Shown here in pieces: positions 1 through 64,000 of a DNA stretch of 64,000 bases; positions within the stretch are counted from its first letter, which is position 1, and every line of letters begins with the position of its first letter. The notes below the pieces were generated by a model. It had not been told where the DNA came from, made no database searches, and was given only the letters and a program-made list of their open reading frames with translations. This DNA is from Torymus aiolomorphi (taxonomy: Eukaryota; Arthropoda; Insecta; Hymenoptera; Torymidae), in assembly GCA_036365515.1 (NCBI GenBank), contig CM070873.1:179690104-179754103 (forward strand). The letters are read 5' to 3'. Position numbers and translations under genes: made by a program.

Positions 1-862
1 GCAAGCTCCAAATCGTGCTATTCCCAACTCATGATTATGATACTAAAATGAACATAAAAAAATTGTTTGATAAGCGTTTCCGACGTATTTTTTCCTCAGC
101 TTTCCAATAACGTAGGCAGTTTTTTCGAAATTTTACATTTTCACCTTCAAAAACTACAAAACATCTTACATCTCAAAGAGTATATTTTTAATATTTTCTT
201 TTACCATTTAGATCGGAAGCTGAGCATTTTTTACATAGGAAATGATATTTTCCAAAAATTGCTCAAGATGTTTGCTTTGAGAAATAGAACGCCAAAGATC
301 AGACGCAATGCCTGTCCTGCGCGCGGTACCGCGCGGTACGTCGCGTGGCACCGAATCATTCATTTTTTATTCGATAGGTAGCTTTTACATCGGAATTTAC
401 GACCTGTATGTAGACCGTCATATCGAAACTATATAATTGCAACGACTTTTTATCTTAGCCCCCTTCGGAACTTTTTCGAATTTCTGTCATTACAATCAAA
501 TTTGATTTTTATAGTGTCTTTCGTATATTTGATGATTAAAACATGGGTGACTCTGTGGCAGCGCAGCCAGTTCGCCTCCTATCCACCAGAGCTCGTGCCG
601 ACTCAAACTTCCGTAAGCCGCCAAATCACCTCGCGGTTAATATATTTAGCGCCGTAAGCACAGCATAGACACCCAACCGCGTCTAAGGCAGGGATTACCA
701 TCAGCCTTACTGATGTGTTCAGAGACGGGAATCTCGGGAGGAAACGCTTCACATTACCGAACTATCCTCTCCCCTTATGTTTTCCCTCTCTACAAGACAA
801 AATGGCCCTCGGATCTCACCATTGCATCCAAGCCTCCATAACTCTTTGTTCCATTATTTGTT
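1..862. other. Unassigned sequence, no recognisable gene
   Basis: AT-rich at first, then a more GC-rich block from about 540 to 840. Open frames here are short and show no motif I recognise. The GC-richer block could be the edge of an unidentified repeat, but nothing in it supports a call. Confidence 0.4.
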
Positions 863-2128
863 TTGTTTATTGTAGCAACTAAAATGGATTCAAATTGGAA
901 ATTAAAATGCATAAATCCTTTAAATAAAACTAATCATCCTTCATCTAAAGGTTTGTTCGACTTTATAAAAATTTTAAGAAGTTCATATTCCTTAATGCCA
1001 GAGAAGGCAAAAATTTGTTCTAGCTACCAACGCCAAATTTGTAAACATAAGTCAAGTTTACCTCCATGAGATGCTAGAAAAGCTAAAATTGTATGTAACG
1101 AAGAGTATCACAAAGCTGGTGTTGCAATTCTCGAACAAATAAAGAAAACAATTCAAAATCAACAAGTAAGCAAGAGAGAATTCAGTTACTAACTCTTGTG
1201 CTTGAGTTTTGGTCTCGTAGGGACTTAATGCGAGAGTTTGGTTGCAGTGAACGGGAAGCTTACGAAGCAAAAAATTTAGTTGCTAAAAGCGGAATATTTT
1301 CAATACTTGCTTGTAAAAGTGGCAAACTATCTCCAGCTGAAACTGTAAATTCAGTGAAAACTTTTTATAAAAGAGATGATACAAGACGAATTGTGCCAGA
1401 TTTATAAGATTACATATCTGTTATGCAGAGCAATGCTTGGTAATTTAAATGAACAGTATAGTTTATATAAAAAAGAAAATGAACACGATAATATTGGTTT
1501 TACTAAATTTATACAATCGAGGCCGCCACATAAAGTTTTAGCTAGAAGTAGTGGTACGCATAATGCATGCGTGTGTGTGCATCACGAAAAAGTGAAGCTC
1601 ATGCAAAATGCTATGAATCTAGAAAATTTAACATAAGATACTAAATAGCCTCTTAAAAACTACCACGATTGTATCCAAGTAATTGTATGTAATGATGTAT
1701 ACAATAGATGCAATTTGGGTGACTGTTTAGATTGCCCCAATATGTCCATATTACGTAAACATTTGCTTGAATGTTTTAATGAAAGTGATATTTTTCAAAT
1801 AGAGCATGAATCATGGTTTCAAACAGAACGATGTACAATAGCTTCTAAAACTGTAAATATTCACTAATTTATGGCCATACTGGGAGAAAAATTAATAAAA
1901 ATAAAATGTCACAATTTTTTCGCTAAGAAACAATCACTTTTTGTAAGTAACTTAAAGAACAACATTCAAGAAGGAGAATTTCTTGTGTGTTGCGATTTTG
2001 CAGAAAATTATGCGTTTTTTATACAAAATTTTACACAATTATTCCACAGGAATAACAACCAAGCAACTGTTTTTACATTTGTGGTGTATTATAAAGAAAA
2101 TAAGGAACTTAAATATGTAAGTACTTAA
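863..2128 (+). pseudogene. Decayed multi-copy protein of unknown function (CDFAENY-type)
   Basis: Four successive plus-strand fragments in different frames read as one broken protein. The order is a piece with LVAKSGI and a KTFYKRDD segment (1198-1407), a segment with SSGTHNACVCVHHEKVKLM (1376-1636), an untracked cysteine-rich stretch (about 1640-1866), and a C-terminal piece with CDFAENY followed by NNQATVF (1871-2128). From memory, this motif order matches a large uncharacterised family repeated in insect and cnidarian genomes. The acidic CDFAENY motif would suit a transposase-like nuclease core, but that is inference. Frameshifts and stops separate the pieces and the start is lost, so this copy is dead. 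The sequence stops matching at about 2128. Confidence 0.6.
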
Positions 2129-2145
2129 GGTAAACTAGAATGTTG

Positions 2146-2162
2146 GGCGCGCTACGCGCGCC
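2146..2162. repeat. GC-rich hairpin
   Basis: A perfect 7-bp inverted repeat, GGCGCGC and GCGCGCC, with a 3-base loop, in otherwise AT-rich DNA just after the decayed ORF at 863-2128. It could be a transposon terminal hairpin. No matching end motif is convincing. The rest of 2129-2477 holds nothing recognisable. Confidence 0.35.
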
Positions 2163-2487
2163 TACAATGTCGCTGTGTTCTCTTGAGTCGACTACAATAA
2201 TTGTGTAATGTGACTCATTACGTAAATATATTTGTTAATGTATACTGTCAATTATTCGATTAAAATGTTAATTCTAGATACGTGGTGTAACGAATTTCAG
2301 TGTCACGTAGAAACAAAAAAAAATAGACCTCGAATACGGCCGATAGAAAAGAGCATGGAAAATAAAAAGCAAATAGATTTAGGAAAAAAGACAGTGGAGA
2401 GGGCTCTAGCATGGGTGCAGTGTGTATTATTATATTACTCTTATTATTTACTTAATAGTTTAATTAATTATAAATTATTAATTCTTC

Positions 2488-2778
2488 TCAATTATTCTTC
2501 TCAGAATTACGTCTGATTCTAGGTCTACCGCGACGACGAGTTTCATCAATAACTTGCACAACATTGTCATTCTCCATTTCATTATTATTAGGTTCCAATG
2601 TATTTGAATTATTATTGATATTATTATCGCACCGAGCCCTGGATCGTCTTTCTCTTTCATTTCTTAAAACCCGTTGCCTTTGTCGGAACTCCCTTTTCTC
2701 CTCAGAAGTACGTCTGATTCTAGGTCTAGCGCGACAACGATTTTCATCAATAACTTGCTCAACATTGTCATGCTCCAT
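2488..2778 (-). CDS. Basic ORF with two AT-hook-like repeats
   Basis: A 96-residue minus-strand frame containing an internal duplication. Residues 1-30 and about 67-94 both start with ME(H/N)DNV, continue through QVIDE, and end in an RxRPRIRR AT-hook-like motif. The middle is highly charged (EEKREFRQRQRVLRNERERR) followed by an Asn-rich tract. Similar basic N-termini occur in some insect Helitron replicases, so this may be a Helitron N-terminal remnant; that is weak inference. No helicase or Rep motif follows it on this strand, and the frame ends inside AT-rich repeats. It could also be non-coding. Confidence 0.35.
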   Translation of the reverse strand: MEHDNVEQVIDENRCRARPRIRRTSEEKREFRQRQRVLRNERERRSRARCDNNINNNSNTLEPNNNEMENDNVVQVIDETRRRGRPRIRRNSEKNN

Positions 2779-2994
2779 TAAACTACTAATATTTACATGC
2801 CGTTAATGATATTTCCAATGAAATATAATATAAATAATAATAAAAAACAATAAATAAAAAAAATTAATCAAGACTTTTTATTAATGCTAATACAAATACT
2901 TGTAAAAGTTCAATAATAATCAAAATATAGTTTTTAATTTTTAATCAAAATGGCAAATGTTCAATAATAACAGCCAAAGTTCAATAGCAAAAAT

Positions 2995-3600
2995 CAGTTC
3001 TTATCAGTTCTTTTCAGTTCTAATCAGTAACAATCAATACTCAATAGTGATATCAAAAGTCAATAATCAATATTCAATGGTCAATATTCAATTCAATTCA
3101 ATAGTCAATAATCAATAGATATTAATAAACAGACAATAATCAATAACTCCTACTTATTTATTATTTATCAGTTCATTTCAGTTCACATAAGTTCATTTCA
3201 GTTCACATCAGTTCACTTCAGTTCACATCAATTCATTTCAGTTCATATCAGTTCATTTCAGTTCATATCAGTTCATTTCAGTTCATATAAATTCTTATCA
3301 GTTCTTATCAGTTCATTTCGGTTCTTATCAGTTCTTATCAATAACAGTCAATACCCAATGGAAATATAAAAAAAAATAATTAATAATTAATAATTAATAT
3401 TCAATAATCCATAATCCATAATCAATATTTAATGCTCAATATTCAATAGCCAATAATCGATATTTAATGGTGAATATTCAATAAACAATAATCAATATTA
3501 AATAGACAATAATCAACAAACAATAAACAATAGTCAAAAAACACTAATCAATAGACAATAAGTAATATAATCAATGATCAAAACACAATAATCAATAACT
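2995..3600. repeat. Degenerate AT-rich tandem repeats
   Basis: Two interlaced low-complexity families. From about 3000 to 3345 there are many copies of CAGTTCATTTCAGTTCAYAT-like units of roughly 20-22 bp. Before and after them, units of the CAATAATCAATATTCAA type continue to about 3600. There is no coding content. The flanking 2807-2994 and 3601-3840 are also AT-rich without features. Confidence 0.8.
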
Positions 3601-3870
3601 CGTTTTTCTTTAATCTTTAGAGAAGATTCAAGTATACACCTATTTGATAGATGTATACTTGCTTGTACACCTGAGAAGCATAATTCACAGCATTAATATT
3701 TATTTATATTATGTTATTTTAGTATATAGTATATTATATAATATAAGTATATAGTATATTCTTATATTATAAAAAATAAAGTTCCTTTCGTAACCATACG
3801 GCCAGCACTGCCACTTCCTCTCTCCCACGCCTCATACACACGCACGCACGCACACACACACACAACCCTC

Positions 3871-4139
3871 AGCTGAAGGCACCTTACGTCCTAAAGAGCC
3901 AGGCTCCAACTGAGCCGCGGAGCGCTGCGGCCGGCCTTATATAGCCCAGCAGGCTATGTAAGAATGCGCCTGCGCACCTCTCTCTCTCTGCCCTCTCACA
4001 CACACACACCCACACCCACACCACCTTCAGCTGAAGGCACCTTATCTCCTAGAGAGCCAGGCTCCAACTGAACCGCGGAGCGCTGCGGCCGGCCATATAT
4101 AGCTCCCGCAGGCTATGTAAGAATGCGCCTGCGCACCTC
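3871..4139. repeat. 158-bp-period tandem duplication
   Basis: The block starting AGCTGAAGGCACCTTA and ending AATGCGCCTGCGCACCTC occurs at 3871-3980 and again at 4029-4139, separated by CA/CT microsatellite. The copies differ by a few substitutions. Each contains a GC-rich core (CCGCGGAGCGCTGCGGCCGGCC) next to a TATATAGC stretch. Function unknown. Confidence 0.85.
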
Positions 4140-4356
4140 ACCTCCCCCACACACACACACGCACGCACGCACGCCAACCCTTCCCCCACCCAAGAAAATT
4201 TGTTTCTTTTTCTCTTCTCTCGTCGAACAGCTGTTTTGTTCCGACCGTTTCTCTGTTGTGATTGGTCAAGCTCCTACCTATTATATATATATATATTATA
4301 TAGTCGTAAGCGTTATTTGTGTCACGCAGACCCCCCTCGCCCTCCCACAGCCCCAC

Positions 4357-4400
4357 CTCAAAATAACGTAAAATTGTGATTTTTTCTACGTTATTTTGAG
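4357..4400. repeat. Perfect 14-bp inverted repeat
   Basis: CTCAAAATAACGTA at 4357-4370 and its exact reverse complement at 4387-4400 enclose a 16-base AT-rich spacer. It lies near the proposed 5' end of Helitron 1, between C-rich tracts. Confidence 0.6.
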
Positions 4401-4551
4401 TATGGAAAGCCCCCCCACGCCTCCCCTCAACCCCCCACGCACCCCTCAGACCCCCTCGTGACCCCCCTCATTTAAATGTTCACTTAAAAGTTTATTTTTT
4501 TCATGTATTTTTCATATGTTTTATTAATAAGGTAGTATATACAAATGTAAC

Positions 4552-4850
4552 TGTTGGAGTTGGTGGATAGGTGTAGTAAAAATACTCTGGGTTATACTTA
4601 AAGAAATGACTAGTTTATTAGGTAGTGTGAATATAAAGAGGCGCTTGCCTACGCCATGCGCGAGATGCTACATGCTGGACGTCCGAGACTAGAGAGAGTA
4701 TATCGCGTCGCTCGCTGTCGCTCGACGCACCTTCATAGTCGCAGACACACTAGGGAGGGGAGACTTATATGTGTGTATACGTGTGTCGCGCTGTTTATGT
4801 CTCATAGATACGCTCATATACAGAAGGCGAAATATTCACAATCTTCAACA
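4552..4850 (-). repeat. Copia 3' LTR
   Basis: 299 bp, TGTTGG to TTCAACA, preceded on the element strand by a purine tract AAGGAGGCG (4851-4859), a suitable polypurine primer site for plus-strand synthesis. It carries 5 extra bases (CGCTG, or equivalent) relative to the other LTR. Confidence 0.92.
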
Positions 4851-4886
4851 CGCCTCCTTGAATTTTCGACTTTTATTTATAATCTT

Positions 4887-6337
4887 CTATAATAATTTCA
4901 GCGCGTTTCTATTTTTAATAAATTTATCCTTACATAGACTCTTAGTGAATATGTCCACTATATTTTTTTCACTTTCTATCTTTACAATATCGATAACACC
5001 TTTTTCGTAATTCTCATTTACATAATGACATTGTACTTCAATGTGCTTAGAATTTTTTGTTAAGTTACCGAATTTACCTATTGCTACTGCGCCTGAGTTA
5101 TCCTCGTATATTTTGACAGGACTTGTAAATGTCGTATTGAAGGCGTCTTTCAAGAGATTAATTATAAATAATATTTCTGTTGTCGCTTCAGACAATGCAA
5201 TGTATTCAGCAAATGTTGAATTTTTAGTCACAGTTTTGTGTTTCTGTGCTTTCCAATATATTATATTTCCATACATTCTTATAACAAATCCGGTGGTTGA
5301 TTTTCTATCAATGTTATCACCTGCAAAGTCTGAATCGACCATACAATCGAGTTTATCCTTATTTAAGTTACAACCATAAGTTAATTTTAAATTTTTTGTT
5401 TTGTATAGATATTTTAATATTCGCATCGCATTTTTAAAATGTGTTGAATCGTAGCAACTCTGAAATCTACTTAAGTAGTTCACGCTGTAAGTTATGTCAG
5501 GTCTTGTACCTGTGCTGATATATAATAATTCACCGATTAAATTTCGATATTTTATTGTTTCATCTGCTTTATTAGCCTGTTCGAGTTTTAAATTTGTCTC
5601 CATCGGAGTATCATAAAGTTTCGCATTTTCTAAGTTGTACTTCACAGCCAATGATTCTATATATCTTTGTTGACTTAAGGTCATTATACCTTTCTCGTTA
5701 TTATAATCAATGTCGATTCCTATATATGATTTAATTTTTCCTAGATCTTTCATTACAAATCTTTTCATTAAAGCAGATTTAACTTCATTGATTCTATCTT
5801 TATTTTTACAGCATATTAAGAGATCGCCTACGAATACTAACATGTATATAGTATCATCGTCTGTGTTGTTTACATATAAACAGTAATCGTAATTGCTTCT
5901 TATGAACCCAAGTTCACTCACGCATTTATCAAATGTCTCATACCAAGCCTTTGGACTTTCTCTCAATCCGTATAGTGCTTTTAATAATTTGCAAACTTTA
6001 TTTTTGCCGGTTTCATAACCTTGTGGTTCATGAATATAAACTTCTGATTTTACTTTTCCATTAAGAAATGCTGTTTCTACATCCATTTGTTCTATGAACA
6101 GTTTATTTACGCAACAATAACTTAACAAATATTTAACGTTTCCATTTTCCCTACTGGCGAATAAACATTTTCCTGACATTCTCTTTGTTGGAAACCTCTA
6201 ACAACTAACCTAGCCTTCAGAGAGTCATCGCTTTTTCTTTTATAGACCCACTTTACATCAATAATCTTTTTATTTTGAGGTTTATCAACTACAACCCATG
6301 TATTATTTTTCTTTAGACATTTAATTTCTGAATTCAT
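4887..6337 (-). pseudogene. Copia reverse transcriptase-RNase H, frameshifted
   Basis: Two overlapping frames, 6337-6122 and 6179-4887. The first holds the RT N-terminus (WVVVDKP, VKWVYKRK, KARLVVRGF). The second holds DVETAFLNG, the LLKALYGLRESPKAW segment, and RNase H with DSDFAGD, TKNSTFAEYIALSEA and KHIEVQCHYVNE. They are joined by a frameshift near 6150-6180. The catalytic box, normally YVDD, reads FVGD here, replacing one of the two metal-binding aspartates, so this RT should be inactive. It follows the integrase frame after the TAA and ends just before the 3' polypurine tract. Confidence 0.9.
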
Positions 6338-6343
6338 AGCTTT

Positions 6344-9100
6344 TTACCATTCTTTGAATTCACTGGAGTTTAACGCCTCCTCAAATGTATTCGGTACATT
6401 TGCGTTTACATAATGTATATAAATATAATGTGTTACAGGATTTCCGTATCTTTGTACCGGACTTTTCTTTATGTTTGATGTTCTTTTAACTTTTAAATTT
6501 TCATTTGAACGATTGAAAGCATTATCGATGTTCTCATTCTCATTTTCAATATTTTCAATTTCATCGTTATTATTAATTAAATTTTCATTGTCATAATTAT
6601 TTTCAATAATACTGCTTGTATCACTACTTGAATCGTTTGATTCGTCTATATTGAATTCAATAATATTTTCATCGTTAACCTTTTCCAAACAGATTATTTC
6701 GGTGCCGTCTTCGACAATGTGTACATGTCTGGCATTTATTACTTTGTTATTCAACAAGACTCTATAACCATTTTGCGTATATCCTACTAATATACCTAAT
6801 TCAGCTTTACCATCCGATTTTCCTTTTCTCAAAACTTCTGGTTTTCTAACGAAGACTTTACTTCCGTAAATTTTTAAGTTTTGTACATTAGGTTTATTTC
6901 CAAAAAGTATTTCACAAGGGGTTTTATTTTCGTTTGAGTTAGCTATTGTACGGTTTTTCAAATAAGAGACTGTTTTAACAATTTCTGACCAATATTTTAA
7001 TGGTATTTTGGCCTCTCTTAACAGACATCTTCCTATATCCATAGCTGATCTGTTGAATCTTTCCGCTACTCCATTTAATTGATGGACGTAGGGTGGGCAA
7101 GGTAATAATTCTATTCCTTTCTCATTTATAAATTGATAAATTTCCTTATTCAAGTACTCTTTGCCATTATCACAATTTAATTTTTTAACTCTTTTGTTAA
7201 ATTTGTTTCCAACTAAATTTACATATTCTTTAAAACAAATTGCAGTCTCTGATTTGCTTTTAATACAATAAACTTTACTACATTTACTGTAATCATCAAT
7301 GAAACTTAAAAAAAACTTTTCTCCACCAGAACCTGTTGTTCTGTGTGGACCATTTAGATCAGTGTGAATTAACTCTAAAATTTCTGAAGTTTTACTTCTC
7401 TCATTTTTAAACGGTACATTAGCCATTTTACTTTGAATATAATTTGCGCATTTCATTTCATTATTTTCTAATTTATCTGGTAAACCATCTACCAATTTAT
7501 CTTTTACTAATTTGTTTAAATATTGAAAGTTGACATGGCCTAATGCTCTATGCCACTTTTCTTTTTCAGTTAATTTGACAGAGTTTACGTATAAATCATT
7601 TTCAAAATCCTTATATATGTTACTTTTCATGACATACAAATCATTTATTTTGTTTGCTACCGCAACTAATTCTCTGTCATTGTTATATATCTTTGCATTT
7701 TCATTTTTATAAACAATAGTACTGTTTCTTGTAATTTTTGAAACGCTTAATAGATTTTTATTAATTCCTTTTACAAAATAAACATTTTTTAAGTCTATTA
7801 ATTTTTCATTATAATAATTTTTGAAATATGTTTTTATATTGCCTACTTTTGTGGCCTTTAAATTTTTACCATCTGGTAACTTTACTTCAATTGGATTTTT
7901 TAATACAATAAATTTTTCATACATTCTCTCATCATTCACAACATGATCAGTGCATCCGCTATCTAATAACCAACTGATTTCTTTGAATTTACCATTCTTT
8001 TCGCAACTATAATTATAAACATTCGTTATTCTATTTTTATTACCACAATCTTCGCCGAAGCTTGGATTGTGATAATGATAATGCTTAGATTCTACTTCAC
8101 TATAGAACACATCACTCACAATTTCACTTTTCACTTCGTCGTGTTTGACCTCGATCATCCAGGTCTCAGCTGCTGGGTCTTCGCTGGGTTGACTGGAGTC
8201 TTCTTGCCTCTGCTGGGCTGCTCCTCTGCCACGACCACGTCCTCTGGAACTGCCTCGTTGATATCCTCGCTGGGATCCTCGTTGACCTCGACCTCTGCTC
8301 TGAGATGCTCCTCTGCTTTGGAATGCTCCTCTATTCTGGCTGGTCTGTAGTGGTCTCCAACAGTCCTTCTTGAAATGACCTTTCCGGCCACAGTTATAAC
8401 ACTGTCCCTTTGTCTTGACGTTGAATGTACTTACATTTTTCCTTTTTTCGTTGTCAGGCACTGTCATTATTTTTTCTTGAATTTTGGACTTAACATAGTC
8501 TACTGTTTGTTGAGCTTCTGGGACGAGATCAATGAAACTCCCAATAAAGCTGTAGCTTACTGGTAGTGCTCTAATTAAATACCTCATTTTTTCCTTTTCT
8601 GGTAATGTGCCTCCAGCTGCTTTAAATTTGTTGCAGGCTTGTTCGAAATCTACAAAAAATTCTTCAACTTTCTCATAATTTTTGAGTTTAATGTCTTCTA
8701 GTTGACCTCTGCATACTATTTGCAACGCTGTAGATTTAGTAGAGTACATGCTCTTGAATTTTTCCATCATTTTGTAAGCTGTATCGCATTCACAAACATA
8801 TTCTAATTGCTTGTCTGAAATAGTGCTTATTAATATATTTCTTCCTTTTAAATCCTTTTTCTTCCATTCATCTGGTTTATCTGTCTCAGCCCGTTCTCTT
8901 TCAGTTTTCTCTTTGCACTCTTTATACTCTAATAGAGTCATTAAGCGAAATTTCCAACTTGTATAGTTTGCACCATCAAAAATGGGAATTACTATATCTT
9001 CGAATTTTGCTTGCTTAGCCATCTCGACTTCTTTTAATTTAATATCTTCATTCACTTTTATTTCTTCTTCTTTGGTTTTCACTTGTCCTTTAGTGTCCAT
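6344..9100 (-). pseudogene. Copia gag-protease-integrase, ends at a nonsense codon
   Basis: A 918-residue frame. Residues about 30-200 are a Copia-type Gag (the IPIFDGANYTSWKFRL start is typical). A CCHC zinc knuckle CYNCGRKGHFKKDC lies near residue 235, followed by an RG-rich RNA-binding tract. The aspartic protease motif WLLDSGCTDHVV is near residue 385. The pre-integrase segment WHRALGHVNFQYL is followed by the integrase core with HTDLNGP, CDNGKEY and a downstream NGVAERFNR. The frame ends at a TAA where the family normally reads on into reverse transcriptase, and the RT resumes a few bases later in the same frame. Start taken at the ATG just inside the leader. Gag and Pol are one frame, as is usual for Copia. 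Confidence 0.92.
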
Positions 9101-9397
9101 TTCTCACGTGTATAACCTCAAATTCTGCCACGTGCTCTATTCTTTCACCGTGCAGCGTGCTTCACACAAGAAATTTAATCTGCTCGCATCGGCTTGAATT
9201 TTCGTAATTTTCCAAAAATTCTTTCTTTTATCACTTGAAGATATGTTTTATTCTTTATTCACACTTGTATTTTTCTTACTTTTGCACTTTTCCTTCAATA
9301 TTTTTCACTGTCAATTTTCCGCGAGCCATGTGCTTAATTCTGCCACAATACTTGCCGAAGCTTGTATTGAGTCAGTCTTTTTCTTTTTACTTACCAA

Positions 9398-9413
9398 CCA
9401 CGCTCTGCCACCA
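9398..9413 (-). promoter_or_regulatory. Copia primer-binding site
   Basis: Directly abutting the 5' LTR, the minus strand reads TGGTGGCAGAGCGTGG. This is one base from the complement of a tRNA-iMet-type 3' end (TGGTAGCAGAGC...). The Gypsy-like element in this window has nearly the same primer site. The tRNA assignment is from memory. Confidence 0.65.
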
Positions 9414-9707
9414 TGTTGGAGTTGGTGGATAGGTGTAGTAAAAATACTCTGGGTTATACTTAAAGAAATGACTAGTTTATTAGGTAGTGTGAATATAAAG
9501 AGGCGCTTGCCTACGCCATGCGCGAGATGCTACATGCTGGGCGTCCGAGACTAGAGAGAGTATATCGCGTCGCTCGCTGTCGCTCGACGCACCTTCATAG
9601 TCGCAGACACACTAGGGAGGGGAGACTTACATGTGTGTATACGTGTGTCGTTTATGTCTCATAGCTACGCTCATATACAGAAGGCGAAATATTCACAATA
9701 TTCAACA
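9414..9707 (-). repeat. Copia 5' LTR
   Basis: 294 bp, identical to the 3' LTR apart from about four substitutions and one 5-bp indel. On the element strand it is followed directly by the primer-binding site. Confidence 0.92.
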
Positions 9708-9839
9708 GTAACGTTTAAGAGTAATTTTGAATTCTTAATTTCTGAAATAAAACAGTAAATTATTGAGAAAATTACATTAATTATATATGAAAATATATTT
9801 TATCTATATTTCATATATTATATAAAATTAATAATTTAT

Positions 9840-10055
9840 ATTTTTCATATGTTTTATTAATAGGGTAATATTTATAGATGTAACGCTTAAGAGTAGTTTT
9901 GAATTCTTAATTTCTGAAATAAAAGAGTAAATTATTAAGAAAATTACATTAATTATATATTAAGATATATTTTATTCTATTTTTTCCACATCACCTTGGA
10001 GGTAAATAGAAAGATGCGTTTTATTTTTAAGTGGTATCCCCAGTAAGCCTAATCC
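9840..10055 (+). repeat. Helitron 1 left subterminal inverted repeat
   Basis: The segment TTCCACATCACCTTGGAGG...AAGTGGTATCCCCAGTAAGCC (9984-10055) recurs inverted at 41582-41653. The similarity continues outward as tandem AT-rich units (TTTGAATTCTTAATTTCTG...). One further unit was split by the Copia insertion at 4551/9713. It lies just upstream of the helicase frame. Confidence 0.85.
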
Positions 10056-10139
10056 ATAATGAATTGTATCCAAGATTTAAATCTTTAAGAATGTCGATGA
10101 AAATTGTTACTCAGAGGTTTTGGGGGTCATAAAAAGGAT

Positions 10140-11381
10140 GCAACCACAGATATGTGAAGCTTACGAAGAAGTTGACGATCTCAAACATAATAAGATGGTA
10201 GATATTTGAGTCCCATGGAAGCAGCACGGAGATTACAAGAATTTCCTTTATGTGGTAGAAGTCACACCGTAATACGTTTAGCAATTCACACCGAAAATAA
10301 ACAAAATATAATTTTCGAAGAAAATAAAGATGAAAAAGCTTTAGATAACTGGAAAACTACAATAACTTCGTGGTTTGAATTAAATAAAAAAGATAAAAAT
10401 GCAAAAAATATTAAATACGTTAATATACCAAAATATTATATTTTTAAGAATAAAACTTGGATAAAATGTCAACGAGAACTAAAACATGTTGCTATAGGAC
10501 GTTTAAATGTAGTATCTCCAAGTGATATTGAAAGATTTCATTTAAAATTAATTTTAAATCGTGTCAAAGGCGCAACATCTTTTGAAGAATTACGTACATT
10601 TGAAAATAAAACATATAATACTTACAAAGAAACAGCAATACAAATGGGTCTAATCAAAGATGATTTACAGATTGACAAAATTTTTGAAGAAGCTTGTAAT
10701 ATAATGTTACCTGTTCAATTGCGTAAATTTTTTACTTGGTTTTTAGTAACAGATAACATTAATGGTAATACTATTTGAACAAAATTTAATAAATATTTTA
10801 CAGAATATTTTGACAATAATAAAAATAACCGAGCTCTTCATCATATAAACAAAATTTTAAAAATTGAAGAAATGTCTTGTAAAGATTTTGGATTACCTGA
10901 ACCTGATGAAATTTTCGATACAAATAATGAAAATAATAAACAAAATATTTTATTCTGTAAACAAATGTTTTAATTACTATAGTCAATTAAACACAGATCA
11001 AAAAACAATTTTTACACAAATATTAAATAATGAACATAAAATTAATTTTATTGATGGTCCTGGAGGTTCAGGTAAAACGTTTTTATATAAAACTTTAATT
11101 TATTATTTTTTGTCAATAGAACAAAAAATTATATTAATGGCTTGGACTGGTATAGCATCTATACTATTACCAAAAGGTATGACCAGTCATAAAACTTTTA
11201 GATTACCTTTAGATTTAAACAATACTGAAAGTGCATTTTTAAAATTTGAGTCTGATAAAAAAAAATTTCGTAAAGTTTTTGCGATTATTTGGGATGAAGC
11301 GTCAATGATTCCACGTAAAGCTTTAGAAATTGTTGATAAAACTTTACAAGATGTTTGTAATAATAATCTACCATTCGGAGG
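10140..11381 (+). pseudogene. Helitron 1 helicase, N-terminal part
   Basis: Starts inside the region that normally links the Rep nuclease to the helicase (SPMEAARRLQEFPLCGRSHTVIRL, then GRLNVVSPSDIERFHLKLILNRVKGATSFEELRT). A Pif1/SF1 helicase core follows, with Walker A IDGPGGSGKTFLYK near 11050 and Walker B IIWDEASMIPRKALEIV near 11290. In-frame TGA at 10776-10778 and a frameshift near 10950 break the frame. The gene is then cut at codons for PFGG by the Gypsy-like LTR at 11382 and resumes at 38656. No Rep HUH motif exists upstream. It would have unwound DNA for rolling-circle transposition, but this copy is dead. Confidence 0.9.
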
Positions 11382-11814
11382 TGTTACATGAGGGTCACAA
11401 TTAAGATGACACTCACGCAACTTTGATATTTCCTTGCGAAAATATCATTAATCGGTCGTCACTCTCGGGACATCTATCATTCCCGCCTTGATGGTACCTT
11501 ACCTGCGCTGATACTTCAGCCTAATACTCCCATACGTATTAGGTTATATAAGGCTTTTCGTATGATGGAAGATAAGAACTGATACAGAGATTAAAGAGAT
11601 TCAAACCAATAATTATTTATTATTTATTATATTCCTTATTTTAATACAATTTATAATCTGCTAATAAATCTCTGTATATGAATGTGCGTATAAATGTGGG
11701 TATACGCGTGAAAGAAATCCGGAACGAAACCCCGTTAATGTAGTTTAAAAAAAAAGAAACTTTGTAAAAAACCTTAATGTCTATATAATTAACCAACAGA
11801 TGTATTTATGTAGG

Positions 11815-11857
<43 letters not shown>

Positions 11858-14800
11858 CTGTTCACCGCTATGTTTCAGAACTTTTCATTGGTTTACCGCT
11901 ATGTTTCAGGACATTTGCATGTTTTCAGGACTGTACTGAATTAGGAATATGTTTACCTTTCAGGACATTTTTGTATTATTCAGGACATTTAGGGTTTCTT
12001 TCACAACGTTCTTTTCCGTAAAATTTTTCCGAAATCAACGTAAAATACCGCGGAACCGAAAGGGGGCGCCGCAGGGGTCGTGGTGTTAGTCAACACCCTG
12101 ACGGATATTATTTCTTTAGTTACTTATATACTGTTTAACGTTTTATACCTCCTTCTATTGCAGAAAATCTGTAGGTGTCCTGGAAGGTAGCGGTGTACTA
12201 AGTTATATATATATATATATATATATAAATATCTTTGTACGGTATTTTGAGGATTTCATAAAGAATTTGTAAAATAGTGGTGACACAAATATAAACATTG
12301 TTATAAACAACCAATAAACAAGCGCGTGACTAAAGAAATAATGACCCTAAGGTTATTGACTAACACCACGACGCCTGCGGCACCCGCTTTTACGGAAAAA
12401 TATCACGGAATTTCCGAAATCGATGTATTAACACAATATTGTGGAAACCGCTGAAAAATCCTCAAAATGCCTCTCGAGTGCTTTGGACTTTTGAGGAGAC
12501 TCCTCAAAATGCCTACAAAATCCTCAAAATTCGGTATATATGACCTATATAATCCTCAAAATGCGTTCCAGATGTGAATATAAATATATATATATATATA
12601 TATACATTGGTATGTGTATATAAGTATGTATAATTAATTCATGTAAATCGGAGGGGAGCCTATTTTATTTTCCTATCCGATTTATATAATATTCATAATC
12701 CCGATACAGTTTGTTGCGATATAAGTCCCTAGGTCTATGAAAGTATATGTGTATTTGTGCATATGTATACATACATTTATCTTTATATATTCCGAATTGA
12801 AGTAATATAACTTAATTAAGAAATGCCCGGCTCTGGTCGGTACGTTCTATTCGTCCTGGTATAACGCGGAACACGCACACCCATAGGCAGCGAACCTACG
12901 CGTATGATTGGCTATTACGGCTGCAGATTCGCGCGAGCATGCACGCTGACCCTTATGTACGTAGCCGCCGCGTGCGCGATTGTGATGTTAGACCGCCGTC
13001 TTACATGTATAGAATCGCGCGACTAGTAAACTTGGTGTCACGTGGGCTGAGTGCTAACCTCCAGTGTGCGTACGTTGACGGGCCCTGGACACAAGGAGCA
13101 GACGGAGGCACTTGCGGTGGATAGGATTAAACGGATGGCCAAAGGACAGAAGGGGTTAATCTCTTTATCAGATATGTATTTTCCTTTTTTTTTATAAATT
13201 TCCCGAAATCTGAAGATTGGTGATTCTTTGTGGCCGTGTTGGTTTTCTGTTTGTTTCAGATCTGGAACGCTTGCCTGCAGCTGGCGTGATTTGTGTAGGC
13301 TACGTACTCGGCCTCCTTTCCATATGATGTTTTGGAGATGGATTTGTCTTGATGTTGGTTGATGCCAATAAAATAGCAATGCGATTGGCAACTCCCAATA
13401 GGCTAGAGAGCGGCCTTTGATCCAGAAACGAAGTTGCCCTGAGGGAATGTAGCTGGCTCAATTCGTTCCCCAATTATTTTACAGATGAAATTGTGGAGAT
13501 ATTTCTAGCTTCCTTTTCTTTTTGAGATATACAGGAAGGTATAATGAAAAGGATGTAAAAGGCGAGGGCCAGTTAACGCACAACACACCTCAGCCCTAAT
13601 CAATGTTTCTACTAGGTATGTTAATTAGTGTTCAAATCTGAGAATTCTTGAAAGCAAAATTAAATGAGTGAATGTAAGTATAGATGCGTGTATACACATA
13701 CACTGATAGGTATAGAATTGATTAGTTAAGCTTGAAATTATCTAGATAACGTATGACCTTTTATATTTTTACTGTATAATGTGCAAAACTACTACAAAAA
13801 GATTGGTAATTAATAAATTGTCGTACATTCTCTCTAGTTATAATTCTACTGATAATGAATGTGTGGATGTATTACTACAGATCATTAATTATGAAGTGTT
13901 ATGCTTCTGTATAATATTCTTAGTTTGCGTATGATTGATGGTTTTATCCTTCGCTATTAGTGAATGGGTTTAATAATTATTAAATGTTATCTTTATATGC
14001 ACGTTGATGCTCGCCTATCCTCAAAATCTATATTAATTGCTCTCAACTTATTTCAATTTTGAAATTATATTATTATTTATGATGATAGAAAAGGCGCGTA
14101 ATTTAATAATATGGAATTATCTTCACTCCAATGTATGGTTTGACAATTTACATAATATCTAAAGCTAATTTTTTTTTTCTTTCTAGATTGACTATTATAA
14201 GTGGGAGATTTTACAGAAAAATCAATCAATGAAACATACTAAGCATATAAACATAACCGTTTAACGTAATAAGATCATATGTATATACTATTATTCTGAT
14301 ACACTATTAGAATCTCTGTGTAGAGTATTATTACGGCTCGTACTTAATCACTAAATCTCATAAGTATGTTATGGACGCTACTCTCTATCACCTCTGTACG
14401 GGTGTCTCTTGAGAACCTTTAGTATTAGGAGAAATACTTCGGCTATAAAATTTATAATCTTTATAGTAATGATATAAAAGGCCGAAATTCTGTAAATTCT
14501 TTGTGTCGTTTCAACCATAAAAAAAAGGGTTCAATGAAATATTATTATTATAATTATTATTAAACGTTTATGTTTTAACTTAATTTCTCTTTCTCGTTAT
14601 TATTTGTTCTATTAATTACCTTTTAATTAATTCTTGATTTAGTAGGATAAGCAAAAGTGACAAAAATAAATCTTATTTAAATCTTTTTCTTTGTTTAGAA
14701 TTTCCTGTTCGTGCGGTGGTTACTTTAAAGATCACACGTACCTGCTCCAACGCCCGGATTTGGGTATACTATTATTTCTTTGTTTTATTTTTATTTATTG

Positions 14801-15644
14801 TATTATTAAATTGATATCAAATTTACTTACTTTCTAGGTAGCTAGATGGACTTTGTATCAAAAATTGGGAAATGCTCTAGGATAGAAATTTAAGTCCTTC
14901 TAGATCTGGAATTCCTGGTTAACTATATAGTTGTAAAATGGCCTCTCTGAATTTTATTCGGTGTAATTGTAATTTATAATCCTTGCTCCATGTATTTGGA
15001 ATTTTCCTTGTGTCACATAGACCTAATTTTCGCTCTTTTAATTCTCACTAATAATTTTGAGTTTTCACTGTATGTATAGATATATTTGTTTCAAGTATTA
15101 TATATTTTTTGTTAAACTTTTCTAAGATTACTTCTTTTTCTAGTTGTCCTATTCTTTCAGACGATTCAACTATACTGAACTCGGGGCACGCTTAATTGAG
15201 CTGGCACGCGGGAACTTCATTCCCACTCCTTATTCATTCTATCTCACTCGCACTCATATGTTTAGATGGGGCCGGTAACTGAGCTCGCAGATAATGAGTC
15301 CGGACGGTGCTGCCCGTGGTGGCCCGCGGCCGCTTCGCACGACTCTCAGCGCATGAGCTTCGGCCGCAATTGCTGCATGGTCAGCTCTTCAAAATCCGTC
15401 GCGCATTTACCTCCCCCATCGGATGTTTGGAGAGGGTGTTGTATTTCGCCGCTAGCTTAGAGAAAAGAATGCTTCTATGTATGGCCTTGAAGTTGAAGCT
15501 TGGCCAGCTAGCATTCTTTTCTTTGCGTTCATGATATCTTTTATTTTATGTCGCGTGAGTTTATATTGTGAAATTAAACATTTAATACAAAAACAAATTA
15601 AAAATGACAACGAAAAAAAAATTTACATTAGGCGTAACGTAACA
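11382..15644 (-). repeat. Gypsy-like 3' LTR (4.3 kb)
   Basis: 4,263 bp, same ends as the 5' LTR. Preceded on the element strand by a purine tract AAGAAGGGGATG (15645-15656), the likely polypurine tract. It contains an extra segment at about 11856-12585 bounded by TA repeats. No coding region is supported inside. Confidence 0.93.
11856..12585. repeat. LTR-specific extra segment with inverted arms
   Basis: Present only in this LTR; the other LTR has continuous TA repeat here. Arms at about 12029-12122 and 12329-12425 are imperfect inverted repeats (CCGAAATC..., GGTGTTAGTCAAC, ATTATTTCTTTAGT and complements). Short CCTCAAAATGC units repeat beyond the right arm. It looks like a MITE-type insertion, or else a segment deleted from the other LTR. 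Confidence 0.6.
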
Positions 15645-15929
15645 ACATCCCCTTCTTGAGAGTGTCGCCGTCCTCGGCAAAAGTTTTACAGGTACCCGAT
15701 GAAATCTGGAATGTGGCTGCATAGGTCCTAAGCTTTCAGCATAGTAGTCAGATGGGATCAAAGAAAATACTAGGATTTGGGGTGGGATTAGGATGAAAAG
15801 TATTTCCATTTTGAGTTTAAATAATGATTTATTAAAAAGGTAAGAAAAATAAGAATCTGGATTGGTATTAAAAGTTCTTTACTGGAGAATACAAAGGTCC
15901 TCTCCTTTTGGCTTCAGAATATCTTCTTC

Positions 15930-17074
15930 TTAAGATAACTCTGGAGTATGGTAGTCGTCTCCAGAATCCGATTCGAGTGAGATGTCCGCGACAGATATCA
16001 CTAAACTCCTCATTTGGCCATCGTGGGTGGGAAGGTTTCGAGACCTCGTTCTTGATGGTCGCGATTCGTTGGTTCGTGAGGCTCGGCTGATTCTCACATA
16101 TTCGAGATTTCTGCCGCAATGTTGACGGTGTCGGTCCAAACTCCGTTTTCTCACCGACTGGCCGCACCTATCATGTATCTGGGTTTTGCTTCCCACCTGC
16201 CATCTGCATATCCTCTCATGGTTCCTGTAGAGGCGGCGGCTAACGTTTCGTCCACACATGGAATGATATCGATAGACGGATCGGTTTTTATTCACAATAG
16301 GTGGGTTTGAACGCCGAATGCAATATCGATCGGCATTCTTTACGGTACAGTCAATGCTCTCCGAGCGGAAGTACTTAATAAAGATTTGATGAACCCCCCG
16401 GCGGCCCACTGGTAGGGTCTGGTACGAGTCGATATGGCCAAAGTTGCAGAAGTATAATAGCGCGGCGGTCTCTGCGGCTTTAATACGTATGAGGACATTA
16501 ATCCCGAGTCCCTCGGCATGCTCCAATGGTTTCATTCGGCGTGTCTCCATTTCTGCTAAACGTTTCGCCTCCCATACTTCTTCGGGTTCTTGAAAGCCTT
16601 GCGATATGGCCAATCTAGGAGTAGGGTTTTCTCTTGCACTGGGAGACGTAGTTGAAGGAGGGCCATCGTTCTTGTCATCAGTTGGTCCTTCTTCCTCATC
16701 TTCCACATAGGCCCAGTTTAAATATCGCAGGATTACATCTACGCATCGGTCTACGGTTTCAAAACGTACCCGGAGAGAGACTCGATCCCCTGCCCTTATG
16801 GGGGAGGAAATGCTTAGAGGATCCTCCTTTTGGATGATCCCCGAAGAGTCGGGGTAGACCGAACATCTTCGTACACAATGATGGCCGTCCGTGGGTCATC
16901 TTCATCTGGCCGCAGAGAGAAGATGTGTAGGCCAATGATTTCTTCTTCGCCTGACGCCCCAGCGACCTCGACTCGATCGGTAACTTCTGGTTCCACATGC
17001 TCTGGAATGGAGCGATCTTTAATGGCGGGCAATCCTGCGGCTCGCCTGTATCGGTTGAACAATGAAGCCGACAT
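15930..17074 (-). pseudogene. Accessory gene 2, Cys/His-rich, unknown function
   Basis: ATG at 17074-17072 (MSASLFNRYRRAAGLP) follows directly on a 3' splice-site sequence (TTGTCTCTCTATTAG, boundary 17077). This frame runs to 16814. The +1 frame is open from about 16815 through to 15930 without needing an ATG, so two apparent ORFs are probably one gene of ~380 codons with one frameshift. The second half starts acidic and ends basic. It has two related units C-x11-H-x3-C (CGRNVSRRLYRNHERIC and CGQSVRKRSLDRHRQHC), plausible zinc fingers, then a Ser/Arg-rich stretch. It ends about 290 bp before the 3' LTR. It could bind nucleic acid; no family recognised. Confidence 0.5.
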
Positions 17075-17177
17075 ACCTAATAGAGAGACAAAGAAAACAG
17101 AAAACACAAGATATTATTAATTAAGGGTCAATAGGAGTGATTTATTTGATAAGGATATTCTGTAAGGATGAGATTTA

Positions 17178-17939
17178 TTAGTTAGTGGTTTGTAATGTTA
17201 GTTGCTGCGGAAGTCCAGCGAGATCGACATGGCCTAAGGCACGCTGTCGTTGACAGGTGGCGTCATGTAATCTTCTGTTGCGTCGATCTATAATCTTTCC
17301 ACAAGGAATGTGGACGATTTCTAGTAGTTGGATTGTCGTCGCATATTGTTGTAATCCTCGCCGAGCACGATAACATCGCTTGCTCAGGCGTAGGGCACGC
17401 GATGCGTCGCCGGGATAAAAATAGCGAACGAATCCATGAGATAATGTTTCCTTTTGATCTTTAACGGTGTAGCAGTATTCCGTAAGGCCGAATTGGGCGA
17501 AATGTTTGAAGAAATTCTCGTCCACTAGTTTCTCAGCGAGTGCCTTATCTTTCGGGATTAACCTCTTGAAGGCCCATGGTAGTTGACAGAGCACTCGGCA
17601 GTCATCAAACTTTGTTGCTTTGGGGTGATGAGGAGAAACTACGTGGACTTCGGATTTCATCCGCGGCGGGGGCTTTTCTTTAATTGGGTCGTCGACCGAT
17701 GTATCGTGTTTGAAATAGCTCTCCAGCAGCCACAGGTCCTTTTCTTGTTCGGCAATGTTAGCATGCTCCGTTTGTTCGAAGGAAAGGATGGCGGTTTGAA
17801 TCGTTAAAGTCTCTGAAATGATTTGTGTTGCTACAATAGGGCCTGCTTTTTGGAAACATGTTAGAAGTCCGCCTAAGGTAAGGTCCTTGTTGTAGGTGAT
17901 TTGACTTCGTTATTCTCTTTTGGAGTTGTCGGTTTCATT
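17178..17939 (-). pseudogene. Accessory gene 1, unknown function
   Basis: ATG at 17939-17937 lies 8 bases after a strong 3' splice-site sequence on the element strand (CCCCTTTCTTCCAG, boundary 17947). The first frame ends at TAG after about 21 codons. A second frame is open from about 17900 down to 17178, with its first internal ATG at 17660. The clearest stretch (160 residues) has CRVLCQLPWAFKRLIPKD, FAQFGLTEYCYTVKDQKETLSHGFVRYFYPG and a Cys/Arg-rich region ending in GHVDLAGLPQQL. I recognise no family. Its place between env and the next spliced gene suggests an accessory gene with one frameshift. Confidence 0.5.
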
Positions 17940-17962
17940 TCGGAGTCTGGAAGAAAGGGGAG

Positions 17963-18413
17963 TTAGTCAATTTCGACCGATGGGATGAAGGGTTTGGGCC
18001 CCATAATGGATTTCAAGGAGGCCCGCAACGTTGATCGAGGATTAGGGGACATCTTAATTTTTGGAGTGAGGATTTTATTTTTCTCAGGAGGGGGGTTATA
18101 TACCGGAAGGATTCCTTGACCTCGACGATGAGACCATCGCCGAGCGATAAACAGGGAAGCAATCACAACAACAACCAGAATTTGCAAAGCGATTCCACTG
18201 TACACGAGGGTATGGGTAAAAGTAGTTGAGCGTTGGTGTTGACCAATTTCGTGCATACGTGATATTATGGTACGTAAAGATTCCTTCTTGGGCCCCCAAG
18301 GGCTCATTTAGCTGGAGGTGGCTTGATTGAAAGCTTCGTTCTGAGCGACGTCGGTGGTGTTATGGGTTTTGAACTCGGAATATAAGTCTCTGATATCTAG
18401 CGAGAGGTCCGGG
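17963..18413 (-). pseudogene. Envelope C-terminal part with membrane anchor
   Basis: Continues env in another frame: about 35 residues of stalk, then TAA at 18308-18310 immediately followed by an ATG-started frame (18307-17963, 114 residues). That frame has one strong transmembrane helix (LVYSGIALQILVVVVIASLFIA, residues 34-55), a basic stop-transfer RRWSHRRG, and a ~55-residue Pro/Lys-rich tail. In F-type Env the anchor is part of the same protein, so the frameshift and stop look like decay. A separate small membrane protein is the alternative. Confidence 0.75.
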
Positions 18414-19916
18414 TTATATATATTGGGTGTTAGATGTTTTAACACACGTGGAGGTCAAGATGGCCTGAGTAGTTTGGGCTGTACATCCATCAGCTAGTTG
18501 TAAAATCCCTACGCCTGTAATTGTGACAGCTTGATAGACTTCTCCTGTACAGGAAATTCTGAGAGTTTCACTCATTGGGGTTGAGTACAGCCATGTTCTG
18601 TCGGTGTCTAAGTATGTCCATTGACTAAAGGGATCGGACTTCATGACGAAAGAGCACAGGGAGAGTGCATTCTTACTGGGGTTGATCAGCATTTCTACTT
18701 CACAAACCTTTTGAGACACTGCCTTGAAGATTATACCCCGAGGAGTGCAGATATATCCATAATGGGTATCTAGACACCCCTTCAAGTGTTGTTCGTTGAA
18801 TTGAAGATATCGTTGTTGGTCTTTGCTTAAGGCGAGATGATCATATTCGGACATCACATATGCCACAGGGTGGTGACTTGGCATGGCCGATTTTTGAGGG
18901 ATGGCCACAGAGTGTAGGCGATACAAATCATAAGCGGTCCTTTCAGTTAAAGAAAGAGTCAAACTCGCGATTACCCTACCATTGTGATAAGTAGCGTCGA
19001 TGGTTGCTATCCTAGCAACCTCCTCCGCTCTCGCGTGATGCGAAGGTATCGGGAGATCCACATGGTTTTCTGCTTGGCAGACGTCGTTGATGATCTTGTG
19101 AACGGTATCCTGCCGCAACAATTTCGGATGAACCTTGCGGTTGAACAAGTCGTTAAAAATATGGAGTATTTTCCGACTGCTGTACAATAAATGGTCGAGT
19201 TTGGCCTCTAATTGACTAGAAAAGGTGCTCAACTCCCGTAGAAAGTTGTTCTTTTCCGATTCTTTAGTTAAGGCAATAACCTTATTCTGTAAGGTGACTT
19301 CTAAGTTCTTCAATAGGGAAAGGTGGGTCGCGGTGATGTTGTACAATTCTTCTAACCCAGCGGAGAGGATATGCGTCTTCTCCTCAGTAAGTTTGACAAG
19401 ATTCGTTTGGTCATGGAATAGCTGATCGATATTGTTGTTGATTACATCTGCATCGTCCGTGGTCATAAGTCCAAATAGACTTTTGCTGAGGCTCCCAATA
19501 ACTCCAAGAGGTGCCATTCTTTTGGCCCTCATATCCATTAGAGAAGGTGAATTATTGATTTCCTTAACGTCCATTCTCTCGGCGGTTAGTAGTATCTCTT
19601 CATGTAATCGTGCTAAAGTCTGTGTCTTGATACCGAGTAGGTCCTTGTTCAGGATTGTGTCGCAGCGCAGCTCGTCGAAGTGAATAGCACACCGTTTATG
19701 ACTGTCATTGAGATTCATCTTGGGCCCATAATTTCCTATGAAGGCGTGAAGATCTAGATATATGATTATCTTCCAGCTGCTCTTTTGGACTCGTGCTGGC
19801 CGGACCCTTTCGTAATATATTCCAGGGTTCGTCTCGATGGCTGTCAACTCATAATAAGGTCCAGCGGCAACAAGTGTTCCCGCACACGCAAGCATAGCAT
19901 AAAGTAGAGAGCGCAT
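18414..19916 (-). pseudogene. env: F-type envelope glycoprotein, ectodomain
   Basis: 500 residues related to baculovirus F proteins and errantivirus Env. Signal peptide at residues 1-18 (MRSLLYAMLACAGTLVAAG). A furin-like basic site (MRAKR) near residue 135 is followed by a hydrophobic, Gly/Leu-rich fusion-peptide region (APLGVIGSLSKSLFGLM). Coiled-coil heptads follow (about 160-260) and then a Cys-containing C-terminal half. The element strand has a good 3' splice site (TATTTCAG, boundary 19940) about 25 bases before the ATG, so env was probably made from a spliced RNA. The frame shifts near 18412 and so misses its membrane anchor. Confidence 0.88.
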
Positions 19917-19957
19917 AGTGAAGGCAAGCGAGAGGAAACCTGAAATACATGCAAATA

Positions 19958-21019
19958 CTAGTTAGAAGATTCAGAGGGAGGGACGAGTTTAAGTTTGTCC
20001 GTATGTTTGCCGATTCTTTTGCCATTAGGCAATGCAAGGAGAACATTGTTTTTCCCTAAAATTTCTACTATTTTTAAAGGTTTGTTATAAAAACTATCGA
20101 ATTTTGATACGCGCGGTTCTTTAATTATCCACGCGTAGTCACCGACTTGAGCATTGAGGGTCTTGACTTTTTGGTCGTAACGGGTCTTCGCCTTTATTTT
20201 ATTCGCGATTTGGGTTTCCCCCGCGAGAGTTTGTAATTCGCTTAACCTACTAACCAGGTCTTGAAGATATAGGTTATAAGTCCTCAATCTCTCGTCTGCA
20301 GGGATCTGAGTTGGGAACCCAGCTAGTTTTCCAAAAACGAGTTCGAACGGCGTGAAGTTGGTTGCAGAATGTACGCTGGTATTGTATGTGAACGATGCGA
20401 AGGGTGCGAGATTGTCCCAATCGTCGAATCTTTCCGAGTATGTTCGAATGAAATCCACCAATGGAGCGTGACTCCTCTCTAGAGATCCATTGGTCTGAGG
20501 GTGGTATCCAGAAGTAGTTAGATGATGGATCTTGAAAATCCGTAGAAGACTTTCTACACTTTCAGATAAGAAACTAGTGCCTCTATCTGACAGGATTGCT
20601 CGTGGGGCCCCAAAGTGACAGATAAGGTGTTTGGCCAGAGCATCAGCGATGGTAGTGGCACGCAAGTTGGGAAGAGGTATGATAATCACGTATTTAGTGA
20701 GGTTACATTGCATTGTCAGAAGGTGACAGTTCCCACGCGGTGTTATTCTTAATTTTTCTACCGTGTCGATGGATACTTTATCAAAGGCTTCAATCGGAGT
20801 GTCAGTGAGGATCATGGGCTCTCGAGTCTTGATTCGTTCGATCTTTTTCTCTTGGCAGCTAGGACATCGTCGCACATAGTCCAGAATATCATTGCGCATA
20901 CCAGGCCAATAGTATCGTTCTCGGATTTTCTGATACGTTTGATTGACACCCTTATGTCCGCCAAGATGACTATCGTGTAATGTTTCAATGATGTTCTTCC
21001 TTTCTTCCGACGAGGGCAA
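19958..21019 (-). CDS. Gypsy-like integrase
   Basis: 353 residues, open throughout. The HHCC zinc finger has HDSHLGGHKG and CPSC. The DDE core has VSIDTVEKL, ILSDRGTSF and SGYHPQTNGSLERSH, with the normal D-D-35-E spacing. The C-terminal domain is of GPY/F type (QVGDYAWIIKEP...FYNKPLKIVEILG...KHTDKLKLVPP); no chromodomain. The first ATG here lies inside the Pol polyprotein, so it was not translated alone. It ends 40 bases upstream of the env ATG. Confidence 0.92.
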   Translation of the reverse strand: MPSSEERKNIIETLHDSHLGGHKGVNQTYQKIRERYYWPGMRNDILDYVRRCPSCQEKKIERIKTREPMILTDTPIEAFDKVSIDTVEKLRITPRGNCHLLTMQCNLTKYVIIIPLPNLRATTIADALAKHLICHFGAPRAILSDRGTSFLSESVESLLRIFKIHHLTTSGYHPQTNGSLERSHAPLVDFIRTYSERFDDWDNLAPFASFTYNTSVHSATNFTPFELVFGKLAGFPTQIPADERLRTYNLYLQDLVSRLSELQTLAGETQIANKIKAKTRYDQKVKTLNAQVGDYAWIIKEPRVSKFDSFYNKPLKIVEILGKNNVLLALPNGKRIGKHTDKLKLVPPSESSN

Positions 21020-21476
21020 GGAGACTTTACCGTAGCAGAGGACGGCCTTGATGGGTGTTCCTCCGAATATTTCGACGAGTAGCTCCGTCAGCTGGCCTGG
21101 GTCTAGTGTATCCGAGAAATCTCCTCGCCGCGAGATTCATATGCTCGTTAAGTTTTTCTTTAATAGTACACTCTTAAGGGCTCTTAAAGCTCTTTTGACA
21201 CCAGGGATAAGTTGTGGGGTCGTAATACTTTTCCTTAACTATTAAGGAAAAGATGTTGTCGTTCCTGTATGGAGTAGTAAGGATTTGTCCTGGTTTTGGT
21301 TTCTTAGCGTGAAGGCCCTTTAGGTCGATTGCTCGGATTTCGGACAGTAATCGAGCGACGGAGCACTGGCTCTCACAATCTCTGGATAAGAAATGGACAT
21401 AATTGTCCCTTTTATATGTCAGACATTGCCGGGACGTGATAATGTTGTTTTTGAGAGGTAAGAGGGTAATTCGATT
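21020..21476 (-). pseudogene. Macro-domain-like segment (TARG1/OARD1-like) in Pol
   Basis: About 150 residues fused ahead of the integrase zinc finger. The motif order follows the small TARG1/OARD1 macro domains: YVHFLSRDC (as AHCISEDC), a later hydrophobic strand NIFSLIVKEKYYDPTTY (as YIYYLITKKRASHKPTY), a helix FKSL-KSVLLKKN, and a final helix-strand ELLVEIFGGTPIKAVLCYG (as MIEEVFEATDIKITVYTL). The Gly-rich ligand loops (GAGIA, GCGLD) are not conserved here, so ADP-ribose hydrolase activity is doubtful. A frameshift near 21178 and a TGA near 21140 break it. Assignment is by eye against a remembered sequence. Confidence 0.55.
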
Positions 21477-22668
21477 ATCCTTGTTGGTGTCAGCATTGCT
21501 TTCCTGTCCGGATGATGAGCTCTCTGTATGAACCTGGGGATCCACATACTGATTGAAAGGCGTATGTTGTCCAAAGAGGGACATGAGGAGGGCCAAAGAA
21601 TCGGATGGTGGGTCCGTGAAGTTGAGGTTGACAGGTTGTGAATCCTCGGTTTCTTCTTGGATTTGACCTAAATTTGGAAATCGCAAGATAGGTTTTGATT
21701 TCAGGTCTAGGGGCGTACTCTTAGCGACAGGTGGTCCGGTTTTGATTTGTGGTGTTAGAGAAATGGATCGGAAGGGAGGCTCCCCTATCTCTGAAGGTTC
21801 CGTGGCGGTTTCGCAAACTGTTGTTGATTCTTCGGTTCCTTCCTTGATGGCGCCGGGAGAATCCGCAGCGGAGTCTTGAGTGAGCACCGCGGCGCGTTCC
21901 ACTAATTCCTTTAACTTTATCGCCAAATCATCAGGTTGTCGTACTGCGGGGTTGTAGGGATCCAATTCATCCAGCACGCTGCGTGTGAGGTCGTCGACGA
22001 CGTCTCCACCTGAAAATCGACGCAAGGGTACGACCAAAGGTTCTTCGGTTTCTTCTCGAGTCCTTTCCCCGTGAACCCTCATACTTTCCTCGAATCTTCT
22101 AGCAGAATCGAGGACTTCGTCGTGGGTTAAGGAAGTCTCAGCGAGAGGTTCTGTTTCTCCCGCTTCCGAGTCTGTGGCGGCAGGAGCGGTGACTTCGATT
22201 TCGGCGTTGCTGGCAGTCCTATCATCCTCCCTATCGCGAGACGGTTTGGGTTCCTCAGTCTTATCTTCTATAACGGGAAGAGATTCTGAGTCGTCCAATC
22301 GGAGTGCACTCCTTCGTGGATTATATATCGGGGAGCTTGTGGGTCACTGAGTTCATCAGATTCTTCCACGGTTGTAGATGACATGACGGATGAAGATTGG
22401 TTGAACTGAGGTACAAGGGAGACATCGATAGATTTGTCTTGCTTCTCCCAAACGGGTGTAGATCGTCCTTTCGGGATCAGAGTAGAAGGAGCAGATAATA
22501 TCCGCTTACGCGGGGTGATTTCCTTCTTGGGTGGCACTGCCGTCTTCTGCCGAGTTCGGTGAGCGATGACACTATGATCCAGAATCGGCGCAGTTTTTCG
22601 AGTGGCAGCTCCAACTGGTCTCCCGCGTCCCTTGGCACCAGACGTAGAGGGGATAGCCGAGGCTGGGT
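21477..22668 (-). pseudogene. Long acidic linker between RNase H and integrase
   Basis: Two frames (about 22668-22268 and 22298-21477) joined by a frameshift near 22280. It opens with basic, Pro/Ser-rich sequence (KGRGRPVGAATRK, PPKKEITPRKR), then Glu/Thr/Ser/Pro-rich, probably disordered sequence with no domain I recognise. About 400 residues are inserted at a position where most Gypsy elements have a short linker. It leads directly into the macro-like segment. Confidence 0.6.
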
Positions 22669-23825
22669 TTATTGGGGGTAATGGCAGCAGACGGAACGTA
22701 CTTGGGGTTTCCTTTCCTTCTTTTCTGCGTTAGTCTTATCATCAGCTTTACACTTTAAAACCATAATTTTAATCCGAGGCAGCTGTTCATTGATATCCTC
22801 TTCGGTGGGAGAATCGGCTGGGTTCCGTGATAACGCGTCCGCGTTACAGTTCAATTTTCCGGGTTTATATTTAAATGTGTATTCATACCCGGTGAATTTG
22901 AACATCCAGCGCATCAATCGTTGCCCCAGATCTTTCCGACTATGCATCCAATTGAGTGGTTCATGATCGGCCACTAAGGTGAATTTTCGGCCTAGAAGGT
23001 AGGGTCTAAATTGATTAAGCGCGTAGAGGACTGCGAGGCATTCCTTTTCTGTAGTGCTGTAGTTGCACTCGGCTTTGTTAAGCGTTCGGGAGAGATACCA
23101 CACAGGATGATCGAAATTTTCCTTTTCTTGACTCAACACGGCCCCTATGGCACCATCCGAGGCATCGGTTGTTAAGGTGAAGGGTTTATCGAAGTCGGAA
23201 AACAATAGGATAGGATCCCTACATAGACATTCTTTGAGGCACTTGAACGCAGTTTCTTGGGGTTCGTCCCAATGGAATTCTCGGTCCTTCTTTTGTAGTT
23301 CATATAGCAGTTTCACTATCTTGGCATAGTCTTTTATGAATCGCCGATAATACCCTGTGAGGCCCAGGAATTCTCTAACATTCCTCACTCCTTTAGGTCG
23401 AGGGAAATTTTTAACAGCTTTGATTTTCTCTGGATCAGGTTCAACGCCCCGCTCGCTGACAATATGACCTAAGAAGGCGACCTGCTTCCTGAGGAAATGG
23501 ACTTTTTCCGATTGTAATACCAAATTAGTTTCAGCTAAGCGGGCGAATAACTTGCGCACTCGCCGGTCATGTTCTTTCAGAGAAATAGCATGGATGATGA
23601 CATCGTCCATGTATACTAACATCTCTTCGCATTCCAGACCTCGCTTGAGATGATTCATCATCCTCTGGAAAGTTGCCGGAGCATTCTTCAATCCCATAGG
23701 CATGCGATTAAACTCATAGTGTCCCGCCGGAGTGGAGAAAGCTGTCTTCCATTTGTCTTCCGGCGCCATCTTGATTTGGTGGAATCCCGAGGCCAAGTCG
23801 AATACGGTGAAATGTATGGCTCCTC
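22669..23825 (-). pseudogene. Gypsy-like RT catalytic core and RNase H
   Basis: RT palm with ASGFHQIKMAPEDKWKTAF, FNRMPMGLKNAPATFQRMM and the catalytic box LVYMDDVIIH. Then the thumb (FLGHIVSERGVEPDPEKIKAV, FLGLTGYYRRFIKDY) and a Ty3-type RNase H (FTLTTDASDGAIGAVLSQ, TEKECLAVLYALNQFRPYLLG, VADHEPLNWM). All catalytic residues are kept. The frame is joined by frameshift to the previous part near 23811, and ends in another frameshift near 22690 before the linker. Confidence 0.92.
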
Positions 23826-24304
23826 CTAACTGATCGAGGATGTCAGCGATGTTGGGTAGGCGTCTCTAACAGTTCGTTGGTTCAGATCGCGGAAGTCAAC
23901 CACCATCCTCCATCTTGGATTTCCCTCGGAGTCAGCCCTCTTGGGGATGATCCAAATCGGAGAGTTGCTTGGACTGGTCGAGGGTTCAATAACTCCGTCC
24001 TTAAGTTTCTTATCTATATCCCTCTGAATGAACTCTTTATGGATCGTAGGATGACGGTACTGCTTTGCATTCACTGGCAGGTTAGGTTCAGTGGGTATAT
24101 AGTGTTCCACCAAATCGGTGCACGGTAAGGCGTCTCCGGGCAAAAGGGACACTTGAGGAAAATCGGTGATCAACTTGTCCACACTAGCTCTTTCTTCGGG
24201 ATTTAGGTGATCCGCCGAAATGAGTGTCTTTAGCTGTTGAATTGTTTCAGCCGTGTCCAGAATAGGGTTATTCGAACTAACTTCTATTTCGTCCCCTGAG
24301 CCTG
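23826..24304 (-). pseudogene. Gypsy-like RT, N-terminal part
   Basis: Resumes Pol on the far side of the BEL insertion. Contains the pre-RT linker and RT fingers: HYIPTEPNLPVNAKQYR, DGVIEPSTSPSNSPIWIIPK, and RWRMVVDFRDLN. The frame breaks near 23811-23826, where the next RT motif continues in another frame. The apparent upstream extension to 24587 is antisense BEL LTR and is not part of the gene. Confidence 0.88.
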
Positions 24305-25279
24305 TGTTTGGGAATTCAATAATTTGAATTCCCGCGGTTACACTCAGCTCGGCACGACTCACGGCGCTGCCACGGCGCGGCAGCACCTCGCGGCCTCCCG
24401 GCGGAACAGCCGGGACGCTACACTGATTCACAAGGTGAATTCGCGCTGTTTCGGTCTCTCTCGCTCTCTCACATACAAATGTGAGAGAGATTGTGATTTG
24501 ATTCGCGAAGTGAATCGTGAAGGCCAAGAAGACGGAAACGTTCAAGGCCTCGCTCTCTTTTTTCTTCAGCCGTGCCACGAGGAGCATCTCTCACCACTGC
24601 GCACCTGAAAATCTCATCGGTATACCTCAACGGATTTCACTGGCTCAAATCTACACTGATCAACTCACCACAGGTTCTACTCAATCTCTCACTGGAAACT
24701 CGCATCACCCTTCACTCACGCAATACTCAAGGTGCAAGGACGATTAGTACAATCGACTCTATTGCAAGGTAAAATCTCTCACAATACTAGAGGTTATGTT
24801 GCCAACCACGTGTTGGCACCGGCGGCAAGTGTTACAGTGAACATGTGAATTAGAAAAACTCAAGGCAGCAATTCAATTATAATTGTTTGCCATTGCTCAT
24901 TTCACAGCTTCATTGTGTGTGAGCACAGGAGGGAGTGTCAGGAAATACTCAAGCGACTATCAAAGGACAATCTCACTTCAGTTGCAGACAGACTCAAAAC
25001 TCACAGGTTGGTTGTCTCTAGTAAGAGATTACTACTCCATTATTAATGTGCACTCATAGTTTGGAATTGCGGACACACTACTCAAATACAATCATTAACC
25101 TCAGTGTAATTTAAACTCCTTTTTCAATTTATGTGAAATTATAAACAAAATTTGTAATTTATTTAAGAAGTGACTTTGTGAATATAGTTTCTATTTTCAA
25201 TGTACTTCTGTGTGTGACTTAAATTTATTTTAACACCCGCAGCATGTTTACTCATATATAATTAAGGCTTACTCAAACA
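24305..25279 (+). repeat. BEL/Pao 5' LTR
   Basis: 975 bp with near-perfect match to 30789-31763; substitutions noticed near 24345 and 24669. It begins with a palindrome-like GGAATTCAATAATTTGAATTCC. ORFs read in either direction inside both LTRs are repeat artefacts. Confidence 0.95.
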
Positions 25280-25282
25280 TTT

Positions 25283-25301
25283 TGGTCCTTCGAGCCGGAT
25301 T
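25283..25301 (+). promoter_or_regulatory. BEL/Pao primer-binding site, tRNA-Tyr type
   Basis: TGGTCCTTCGAGCCGGATT lies three bases inside the 5' LTR. It is the complement of the 3' 19 bases, including CCA, of insect tRNA-Tyr as I remember it. A search against tRNA sets would confirm. Confidence 0.75.
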
Positions 25302-25327
25302 TACATGCTGTGGTGTGACTCGAGCCA

Positions 25328-26830
25328 GTGAATAAATACTCATTAAGGAAATTCTCACAGGTTATCATCATGGCACACTCAAACAAGGATGAACTCAAGG
25401 AACTGGAACAAGCAGGCGCTGTCGATGCTGAAAAGGAGGATGTCATCGGGGCAGCGAAGCGGACTGGCAGCCGCCAACTCAATGTGCCTGGACTCACCAT
25501 TGTTGACACTCAAACAAAAACTCGCTCCAAGTCTCCAGGTTCAATTCCAGCTTCATTCCTGTGTAAGGTTAATTCTCAATACCTGCGGCTTGATTCACTG
25601 GAGAGGATCACCGCCTATATACGGATTAGGAAGGAAACTGCTACGCTTCCAGTGATTATGGCTTGGAAGCAGGATGCTGAGGAGCTGTACGCATTGTACA
25701 AACAGGACCATGCTGTGATAGAAGCAAGTTGTCCAGCAGCTTTCACCGACAATGACTATTTTAAGGCTGAGTTTCATAAGTCGGTCCATGAAACGTATCA
25801 TACTATTGTGTTTGAAGTCAGCAATTTGGAGGAAGCCTGGAAGTCAAACCATCAAGTGACACAGCCATTAACCGGACAAACTCAGAACACTCATTTAAGC
25901 AAGCTGCCAGAGATCAAGTTGCCAACCTTCAGCGGAGCATATACTGAGTGGCCTTCATATAAGGAAATGTTCACGGGATTAATTCTGAATCGGCCTGGAC
26001 TCAAAAACTATGAGAAGCTACACTACCTGCGCAGCTCTCTCAGCGGAACACCACTCACAATCATACAAGGATTTTCACTCAACGATGAGTCTCTCACACC
26101 AGCATGGGCTACATTAGTGACGAGGTTTGAGAATAAACGAGTCCTATTGAATGATCAGCTTGACCATCTACTCGAGTTGAATGCTGTTACGTCAAAGAAC
26201 CCGGCCACACTCAACACCTTGATTTCGGAGATGTCAAAAATTAGGAAATCCCTCAATCTGTTGGTACCACAAGAGCAGCTAGGAGACTGCATACTGGCTC
26301 ATCGCCTGTCAAAGCTCATTGACAGGCCAACTCGAGAAGCATGGGAGACTTCTCGAGTTTCCATCACGGAGCTGCCAACATTTGAGGAATTTGAGTCCTT
26401 CCTGATCGCACGGGTGCGTGCATTGGAAATTGCAGCTGACTCACCAGCATCCACTCAAAAACCGGCCAACACTCAAACCTCAAAGACGTCAAGGAGTCTT
26501 CACGTCACTAGTCCAACTCAACCACGGCAAGACTCACATAAGGTGACACACTCAACTCGGATTTCTCAACATCCATGCACTTATTGTGGTGAGCCGCATT
26601 TTATTGTGGCTTGTCAACAGTTCAAATTGCTCAATGAACAACAACGGAGAAAATTTGTCATGGAAAAGCCGCTGTGCTATAACTGCCTCGGTCTGCACTC
26701 AGCTAAGAACTGCAAGTCACAATATAAGTGCAGGCACTGCAATGGAAATCATCACACCATGATTCATGTGCCAAGAGACCCTGAAAGGAAAACTCAAACC
26801 AACTCAGCATCCGGATCAACTCAAAATTAG
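25328..26830 (+). CDS. gag: BEL/Pao Gag
   Basis: 500-residue frame. The likelier start is the ATG at 25370 (MAHSNKDELKELEQAG); the ATG at 25328 adds 14 residues. Residues ~150-400 match the BEL/Pao Gag domain (KLPEIKLPTFSGAYTEWPSYKEMF, LHYLRSSLSGTPLTIIQGF, LSKLIDRPTREAWE). Three Cys/His clusters follow at ~420-485: CTYCGEPHFIVAC, CYNCLGLHSAKNC and CRHCNGNHHTMIH, the BEL pattern. The frame ends in TAG at 26828-26830 and the pol frame continues in the same phase. Stop-codon readthrough or a simple nonsense mutation are both possible. Confidence 0.9.
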   Translation: MNKYSLRKFSQVIIMAHSNKDELKELEQAGAVDAEKEDVIGAAKRTGSRQLNVPGLTIVDTQTKTRSKSPGSIPASFLCKVNSQYLRLDSLERITAYIRIRKETATLPVIMAWKQDAEELYALYKQDHAVIEASCPAAFTDNDYFKAEFHKSVHETYHTIVFEVSNLEEAWKSNHQVTQPLTGQTQNTHLSKLPEIKLPTFSGAYTEWPSYKEMFTGLILNRPGLKNYEKLHYLRSSLSGTPLTIIQGFSLNDESLTPAWATLVTRFENKRVLLNDQLDHLLELNAVTSKNPATLNTLISEMSKIRKSLNLLVPQEQLGDCILAHRLSKLIDRPTREAWETSRVSITELPTFEEFESFLIARVRALEIAADSPASTQKPANTQTSKTSRSLHVTSPTQPRQDSHKVTHSTRISQHPCTYCGEPHFIVACQQFKLLNEQQRRKFVMEKPLCYNCLGLHSAKNCKSQYKCRHCNGNHHTMIHVPRDPERKTQTNSASGSTQN

Positions 26831-29152
26831 GACAACGGCGCAACCATCTCACAACACGGTCAAACTCAACATGATTACTCAACTTCTCAACTCACTTTAC
26901 TTGCAACTGCATTGGCATGGTACGACTCACCGGTGACATCTCATCAACTCAGAATACTCATTGATTCAGGCTCGGAAATCTCACTCATCTCCAAGGACAC
27001 TGTGGACTTACTCAAAATTAAACGGCAACACTCAACTATACCAATTCTTGGAGTTGGCGGCACGCACTCAACTCAAACTCACGGAAAGGCTCAACTCACC
27101 TTACGCACCATCTACAAAAATCTCAACATTCGGATCACAGCTCACATTATACGCCAAGTCTCAACGCTATTACCATCTGAAGAATGTGAGCAACGTCAGT
27201 GGCGACATACAGAGAAACTCAACTTGGCAGATCCGACCTTTTGGAAACCTCAACCAGTAGATGTACTTATCGGAGCGGACTATTACGGCCAAATTATCAA
27301 ACCTAATCTCATCAGGGGAAGTGTGATTGAACCGGTCGCACAATTATCAATTTTTGGCTGGCTGCTAATAGGCCCATCAAACTCAGCTGTGCAACACAAG
27401 GTAGTACATCATACAACGGCCCCACTCAACACTGAAGACTTGCAGGAACTACTCACCCGCTTTTGGGTTCAAGAAGAGCCACCATCAACGTCTGCAGTCA
27501 AACTCAACAAGGAAGACGCATTGTGTGAACAACACTTTGCTGAGACTCATACGAGAGATACTCAGGGACGATACCAAGTCAGATTACCTCTCACAGAATC
27601 CGCAGACGTACTCGGAAACTCATTCGGAAAAGCTCAAGCGTGCCTCAAGAGAATACTCATAAAATGCAATCAAAACAGCATCTACAAGGAAAGGTACTAC
27701 TCGTTCATGGATGAATACTGCAAATTGGGCCATATGGTGCGGATCCCTCAACAGGACATATCTGCCAAACCATCTTACTATCTTCCTCACCATGGAGTAT
27801 TACGAGAAGATAGTTTAACGACAAAACTCAGAGCAGTTTTCAATGGTTCAGCACTCACAACAACTGGAAAATCACTCAATGACATCATGCATACTGGACC
27901 TAACCTCTCACCTAATATTGTGGATGTTCTCATCTGGATTCGAACTCAACCATTTGTCTTCTCAACTGACGTTACAAAAATGTACCGTCAGATCAAGGTT
28001 CACCCTCAAGATTGGAATCTACAACGCATTTTATGGGTAGATGAAACGGGTCAACTTACTCACTTCCATTTGACTACAGTCACCTATGGAACACGAGCAG
28101 CCCCTTATTTAGCAATTCGGACTCTTCTTCAGCTGGTAAAGGATGAAGGAGACAAATATCCACTTGCCATTGACTCACTTCTATTTGGAAGGTATGTGGA
28201 TGACATCTTCGGTGGAGCTGCATCAACGGAACTTCTCATTGAAAAGGCCAAGCAGTTAACCGCACTATGCAAGGCAGGCGGTTTTCCATTGGCAAAATGG
28301 AACTCAAACTCATCTGGCTTCCTCAAGGAATTTCTTAAAGAGCCAACAGCTGAAGAAGCTGTGCTTTTAGATGATTGCGCTACAAATATACTCGGGATGA
28401 AATGGCTCCCACACTCGGACAAACTCACCTTCAGAACAACTCTGCCACCTCTTCAGGAAATGATAACAAAGCGGATTATACTTTCTGAAGTATCTCAACT
28501 ATACGATCCCATTGGAATTATCTCACCGGTTGTAATCACATCAAAAATCCTCCTGCAAGAACTGTGGCTCCTCAAGCTGTCTTGGGACGAATCTCTGCCA
28601 AACTCAATCGTGAAGAAATGGCTGCACATCCGAGAAGATCTCACTCACCTGAAGACAATCGCCTTACCCAGGTGGTTAGGAATTCAGGAAAACTCAATTG
28701 TAGAACTTCATGGCTTCTCGGATGCTTCACAACAAGCAATGGCTGCAGTTCTCTACATTAAATCTACAACACCAAACTCTCACTCAACATCATCAGTTCT
28801 AATCTCCAAAACAAAGGTGGCACCACTCAAGCGACTGTCAATCCCACGATTGAAATTGGGAGCGGCAGTACTACTCACTAAGCTGGCAAAACATGTTTTG
28901 GACTACTCACGATTGCCAATCTCACACATACATTTATGGACAGACGCAAAGGTAGCACTCACATGGATACGCTCACACCCCTCAAAATGGAAGGACTTTG
29001 TTGGAAATAGAGTTGCTTTAATTCAAGAACTCATTCCAACAGCACAATGGAGACATGTGCCTGGAGCAGATAATCCAGCGGAATGTGCCTCGCGCGGCTT
29101 ACTCACTTCACAACTCAGAGAGCATCACTTATGGTGGCATGGACCAAGTTGA
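26831..29152 (+). pseudogene. BEL/Pao protease-RT-RNase H
   Basis: In phase with gag after the TAG; first ATG at 26912. Order: aspartic protease ILIDSGSEISLIS, then LIGADYYGQI, the BEL peptidase/RT linker, and RT with LRAVFNGSA, TDVTKMYRQIKVH, and catalytic GRYVDDIFGGA. RNase H follows with HGFSDASQQAMAAVLY and SRIPRLKLGA-like and WRHVPGADNPAECASRG segments. All catalytic motifs are intact. It stops at TGA 29150-29152 inside the tract that normally leads to integrase, at a position where the family usually has an aromatic residue. That makes a point nonsense mutation likely. Confidence 0.9.
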
Positions 29153-30759
29153 CTCTGCCAGGAAGAATCAGCTTGGCCTTCTCAAGCATCCTCTATCCAA
29201 GAAACCAATCTTCCAGAAATGAGGGCTAAGGTCACACTCACCGCAGCCAAGTCAAACTCAAGCAAATTGTGGGACATCATCGATTATTACTCATCACTCA
29301 CTCAACTCATAAGAATGGAACTGGATGGGTAATGCTCGCATGTGATAGATTCAAGGCAAAAGGAAAAACTCACCATGAATCGAAACTCACAACTGATCTA
29401 CTCATTCAGACAAAACTCTTCTGGGTCAAGAAAATTCAGCAGGTTCATTTTCACTCAGAACTCATTATGCTGAAAAATTCTCAAGTCCCAAGAAATCATG
29501 TTTTCAACCGACTGACTGCCTACATTGACTCAATAGGAATTGTTCGAGTAGGAGGGCGGCTTCAAAAAACTCAACTCGATCATCACTCAAAACACCCAGC
29601 AATATTACCACGGAGCAGTCAACTCACCACACTGATCATTCGGAACGCTCACCTCTCAACGTTACACGGTGGCGCTCAACTCACTTTGGCACACACTCGG
29701 CAGGAATTTTGGATAATCGGAGGCAGAGCACCGGTCAAGTCACATATCTTAAAGTGTGTGACTTGTGCAAGGTATCGGGCTCAACGGGCTCAGCAACTCA
29801 TGGGGCAATTACCCATGGCCAGGGTCACCCCATCACCACGTTTCACTCACACTGGGATCGATTACGCCGGGCCAATCACCATTAACTCATGGAAAGGTCG
29901 CGGATCCAAAACATACAAGGGCTGGATTTGTATCTTTGTGTGCTTCTCAACGTCAGCTGTTCATCTAGAACGGGTCAGTGACTACTCAACGGACGGATTC
30001 TTAGCGGCATACAGACGGTTCACCTCAAGGAGAGGGATACCCTCCAAACTATACTCAGACTGTGGAACGAACTTCATCGGAGCAGCAAGGGAACTGAAGA
30101 CTCTATTTTCTCAACACCAACATGAAAACTCAATCTTGTACAACTCACTAGCGAACGAGGGAACCCAATGGATATTCAACCCACCTGCTGCACCTCATAT
30201 GGGAGGCAAGTGGGAAGCAGTAGTGAAATCAGTCAAATTTCACCTGCGACGGACCATTGGGGACACTGAACTCACCTTTAAAGCTTCAGCTACCTTGCTC
30301 ACTCAAATAGAAGCATTACTCAACTCAAGGCCGCTAGAACCACTCAGTGAAGACCCAGAAGACATAAATGCACTCACACCCGGACACTTTCTCATCGGCA
30401 AGGCATTGAACTCAGTGCCTGAACCAAGCTTACTCACCTTCAAGGAATCAAGGCTTTCTAAATGGCAACTCATTCAACGGATCACTCAGCAATTTTGGAA
30501 GCATTGGTCAACCCAATACCTTCAACGGCTTCAATCAATTTCAAAATGGCATCATCCCTCTCATGAGATAAAAGTGGGTTCCATGGTACTACTCACGGAT
30601 GAACACTCACCCCCAAGCAAATGGCCACTCGCAAGAGTCACTCAACTTCACCCTGGAACTGACAATCTCACCAGAGTTGTAACAATAAAGACGGCCACCA
30701 CTCAACTCACCCGCCCAATTGCAAAACTCGCCATCTTGCCAGTGCCAATCGGAAATTAA
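29153..30759 (+). pseudogene. BEL/Pao integrase
   Basis: Continues Pol after the TGA. The phase changes by a frameshift near 29315-29330. The main frame (29269-30759) has an HHCC zinc-binding region (HLSTLHGGAQLTLAHTRQEFWI ... CVTCARYRAQ) and integrase core motifs HTGIDYAGP, YSDCGTNFIGA and PHMGGKWEAVVKSVKF. It ends with the C-terminal domain typical of Pao integrases (DEHSPPSKWPLARVTQLHPG). It ends 29 bases before the 3' LTR. The ATG at 29269 is not a genuine start. Confidence 0.9.
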
Positions 30760-30788
30760 ATCAACCTGGCGGTTGATGGCGGGCGGAA

Positions 30789-31763
30789 TGTTTGGGAATT
30801 CAATAATTTGAATTCCCGCGGCTACACTCAGCTCGGCACGACTCACGGCGCTGCCACGGCGCGGCAGCACCTCGCGGCCTCCCGGCGGAACAGCCGGGAC
30901 GCTACACTGATTCACAAGGTGAATTCGCGCTGTTTCGGTCTCTCTCGCTCTCTCACATACAAATGTGAGAGAGATTGTGATTTGATTCGCGAAGTGAATC
31001 GTGAAGGCCAAGAAGACGGAAACGTTCAAGGCCTCGCTCTCTTTTTTCTTCAGCCGTGCCACGAGGAGCATCTCTCACCACTGCGCACCTGAAAATCTCA
31101 TCGGTATACCTCAACGGATTTCACTGGCTCAAATCTACACTGATCAACTCACCACAGGCTCTACTCAATCTCTCACTGGAAACTCGCATCACCCTTCACT
31201 CACGCAATACTCAAGGTGCAAGGACGATTAGTACAATCGACTCTATTGCAAGGTAAAATCTCTCACAATACTAGAGGTTATGTTGCCAACCACGTGTTGG
31301 CACCGGCGGCAAGTGTTACAGTGAACATGTGAATTAGAAAAACTCAAGGCAGCAATTCAATTATAATTGTTTGCCATTGCTCATTTCACAGCTTCATTGT
31401 GTGTGAGCACAGGAGGGAGTGTCAGGAAATACTCAAGCGACTATCAAAGGACAATCTCACTTCAGTTGCAGACAGACTCAAAACTCACAGGTTGGTTGTC
31501 TCTAGTAAGAGATTACTACTCCATTATTAATGTGCACTCATAGTTTGGAATTGCGGACACACTACTCAAATACAATCATTAACCTCAGTGTAATTTAAAC
31601 TCCTTTTTCAATTTATGTGAAATTATAAACAAAATTTGTAATTTATTTAAGAAGTGACTTTGTGAATATAGTTTCTATTTTCAATGTACTTCTGTGTGTG
31701 ACTTAAATTTATTTTAACACCCGCAGCATGTTTACTCATATATAATTAAGGCTTACTCAAACA
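30789..31763 (+). repeat. BEL/Pao 3' LTR
   Basis: 975 bp, same termini and length as the 5' LTR, directly after the purine-rich GATGGCGGGCGGAA. Confidence 0.95.
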
Positions 31764-32735
31764 GCCTGGTTCGAAATTGAGGGGTGCGAATTCACAAGGG
31801 ATGATCTCGCGGGGGTCAATTTCGATAGTGATGTCATCGTCTCGCGTATTTATAGCGAGCACCTGGCATCCTCCGTTATCGACACGTACTACTCCCTCTC
31901 CTACATAGACGTCATCATACCCAACGTCAACGCGAGGAAGGTATCTCTCCTCCACCCCTTTATTGATAACGTTAATTCGGATGACTTTACGTGATCTCTT
32001 GGGCATGATATATCGTATGGGAATGGGTTTTGTCGTGATTTCTTCAGGCGGGTTAATTTCTTCAACCTTCTCTGATTCGGTTGATTTTGGCAGGATTATT
32101 TCCCTATATGCATCACATAGGTTAACGGCAGGCCCAGGTGATGGTGTACTTTCGTGCAGGTCAACGAATGGGAGGGGATGCATCACATCTCCTCCTATCA
32201 TGAGCGCGTTGTAGTGATAGGAAATCACAGCTTGCTCTTGTTTCAGATAGTTCCTTCCTAAGACTTGGCTTATAGGGAAATTATCATACGTCACCAAGAA
32301 CGAGACCGGATTACCTCTGATGTTGAGTATAGTCGTGCCTAGGGTATTCACTGTTTGGTCACTAATCCCAATCAGAGGAATTGATTGAGTAGTGTCCACC
32401 AAGGCCCTTCGGTCCAGCGCACCGATCTTAAGAAGATTAACGGCCGCCCCATTATCGATCATGAAGATCAACCAAGGTCGCCGACCTTCAGGCACCTTGA
32501 CTCTTACCACCGTGGGGTCGTCTTCCCTCGGATTGTCTCTTCCAGTTGGGCTACAGGCACCAATTCGTACGAGGTTCCTTGGGTTCGAGTCATTAGGACT
32601 CGAGGCGAAGTCGTTGAGTTCTGTAGTCCGTTCTGGACACTCTGTTGCATTTGATTGTGTACGGCCGGACGAGACCCCGACGCTGACGTGTTGTTCGAGT
32701 TCGGGCTCGCCAGGGTTGATTGTGGGCGAGCCCAT
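31764..32735 (-). pseudogene. Gypsy-like protease and start of Pol, cut by BEL insertion
   Basis: Frame open from 32735, -1 to gag. A retropepsin-like domain lies near residues 85-190 (WLIFMIDNGAAVNLLK, then LGTTILNIRG and a final VLGRNYLKQ). The catalytic triad, normally D-T/S-G, reads D-N-G, which should impair activity unless this lineage tolerates it. Downstream is a linker toward RT. The coding sequence stops at the GCCTG target duplication where the BEL element begins; Pol continues at 24304 on the far side. There is no independent start, so it was probably made by frameshift from gag. Confidence 0.82.
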
Positions 32736-33844
32736 TGGGAGTTTAAAGGCGAAGAAGGCCCAGCGGTATTGGCGCTTAACTGTATTTGGCCGTTGTTATT
32801 TGTAGGTGGCGCTCCTGCAGGGGGAGCATTCGGATAATATAGCCGCGGGTCTTGGTAGCTTTCGAACCGCGGCGCACCTTGATTATATCCGCCTCGGCCT
32901 CGGGATCCTCGTCGAGGCGCATATCCTCCTCGATCTTGGAAAGATCCTCTGTCAGCATGGATGGGGTAGTAGGACAGACCACCTGAAAGGTCGTGCAGGT
33001 TAGTCACAAAGTAGCCAACGAATGGGATTTCGTTTGGTTCCGCGTATTCTGGTTCCGCTATTCCACTTGTCACCTCGACACACCCGACATATGCTGGGTT
33101 CACTCCATGCTGTTGTTGGGCCTGTTGTGATTGGTGGCCACTAGAAAAGTTCGAGTAGGATTGTGTAAAATTTCTCCCCTTGAGGTTTTGGGAGAGTTCC
33201 TGGTCTTCGTGGTAGCGATTAGAGTAAGCCGTCTGAGTTCGGCCGTCCGGGAGTATTCTAGAGCGAATGCGTGACTCGATGCGTACAGCTTCCTTATAAG
33301 CTGCATCTACATCTGCGGGGTGACACGCATCAACCCCATTACTTATGTGGGCGGGAAGTCCTCGGATGAATATGTCCACAGCGGCTTCTCTCATGGCAAC
33401 CATCATATCCCCCTTGAAGGCAGCGCCATTCTCTTCCTTTAAAGCACTTTCAGCTCCCATGAGAAGAATATTCAGTTTGTCTCGGAAGTCCCCGACCGAG
33501 TCTCCTTGGACCATTCTGAGGTCATTAAGCTGGGAGTTATAATACGAAAAATTCTTTCCGGGTGCAAATCGCTGTTTCAAATGTCTCACGAGGTCGTCTA
33601 TAGTGGTGAACGCGACTCCGTAGGTAGAGTTGCGTGCAGATCCCCTAAACCTCCCTAGCACCTTCTTTATAAACGATTCCCGTTGAGCTTCGGGAATGTC
33701 TGCGTCTGCATTTCGCACGTCCTGGATGAAGTCTTTCAGGGGAATATTCTTCCCGTCGAAAACAGGGATCGCTGCAATAGCGGCTTGCATGGCCATAGTA
33801 GTGGCCATGCTGATCATGAGGGCCGAATTGTCCTGATCTGGCAT
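32504..33844 (-). CDS. gag: Gypsy-like Gag
   Basis: 446 residues. Residues about 25-205 have a Ty3/Gypsy capsid pattern (IPVFDGKNIPLKDFIQDV, LVRHLKQRFAPGKNFSYYNSQL, GDSVGDFRDKL, DIFIRGLPAHI). The C-terminal third is low-complexity, with an RG-rich nucleic-acid-binding stretch (RGGYAPRRGSRGRGGYNQG) and Ser/Asn-rich tail. No CCHC zinc knuckle is present, as in several errantiviruses. The frame is uninterrupted. It overlaps the protease frame by 232 bases, and that frame is -1 relative to gag, as expected for -1 ribosomal frameshifting in this group. Confidence 0.85.
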   Translation of the reverse strand: MPDQDNSALMISMATTMAMQAAIAAIPVFDGKNIPLKDFIQDVRNADADIPEAQRESFIKKVLGRFRGSARNSTYGVAFTTIDDLVRHLKQRFAPGKNFSYYNSQLNDLRMVQGDSVGDFRDKLNILLMGAESALKEENGAAFKGDMMVAMREAAVDIFIRGLPAHISNGVDACHPADVDAAYKEAVRIESRIRSRILPDGRTQTAYSNRYHEDQELSQNLKGRNFTQSYSNFSSGHQSQQAQQQHGVNPAYVGCVEVTSGIAEPEYAEPNEIPFVGYFVTNLHDLSGGLSYYPIHADRGSFQDRGGYAPRRGSRGRGGYNQGAPRFESYQDPRLYYPNAPPAGAPPTNNNGQIQLSANTAGPSSPLNSQWARPQSTLASPNSNNTSASGSRPAVHNQMQQSVQNGLQNSTTSPRVLMTRTQGTSYELVPVAQLEETIRGKTTPRW

Positions 33845-34006
33845 GGTGGTGGCAAACTCTTACAACGCTGGCGACGATGACGAGAAGGAAAGGATGGAGA
33901 GCACAGAATCCGACCTTATCCCCTTATTTACAGCAAAACGAATGTATGCAGCAGCGAGAATTAACAGGAATGACAATGGAACGATCGAACAACTGGGACA
34001 ACCAAA

Positions 34007-34324
34007 TCACTTAAGACTGAGGGCGCTGAAACTCTGGGCCAACCGGTCGACTTCGGTTTCAAGAGCTGCAAGTTGTTTGGTGATCGCCGAGGTTTCCCTC
34101 ATGGACCGTCCGACCCACTTCCCGACGTATTGGCCGACTTTAGTGACTTTAGAATTGACCCGGCAACAAATCCCGAGAAGAGATATGCGATGGGCCCTTT
34201 CTAATCGTAACTCGGACGTAACCTCACGAAGTTCGAGGTCAAGGTCGTCTAAGCGACTGCGCGTTTCGGCCAATCTGTTGATTAATCGGGCTTCGCTGAA
34301 TACTGTGTGGAATTCGGGGACCAT
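34007..34324 (-). CDS. Small coiled-coil ORF upstream of gag
   Basis: 105 residues, start ATG at 34324. The first ~45 residues and the last ~25 are rich in Leu/Glu/Arg with heptad-like spacing (LINRLAETRSRLDDLDLELREV and KQLAALETEVDRLAQ), predicting coiled coil, around a Gly/Val-containing middle (KVGQYVGKWVGRS). It ends about 160 bp before the gag start and is intact despite decay elsewhere. I do not recognise the family. It may be an extra 5' gene of this element or a separate Gag-related leader protein. Confidence 0.5.
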   Translation of the reverse strand: MVPEFHTVFSEARLINRLAETRSRLDDLDLELREVTSELRLERAHRISLLGICCRVNSKVTKVGQYVGKWVGRSMRETSAITKQLAALETEVDRLAQSFSALSLK

Positions 34325-34529
34325 ACCGCGGACGCGATGGATTAAAAATGAAATAAAATGTTTAGGGTGGCTTGACGAAAAGAAAACAGATTAAGGTATA
34401 AAGCTGCAAGCCCCAACACAATGACGATAAGGCTTAAGAGTGAAAAAGAATAATAGCAATCAAGAGCTAGATACAAAGGCAACATAAAATAATAGGGGGT
34501 TACACCAGGATAATTTTATGGGTAGATAT

Positions 34530-34603
<74 letters not shown>

Positions 34604-35015
34604 ATATGGTATGTATGTATGTTATTTATATATTATAAAATATTATGTATATATTCTTACGGACTAAGTTATGGAGCAGGCACGTGCGCCCAAAGGTGTT
34701 AAAACAAGGTGACTGGCCCGAATACTCAAAAAGGGCTTTTACTCCTACCAATTATTAGGATTCTCATCGATAATGCATATAGCGCGGGCAGTTAGACAGC
34801 AATTGATATACCCAACTCAAGGCTTTGAAGCACAGTTAGAAAAAGTCTAAATTCAAAATATAATAGAAATTTCGGTGAATTATGCGCGCATTAATACTGG
34901 CGCCGTGAGCAGTTGACACGCAATGACTTCTATAATTGAAAAGTTTCAAAACCTCAAATTTTGATTTTCGCGGAAATTCCTCAGTGTAACAGCACAGTGA
35001 GGTTAGAGCGACAAA
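34325..35015 (-). other. Gypsy-like leader region
   Basis: Untranslated leader between PBS and the first ORF. It holds a TA microsatellite (about 34531-34600). One donor-like sequence on the element strand, GTAAGA near 34657, could be a 5' splice site for the downstream genes. The match is partial and unproven. Confidence 0.45.
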
Positions 35016-35031
35016 CCACGCTCTGCTACCA
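35016..35031 (-). promoter_or_regulatory. Gypsy-like primer-binding site
   Basis: The minus strand reads TGGTAGCAGAGCGTGG, four bases inside the 5' LTR end. The first 12 bases fit the complement of a tRNA-iMet 3' end. The tRNA identity is from memory. Confidence 0.7.
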
Positions 35032-35035
35032 AATT

Positions 35036-38655
<3,620 letters not shown>

Positions 38656-39496
38656 GGAGGAAAATTATGAATTTTAGGAGGTGATTTTAGACAAATTCTC
38701 CCTGTTGTTAAAAATGGTTGTAGAAGCACAATAATTTAAGAAACAATAAAATATTCAAATCTTTGGTCATTATTTAATATAATGTATTTGAAAACAAATA
38801 TCAGTTCAAAAGATATCATGTTTGCTTCATTTTTATTAGATATTGGAGAAGGTAAATTTAATTCATTTGTTATACCTGATAGTTTTAAAACAAACGATGT
38901 TTGTTTTAAAATATATGAAAATATAAATTGTAGTATATCAATAAATAGAGCTATATTAACATCACATAATGAAGATGCAAATATTTTAAATAATAAAATT
39001 TTAAAACTATTAAATACTGAAGAAAATACGTATTATAGTTTAGATTATGCTACTCATAAAGATGTAGATTTATCTGATGATAACATCCATATTAATTACC
39101 CGATTGAAACTTGAAACAATATACGTGAAGGACTACCACCACATAAATTAAAATTTAAAATAAATACTATTGTAATGTTAATAAGAAATTTAAGTATTAA
39201 CGATGGATTATGTAATGGAACATGATTAAAGATTACTAAATTAGTAAAAAATACAACATAGAAGCAGAAATAATAACAGGTGAAAACACTGGAAACATAC
39301 TTTTTATTCCTCGAATTACATTAAACACTGACAATTCTTCATCATTACCATTTATTTTATATAGAAAATAATTTCCTTTAATATTAGCGTTTACTATGAC
39401 TATTAATAAATCACAAGGTCAAAGTTTTGATAGTGTTGGAATATATATTAAAAGACCATTATTTTCTCATGATCAATTATATGTAGCATTATCAAG
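38656..39496 (+). pseudogene. Helitron 1 helicase, middle part
   Basis: Continues exactly from 11381 after the GGAGG target duplication. It reads helicase motif III ILGGDFRQILPVV, then FLLDIGEGKFNSF, and LRITSHNEDANILNNKIL-like and NNIREGLPPH segments known from Helitron helicases. It ends with [32 protein letters not shown]. Several stops (for example TGA near 38667, TAA near 38736, TGA near 39112) interrupt it. It is then broken by an inserted env fragment at 39497. The last 236 bp (39261-39496) are repeated after the insertion. Confidence 0.88.
39261..39496 (+). repeat. 236-bp direct repeat, left copy
   Basis: Identical to 40555-40790 except for one mismatch I noticed (ATATTAAAAG against ATATGAAAAG). 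The two copies flank the env fragment, so this looks like a very long target duplication formed when the fragment was captured. Confidence 0.9.
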
Positions 39497-40543
39497 GGGT
39501 TGAGTACAGCCATGTTCTGTCGGTGTCTAAGTATGTCCATTGACGAAAGGGATCGGACTTCATGACGAAAGAGCACAGGGAGAGTGCATTCTTACTGGGG
39601 TTGATCAGCATTTCTACTTCACAAACCTTTTGAGACACTGCCTTGAAGATTATACCCCGAGGAGTGCAGATATATCCATAATGGGTATCTAGACACCCCT
39701 TCAAGTGTTGTTCGTTGAATTGAAGATATCGTTGTTGGTCTTTGCTTAAGGCGAGATGATCATATTCGGACATCACATATGCCACAGGGTGGTGACTTGG
39801 CATGGCCGATTTTTGAGGGATGGCCACAGAGTGTAGCCGATACAAATCATAAGCGGTCCTTTCAGTTAAAGGAAGAGTCAAACTCGCGATTACCCTACCA
39901 TTGTGATAAGTAGCGTCGATGGTTGCTATCCTAGCAACCTCCTCCGCTCTCGCGTGATGCGAAGGTATCGGGAGATCCACATCGTTTTCTGCTTGGCAGA
40001 CGTCGTTGATGATCTTGTGACCGGTATCCTGCCGCAACAATTTCGGATGAACCTTGCGGTTGAACAAGTCGTTAAAAATATGGAGTATTTCCCGACTGCT
40101 GTACAATAAATGGTCGAGTTTGGCCTCTAATTGACTAGAAAAGGTGCTCAACTCCCGTAGAAAGTTGTTCTTTTCCGATTCTTTAGTTAAGGCAATAACC
40201 TTATTCTGTAAGGTGATTTCTAAGTTCTTCAATAGGGAAAGGTGGGTCGCGGTGATGTTGTACAATTCTTCTAACCCAGCGGAGAGGATATGCGTCTTCT
40301 CCTCAGTAAGTTTGACAAGATTCGTTTCGTCATGGAATAGCTGATCGATATTGTTGTTGATTACATCTGCATCGTCCGTGGTCATAAGTCCAAATAGACT
40401 TTTGCTGAGGCTCCCAATAACTCCAAGAGGTGCCATTCTTTTGGCCCTCATATCCATTAGAGAAGGTGAATTATTGATTTCCTTAACGTCCATTCTCTCG
40501 GCGGTTAGTAGTATCTCTTCATGTAATCGTGTTAAAGTCTGTG
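39497..40543 (-). pseudogene. Captured fragment of the Gypsy-like env gene
   Basis: About 1,047 bp nearly identical to 18578-19624 of the Gypsy-like element, in the same genomic orientation; I count about ten differences. It covers the middle of the F-type envelope, from just before the cleavage/fusion-peptide region (MRAKRMAPLG) to near the end of the ectodomain. It has neither the signal peptide nor the membrane anchor. No LTR, poly(A) or TIR borders it; helicase sequence abuts both ends. It is therefore a DNA or cDNA patch, not a transposon end-to-end insertion. Confidence 0.93.
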
Positions 40544-40884
40544 AAGCAGAAATAGAAGCAGAAATAATAACAGGTGAAAACACTGGAAACATACTTTTTA
40601 TTCCTCGAATTACATTAAACACTGACAATTCTTCATCATTACCATTTATTTTATATAGAAAATAATTTCCTTTAATATTAGCGTTTACTATGACTATTAA
40701 TAAATCACAAGGTCAAAGTTTTGATAGTGTTGGAATATATATGAAAAGACCATTATTTTCTCATGATCAATTATATGTAGCATTATCAAGATGTAAAAAC
40801 ACAGATAAAATTTTTATTGAAAATAATTCAGAAAATAAAGAAGAAATTATAAATATCGTTTGGAAAGAAATTTTAGATAATTAA
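40544..40884 (+). pseudogene. Helitron 1 helicase, C-terminal part with duplicated segment
   Basis: Begins with a repeat of helicase sequence already present at 39261-39496 ([41 protein letters not shown]). It then continues to the true C-terminus EEIINIVWKEILDN and TAA at 40882-40884. One stop (TAA near 40659) lies in the repeat, as in the first copy. The C-terminus matches Helitron 2 (INIVWKEILDN) closely. Confidence 0.88.
40555..40790 (+). repeat. 236-bp direct repeat, right copy
   Basis: Right-hand partner of 39261-39496. An extra 12-bp duplicate (GAAGCAGAAATA) precedes it at 40543-40554, right at the junction with the env fragment. Confidence 0.9.
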
Positions 40885-42019
40885 TTTTCAAATATTTTTC
40901 TTTTTAGAATATGTCGACTACACAGAACAAAAGTAAATTATAAAAAACAACAATATATTTATTCGTAATTCAATAATAATAATAAATACATAATAAATTA
41001 TTAGTTTTAGACTATTTAGAATATGAACAAAATTATATGGAATACATGATTAATTTAGAATCAAATAAAATTATTGGAAAAGATAAATTAAAAAAACTAA
41101 ATCATCAGTCAAAAAAAAACAAGAAAACAACAGAACAATAAATAAAAATACAAAACTCAAAATTGGAAAACTTAAAGTTGACAAAATTTTAGAAGAATTT
41201 AAAAATCTTTCTTTACAATAATTGAATTTTGTTTTTTAGGCAAATTTTTATATAATTATTAATTAATTAATTTTTTTAATTAATTTGTACTTAATTAAAA
41301 CAACAATATTTTTTGTTTCATTTAGGACAATGGAATATACAAATAACGTTGGAAAATTTTAAATAGCATATCAGAAAATATTAAATATAAAAAAAAAATA
41401 ATAAAAAAACAATTCAAAAATTGAATAAAACATTTCGAAGAATTTAACTTATTATCAGGTAATTCAAATCATTTAATTATTAAATTTAATTTTACAAAAT
41501 ATATATTATATTATAAAAAAATATACTTTTATTGTAACAATTGTAATGTTTTCTGAAATTTTATAGTGACATAGACAGTAGATTAGGCCTACTGGAGATA
41601 CCACTTAAAAATAAAACGCATCTTTCTATTTACCTCCAAGGTGATGTGGAATAAATAGAATAAAATATATAATTTTCAATATATTTTCTTAATATATAAT
41701 TAATGTAGTTTTCTCAATAATCCATTCTTTCGTTTCAGAAATTAAGAATTAAGAACGACTCTTAAGTGTTACATTTGTATTAAGTATCATCTATAAAAAA
41801 TATGAAAAATCTCAATAATCTATTCTTTCGTTTCAGAAATTAAGAATTAAGAACTACTCTTAAGTGTTACATTTGTATAAACTATCATTCATACAAAATA
41901 TGAAAAATACCATATTAATACAACATATGAAAAATATCTAGGTTGAAAATAAATAAATTATTTACTTGTTAAAATTGGGGGGTTGACGAGCGGAGCGAGT
42001 AGGAGGGGTACCCCCCTAG
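40885..42019 (+). other. Helitron 1 3' region
   Basis: AT-rich tail after the helicase. A short open stretch near 41005-41220 (LDYLEYEQNYMEYMINLE..., then KVDKILEEFKNLSLQ) may be a decayed Helitron-associated ORF. It contains the right subterminal inverted repeat (41582-41653) with two tandem outer units (41714-41780 and 41810-41880), each with TTTCGTTTCAGAAATTAAG. It ends with the GAGCGGAGCGAG motif, the hairpin and CTAG. Confidence 0.75.
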
Positions 42020-42798
42020 TATACCGGGTGTCCCATTTTAAAACCACCAGGCAAATATCTCGAAAACTAAGGGAGATGGAAAAAAACTTTTAATACAAAA
42101 GTTGTAGGGTTCAGAGGGGCCCAACTGATCGTGATCTTGGGTATGACCTTGTGGTCAATGATCAAGGTCATTTGAAGGTCAAATCGATTTTTTCAAATGG
42201 GAACCCCCATTTTTGACCTCGTAAATGGAAAGGCGGAAAATTTTACGTTCAGATATGTCCTTGAGTCAAGGCCGGCGGTCATGGTCATGGTCATGTTCAA
42301 AATCAAAATCAATCAACGCATCCAAACATTCCCATAATTACGCATACGAGTGTTAAATACAGAAGTTGTAGGGTTTGGAGCGGCCCAACTGATCGTGACC
42401 TTGGTTATGACCTTGAGGTCAATGATCAAGGTCATTTGAAGGTCAAATCGATTTTTTCAAATGGGAACCCCTATTTTTGACCTCGTAAATGGAAAGAGCG
42501 GAAAATTTTACTATTTTTACTATTATCAATATTTACCAGGGTTAACCACTTATATCAAATAATAACAAAAGTTAATAAGTGTTGACCACCTGTATCCAAT
42601 AGTGACCGGTAGTATTCAGCATTGATCGGTAATAGCTAACAATTATTACTGTTTACATCAAATTGTTTTCAAATTGAGCACACTTATATTGGCACAGAAA
42701 ATTAAACTTTTTCGTTTTAAAATATTGTATAGTATAATAACATATTATTTCTTTTGTGGTGTGTTTTGATAAATAATTGCATTTACAACTAAAAAAGA

Positions 42799-43809
42799 AT
42801 GCCTGACTATTCTGCTAATGAAATAGTTGACATTCTTCTTATTTTAGGAGAATGTCGACGAAACTATCGAGAGGCAAGCAGGTTGTATCGTGCTCGGTTC
42901 CCTCAACGACAACATCCTGATCATATGGTAATACGTGACATTGAACTGCGCGGTCGACAAGGAAACTTCGTTCGAAGAAGGAGGACACTGAATGAACACG
43001 ATTATGAAAATAATCCTCGCTTTCTTGCTGTTCTAGCCATGGTACATTTAAATGTTCATGTCAGTTTACGCGAAATCGAGTTAACAATGGGTATTCCAAG
43101 ATCTACGGCCAGTAGATATTTATGATATGCGCGTTACCATCCTTACCACATTACTCTAAATCAATCTTTAACTGTGGAAGATTATCGACGGAGCATAACA
43201 TTTTGCCAATGGGCAAGACAACAAATTACTGATGATGAAAATTTCTTTAACAATGTTCTTTTTAGCGACGAGGCTACATTTCAGAGTACTGGTATGTTGA
43301 ATCGCCATAATTGCCACTACTGGTCTCCTGTTAATCCTCATTGGATGCGAGAAGTTGATCATCAGCGTCGCTGGAATGTAACGGTATGGTGTGGTATTAT
43401 TAACGGATGTCTGATTGGACCTTATTTTTTTGAAGGTCACGTAACTCAACATACTTATTTACAGTTGCTCAGAGACGAGCTGCCACTCTTTCTAGAAAAC
43501 GTTGATCTCCATACAAGGGCCAGAATGTGGCTACAAGATAGTGCTCCTCCACATTATGCCAGAATTGTCAGAGATTTTCTTAATGAAAGGTTTAACGGTC
43601 GATGGATTGGTAGAGGAGGTCCCGTAACATGGCCACCAAGATCTCCAGATCTGACATCTCCAGATTTTTATTTATGGGGCTTCCTAAAAAATACAGTCTA
43701 CCGCAACAGGCCAACTACAAGAGATGACATGGTTCAAAGGATTACACAAATCTGCTTAAGTATTCCACGTCAAGTATTATTACTGTTAGAAACTTTAAAA
43801 GGAGAATAG
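42799..43809 (+). pseudogene. Mariner-group transposase with one internal stop
   Basis: 336 codons in one frame, interrupted only by TGA at 43123-43125. The N-terminus is an HTH domain of the DUF4817 type common in insect transposons (SANEIVDILLILGECRRNYREASRLYRARFPQRQHP). A second HTH follows, VSLREIELTMGIPRSTASRYL. The DDE/D core has LFSDEATF, MWLQDSAPPH and PPRSPDLTSPDFYLWG, giving about 36 residues between the second and third Asp if the SPDL Asp is catalytic. It would excise and insert the element at TA sites. Apart from the single nonsense codon all motifs are intact, so the damage is recent or the stop is read through. Confidence 0.9.
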
Positions 43810-43928
43810 AATGTTGTCAACAAGTAAATGGTGCAACTTTTGAGCATCTTCTTCAGTAAATGGTGACCGAAACACTTGGATCCTATGACTAAATACACAT
43901 GAACGTGGAATTTTCCAATGAATTTTTA

Positions 43929-44170
43929 GCTGGCCTGATCATCGCCGACCTTGCCTTAACTGGCCGGGTCATCTCCGACCTTGCCTTAACTGACCGGATC
44001 ATCTCCGACCTTGCTTTAACTGGCCGGGTCATCTCCGACCTTGCCTTAACTGGCCGGGTCATCTCCGACCTTGCCTTAATTGGCCGGGTCATCTCCGACC
44101 TTGCCTTAACTGGCCGGGTAATTTCCGACCTTGCCTTAGGTGACCGGGTCATCTCCGACTTTGCTCTTAA
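43929..44170. repeat. 30-bp minisatellite inside the mariner element
   Basis: Eight units of about 30 bp, consensus CTGGCCGGGTCATCTCCGAC + CTTGCCTTAA. Because the period is divisible by three, frames on both strands stay open and read 10-residue repeats (ISDLALTGRV on plus, KARSEMTRPV on minus). There is no sign that either is a real protein. It lies between the transposase and the right TIR. Confidence 0.88.
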
Positions 44171-44978
44171 CTGCACGGAAACTGACCATAACTTTGACCA
44201 TGACCTTGACCCAAGGTCATATCAGAATTTTTCGGTTTTTCTATTTACGAGGTCAAAAGTGAGGGTTGCCGTTAAACAAAATTGATTTAACCTTCAAACG
44301 ACATCATCCTTGACCTCCAGTTCATGGTCAAGGTCACGATCAGTTGGGCCCCTCCAAACACTACAACTTCTGCATTTAACACTCGTATGCGTAATTATGG
44401 GAATGTTTGGATGCGTTGATTGATTTTGATTTTAAACATGACCATGACCATGACCATGGCCTTGACTCAAGGACATATCTAAACGTAAAATTTTCCGCTC
44501 TTTCCATTTACGAGGTCAAAAGTGGGGGTTCCCATTTGAAAAAATCGATGTGACCTTCAAATGACCTTGATCATTGACCTCAAGGTCATAACCGAGGTTA
44601 CGATCAGTTGGGCCCCTCTGAACCCTACAACTTTTGTATTTAACAATTTGTCTCGTATACCTAATTATGGGAATGTTTTGATGCGTTGATTGATTTTGAT
44701 TTTAAACATGACCATGGCCATGACCATGACCTTGACTCAAGGACATATCGGAACGTAAAATTTTCCGCTCTTTCCATTTACGAGGTCAAAAGTGGGGGTT
44801 CCCGTTTGAAAAAATCTATTTGACCTTCAAATGAACTTGATCATTGACCTCAAGGTGATAACCAAGGTCACGATCAGTTGGGCCCCTCTGAACCCTACAA
44901 CTTTTGTATTAAAAGTTTTTTTCCATCTCCCTTAGTTTTCGAGATATTTGCCTGGTGGTTTTAAAATGGGACACCCGG

Positions 44979-44980
<2 letters not shown>

Positions 44981-45010
<30 letters not shown>

Positions 45011-45012
45011 GA
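44981..45012. repeat. TA microsatellite at Helitron 2 left flank
   Basis: TA dinucleotide run ending in A at 45012, directly before the Helitron 2 TC start. A matching TA run follows the 3' end at 51419-51445. The element thus landed in a TA repeat, which fits the Helitron A|T target. Confidence 0.8.
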
Positions 45013-46414
45013 TCTTCCTATATTATATAGTTGTAAGAAAATGTTTACGACTCAGCGCCCCCTTACCCCCCCCCCTCCTCAATGGTTTAAGTTATAAATC
45101 ATGATATAATTAATTCGAAGAATTGTCGAGTATAGCAAGTTCTATGTAATAATATTGATATTTATTTATTTGTATATTTATTTTTTTTAATTGATTTAAC
45201 TATAAAGATTTAGTCTAGGAGCTGGGTACCGTCCCGTATGCAATAATATGACCCCGGATAAAAACAGATGTTTCTTATAGATTTTGACCCGTAGAATCCG
45301 AATATCGAGGTTAAAATTCGAAAAGAGTGATCGAAATTGTTTAAAACGCATTTGTTTAAACAAATAAGAAACTGTTTTTATTTTTTGTTGGGATAATTTT
45401 TTTATGAAAATTTAGGCTATTTTAAGACGAAATGCTTCTTAGCATTTTTTTCATAAAATCGATATTTCAAAAGTTATGAATTTTTGAAGTTTGATTTTTA
45501 CGTTTTTTTTGCAACTTTGATTAACAATAACTTTGGAAAAATCAACTTTGTTTGAAAATGAAAGTTTCCTCTTATTCTTCGAGATGAAAACTATCATATT
45601 CATTTGTATTATTTCAAGTCTTAAGTTGTTAACTATTTATTTCGTTATTTAACAAATGCTGCTTTTTCGATATTTCCAAGCACTATTTTAATACACGGTT
45701 GGAGTAACGCGCGCATCCAGGGCTTTTCAAAATCATTATATTTGAAAGTTAAACCAATACCTAACTATTGGTGCGATTGCAAACAAATTTTAATGTCTAA
45801 TAAATAAACAACTTATTGTTTAAACAAAGAAAAAATCAATTATCAACATTTGACTTTTTCATACATAATATATTACATTTCGTTTACTCAAAAATATAAA
45901 ATTAAGGTAATGTCAAGAAATAATGAAAACAAATTATACAAGAACAAATATTTAATTTAAATATAAATACATGTATAAAAATTAATAACAGTAAAATATA
46001 ATATTATTTATATTTATTCTTACACGTTTCATTTTTCTGACAGAAACAGAATGAACAACATGCAATCGCTGCTCGAATACAACAACATGAGTTTTTGATG
46101 CATGCTTTACATTGGCAGTTCGGCACAAAATCATCCATAGGGGGTAATAAAATTAAAACTTTTTTCCGAACTGTCATTATAAAGCATGCATTAAAACCTC
46201 ATGTTGTTGTGTTACTTCTGTTTCTGTCAAAAAATGAAACGTGTAAAAATAAATACAAATAATATTATATCATTAAAAATATTACTTATGTCGACTGCAA
46301 TTTAATATCAACTGATAAGAATTTGTCCATTGGTCTTACAGTCTTACAAATTAAATTAAAATAATTAATATTTATGGCAGTCAGATTGCCCTTGTTTATA
46401 ATCACCCCCGCAGA

Positions 46415-46822
46415 ATCTGAAATAAAAACTTAATTAAAATCTGGAAAAAACTTTGTTAGCAAAGGACGATCTGACTGCCCACCACCACCACATTGTCCGA
46501 CGTTTCGAGCCTGCTCCGGCTCCTCCTCAGGGACTGAAATAAAACCCGCGATACACCTCCTTATATACCATGCACCCATACCCCCTTCTTTTCTCTTACC
46601 CCACCACCCTCCACATTCCCCTCTCCAACTTGCCATTCTCACTTAAATTAATAAAGAATGATAAATGTTATCTAATTTACTTGACTCTATCATTAAATTT
46701 ACATTATTCCGATTTCTTAGAATGTGAATACTTTCAAGGCTTTCCCTCTTATATTTATTCTTAATCCCCTGTTCCAAAATATCCACACTCCCAAAATCGA
46801 AAGAATGCAAACTATTTAAACT
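46415..46822 (-). pseudogene. Penelope-like element 3' fragment
   Basis: Lies in the loop of the palindromic element, between the inverted CCCCCGCAGA and TCTGCGGGGG. On the minus strand it reads a PLE C-terminal tail (LHSFDFGSVDILEQGIKNKYKRESLESIHILR, then VNLMIESSKL and a stop). A 3' UTR follows with a hammerhead-like motif at 46499-46531. Only about 0.4 kb of the element is present. Confidence 0.65.
46499..46531 (-). ncRNA. Hammerhead-like motif of PLE fragment
   Basis: Minus strand: CTGAGGAG, a GC-rich stem (GAGCC...GGCTC), then CGAAACGTCG. The layout CUGANGAG-stem II-CGAAAC is that of the hammerhead ribozymes described in Penelope-like elements. Here the conserved U of CUGAUGA is G, so catalysis is doubtful. 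Confidence 0.5.
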
Positions 46823-47728
46823 CTGCGGGGGTGATTATAAACAAGGGCAATCTGACTGCCATAAATATTAATTATTTTAATTTAATTTGTAAGACTGTAA
46901 GACCGATGGAAAAATTCTTATCAGTTGAAATAATATTATATTTTACTTAGTTATTCATTTTTATACATGTATTTATATTTAAATTAAATATTTGTTCTTG
47001 TCTAATTTGTTTTCATTATTTCTTGACATTACCTTAATTTTATATTTTTGAGTAAACGAAATATAATATATTATGTATGAAAAAGTCAAATGTTGATAAT
47101 TGTTTTTTACTTTGTTTAAACAATAAGTTGTTTATTTATTAGACATTAAAATTGGTTTGCAATCGCACCAATAGTTAGGTATTGGTTTAACTTTCAAATA
47201 TAATGATTTTGAAAAGCCCTGGATGCGCGCGTTACTCCAACCGTGTATTGAAATAGTGCTTGGAAACATCGAAAAAGCAGCATTTGTTAAATAACGAAAT
47301 AAATAGTTAACAACTTAAGACTTGAAATAATACAAATGAATATGATAGTTTTCATCTCGAAGAATAAGAGGAAACTTTCATTTTCAAACAAAGTTGATTT
47401 TTCCAAAGTTATTGTTAATCAAAGTTGCAAAAAAAACGTAAAAATCAAACTTCAAAAATTCATAACTTTTGAAATATCGATTTTATGAAAAAAATGCTAA
47501 GAAGCATTTCGTCTTAAAATAGCCTAAATTTTCATAAAAAAATTATCCCAACAAAAAATAAAAACAGTTTCTTATTTGTTTAAACAAATGCGTTTTAAAC
47601 AATTTCGATCACTCTTTTCGAATTTTAACCTCGATATTCGGATTCTACGGGTCAAAATCTATAAGAAACATCTGTTTTTATCCGAGGTCATATTATTGCA
47701 TACGGGACGGTACCCAGCTCCTAGACTA

Positions 47729-47830
47729 ACTGGTTGAAGAAACGAACAGTTTTCCACGTCACCCTGGAGGTACTGTTTGTTCATTGACGCGTTGGATTGT
47801 TATTTTAAGTGGTATCCTTCGCCAATAGCC
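47729..47830 (+). repeat. Helitron 2 left subterminal inverted repeat
   Basis: TTTTCCACGTCACCCTGGAGG...TTATTTTAAGTGGTATCC matches, inverted, 51240-51347. The same two core blocks occur in the Helitron 1 inverted repeat. Confidence 0.85.
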
Positions 47831-47876
47831 ATATATAACCACTCTTATAATAATATCTTATTGTTCTAAAGAAATA

Positions 47877-49785
47877 TTGAAGAATCATTAAATAATTTAG
47901 AAACAACGTTAACAGCATGGTTTAAATTAAATAAAGTAGATGATTTTGCCAAAAAAATTAAATATGCAAACATACCTAATTACTATAAATTTAAAAATAA
48001 AAAATGGATAAAAAGATTAAGAAATAAAAAACATGTAACAATCGGACGATTAAATGTTGTATCACCAAAAGATAGTGAACGTTTTTTCTTAAAATTGATA
48101 CTAAATAGAGTAAAAGGTGCAACGTCATTCCAAGATTTACGTACATATGAAAAAATTGTTTACAACAGATATAGAGAAGCAGCTATCGCCATGGGTTTAA
48201 TAGAACACGAAACACAAATTTTTAACATATTTGAAGAAGCCTGTCAAATAATGCTCCCAGTACAATTACGAAAATTTTTTGCAAATTTTCTTATATGTGA
48301 AAATATTCAAGGAAATATTATTTGGGAAAAATATAAAAAATATTTCACAGAAGATTTTATTGAACAAAAAGAAGATAAAGCACTGGCACACATAAATCAA
48401 ATTTTAAGTACTGAAGATGTATCATGTAAAGATGTAGGTTTACCTGAACCAAACAAGATTGATATAGAAGAATCAGATAAAAATGACATAGAAATGATTA
48501 ACTATTGTAAACAAAAATTTAACAGCTCATATGCTCAGTTGAATGATGACAAAAAATTTATTTTTGAGCAAATAAAAAATAGTGAACAAAAAATTTATTT
48601 TATAGATGGTCCAGGTGGATCTGGGAAAACATTTTTATATAAAATATTAATTTACTATTTTACTATTATAAAAAAAAAAAGGTTTTATAAATGGCATGGA
48701 CAGGAATAGCTTCTATTTTATTACCTAAAGGAATGACAAGTCTTCGTACATTTAAATTACCATTAGATTTAAACAATATTGAAAATGCATTTCTAAAACA
48801 CGATTCCGATAAAAAAAGATTAAGAGAAACAAATATCATTATTTGGGACGAAGCTTGAATGATACCAAAAAAAGCATTAGAAATAGTAGACAATACTTTA
48901 AAAGATGTATATTCTACGGATTGTAACTTTAGAGGAAAATTGATTATACTAGGTGGAGATTTCAGACAAATTTTACCAGTAGTGAAACATGGATTTAGAA
49001 ATACAATCGTAGAAGAGTGTATAAAAAATTCTTATCTTTGGCCTTCGTTTAAAATTTTCCATTTAAAAATCAATATCCGTACTCAAGATAATGATTTTGC
49101 ATCATTTCTATTAGATATCGGAGAAGGAAAAATTGATGAATTTAAAATTCCAAACAAATGGCAAACAAATGATGTTTGTCATGAAATATATAAAAATATT
49201 AATAACAATTATCATTTTTCAAAAAACGTAATATTAAGTTCACATAATGAAGAAGTAAATATATTAAATAATAAAATATTAAATTTAATTGAACATAAAA
49301 CAATAACTTATTATAGTATAGATTACGCAACACATAAAGGAGTAGATCAAACGGATGAACATATACATTTAAATTTTCCGATAGAAATGTTAAATAATAT
49401 ACGAGAAGGTTTACCTCCACACGAAATTAAATTGAAAAAAAATGCAATTGTTATGTTAATTCGTAATCTTAGTATAGTTGATGGACTATGTAATGGAACA
49501 CGATTAAAAATAACAAATTTATATAAATATAACATTGAAGCTGAAATTATTACTGGAGAAAATAAAGGAAATAAAATATTTATACCACGCATTACATTAA
49601 GTACTTGTGAGTCATCATCGTTACCATTCATTTTATATAGAAAACAATTTCCAATTGTATTAGCATTTGCTATAACTATTAATAAATCACAAAGACAACG
49701 TTTTAACAGTGTAGGAATATTTAAAAAAAAAAATTTATTTTCCCATGGACAATTGTATGTAGCACTTTCACGATGTAAAAATCCA

Positions 49786-49816
<31 letters not shown>

Positions 49817-49882
49817 CAAAATGAATCTCAAAATAAAACAGAAGTAATAAATATTGTTTGGAAAGAAATATTAGATAACTAA
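47877..49882 (+). pseudogene. Helitron 2 Pif1-type helicase
   Basis: Starts just after the inverted repeat, with the Rep-helicase linker (TLTAWFKLNKVDDFAKKIKYANIPNYY; GRLNVVSPKDSERFFLKLILNRVKGATSFQDLRT). The helicase core follows: Walker A FIDGPGGSGKTFLYK near 48605, Walker B IIWDEA near 48840, motif III ILGGDFRQILPVVKHG, and C-terminal INKSQRQRFNSVGIF and LYVALSRCKN. Breaks are a frameshift at an A-run near 48675, TGA at 48856-48858 within the DEA(S)MI motif, and a TA-microsatellite expansion at about 49790-49816. The frame downstream still encodes INIVWKEILDN. The Rep domain is absent. Confidence 0.9.
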
Positions 49883-50131
49883 TTTTCTCTATAAGATAAC
49901 AAATATCTATATATTTGATAGAATATAAATAAAATAATAACATAAATAAACAATGTTAAAATAATAACAAAATATAATTGATCAAAGTAAGTTATGAAAA
50001 AAATATCAGAAAATAATTAATTACATAGTATAATTTATGAAAAAAATATCAGAAAATAATTAATCAAATTTAATTTTAAATATAATATAAAATAATTTAC
50101 TTAATCTAATTAACTATTTAGTAAAATACAA

Positions 50132-50541
50132 GATGGCTGAACAAGGTGATTCAAGACCCAGTCCATTAAGATGGGATCCTGTACAAAATATATATATATA
50201 TTGAAGTGAGTAGTATACAACACGCAAGAGAATTAGATGAATTAAATGAACAGTTACAGAATCACATAAATGAACAAGACGAATATGAAAGATATTTAAA
50301 TAATCAAATCAACGAATACAATAATAATGTTACGATACAAGCACCGTTAATTTGGGATCCGACACAAAATAAATACGTAGAAGTATATAATTTAAAAGAC
50401 GCTCTAAAACTAGACAAATTGAATGAAATAATAGAAGCTTATGAAAAAGAAGAAAATAAGTATAATGACTATTATAATAATTTACTTAGAGAATATGATT
50501 TAAATTGTTTACAAAATTTAATTGAAAAATATGAACAATAA
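50132..50541 (+). pseudogene. Small duplicated coiled-coil ORF of Helitron 2
   Basis: ATG near 50132 (MAEQGDSRPSPLRWDPVQN), then a TA-repeat expansion (about 50190-50203) shifts the frame. It continues as 50206-50541 (111 residues). The protein contains an internal repeat: RWDPVQN...ARELDELNEQL...Y and IWDPTQNKYVEVYNLKDALKLDKLNEIIEAY, Glu/Asn/Tyr-rich with coiled-coil character. I do not recognise it. It sits between the helicase and the 3' end, a place where Helitrons can carry extra genes. Confidence 0.45.
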
Positions 50542-51418
50542 AATTAACGAGATTTTCAATATACAATTTCAACTCAATTTTTTAGTATAAGATATTTGAA
50601 ATTTCACAAAAATGGTATTAAGCTATATTAATTTCTAAATCTATTATTTTACATTTATTTCTTTCACGTATCCAATAAAATGTTTAAAAGTATAAATGTA
50701 TATAACAGAAACAATAAAAATATATGTTTCCATATTATAAATAGCTTACAAAAACGTTACAGGATATGTTAAAGACAAGAAATTTAAAAATTGATTTTTA
50801 ACGTAAAATATAAAGTAAAATATAAGAGTATATACAAAAATATATACAGAAATAAGCTATAAAAAAAATTATTCTTAAGTAAATTATTATTACATATTAA
50901 TATGAAATATTTGAAATTTTACGAAAATTTAACTATATTAATTTTTAAATCTACTCCAGTAGACTATATTGTATTACATTCTTTCATGTATCCAACATAA
51001 TGTTTAAAAGCACAAATACATATAACAGGAACAATAAATATATATGTTTCCAAATTATAAAAAGCTTACAAAAACAATTAAGGATATATTAAAGATAATA
51101 TAAATAAAAACAATATATTTTTAATAAATTTCTATTCAACAATTTTCGATAAATATTTTCGTAAATTTCAAATAAAAATCAAATATAATGTAAATCATAT
51201 AAAAATATATTTAATAATTATAAAATTTTAGGCAACAGTGGTAATGTAGGGCTACTGGCGAAGGATGCCACTTAAAATAACAATCCAACGCGTTCATGAA
51301 CAGTACCCCCAGGGTGACGTGGAAAACTGTTCGTTTCATCAACCAATCTTCTTTCATCTCATTCATCACTGTTAAATGGGGGTTGACGAGCGGAGCGAGT
51401 AGGGGGGTACCCCCCTAG
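50542..51418 (+). other. Helitron 2 3' region
   Basis: AT-rich, without supported genes. Contains two diverged copies of a segment starting near 50585 and 50900 (TATTTGAAATTTYACRAAAA ... TTTCCA.ATTATAAA.AGCTTACAAAAAC), period roughly 310 bp. It also holds the right subterminal inverted repeat (51240-51347) and the terminal hairpin with CTAG. Confidence 0.75.
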
Positions 51419-51462
51419 TATATATATATATATATATATATATATGGAATTTGTTAGTGATC

Positions 51463-51661
<199 letters not shown>

Positions 51662-52005
51662 AACCTTTATTCGGCCACAAGGGCTAAAAAATAAAATTAC
51701 AATTATTTACAAATTGTTAATATACAGCTATAAGCTTCAAGTATAAAAATACATAGATCACAATTCAATTTTTGGTCAAGGTAAAAATATTTATCACAGA
51801 TAAAATGACTATTTTATCAGGCCATTAGGCCACGTCGCATTACTTACTATAGTAAGCTATTGAATTAATTTATCCCCGCGAAGGATACTATCACAGTGTT
51901 AAGGCTCGATGAGCCAAGTCATATTGAGAAAAATCACAGCAAATAATCTTATAACTAACTATACAGTTTGGTTACGAGATGTCACTTTCCCCCACTAACA
52001 GGGAG

Positions 52006-54859
52006 CTAGGTGTCGAGACCAAGAAGGTAACGGCGCACCGCCCCTTTAAAAGATGTTAACGATGGAGAATTTCGGAGGCCGGAGGGGAGGGAGTTCCAGA
52101 GACGGGCTCCATGGACTTGAAATGCTCTGGCACCCGTCTCAGTACTCACATTGGGAATATTGAGTTCAGGCGGGACGCCTCTACTGGAAGGCCTCGGCAC
52201 ATGGGCTTTAAAGAACTGTACTAAATATTCCGGCTCACGTAGTCTAGTGATTTTGAAAAGCAAAAGGGCTTCAAAATAGAGCCGCCTCGAGTCCATACGT
52301 AGCCAGCCGAGACGCTTCCTGTAGGGAGTGATGTGTTCGTCCCGCCTAACCCCAAAGATGTATCTCACACCTGAATTACTAAGTCGTTGTAGACGTAGCT
52401 TCTGTTCGTCCGAAGCGTCGAGGTATACCACAGCACAATAATCCAGATACGGTTGGACTAAGGACTCGACTAGCCTCTTCCGTAAAGTCTCGGTGGTACA
52501 ATCCCTAATAAACCGCAAGCTGTAGAGGGATTTATTGACTTTCTTAGTAATGGAGTCAACTTGCGGCTTCCAAGTGAGTTTACTGTCAAGTGTAACACCG
52601 AGACTCACGACCGAGTCACTAAATGGGACGATCGCTCCATCCTGTATCTCAATTCCAGGCAAGTTCCATGAATTTATATCATTCACGTTCTTTCTTGTAC
52701 CAAAAAATATTGCCTTCGTTTTGCCTGGGTTGAGACGCAAGCCAGAGCTCCCCGCCCACTCAGCAACAAGCCGTGCCGTTTCCGCCAATCGAGCCATGCC
52801 CTCGCGGAATTTATCTTTGGTCGTATGTAGATAGATCTGGAGGTCATCCGCGTAGAAAAGGTGACTTACCACGCGACCGTCAAGTAAGTCCTGTAAGTCA
52901 TTTACATACAAGCTAAACAACAGTGGTCCCAGGACTGAACCCTGTGGGACGCCCAGATTAGTGTCCAACCAATCCGAATTTCCATTTTTATTAGAAATCA
53001 CCATCTGGGTCCGGCCTTGTAAATATGATTTTACCCACAGGAGAGCCATCCTAGAGAACCCCAGTCGTCTAAGCTTGCATATAAGTTTCATAGGTGAGAT
53101 GGTATCGAACGCTTTGCTAAAATCAAAAAGGAGCAAAAGCGTCACCTTCTTTCTGTCCATGGCCATGCGTGCGTCTTCAGTCAGCTTTAATAACGCAGTC
53201 TGTGTGCTGTGGTGTTTTCTGAAACCGGTCTGGAGGGGATCTAAAATTTTGTTTTTCTCTAAATACTCCGTGATTTGTCCGTGGGCAATCTTTTCGAGCA
53301 CCTTGAAAGGAAGCAGAGAAGTGCTATCGGACGAAAGTCCGCAGCACTCTCTGGAGTCGAGGACTTTTTCAAAGCTAAGATCTGTGCCTGTTTCCAGGTA
53401 CTCGGAAAGACGCCCTGAGCAAAAGAGGTATTGAATATTTTAACAACATACTCGCCAATAATCGGTAGAGCTTTCACTATCACGTTTTGCGGAATCCCAT
53501 CAGCACCTTTCGCTTGAGAGGAAAAGTGGGATATAGCAAGGACAACGTCGCTGAGGTTAATGGGACTGAATGAGAATCCCTCATCATCAGCTGATAAAAT
53601 CGTATTCATTGCTTCCTCGAGATTTTCGTGAGGAGAGGCTGAGATTCCCGCAAAGTGATTGTTCAACTCATCCGGAGAAAATCCAAATAACTCATCTTCT
53701 TTTTTCTTAGGTATGAGGCCAAAATTACGCATTTCCTTCCAAATGTTTTTATTATCATCAAGAGCTTCCGAAAGATGTTTAATAAGGAAGGCACTTCGCT
53801 CTTGAGATGATCGCGCATCTACCTCGTTATTGAGCCGAAAAAACTCATCACGCAAATCCGCTCGACCAGTGCGTTTGTAGCGCCTGTGCGTAGCATCACG
53901 TTTGTCAATGAGTTGCCTCAGCTCCGGTCCAAACCAAGGAGCATGTTTCTTATTAGGGCAAACCACCTTTTGTGGCGCCAAATTATTAATAGCTACATTT
54001 AGATTCTCATTAAGAATGTTCAGCGCTCCCTCCAAATCGGTTTCAATAGAATTCATGGCCGCCCAATCACTTCGAGAGAGTACATCTAGAAGGGATGGTG
54101 TGTCAATACCTTTGAAATCTCGATACGTGAAAGACTCTCTAGGGAGAGTAGGAGTAAAAACATCTATAGTGACATCTATGATGCAATGTTTACCAAGATT
54201 GGGCAACCATTCATTCTTAAAGTCCCGTATTGTATCGTTTTCGTCTGTCAACATCACGTCGATCCAGGTGTGAGAGGATGGGGTGTGATGAGTCGGGCCA
54301 TGGCGGACTAACTGCAAGGTTAGCTCCTCCGTTAAACTCTTAATAGTGTTAGCGTCATCGGTCTCAGATAACAGGTCCGCATTCAGATCTCCCATGATGA
54401 CTTTGTGACTAAAGTCTCTGCAGAGATCGCGTAAGATGTTAAATAAATCGGTGTCCTTCTGCATGGGAATCTTAGGGGGTCTGTATATGACACCTATCAA
54501 AATCGGAGGAGAGTCACCCTACTGTACACTACAGAATAAATACTCCGGGATCCCTGGTTTACCCTGGCCCTGAGTATTAGAAACAGCCAATGTATTTACT
54601 TTAAGTGTATTGCGCACATACAGAGCCACACCCCTCCATTCACATTACGATCCTGACGAAGTAATTTAAATCCCCGAATCTGAATGAGGCTATCATCCAC
54701 GACCGAGCCCAGCCATGTCTCCGCAATCCCAAAGATGTCATAATCTGAGTTGGTAGATAAATGAGAACGGAGCCCCTCAATATGAGCCCTAATTGAGTTC
54801 ACATTGAGGAACCCCACCCTAAGGGATCTCCCCCCCCTTCTCTGCATCTCCGAGCCCAA
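52006..54859 (-). pseudogene. Non-LTR ORF2: endonuclease and reverse transcriptase
   Basis: Three frames read in order. Residues of an APE endonuclease: RVGFLNVNSIRAH, DIFGIAETWL (54859-54596), then IGVIYRPP, VIMGDLNADL and SSHTWIDVMLTD (54500 onward). Then RT: DKRDATHRRYKRTGR, GADGIPQNVI, DFRPIALLCFLSR, and in the last frame TGFRKHHSTQTALLKL, LLLFDFSKAFDTISP, LGVPQGSVLGPLLFSLYVNDL, and catalytic HLFYADDLQIYL. The C-terminus YFEALLLFKI and NIPNVSTETGARAFQVHGARLWNSLP is typical of jockey/CR1-like elements. Frameshifts occur near 54550 and 53280; catalytic residues remain. Confidence 0.92.
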
Positions 54860-54863
54860 CTGG

Positions 54864-55360
54864 TCAAGATGGCGCTACCGAATTGCTTGTCAGTTCCGGC
54901 TCCGTACGGTCACGTGGTGTACCGTCTTCGTTCTTGTCAGTATTTGACCCGTTTGTATTTGGCCGTTTAGTTCCGTTGGCGGTCTGACACGCCGTTTGTA
55001 TGGCTTGCAAATCGGCAGCCGATGCAAATACATGCGCGCGCTCCTTACCCCTCCGCCTGGCCAGAAATCTGCCACCCGCATGCCAGACGTACCTAAAGCC
55101 CAGCCCCTGTGCTATGGACTTCAGGTTTTTGAACAACTGAAATTTATCGTGGGGCAGTGATTCATTCACTGTGTTCAAACACTGGGCAGATGTTTTTCGG
55201 CCGCGTATAAGCAGCGCTGCAGACGACGCAGCAGACGGCAGATGGCATGTCACGATGGTGTGTAGGCTCGTCTGCTGTAACTGCTGCCAACCTCAGGGCT
55301 GCAAATCTGGATTCCGCCGACTGCTCCGCCGATGAAAACCCGCCGAAATCGTCCCTAACC
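54864..55360 (-). pseudogene. Non-LTR ORF1 C-terminal part
   Basis: The clearest frame is 55253-54864 (129 residues). It has the C-terminal domain found in insect non-LTR ORF1 proteins and resembling baculovirus FP25K (KFQLFKNLKSIAQGLGFRYVWHAGGRFLARRRGKERAHVFASAADLQAIQ). A low-complexity tail follows. Upstream, another frame remains open to about 55360 (FGGFSSAEQSAESRFAALRLAAV), so a frameshift near 55250 is likely. Beyond it lies a 38-base A/T run. ORF1 proteins are RNA-binding partners of the retrotransposon RNA. The N-terminal coiled coil and any zinc finger are missing or unreadable. Confidence 0.65.
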
Positions 55361-55374
55361 TCTCAGGAACAGGA

Positions 55375-55378
<4 letters not shown>

Positions 55379-55416
<38 letters not shown>
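55379..55416. repeat. Poly(A) run, 38 bp
   Basis: Homopolymer A on the plus strand, within the 5' part of the minus-strand non-LTR element. It reads as poly(T) in the element sense and so is not its tail. It may be a slippage expansion. Confidence 0.85.
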
Positions 55417-55417
<1 letters not shown>

Positions 55418-55605
55418 AGTCTCCCTGGCTCCAAATAAGAGGAGCCGTGCAGAATTGCTCCGATAACATGGAGCCTGCGGGAGGCCTCACTCTCTGCAAC
55501 AGTTACACTCGCACAGAATAGGTGAGAAACTCAACAAAAATACACAGAGGTGAGGAGCGACATGAAAGGCGTTGCGCCGCTTACCTGAGAAACCGCAGAG
55601 AAACC

Positions 55606-55607
<2 letters not shown>

Positions 55608-55646
<39 letters not shown>
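55608..55646. repeat. GA microsatellite at the 5' side of the non-LTR element
   Basis: 39 bp of GA, preceded by a 13-bp direct repeat of GAGAAACCGCA. Together with 51466-51659 it brackets the non-LTR element. Confidence 0.95.
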
Positions 55647-55650
<4 letters not shown>

Positions 55651-55656
55651 ATTTAC

Positions 55657-56092
55657 CTTCGTGCAGTAATGGAGCAAATAACACTAATTAGATAAGTATT
55701 AAATGCCTAAATGTTAAATGTCTAAAGTCATTTTTTCTTAATTTAAAAATTGATACTTTGTGTGAATTTTTTATTTACAGATTATCCAAGATCATGCGTT
55801 ATCATCATGCGTTAGGATTAATTATTTTACTGTAATCAAATATTTATCCAAGATCATGCGTTATCATCATGCGTTAGGATTAATTATTTTACTGTAATCA
55901 AAAAGATCAGCATCTTTAACTATAATCAGAAAGTTCAGCAAGCCAGCTTATAAGATTTATCTACGTGCAGTAATGGGACAAATAACATTTATTAGATAAG
56001 TATTAATTGACTAAATGTTAAATGTCTAAAATCATTTTTTTAAAATTTAAAAATTGATACTTTGAATTTTTTATTTACAGATTATTCAAGAT
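55657..56092. repeat. Diverged ~306-bp tandem duplication with inner 62-bp duplication
   Basis: The segment CGTGCAGTAATGG...TTATTTACAGATTATCCAAGAT (55661-55790) recurs diverged at about 55965-56092. Within the first unit, a 62-bp block starting TATCCAAGATCATGCG is repeated almost perfectly (55783-55844, 55845-55902). No coding signal. Confidence 0.8.
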
Positions 56093-57390
56093 TATTTACA
56101 TCACTAAAACTTGATTCGTTTTGAAATGACTTGGATGGTTATACCACATAAAGTAATGCTGAAATCTCTATTCATATTTTGTTTTGAATTGGATTAGATG
56201 GTTTTATGTACAATAGACAAATGCTGCAAGGATCCAATTTTTCCTTAGCTAATGAAAGGCAACAATAAATGCTCTTTATCGATATAGATAGATAAAACCA
56301 GCAAACTAAATATATTTGTTCCGTTAAAAGTGTTAGAAGGATTTATAAGGATAAAATGAAATTCATAATTAATAAACCTATAATATTATCTACTGGATGG
56401 ACTGAGTGATTTAGTTTCTTAAAGAAGGTCTAACTTTATGTGATTTTCTTTTGAAAATAAGCAGTTGCGAATGAATGTTATAAAAATATTGTATGTTATT
56501 GTGTAGCTATAAGTATCATGTTCATGTATACCATTCCTTGCCAACATACAATGAAGTTACATTGGCAATATTTACAGAAAGCTTCCCGAGAGTTTTACGA
56601 GAGAAAAAAATAGAAGATTTAAATTACCTGACTTTGGAATATAATTTGAAAGCTTTAGGGAAGATTGCGGAAAGCTTCCAAAATACCTTCCCATGAGATA
56701 TTCTATTGAACCTTGGAGTAACCATTCTAGCAGGACTTTGGAAACCATTCATAAAAGATTTTTGATTTATCACAGAATACCTTTACGACATTCATAACGA
56801 AAACTTGTAGGAGCATTCCAAATAAATGTTTCAAGAAAGCTTCCTGAGAGATTCACGAAAGAATAGGGCCGAATCCATCACAAATCAGATGGCCCGCGTA
56901 TGCCTATGTCACCGATCATTTTGGGATAAAAGTATTTATATTCTTCTCCAAAAATTATTTAACCCGTATATTTTTATTTTTTTGTCGCAACAAAATTTCA
57001 TGCGTTCAGCAATGTGGCAAAATTCAGAGAAAATCCTTACTTAGAAATAAATTTTTTCAATGTAATTTTCAAACAGCTTCTGCTTCACCAGTTTTTTAAG
57101 CCTTTTAGCGTGCAACACATAATTCTACTCAGGTTTGAACCCTCTTTCATAGTCTGTATGTTATTTTCAAAAAAAATAAAAAATACCCAAGTTATGCACT
57201 TTTTACTGAAAAATGCCATTTTTAGAAAAATGCGTTTTTCTCGAAAAAGCCTATTTTTTTCTCAATTTTCTGTTCTCATGATAGAGGACCTAAATAGCTA
57301 TCTAGGCGTGTTTGTGAGATTCATGGGTTTTCTGCCGGGATAGCGATCACTAATGAGATAACATACAAACAAATTTTTCACGCTTTGCGC
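56093..57390. other. Unassigned AT-rich sequence
   Basis: Only short frames without recognisable motifs. Repeated themes such as CTTCCTGAGAG/CTTCCCGAGAG and GAAAGCTTCC (about 56578-56840) hint at an old diverged repeat. I see nothing else. Confidence 0.4.
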
Positions 57391-57812
57391 TTATATAGAC
57401 GCTCCCTACGAAAACCAGCACGATTCAGATTGCCACGAAGACTAGTCCATTTCAGCGTTGGCCGCGAAGACGCCCCATTGATTTGCGTTGAAGACTAGCC
57501 CGATCCGCTTGATTGCGGCGAAGACTAGCACATTCCACTGCCTCTTATATAAATTAACACGGTGACGCGAAGTGCTAGTTTTCGCGGCAAGCTTGCGAAT
57601 CGTTTTACTTTTCGTCGCAAACTTACGGATTGTACTATTATTCGGCGCAAACTCGTGAATGATGCTAGTTTTCGCGGCAACCTCGCGAATTGTACTAGTA
57701 TTCGCGGTAAAGTCGTAAGTTATGCTAGTTTTCGTTGCAGTTTTCTGAAATGTGCTAGTCTTCGTAAGGAGGCCAAAAAAGGTACTACTTTTCATAGGGA
57801 GCGTCGATATAT
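57391..57812. repeat. Palindromic minisatellite element with TIRs
   Basis: Ends TATATAGACGCTCCCTACGAAAA and its near complement TTTTCATAGGGAGCGTCGATATA (57788-57812). The left half (about 57430-57530) is made of ~33-bp units with GCGAAGACTAGC. The right half (57565-57775) has seven ~30-bp units with GCTAGTTTTCGCGGCAA in the opposite sense. The open frame over it (10-residue repeats such as AKTSTIREVA) is a by-product of the period. It resembles a MITE made of minisatellite. Confidence 0.7.
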
Positions 57813-58106
57813 AGTGATATAAAAATGATATAACAGTTAATATAAAGATGGTTATCTTTGTGTGTAATATACAAGTATGCACATATGTATGTAGTTTTTT
57901 TTTTATTTATGTCTTTTAGATTTTTTATTTTTATAACTACCTTTGTTTTTCGGCTTCATTATTCTTACTTCAGTAAGGGGACGGTCAGCGGGCTTTGCTG
58001 GCAAACAATATACATTATCGTGTTTGAAAGATACTTATGGATCAGGATGGGGCTTTTTTAATACAAAAAAAAAGACTTGATCTTTTTTTCTGTAAATGCT
58101 TCAAAG
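57813..58106. other. Unassigned sequence before the Penelope element
   Basis: AT-rich, with no motif recognised. The left limit of the Penelope-like element probably falls near the end of this interval. Confidence 0.4.
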
Positions 58107-58143
58107 CGACGTTTCGTCGGCTTGGTCTGCCGACCTCTTCAGG
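58107..58143 (-). ncRNA. Hammerhead-like motif, left of PLE A
   Basis: Minus strand: CTGAAGAG, a stem GTCGG...CCGAC, then GAAACGTCGC. It fits the CUGANGAG-stem II-GAAAC hammerhead plan used by Penelope-like elements, with A in place of the conserved U. Confidence 0.5.
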
Positions 58144-58559
58144 CTAGATGTTTATTAAATAAAAATACAGAATTACAAATCACGTATAACATTCGGTAAA
58201 AAAACCAATGATATATAAAAAAAGGAAACGAACCCTATTTACCTTAAACGTTGGCACAAGTCAACGAGTCAAAATTTATAACAATGTACAGTCATATTAA
58301 CACTTACGGCTAGTGGCAAAGAACATTAACGTACATATCAATTTATACACAACGCTATCAAAATAGACGAAAGTATTGAAGTAGTCAATCATAACAAAAA
58401 CAATCATGACGTTAGCAGTTAAAATTTCGAAAGTAAAGGAAAATAAATGCGGTTAAGTGTATAAATATCCTCTTTCTTGTTTATACTGTGTTTGTTACAT
58501 TTTATGTGTATCATTTCCGATAAGAGTCTTTTTTTATAATTCCGCTCAATGTCTATAAT

Positions 58560-59204
58560 TTTTGTGTCTATAATTTCAGTCATACTAGACGTGTGTCTAA
58601 AAATGACGTTGTATCTTCAATCAAAAACATAGAACAACGTTTGTATTCGTTGGATGTTGAAATGTCGATAAAAAATGACATAAGAGAAAAAGTTACGGAA
58701 AACTTGAATTGGACCCTTAAAAAACAAACCCAGATTTCGACAGAAGAACGTAATTTCACCAAAAAACTAATAGCTTCCAAAAAATTTTTAAAAAATAATC
58801 CTAATATAATGTTCACAAAAGCTGATAAAGGCAATGTGACTGTTTGTCTAGATAAATCTGATTACACCTCAAAAATGCTTGAACTTTTGTCGGACCAAAA
58901 TACTTATATTAATGTCAGTAGAAACCCGCTTAGTAAATTAAGATTAGATACTAAAGTAATACTTAATAATCTTAACAATAACGAGTTTTTATCTGATAGA
59001 TACCATAAAAATCAACTAACTCTCACGAACACAACTTTAGCAAAAGGTTACGGCCTGCCAAAAATACACAAGGAAAATGCGCCACTTCGCCCGATCATAT
59101 CACTAGTAAATAGTCCTACTCACCTTTTAGCCGAAATTATTTATAAAGAATTAAAAGATTCAATTAAGTTACCGGAATCCCACATCAATAATAGTTTTGA
59201 GTAA
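58560..59204 (+). pseudogene. PLE A reverse transcriptase, N-terminal part
   Basis: 203-residue frame with the N-terminal charged region of PLE RT, then NIMFTKADKGNVTVCLDKSDYTSKM and KGYGLPKIHKENAPLRPIISLVNSPTHLLAEII, the RT1-RT2 motifs of Penelope RTs. The frame is cut at HINNSFE by the insertion of PLE B. The first ATG (58602) may not be the start, since the frame is open a little upstream. Canonical Penelope protein would continue to a YVDD box and a GIY-YIG nuclease outside this window. Confidence 0.88.
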
Positions 59205-59287
59205 TGAATAATTGGCTTTGACGGTCCTGCTGTCCAAAGGAAGGGTAAGTCAAGGATGACGAAATGACAACCCACGATGATATATTA

Positions 59288-59332
59288 ATCGTCGACGTCT
59301 CGAGTTTTTATTTAAACTCCTTCTCAAGACAC
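59288..59332 (-). ncRNA. Hammerhead-like motif, left 3' end of PLE B
   Basis: Same motif as at 63676-63718, in the sense strand of the left copy. It has one change in the GAAAC box (CGAGACGTC), so it should be less competent than the right copy. Confidence 0.4.
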
Positions 59333-59757
59333 TAGTACAAATTTAAATAATAAAATACACATTAATGAAAGTTATAAACTAAACAATAGTAATCGCATCT
59401 AAGATTAACGAACAAGATTTACTTACAAAGTCTAGGCAGTCTCTTAAAGTTACGTAGGTGATCGCTTCAGTATCACCAGTCAATTGTTACAATAATGAAC
59501 ATTCGGGCTTTATATATTACATAGAATGCATGTGTGCGTTACACATATATGTAAATACCATTTGATCAAACGCGCGGGGTGGTTCTAAGTGTTACGCGGT
59601 CTCGCAAGTATTAGGCGAATATATGTAAAAGAGCCCAGGTGGGGGGTGGGCTAATACTACTCGTTATTCAAAAGTGGCAAATGGGCGTGGTCATATCTTT
59701 ACTTTCATACTTTCCTAATACTGTGCAATGATATTGATCGTGCTTTCATGAGAATTT

Positions 59758-60234
59758 CTATTGTAAGAAGTGATTTTTATTTATAAATGTCTTATATTCA
59801 AATCTAAGTGTCTTTGTATCTTGCTGATTATTAATATAGTGTGGTTGTGCATGTATAAACAACATTTCGGCTAATTTGCGCTTCCCTAATAACTGTTCCG
59901 TATGTAATACTTTTACATTATTGAAATTAAAATTATGCTCAGTTTCTTCCATATGAGTGTAAATTGCCGAACCTCGATCTTTGTTTTCGCATTTTTTCTT
60001 ATGTTCCTTAACTCTAATACATAATCGTCTTTCTGTTTGACCTACGTATGTAGCCGCACACTCATTACATTCTATCCGATAAACGACATTGGTTTTCTCA
60101 TCTTTAGAACTCACGTCTTTACCCAATTTTATAAAACAGTTCCATTTATTTACAGTATTATTTAACACTTCAGTATTATATTTTTTAAAAAATTTTGAGA
60201 TAATCGGATTTAATTCATTTATGTAAGGGATCAC
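59758..60234 (-). CDS. PLE B GIY-YIG endonuclease domain (left copy)
   Basis: 158 residues, the C-terminal part of the PLE protein. A linker (IPYINELNPIISKFFKKY...VLNNTVNKWNCFIKLGKD) leads to a GIY-YIG domain: VVYRIECNECAATYVGQTERRLCIRVKEHKKKCE, with the CxxC just inside it and HMEETEHNFNF, EMLFIHAQPHYINNQQ after. It cuts target DNA for insertion. In this copy a one-base deletion in an A-run near 60262 separates it from RT. The right copy keeps the two in phase. Confidence 0.92.
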   Translation of the reverse strand: MIPYINELNPIISKFFKKYNTEVLNNTVNKWNCFIKLGKDVSSKDEKTNVVYRIECNECAATYVGQTERRLCIRVKEHKKKCENKDRGSAIYTHMEETEHNFNFNNVKVLHTEQLLGKRKLAEMLFIHAQPHYINNQQDTKTLRFEYKTFINKNHFLQ

Positions 60235-62035
60235 TATGTGTAATTTTTTCTCACGCTGTATTCTTTTTCATTAGTGTAATTCATGGTTCTAAGTCTTAAT
60301 TTTATGTATTTGTTTATCAAATATATTGGATAATCATTTTTGATTAGGAACTGTTTTATCAAATTTAAGTTTACATTATGAAACGAAGTATGTGAAAGTT
60401 TAATTGCTCTGTCAACTAGTGAGTAAATAATCGCAATTTTGTTTTTTTGTGGGTGTTGTGAGTTGTAATTCAATAACCTACCGGAAAATGTTGGTTTTCT
60501 GTACCAGTTTGTTATTATGTTCTTGTTATTAACAATAATTTCTATATCAAGAAAACTAATTTTATTATAAATCGACTTTTCGGTTGTGAACTGTAAATTT
60601 TCATCATAACTATTGAAAACTTCTCGTGTATAATTTATTAAATTCTTTGGTACACATAATAATATATCATCAACATATCTAAAATAAAAGGTACTATCAA
60701 AACAAAGTTTACTTAGGGCGTACGTTTCTAAATCTTGCATTACAATATCCGCTAAAATTGGGCTGATAGGATTTCCCATAGCAGAACCAAATTTTTGTCT
60801 ATAAAATTGATCATTAAACTGGAAAAAATTATTTTGTAGAATAAATTTTATAGATTCTATGAATTCACTGCAAGATAAATATGTATGATTAAAAAGTTGA
60901 GTCCAACGTTTCTCAATGGCCGCGTAAATCAAATATTCCGGTACGTTTGTGAATAAACTAATCACATCTAAGCTAATAATTTCAAACCCATCAGGAATTA
61001 TGGTACCTTCTATTTTTTCTTTTAATTGAAGACTATTATTAATGTGTGAAAACGGTTTTTTCAGATGTTCGTAAAGGAATTTGGATAAACTCTTAGCCAA
61101 GTTATAAGTAGGCGAATTTATTGCGGAGATAATCGGACGGACTGGATTGTTTTCTTTATGTATTTTGACTAGGCCGTAACCTTTTGACACATTACATTTT
61201 TGTGCTACTCGTGGAATTTTTTTACCATTCATCAGAAAATTCATATCATTTAAATTGTTAATATGTAATCTAGTTTTCTCTCTAATGTTGCTAACGGATT
61301 CTTTTTTATTTTCTCATAATACTTTTCATCATTAAATAACATAGTCATTTTTTCCAAATATACGGATTTTTTAATAATAACCGTTGCATTACCCTTGTCG
61401 GCCTTAGTAATAAGAAGGTCTTTATTATTTTTAATGAATGTTTTTGTTAATTGTATGTCGATCTTAAGTTGTTTTTCAAAGGTTGAATTATTGGACAGGA
61501 TTCTATTTTGGAATTTGCTTATAATTGAGAGAAAGTGATTACGTATTTTATTTGATTGTTTAAAGTCAGTATGTTTGTTTAAGTATAATTCTAAATTTTT
61601 AATCATTTCGAGGGTAATCTTATTGTCTACCTTATCATTGAAGTTAAATTTTTCGCCTAGCTTTAACACATTAATTACATATTTCGGTAGTATAACATCA
61701 GAAAGGTTAACGATCCATCTATTCTCTACGTTCGAGAGTTCATCGCACCGTGTGTTATTGTCAAGTATATTGACCTGTGCTGTGTCTTGGTTAGTCATAC
61801 TATTATTCTTTCTTTTATTCTCTATTATGTATGTATTTTTGATTAACGGTTTCATATATTTGTTTAAATATAGCATGTCTAATTTTTTATCCAAATTTTT
61901 TTCGTATGAATTTATGATTAGTTTTAACTTATCAAAATAGTAGGATTCAAATAGAGCTGTCAGTTTTTGATATCCAGCCGTAATCAGTTTATTTTTCAAT
62001 CTATCTAGTTCAAATTTTATGTGTTGAATATGATT
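60234..62035 (-). pseudogene. PLE B reverse transcriptase (left copy)
   Basis: Two frames, 62035-61250 (N-terminal helical region; KDLLITKADKGNATVIIKKSVY) and 61244-60234 (RT core). The core has KGYGLVKIHKENNPVRPIISAINSPTYNLA, EIISLDVISLFTNVPEYL, QKFGSAMGNPISPILADIVMQDLE and the catalytic FRYVDDILLCVP, then FLDIEIIVNN and WYRKPTFSGR. The frames are broken near 61250. The start is lost at the inner junction; apparent residues before NHIQHIKFE come from the junction filler. RT and GIY-YIG are one protein in PLEs. Confidence 0.92.
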
Positions 62036-62086
62036 ATAGATTTTCGGTTGTGAACTGTAAATTTTCATCATAACTATTGAAAACGC

Positions 62087-63250
62087 GGCCATTGAGAAAC
62101 GTTGGACTCAACTTTTTAATCATACATATTTATCTTGCAGTGAATTCATAGAATCTATAAAATTTATTCTACAAAATAATTTTTTCCAGTTTAATGATCA
62201 ATTTTATAGACAAAAATTTGGTTCTGCTATGGGAAATCCTATCAGCCCAATTTTAGCGGATATTGTAATGCAAGATTTAGAAACGTACGCCCTAAGTAAA
62301 CTTTGTTTTGATAGTACCTTTTATTTTAGATATGTTGATGATATATTATTATGTGTACCAAAGAATTTAATAAATTATACACGAGAAGTTTTCAATAGTT
62401 ATGATGAAAATTTACAGTTCACAACCGAAAAGTCGATTTATAATAAAATTAGTTTTCTTGATATAGAAATTATTGTTAATAACAAGAACATAATAACAAA
62501 CTGGTACAGAAAACCAACATTTTCCGGTAGGTTATTGAATTACAACTCACAACACCCACAAAAAACAAAATTGCGATTATTTACTCACTAGTTGACAGAG
62601 CAATTAAACTTTCACATACTTCGTTTCATAATGTAAACTTAAATTTGATAAAACAGTTCCTAATCAAAAATGATTATCCAATATATTTGATAAACAAATA
62701 CATAAAATTAAGACTTAGAAGCATGAATTACACTAATGAAAAAAGAATACAGCGTGAGAAAAAATTACACATAGTGATCCCTTACATAAATGAATTAAAT
62801 CCGATTATCTCAAAATTTTTTAAAAAATATAATACTGAAGTGTTAAATAATACTGTAAATAAATGGAACTGTTTTATAAAATTGGGTAAAGACGTGAGTT
62901 CTAAAGATGAGAAAACCAATGTCGTTTATCGGATAGAATGTAATGAGTGTGCGGCTACATACGTAGGTCAAACAGAAAGACGATTATGTATTAGAGTTAA
63001 GGAACATAAGAAAAAATGCGAAAACAAAGATCGAGGTTCGGCAATTTACACTCATATGGAAGAAACTGAGCATAATTTTAATTTCAATAATGTAAAAGTA
63101 TTACATACGGAACAGTTATTAGGGAAGCGCAAATTAGCCGAAATGTTGTTTATACATGCACAACCACACTATATTAATAATCAGCAAGATACAAAGACAC
63201 TTAGATTTGAATATAAGACATTTATAAATAAAAATCACTTCTTACAATAG
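62087..63250 (+). pseudogene. PLE B RT and GIY-YIG (right, truncated copy)
   Basis: Starts abruptly in the RT (AIEKRWTQLFNHTYL region) and is nearly identical to the left copy from there. MGNPISPILADIV, FRYVDDILLC, FLDIEI (62229-62591), then a one-base loss in an A-run near 62565, and the rest of RT plus the complete GIY-YIG domain (62645-63250) in one frame. The RT-nuclease junction is intact here but broken in the left copy. Confidence 0.92.
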
Positions 63251-63675
63251 AAATTCTCATGAAAGCACGATCAATATCATTGTACAGTATTAGGAAAGTA
63301 TGAAAGTAAAGATATGACCACGCCCATTTGCCACTTTTGAATAACGAGTAGTATTAGCCCACCCCCCACCTGGGCTCTTTTACATATATTCGCCTAATAC
63401 TTGCGAGACCGCGTAACACTTAGAACCACCCCGCGCGTTTGATCAAATGGTATTTACATATATGTGTAACGCACACATGCATTCTATGTAATATATAAAG
63501 CCCGAATGTTCATTATTGTAACAATTGACTGGTGATACTGAAGCGATCACCTACGTAACTTTAAGAGACTGCCTAGACTTTGTAAGTAAATCTTGTTCGT
63601 TAATCTTAGATGCGATTACTATTGTTTAGTTTATAACTTTCATTAATGTGTATTTTATTATTTAAATTTGTACTA

Positions 63676-63718
63676 GTGTCTTGAGAAGGAGTTTAAATAA
63701 AAACTCGAAACGTCGACG
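63676..63718 (+). ncRNA. Hammerhead-like motif, right 3' end of PLE B
   Basis: Plus strand: GTCTTGAGAAGGAGTTTAAA with the pairing partner TTTAAA.../AAACTC, then CGAAACGTCGACG. It is in the sense strand of the right copy's 3' region. The layout resembles the PLE hammerhead, but the CUGANGA box is irregular. Confidence 0.45.
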
Positions 63719-63845
63719 ATTAATATATCATCGTGGGTTGTCATTTCGTCATCCTTGACTTACCCTTCCTTTGGACAGCAGGACCGTCAAAGCCAATTAT
63801 TCATTACTCAAGTAATATGCAGCTGTCGTTAGAATCTTAACTACT

Positions 63846-64000
63846 ATCAATAATAGTTTTGAACTAAAAGTTAAATTAAAGAATTTCAAATTACAGGATG
63901 AGCACATTTTATTATCTTTAGATGTCAAATCGTTATTTACTAGCATTCCGGTGGAGCTTGTATGTGACAGTATCGATAAACGCGTGCGTTCTATCATGAA
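63846..64000 (+). pseudogene. PLE A reverse transcriptase, continuation
   Basis: Starts with the 17-bp duplication ATCAATAATAGTTTTGA and continues the RT frame: LKVKLKNFKLQDEHILLSLDVKSLFTSIPVELV. The LDVKSLFT motif is the first catalytic-Asp motif of PLE RT. It is open to the end of the window. Confidence 0.9.

What the first reader, a model, noticed from the sequence alone, without database searches (positions are those of the whole stretch)
15645..18413. Complex-retrovirus-like 3' gene block in a Gypsy/errantivirus-like element
Seen: after the integrase, on the minus strand, there is an F-type env followed by two more gene-length frames before the polypurine tract. Each of the three begins within about 30 bases of a good 3' splice-site sequence (boundaries near 19940, 17947 and 17077). 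Known: errantivirus env is made from a spliced RNA, and simple errantiviruses stop at env. Inference: this lineage makes several spliced subgenomic mRNAs encoding accessory proteins, a layout otherwise typical of complex retroviruses. The accessory frames match nothing I recognise.
Basis: partly seen in the sequence, partly recalled or inferred. Interest (0 to 1): 0.88.

Follow-up and report, generated by a model that had tools for sequence, protein, structure and literature searches.

The report
Retrovirus-like element with RNA-binding accessory genes
A large virus-like jumping element carries two extra, related genes after its envelope gene, and at least one of them encodes an RNA-binding protein resembling a cell's own splicing factor, a layout otherwise known from complex retroviruses.

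Summary
They lie in a complete minus-strand provirus (11382-38655): 3.6-kb LTRs, 5-bp target duplication, Ty3-type RT, integrase, baculovirus-F-type env; a nested BEL/Pao element splits it. Frame A (17178-17938) has 12 database relatives at 29-68% identity. Frame B (15930-17074, frameshifted here) has one, 467 aa, at 52%. A contains an RNA recognition motif (RRM_1, E 4.8e-8) whose best solved match is RBM45 (E 2.2e-13). RBM45 residues that read GAC RNA are largely kept in A's relatives. A and B are distant paralogues (hhalign E 1.1e-7) sharing an H-x2-C-x11-H-x3-C finger. Acceptors before B, A and env rank 1, 2 and 5 of 519 AGs; the best of 304 donors lies inside the LTR. Untested: spliced RNA, dN/dS, other copies, host, and A/B linkage to env outside this locus. 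Most likely A, perhaps with B, binds the element's own RNA and tunes splicing or export: a Rev-like role without shared ancestry (0.5).

The parts
11382..15644 (-). 3' LTR (about 3.6 kb plus a net insert of about 0.67 kb around 11856-12577)
   Evidence: 96.4% (476 bp) and 94.9% (3107 bp) identical to the 5' LTR; target duplication GGAGG on both sides of the provirus
15648..15660 (-). polypurine tract (AAGAAGGGGA) next to the 3' LTR start; approximate limits, by eye
15930..17074 (-). accessory gene B: paralogue of A with two HCHC fingers; split over two frames near 16.85 kb in this copy; the first 84 residues of the relative P0005 have no counterpart in the window
17076..17095 (-). candidate 3' splice site of B (tttctttgtctctctattag|GT)
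   Evidence: rank 1 of 519
17178..17938 (-). accessory gene A: weak N-terminal RRM-like domain, RBM45-RRM2-like RRM, HCHC finger; frameshift near the N terminus in this copy
17946..17966 (-). candidate 3' splice site of A (ctaactcccctttcttccag|AC)
   Evidence: rank 2 of 519; P0003 and P0006 keep a similar peptide in the frame upstream of the A start
17963..18413 (-). C-terminal part of env with membrane anchor, out of the main env frame in this copy (by eye)
18414..19916 (-). env, baculovirus F type (main open frame)
   Evidence: Baculo_F E 2.4e-29; PDB 'fusion protein' 9w4c E 2.3e-5
19939..19959 (-). candidate 3' splice site of env (agtatttgcatgtatttcag|GT)
   Evidence: rank 5 of 519
19958..21136 (-). 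integrase
   Evidence: Integrase_H2C2 8.2e-24, rve 1.3e-10
22669..24304 (-). reverse transcriptase / RNase H (interrupted upstream by the nested element)
   Evidence: RVT_1, RT_RNaseH; Ty3 RT 4ol8 E 1.2e-65
24305..31763 (+). nested BEL/Pao element, not part of the system; 5-bp duplication GCCTG
   Evidence: LTRs 99.8% identical, Peptidase_A17 E 1.4e-49, duplication
31764..33844 (-). gag (446-aa frame 32504-33844) and protease-containing frame (31746-32735, runs into the nested LTR); assignment by eye
   Evidence: no Pfam match
35009..35033 (-). primer binding site TGGTAGCAGAGCGTGG just inside the 5' LTR (approximate limits, by eye)
35151..35159 (-). candidate splice donor cag|GTAAGG inside the 5' LTR; same motif in the 3' LTR at 11497
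   Evidence: best of 304 GTs in 31764-38655; the motif occurs twice in the window, once per LTR
35036..38655 (-). 5' LTR

Best explanation
A large Ty3/Gypsy-type endogenous retrovirus with a complex-retrovirus layout: gag, pro, pol, F-type env, then accessory genes A and B. Shown by sequence: A and B are conserved protein genes and distant paralogues; A carries an RRM and an HCHC finger, B two such fingers. Inferred: a donor in the LTR (35156) is joined alternatively to acceptors at 19939, 17946 and 17076, giving separate messages for env, A and B. Inferred: A, whose RRM keeps the RBM45 residues that read GAC RNA, binds the element's own transcript and shifts the balance between unspliced genomic RNA and spliced messages, or its export. 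In role, not ancestry, this is the job of Rev or Rex. B is a duplicated, diverged partner with a different or weaker RNA contact.
For: A: 4 relatives at 61-68% among 406 candidates; 12 with a profile among 6524 candidates, down to 29%. B: one 467-aa relative at 52% among 1043 candidates. RRM_1 exceeds Pfam's cut-off in 7 of the 11 A-type proteins I scanned. Best PDB match of the A profile is RBM45 (E 2.2e-13, next other protein 2.6e-6); also first for P0007 and P0002 alone. RBM45 RRM2 contacts named in PMC11402289 (passages) in the 13 A-type proteins: Arg122 in 13 of 13, Phe124 in 12 of 13, an aromatic at 165 in 11 of 13, Arg186 in 9 of the 11 with a residue there. A against B: hhalign probability 94%, E 1.1e-7; tblastn of P0005 also finds A's locus, E 1e-5. 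Acceptors rank 1, 2, 5 of 519 and the best donor of 304 lies in the LTR. Precedent: cellular RBM45 is essential for maturation of one parvovirus B19 mRNA, binding intron splicing enhancers mainly through RRM2-HOA (PMC7064759; abstract and one results section).
Against: No RNA data. GAC triplets are not enriched in any of five parts of the element and are fewer than expected in the LTR (20 against 30.0, sd 4.0). GACGAC is 9 against 3.1 expected, but CGACGA also occurs 8 times, with no expectation computed for it, so this is weak. No Rfam family in 15645-24304; the 286-nt 3' untranslated stretch folds no better than shuffles (z +1.56, 191 of 200 fold at least as well). The contact residue Ile188 is kept in only 4 A-type proteins, and Met126 in none. 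This copy has Leu at the Phe124 position; B has Asn there. RBM45 RRM2 itself finds HuD at 76.5 bits, above the 53.4 bits of the A profile against RBM45, so the match is not reciprocal. AlphaFold models of A and B are unreliable (mean pLDDT 38.5 and 36.7). B finds nothing in the PDB and no significant Pfam family. Genomic context of the relatives is unknown.
Confidence: 0.5

Rival explanations
1. A and B are packaging or nucleic-acid chaperone proteins that coat genomic RNA and stand in for the zinc knuckle that this Gag seems to lack.
For: The 446-aa Gag-like frame shows RG-rich stretches but no CCHC knuckle by eye, and no Pfam match; A has an RRM and a basic HCHC finger.
Against: Their place behind env, each behind its own strong acceptor, suits separately regulated proteins; sequence-reading residues are conserved in A.
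Confidence: 0.17
2. A and B counter host defence, for example by binding small-RNA precursors or acting on host mRNA, rather than the element's own RNA.
For: Accessory genes of complex retroviruses often do this (recalled); env-bearing gypsy elements are targets of the piRNA pathway in insects (PMC13172572, passages); A and B diverge fast between relatives.
Against: Nothing in the sequence points to a defence component; RRM contacts for a short RNA motif fit a specific RNA target.
Confidence: 0.18
3. A and B are passengers: one captured cellular gene pair carried by this copy or a small subfamily, translated rarely, with no role in replication.
Against: Relatives keep the domains over large divergence; both starts sit behind the two best-ranked acceptors; the number of lesions is about what the LTR gap rate predicts since insertion, so the frames were probably open on arrival.
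Confidence: 0.12

Closest known systems
Errantiviruses / insect endogenous retroviruses (gypsy, ZAM, TED; Metaviridae)
   Same: Ty3-type RT, integrase and baculovirus-F-type env, TG...CA LTRs with a short target duplication.
   Different: Two accessory genes after env; 3.6-kb LTRs; about 19-20 kb without the nested element. Simple errantiviruses end at env and are much shorter (recalled).
Complex retroviruses (lentiviruses, HTLV, foamy viruses)
   Same: Accessory frames between env and the 3' LTR with candidate acceptors before each; the candidate donor lies inside the LTR, as in foamy viruses (recalled).
   Different: RT is Ty3-type; the accessory proteins are RRM/HCHC-finger proteins, not related to Rev, Rex, Tax or Bel (recalled; not compared here). 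Splicing and function untested.
RBM45 (Drb1), a cellular RRM splicing factor
   Same: Second RRM of A: best PDB match and most of the named GAC-contact residues.
   Different: No third RRM or HOA domain seen in the 246-aa relatives; an HCHC finger instead. The match is not reciprocal.
LTR elements with extra 3' frames (bdelloid rotifer Vesta/Juno types, plant Retand/Sirevirus types)
   Same: Captured additional ORFs after pol; in rotifers ORF3s are typically expressed from spliced messages (PMC5408684, passages).
   Different: Rotifer extra ORFs are esterase, exonuclease or env-like; 'RRM' does not occur in that paper's main text. Plant cases seen in listings only.

Membership tests
Ty3/Gypsy (Metaviridae) | Ty3-type RT/RNase H | tested here: met
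   Ty3 RT 4ol8 E 1.2e-65, best of 12 PDB sequences at E up to 1e-10; the murine-type retroviral RTs follow at 5.8e-28
Ty3/Gypsy (Metaviridae) | LTRs with TG...CA ends and a 4-6 bp target duplication | tested here: met
   TGTTAC...GTAACA, GGAGG duplicated; the 4-6 bp norm is from the abstract of PMC12440569
Errantivirus-like | F-type env after integrase | tested here: met
   Baculo_F E 2.4e-29
Errantivirus (genus) | placement within the genus in a pol tree | not tested
Retroviridae | retroviral-type RT | tested here: not met
   Ty3 scores far above retroviral RTs
Complex-retrovirus layout (not membership) | accessory genes between env and 3' LTR | tested here: met
   A and B at 15930-17938, with conserved relatives
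Complex-retrovirus layout (not membership) | several spliced subgenomic mRNAs | not testable with these tools
   only splice-site ranks and positions; no RNA reads
Rev/Rex-like regulators (by role) | trans effect on export or splicing of the element's RNA | not testable with these tools
   needs expression assays
RRM proteins | Pfam RRM_1 above its curated cut-off | tested here: met
   A 33.2 bits against 20.7; 7 of 11 A-type proteins scanned. B: not met
RBM45 family | RRM1-RRM2-HOA-RRM3 architecture | tested here: not met
   246-aa relatives end in an HCHC finger after the RBM45-like RRM; architecture from PMC7064759
RBM45 family | reciprocal best match | tested here: inconclusive
   A to RBM45 best, RBM45 RRM2 to HuD 76.5 bits; PDB only, no RRM tree

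The most novel reading that the evidence does not exclude
An invertebrate Ty3-type endogenous retrovirus lineage evolved complex-retrovirus regulation on its own: it captured an RBM45-type host splicing factor, duplicated it behind env as two separately spliced accessory genes, and uses them as Rev-like regulators of its own RNA.
Probability: 0.28. Interest if true: 0.88.

Novelty: new variant of a known kind. Interest (0 to 1): 0.74.

Why it matters
Regulation by accessory RNA-binding proteins is taken as a hallmark of some vertebrate retroviruses (recalled). Here a Ty3-type element appears to have reached a similar layout independently, with an RRM instead of an arginine-rich peptide as the RNA-binding part. 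If the splicing is confirmed it gives a convergent test of why retroviruses need such proteins, and an example of a virus-like element carrying its own splicing-factor-like gene.

Tried and rejected
IMG/VR (viral contigs) scans with A, the A1 alignment, P0005, integrase, env and RT found no relative; the larger A3 alignment was too diverse to scan. AlphaFold models of A and B were too poor to search with, so no fold search was run. GAC enrichment as evidence for an RBM45-like target was tried and set aside as weak. A known RNA family or a strongly folded export element was sought and not found; only 15645-24304 was scanned with Rfam and only 15645-15930 was folded. 'Chance open frames' was rejected because of the relatives. 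'Unrelated insertion' is not excluded by a direct test: no short target duplication round the block was looked for, and the relatives lack context.

Literature. Eight searches were answered. I saw no RRM accessory gene of an errantivirus in their listings, which show 7 to 20 papers each except, which shows its single paper. That paper (PMC3230855) mentions RNA recognition motifs only as a common family of a cell-line transcriptome (passages). None of six terms for extra ORFs or accessory genes occurs in PMC12992720, nor 'accessory' or 'additional ORF' in PMC13172572. The survey most likely to mention such genes (Chary and Hayashi 2025, eLife 108449) is not held, so I do not claim that this is not in print. 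Searches timed out.

Full report
WHAT IS THERE. The block lies inside a complete provirus on the minus strand. Comparing the window with itself shows direct copies 11382-11855/35036-35511 (96.4% identical) and 12578-15644/35566-38655 (94.9%): two LTRs of about 3.6 kb, the 3' one with a net insert of about 0.67 kb. The ends read TGTTAC...GTAACA with GGAGG on both sides, a 5-bp target duplication. The left flank encodes a PIF1 helicase, probably of a Helitron, and a 71-74% identical copy at 47868-49770, without the provirus, resembles the empty site to within about 25 bases. A BEL/Pao element with 99.8% identical LTRs and a 5-bp duplication (GCCTG) sits inside pol at 24305-31763. Without it the provirus measures about 19.8 kb, LTR insert included.

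GENES. The RT is closest to Ty3 (E 1.2e-65). Integrase domains and a Baculo_F env are clear; env also matches a solved 'fusion protein' (9w4c, E 2.3e-5). The first 450 bases of the reported block look like the C-terminal end of env with its membrane anchor, out of the main env frame in this copy (by eye). Then come A and B.

ACCESSORY A. One search gave 4 relatives at 61-68% identity among 406 candidates. A profile search gave 12, those 4 included, among 6524 candidates, down to 29%. RRM_1 passes Pfam's cut-off in 7 of the 11 A-type proteins I scanned (window A, P0001, P0002, P0006-P0013). P0006 and P0008 fall below it, and P0012 and P0013 show no RRM match at all. P0003 and P0004 were not rescanned; the database lists the domain for them. 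In the PDB the A profile is closest to RBM45 (7csx, E 2.2e-13; next other protein a poly(A)-binding protein, 2.6e-6), and P0007 and P0002 alone give the same first hit (5.9e-7 and 1.1e-6). A structural paper names the RBM45 RRM2 residues that read GAC (PMC11402289, passages). In the 13 A-type proteins the Arg122 position is Arg in 13 of 13. Phe124 is Phe in 12 of 13, the exception being this copy. Position 165 is aromatic in 11 of 13, and Arg186 is Arg in 9 of the 11 with a residue there. Ile188 is kept in only 4, and Met126 in none. The match is not reciprocal: RBM45 RRM2 finds HuD at 76.5 bits, more than the 53.4 bits of the A profile against RBM45. Capture from an RBM45-type gene is plausible, not shown.

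ACCESSORY B. A 467-aa relative, P0005, covers both broken pieces of B at about 50% identity; its first 84 residues have no counterpart in the window. B has no significant Pfam match and no PDB match. Profile comparison joins A and B over RRM plus finger (probability 94%, E 1.1e-7), and P0005 also finds A's locus (E 1e-5). The finger H-x2-C-x11-H-x3-C occurs in 9 of the 15 proteins examined, twice in each of the two B proteins. Of the other 6, four (P0003, P0006, P0008, P0011) end before it and two (P0004, P0012) deviate. Shuffles held it in at most 3 of 2000 for any protein. B lacks the Phe124 aromatic, so its RNA contact, if any, differs.

DAMAGE AND AGE. The LTR pair shows 115 mismatches and 11 gap openings over 3583 aligned columns. 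Taken per copy this predicts about 1.2 indels in A, 1.8 in B and 3.0 in env since insertion. The frameshifts seen (one each in A and B, at least one in env) fit decay after insertion of a copy with open frames. This is arithmetic, not a formal test; dN/dS could not be done because only proteins of the relatives were available.

SPLICING SIGNALS. With a generic matrix the sites before B, A and env rank 1, 2 and 5 of 519 AGs. Strong sites are not in excess (5 against a shuffle mean of 5.3), and 7 of 200 shuffles contain one as strong as the best. Their place is unusual: the scores are reached before 1, 1 and 3 of 134 other ATGs, among which B's true ATG, mis-set by one base, was counted. The best donor of 304 is cag|GTAAGG at 35156, inside the LTR, 80 bases after the only TCAGT (an insect initiator-like word, recalled) in 35036-35400; the donor motif occurs once in each LTR. 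P0003 and P0006 have YLFPDAE in the frame upstream of A's start, and this copy has LPFLPDSE across the acceptor.

MECHANISM. I favour A, perhaps with B, as RNA-binding regulators of the element's own splicing or export (0.5). A precedent for the domain is parvovirus B19: cellular RBM45 is essential for one viral mRNA, it binds intron splicing enhancers mainly through RRM2-HOA, and RRM2-HOA alone, over-expressed, lowers that mRNA (PMC7064759, abstract and one results section). Against: GAC is not enriched, the GACGAC excess is shared by a control word, no known RNA family or strong fold was found where I looked, and there are no RNA data. Packaging and anti-defence roles remain open.

KNOWN OR NEW. 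By RT and env it is Ty3/Gypsy and errantivirus-like; clade placement was not tested. It is not Retroviridae by its RT, though laid out like a complex retrovirus. Extra 3' frames are known in rotifer and plant LTR elements (PMC5408684, listing and passages; PMC7264820, listing only). I saw no RRM accessory genes behind env in the listings of the eight answered searches, but the main metazoan survey could not be read. Host, copy number and linkage in relatives are open; that the host is an insect is a guess from the element type.

Noticed in passing
39496-40543: A 1048-bp piece of this env (99.1% identical to 18577-19624) lies beyond the 5' LTR in the helicase-coding flank, next to a 239-bp direct repeat (39258-39496 and 40552-40790, 99.6%); origin unclear, a second insertion or an assembly artefact.
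   Followed up: partly
34007-34324 (-): A 105-aa frame, coiled-coil-like by eye, between leader and gag; no Pfam match. Possibly a further extra gene.
   Followed up: partly
21174-22298 (-): About 370 codons of acidic sequence plus an unassigned domain between RNase H and integrase; no significant Pfam match.
   Followed up: partly
59197-60925 and 62083-63811: Inverted pair, 99.7% identical, encoding a reverse transcriptase (RVT_1) and, by eye, a GIY-YIG-like stretch: probably a Penelope-like element.
   Followed up: no
4887-9100 (-), 52006-54500 (-), 43174-43809 (+): Copia-like (by eye), LINE-like (RVT_1) and mariner-like (DDE_3 below its cut-off) elements; much of the window is transposons.
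   Followed up: no
12059-12390: A 67% inverted-repeat stretch within the extra insert of the 3' LTR, perhaps a small MITE-like insertion.
   Followed up: no
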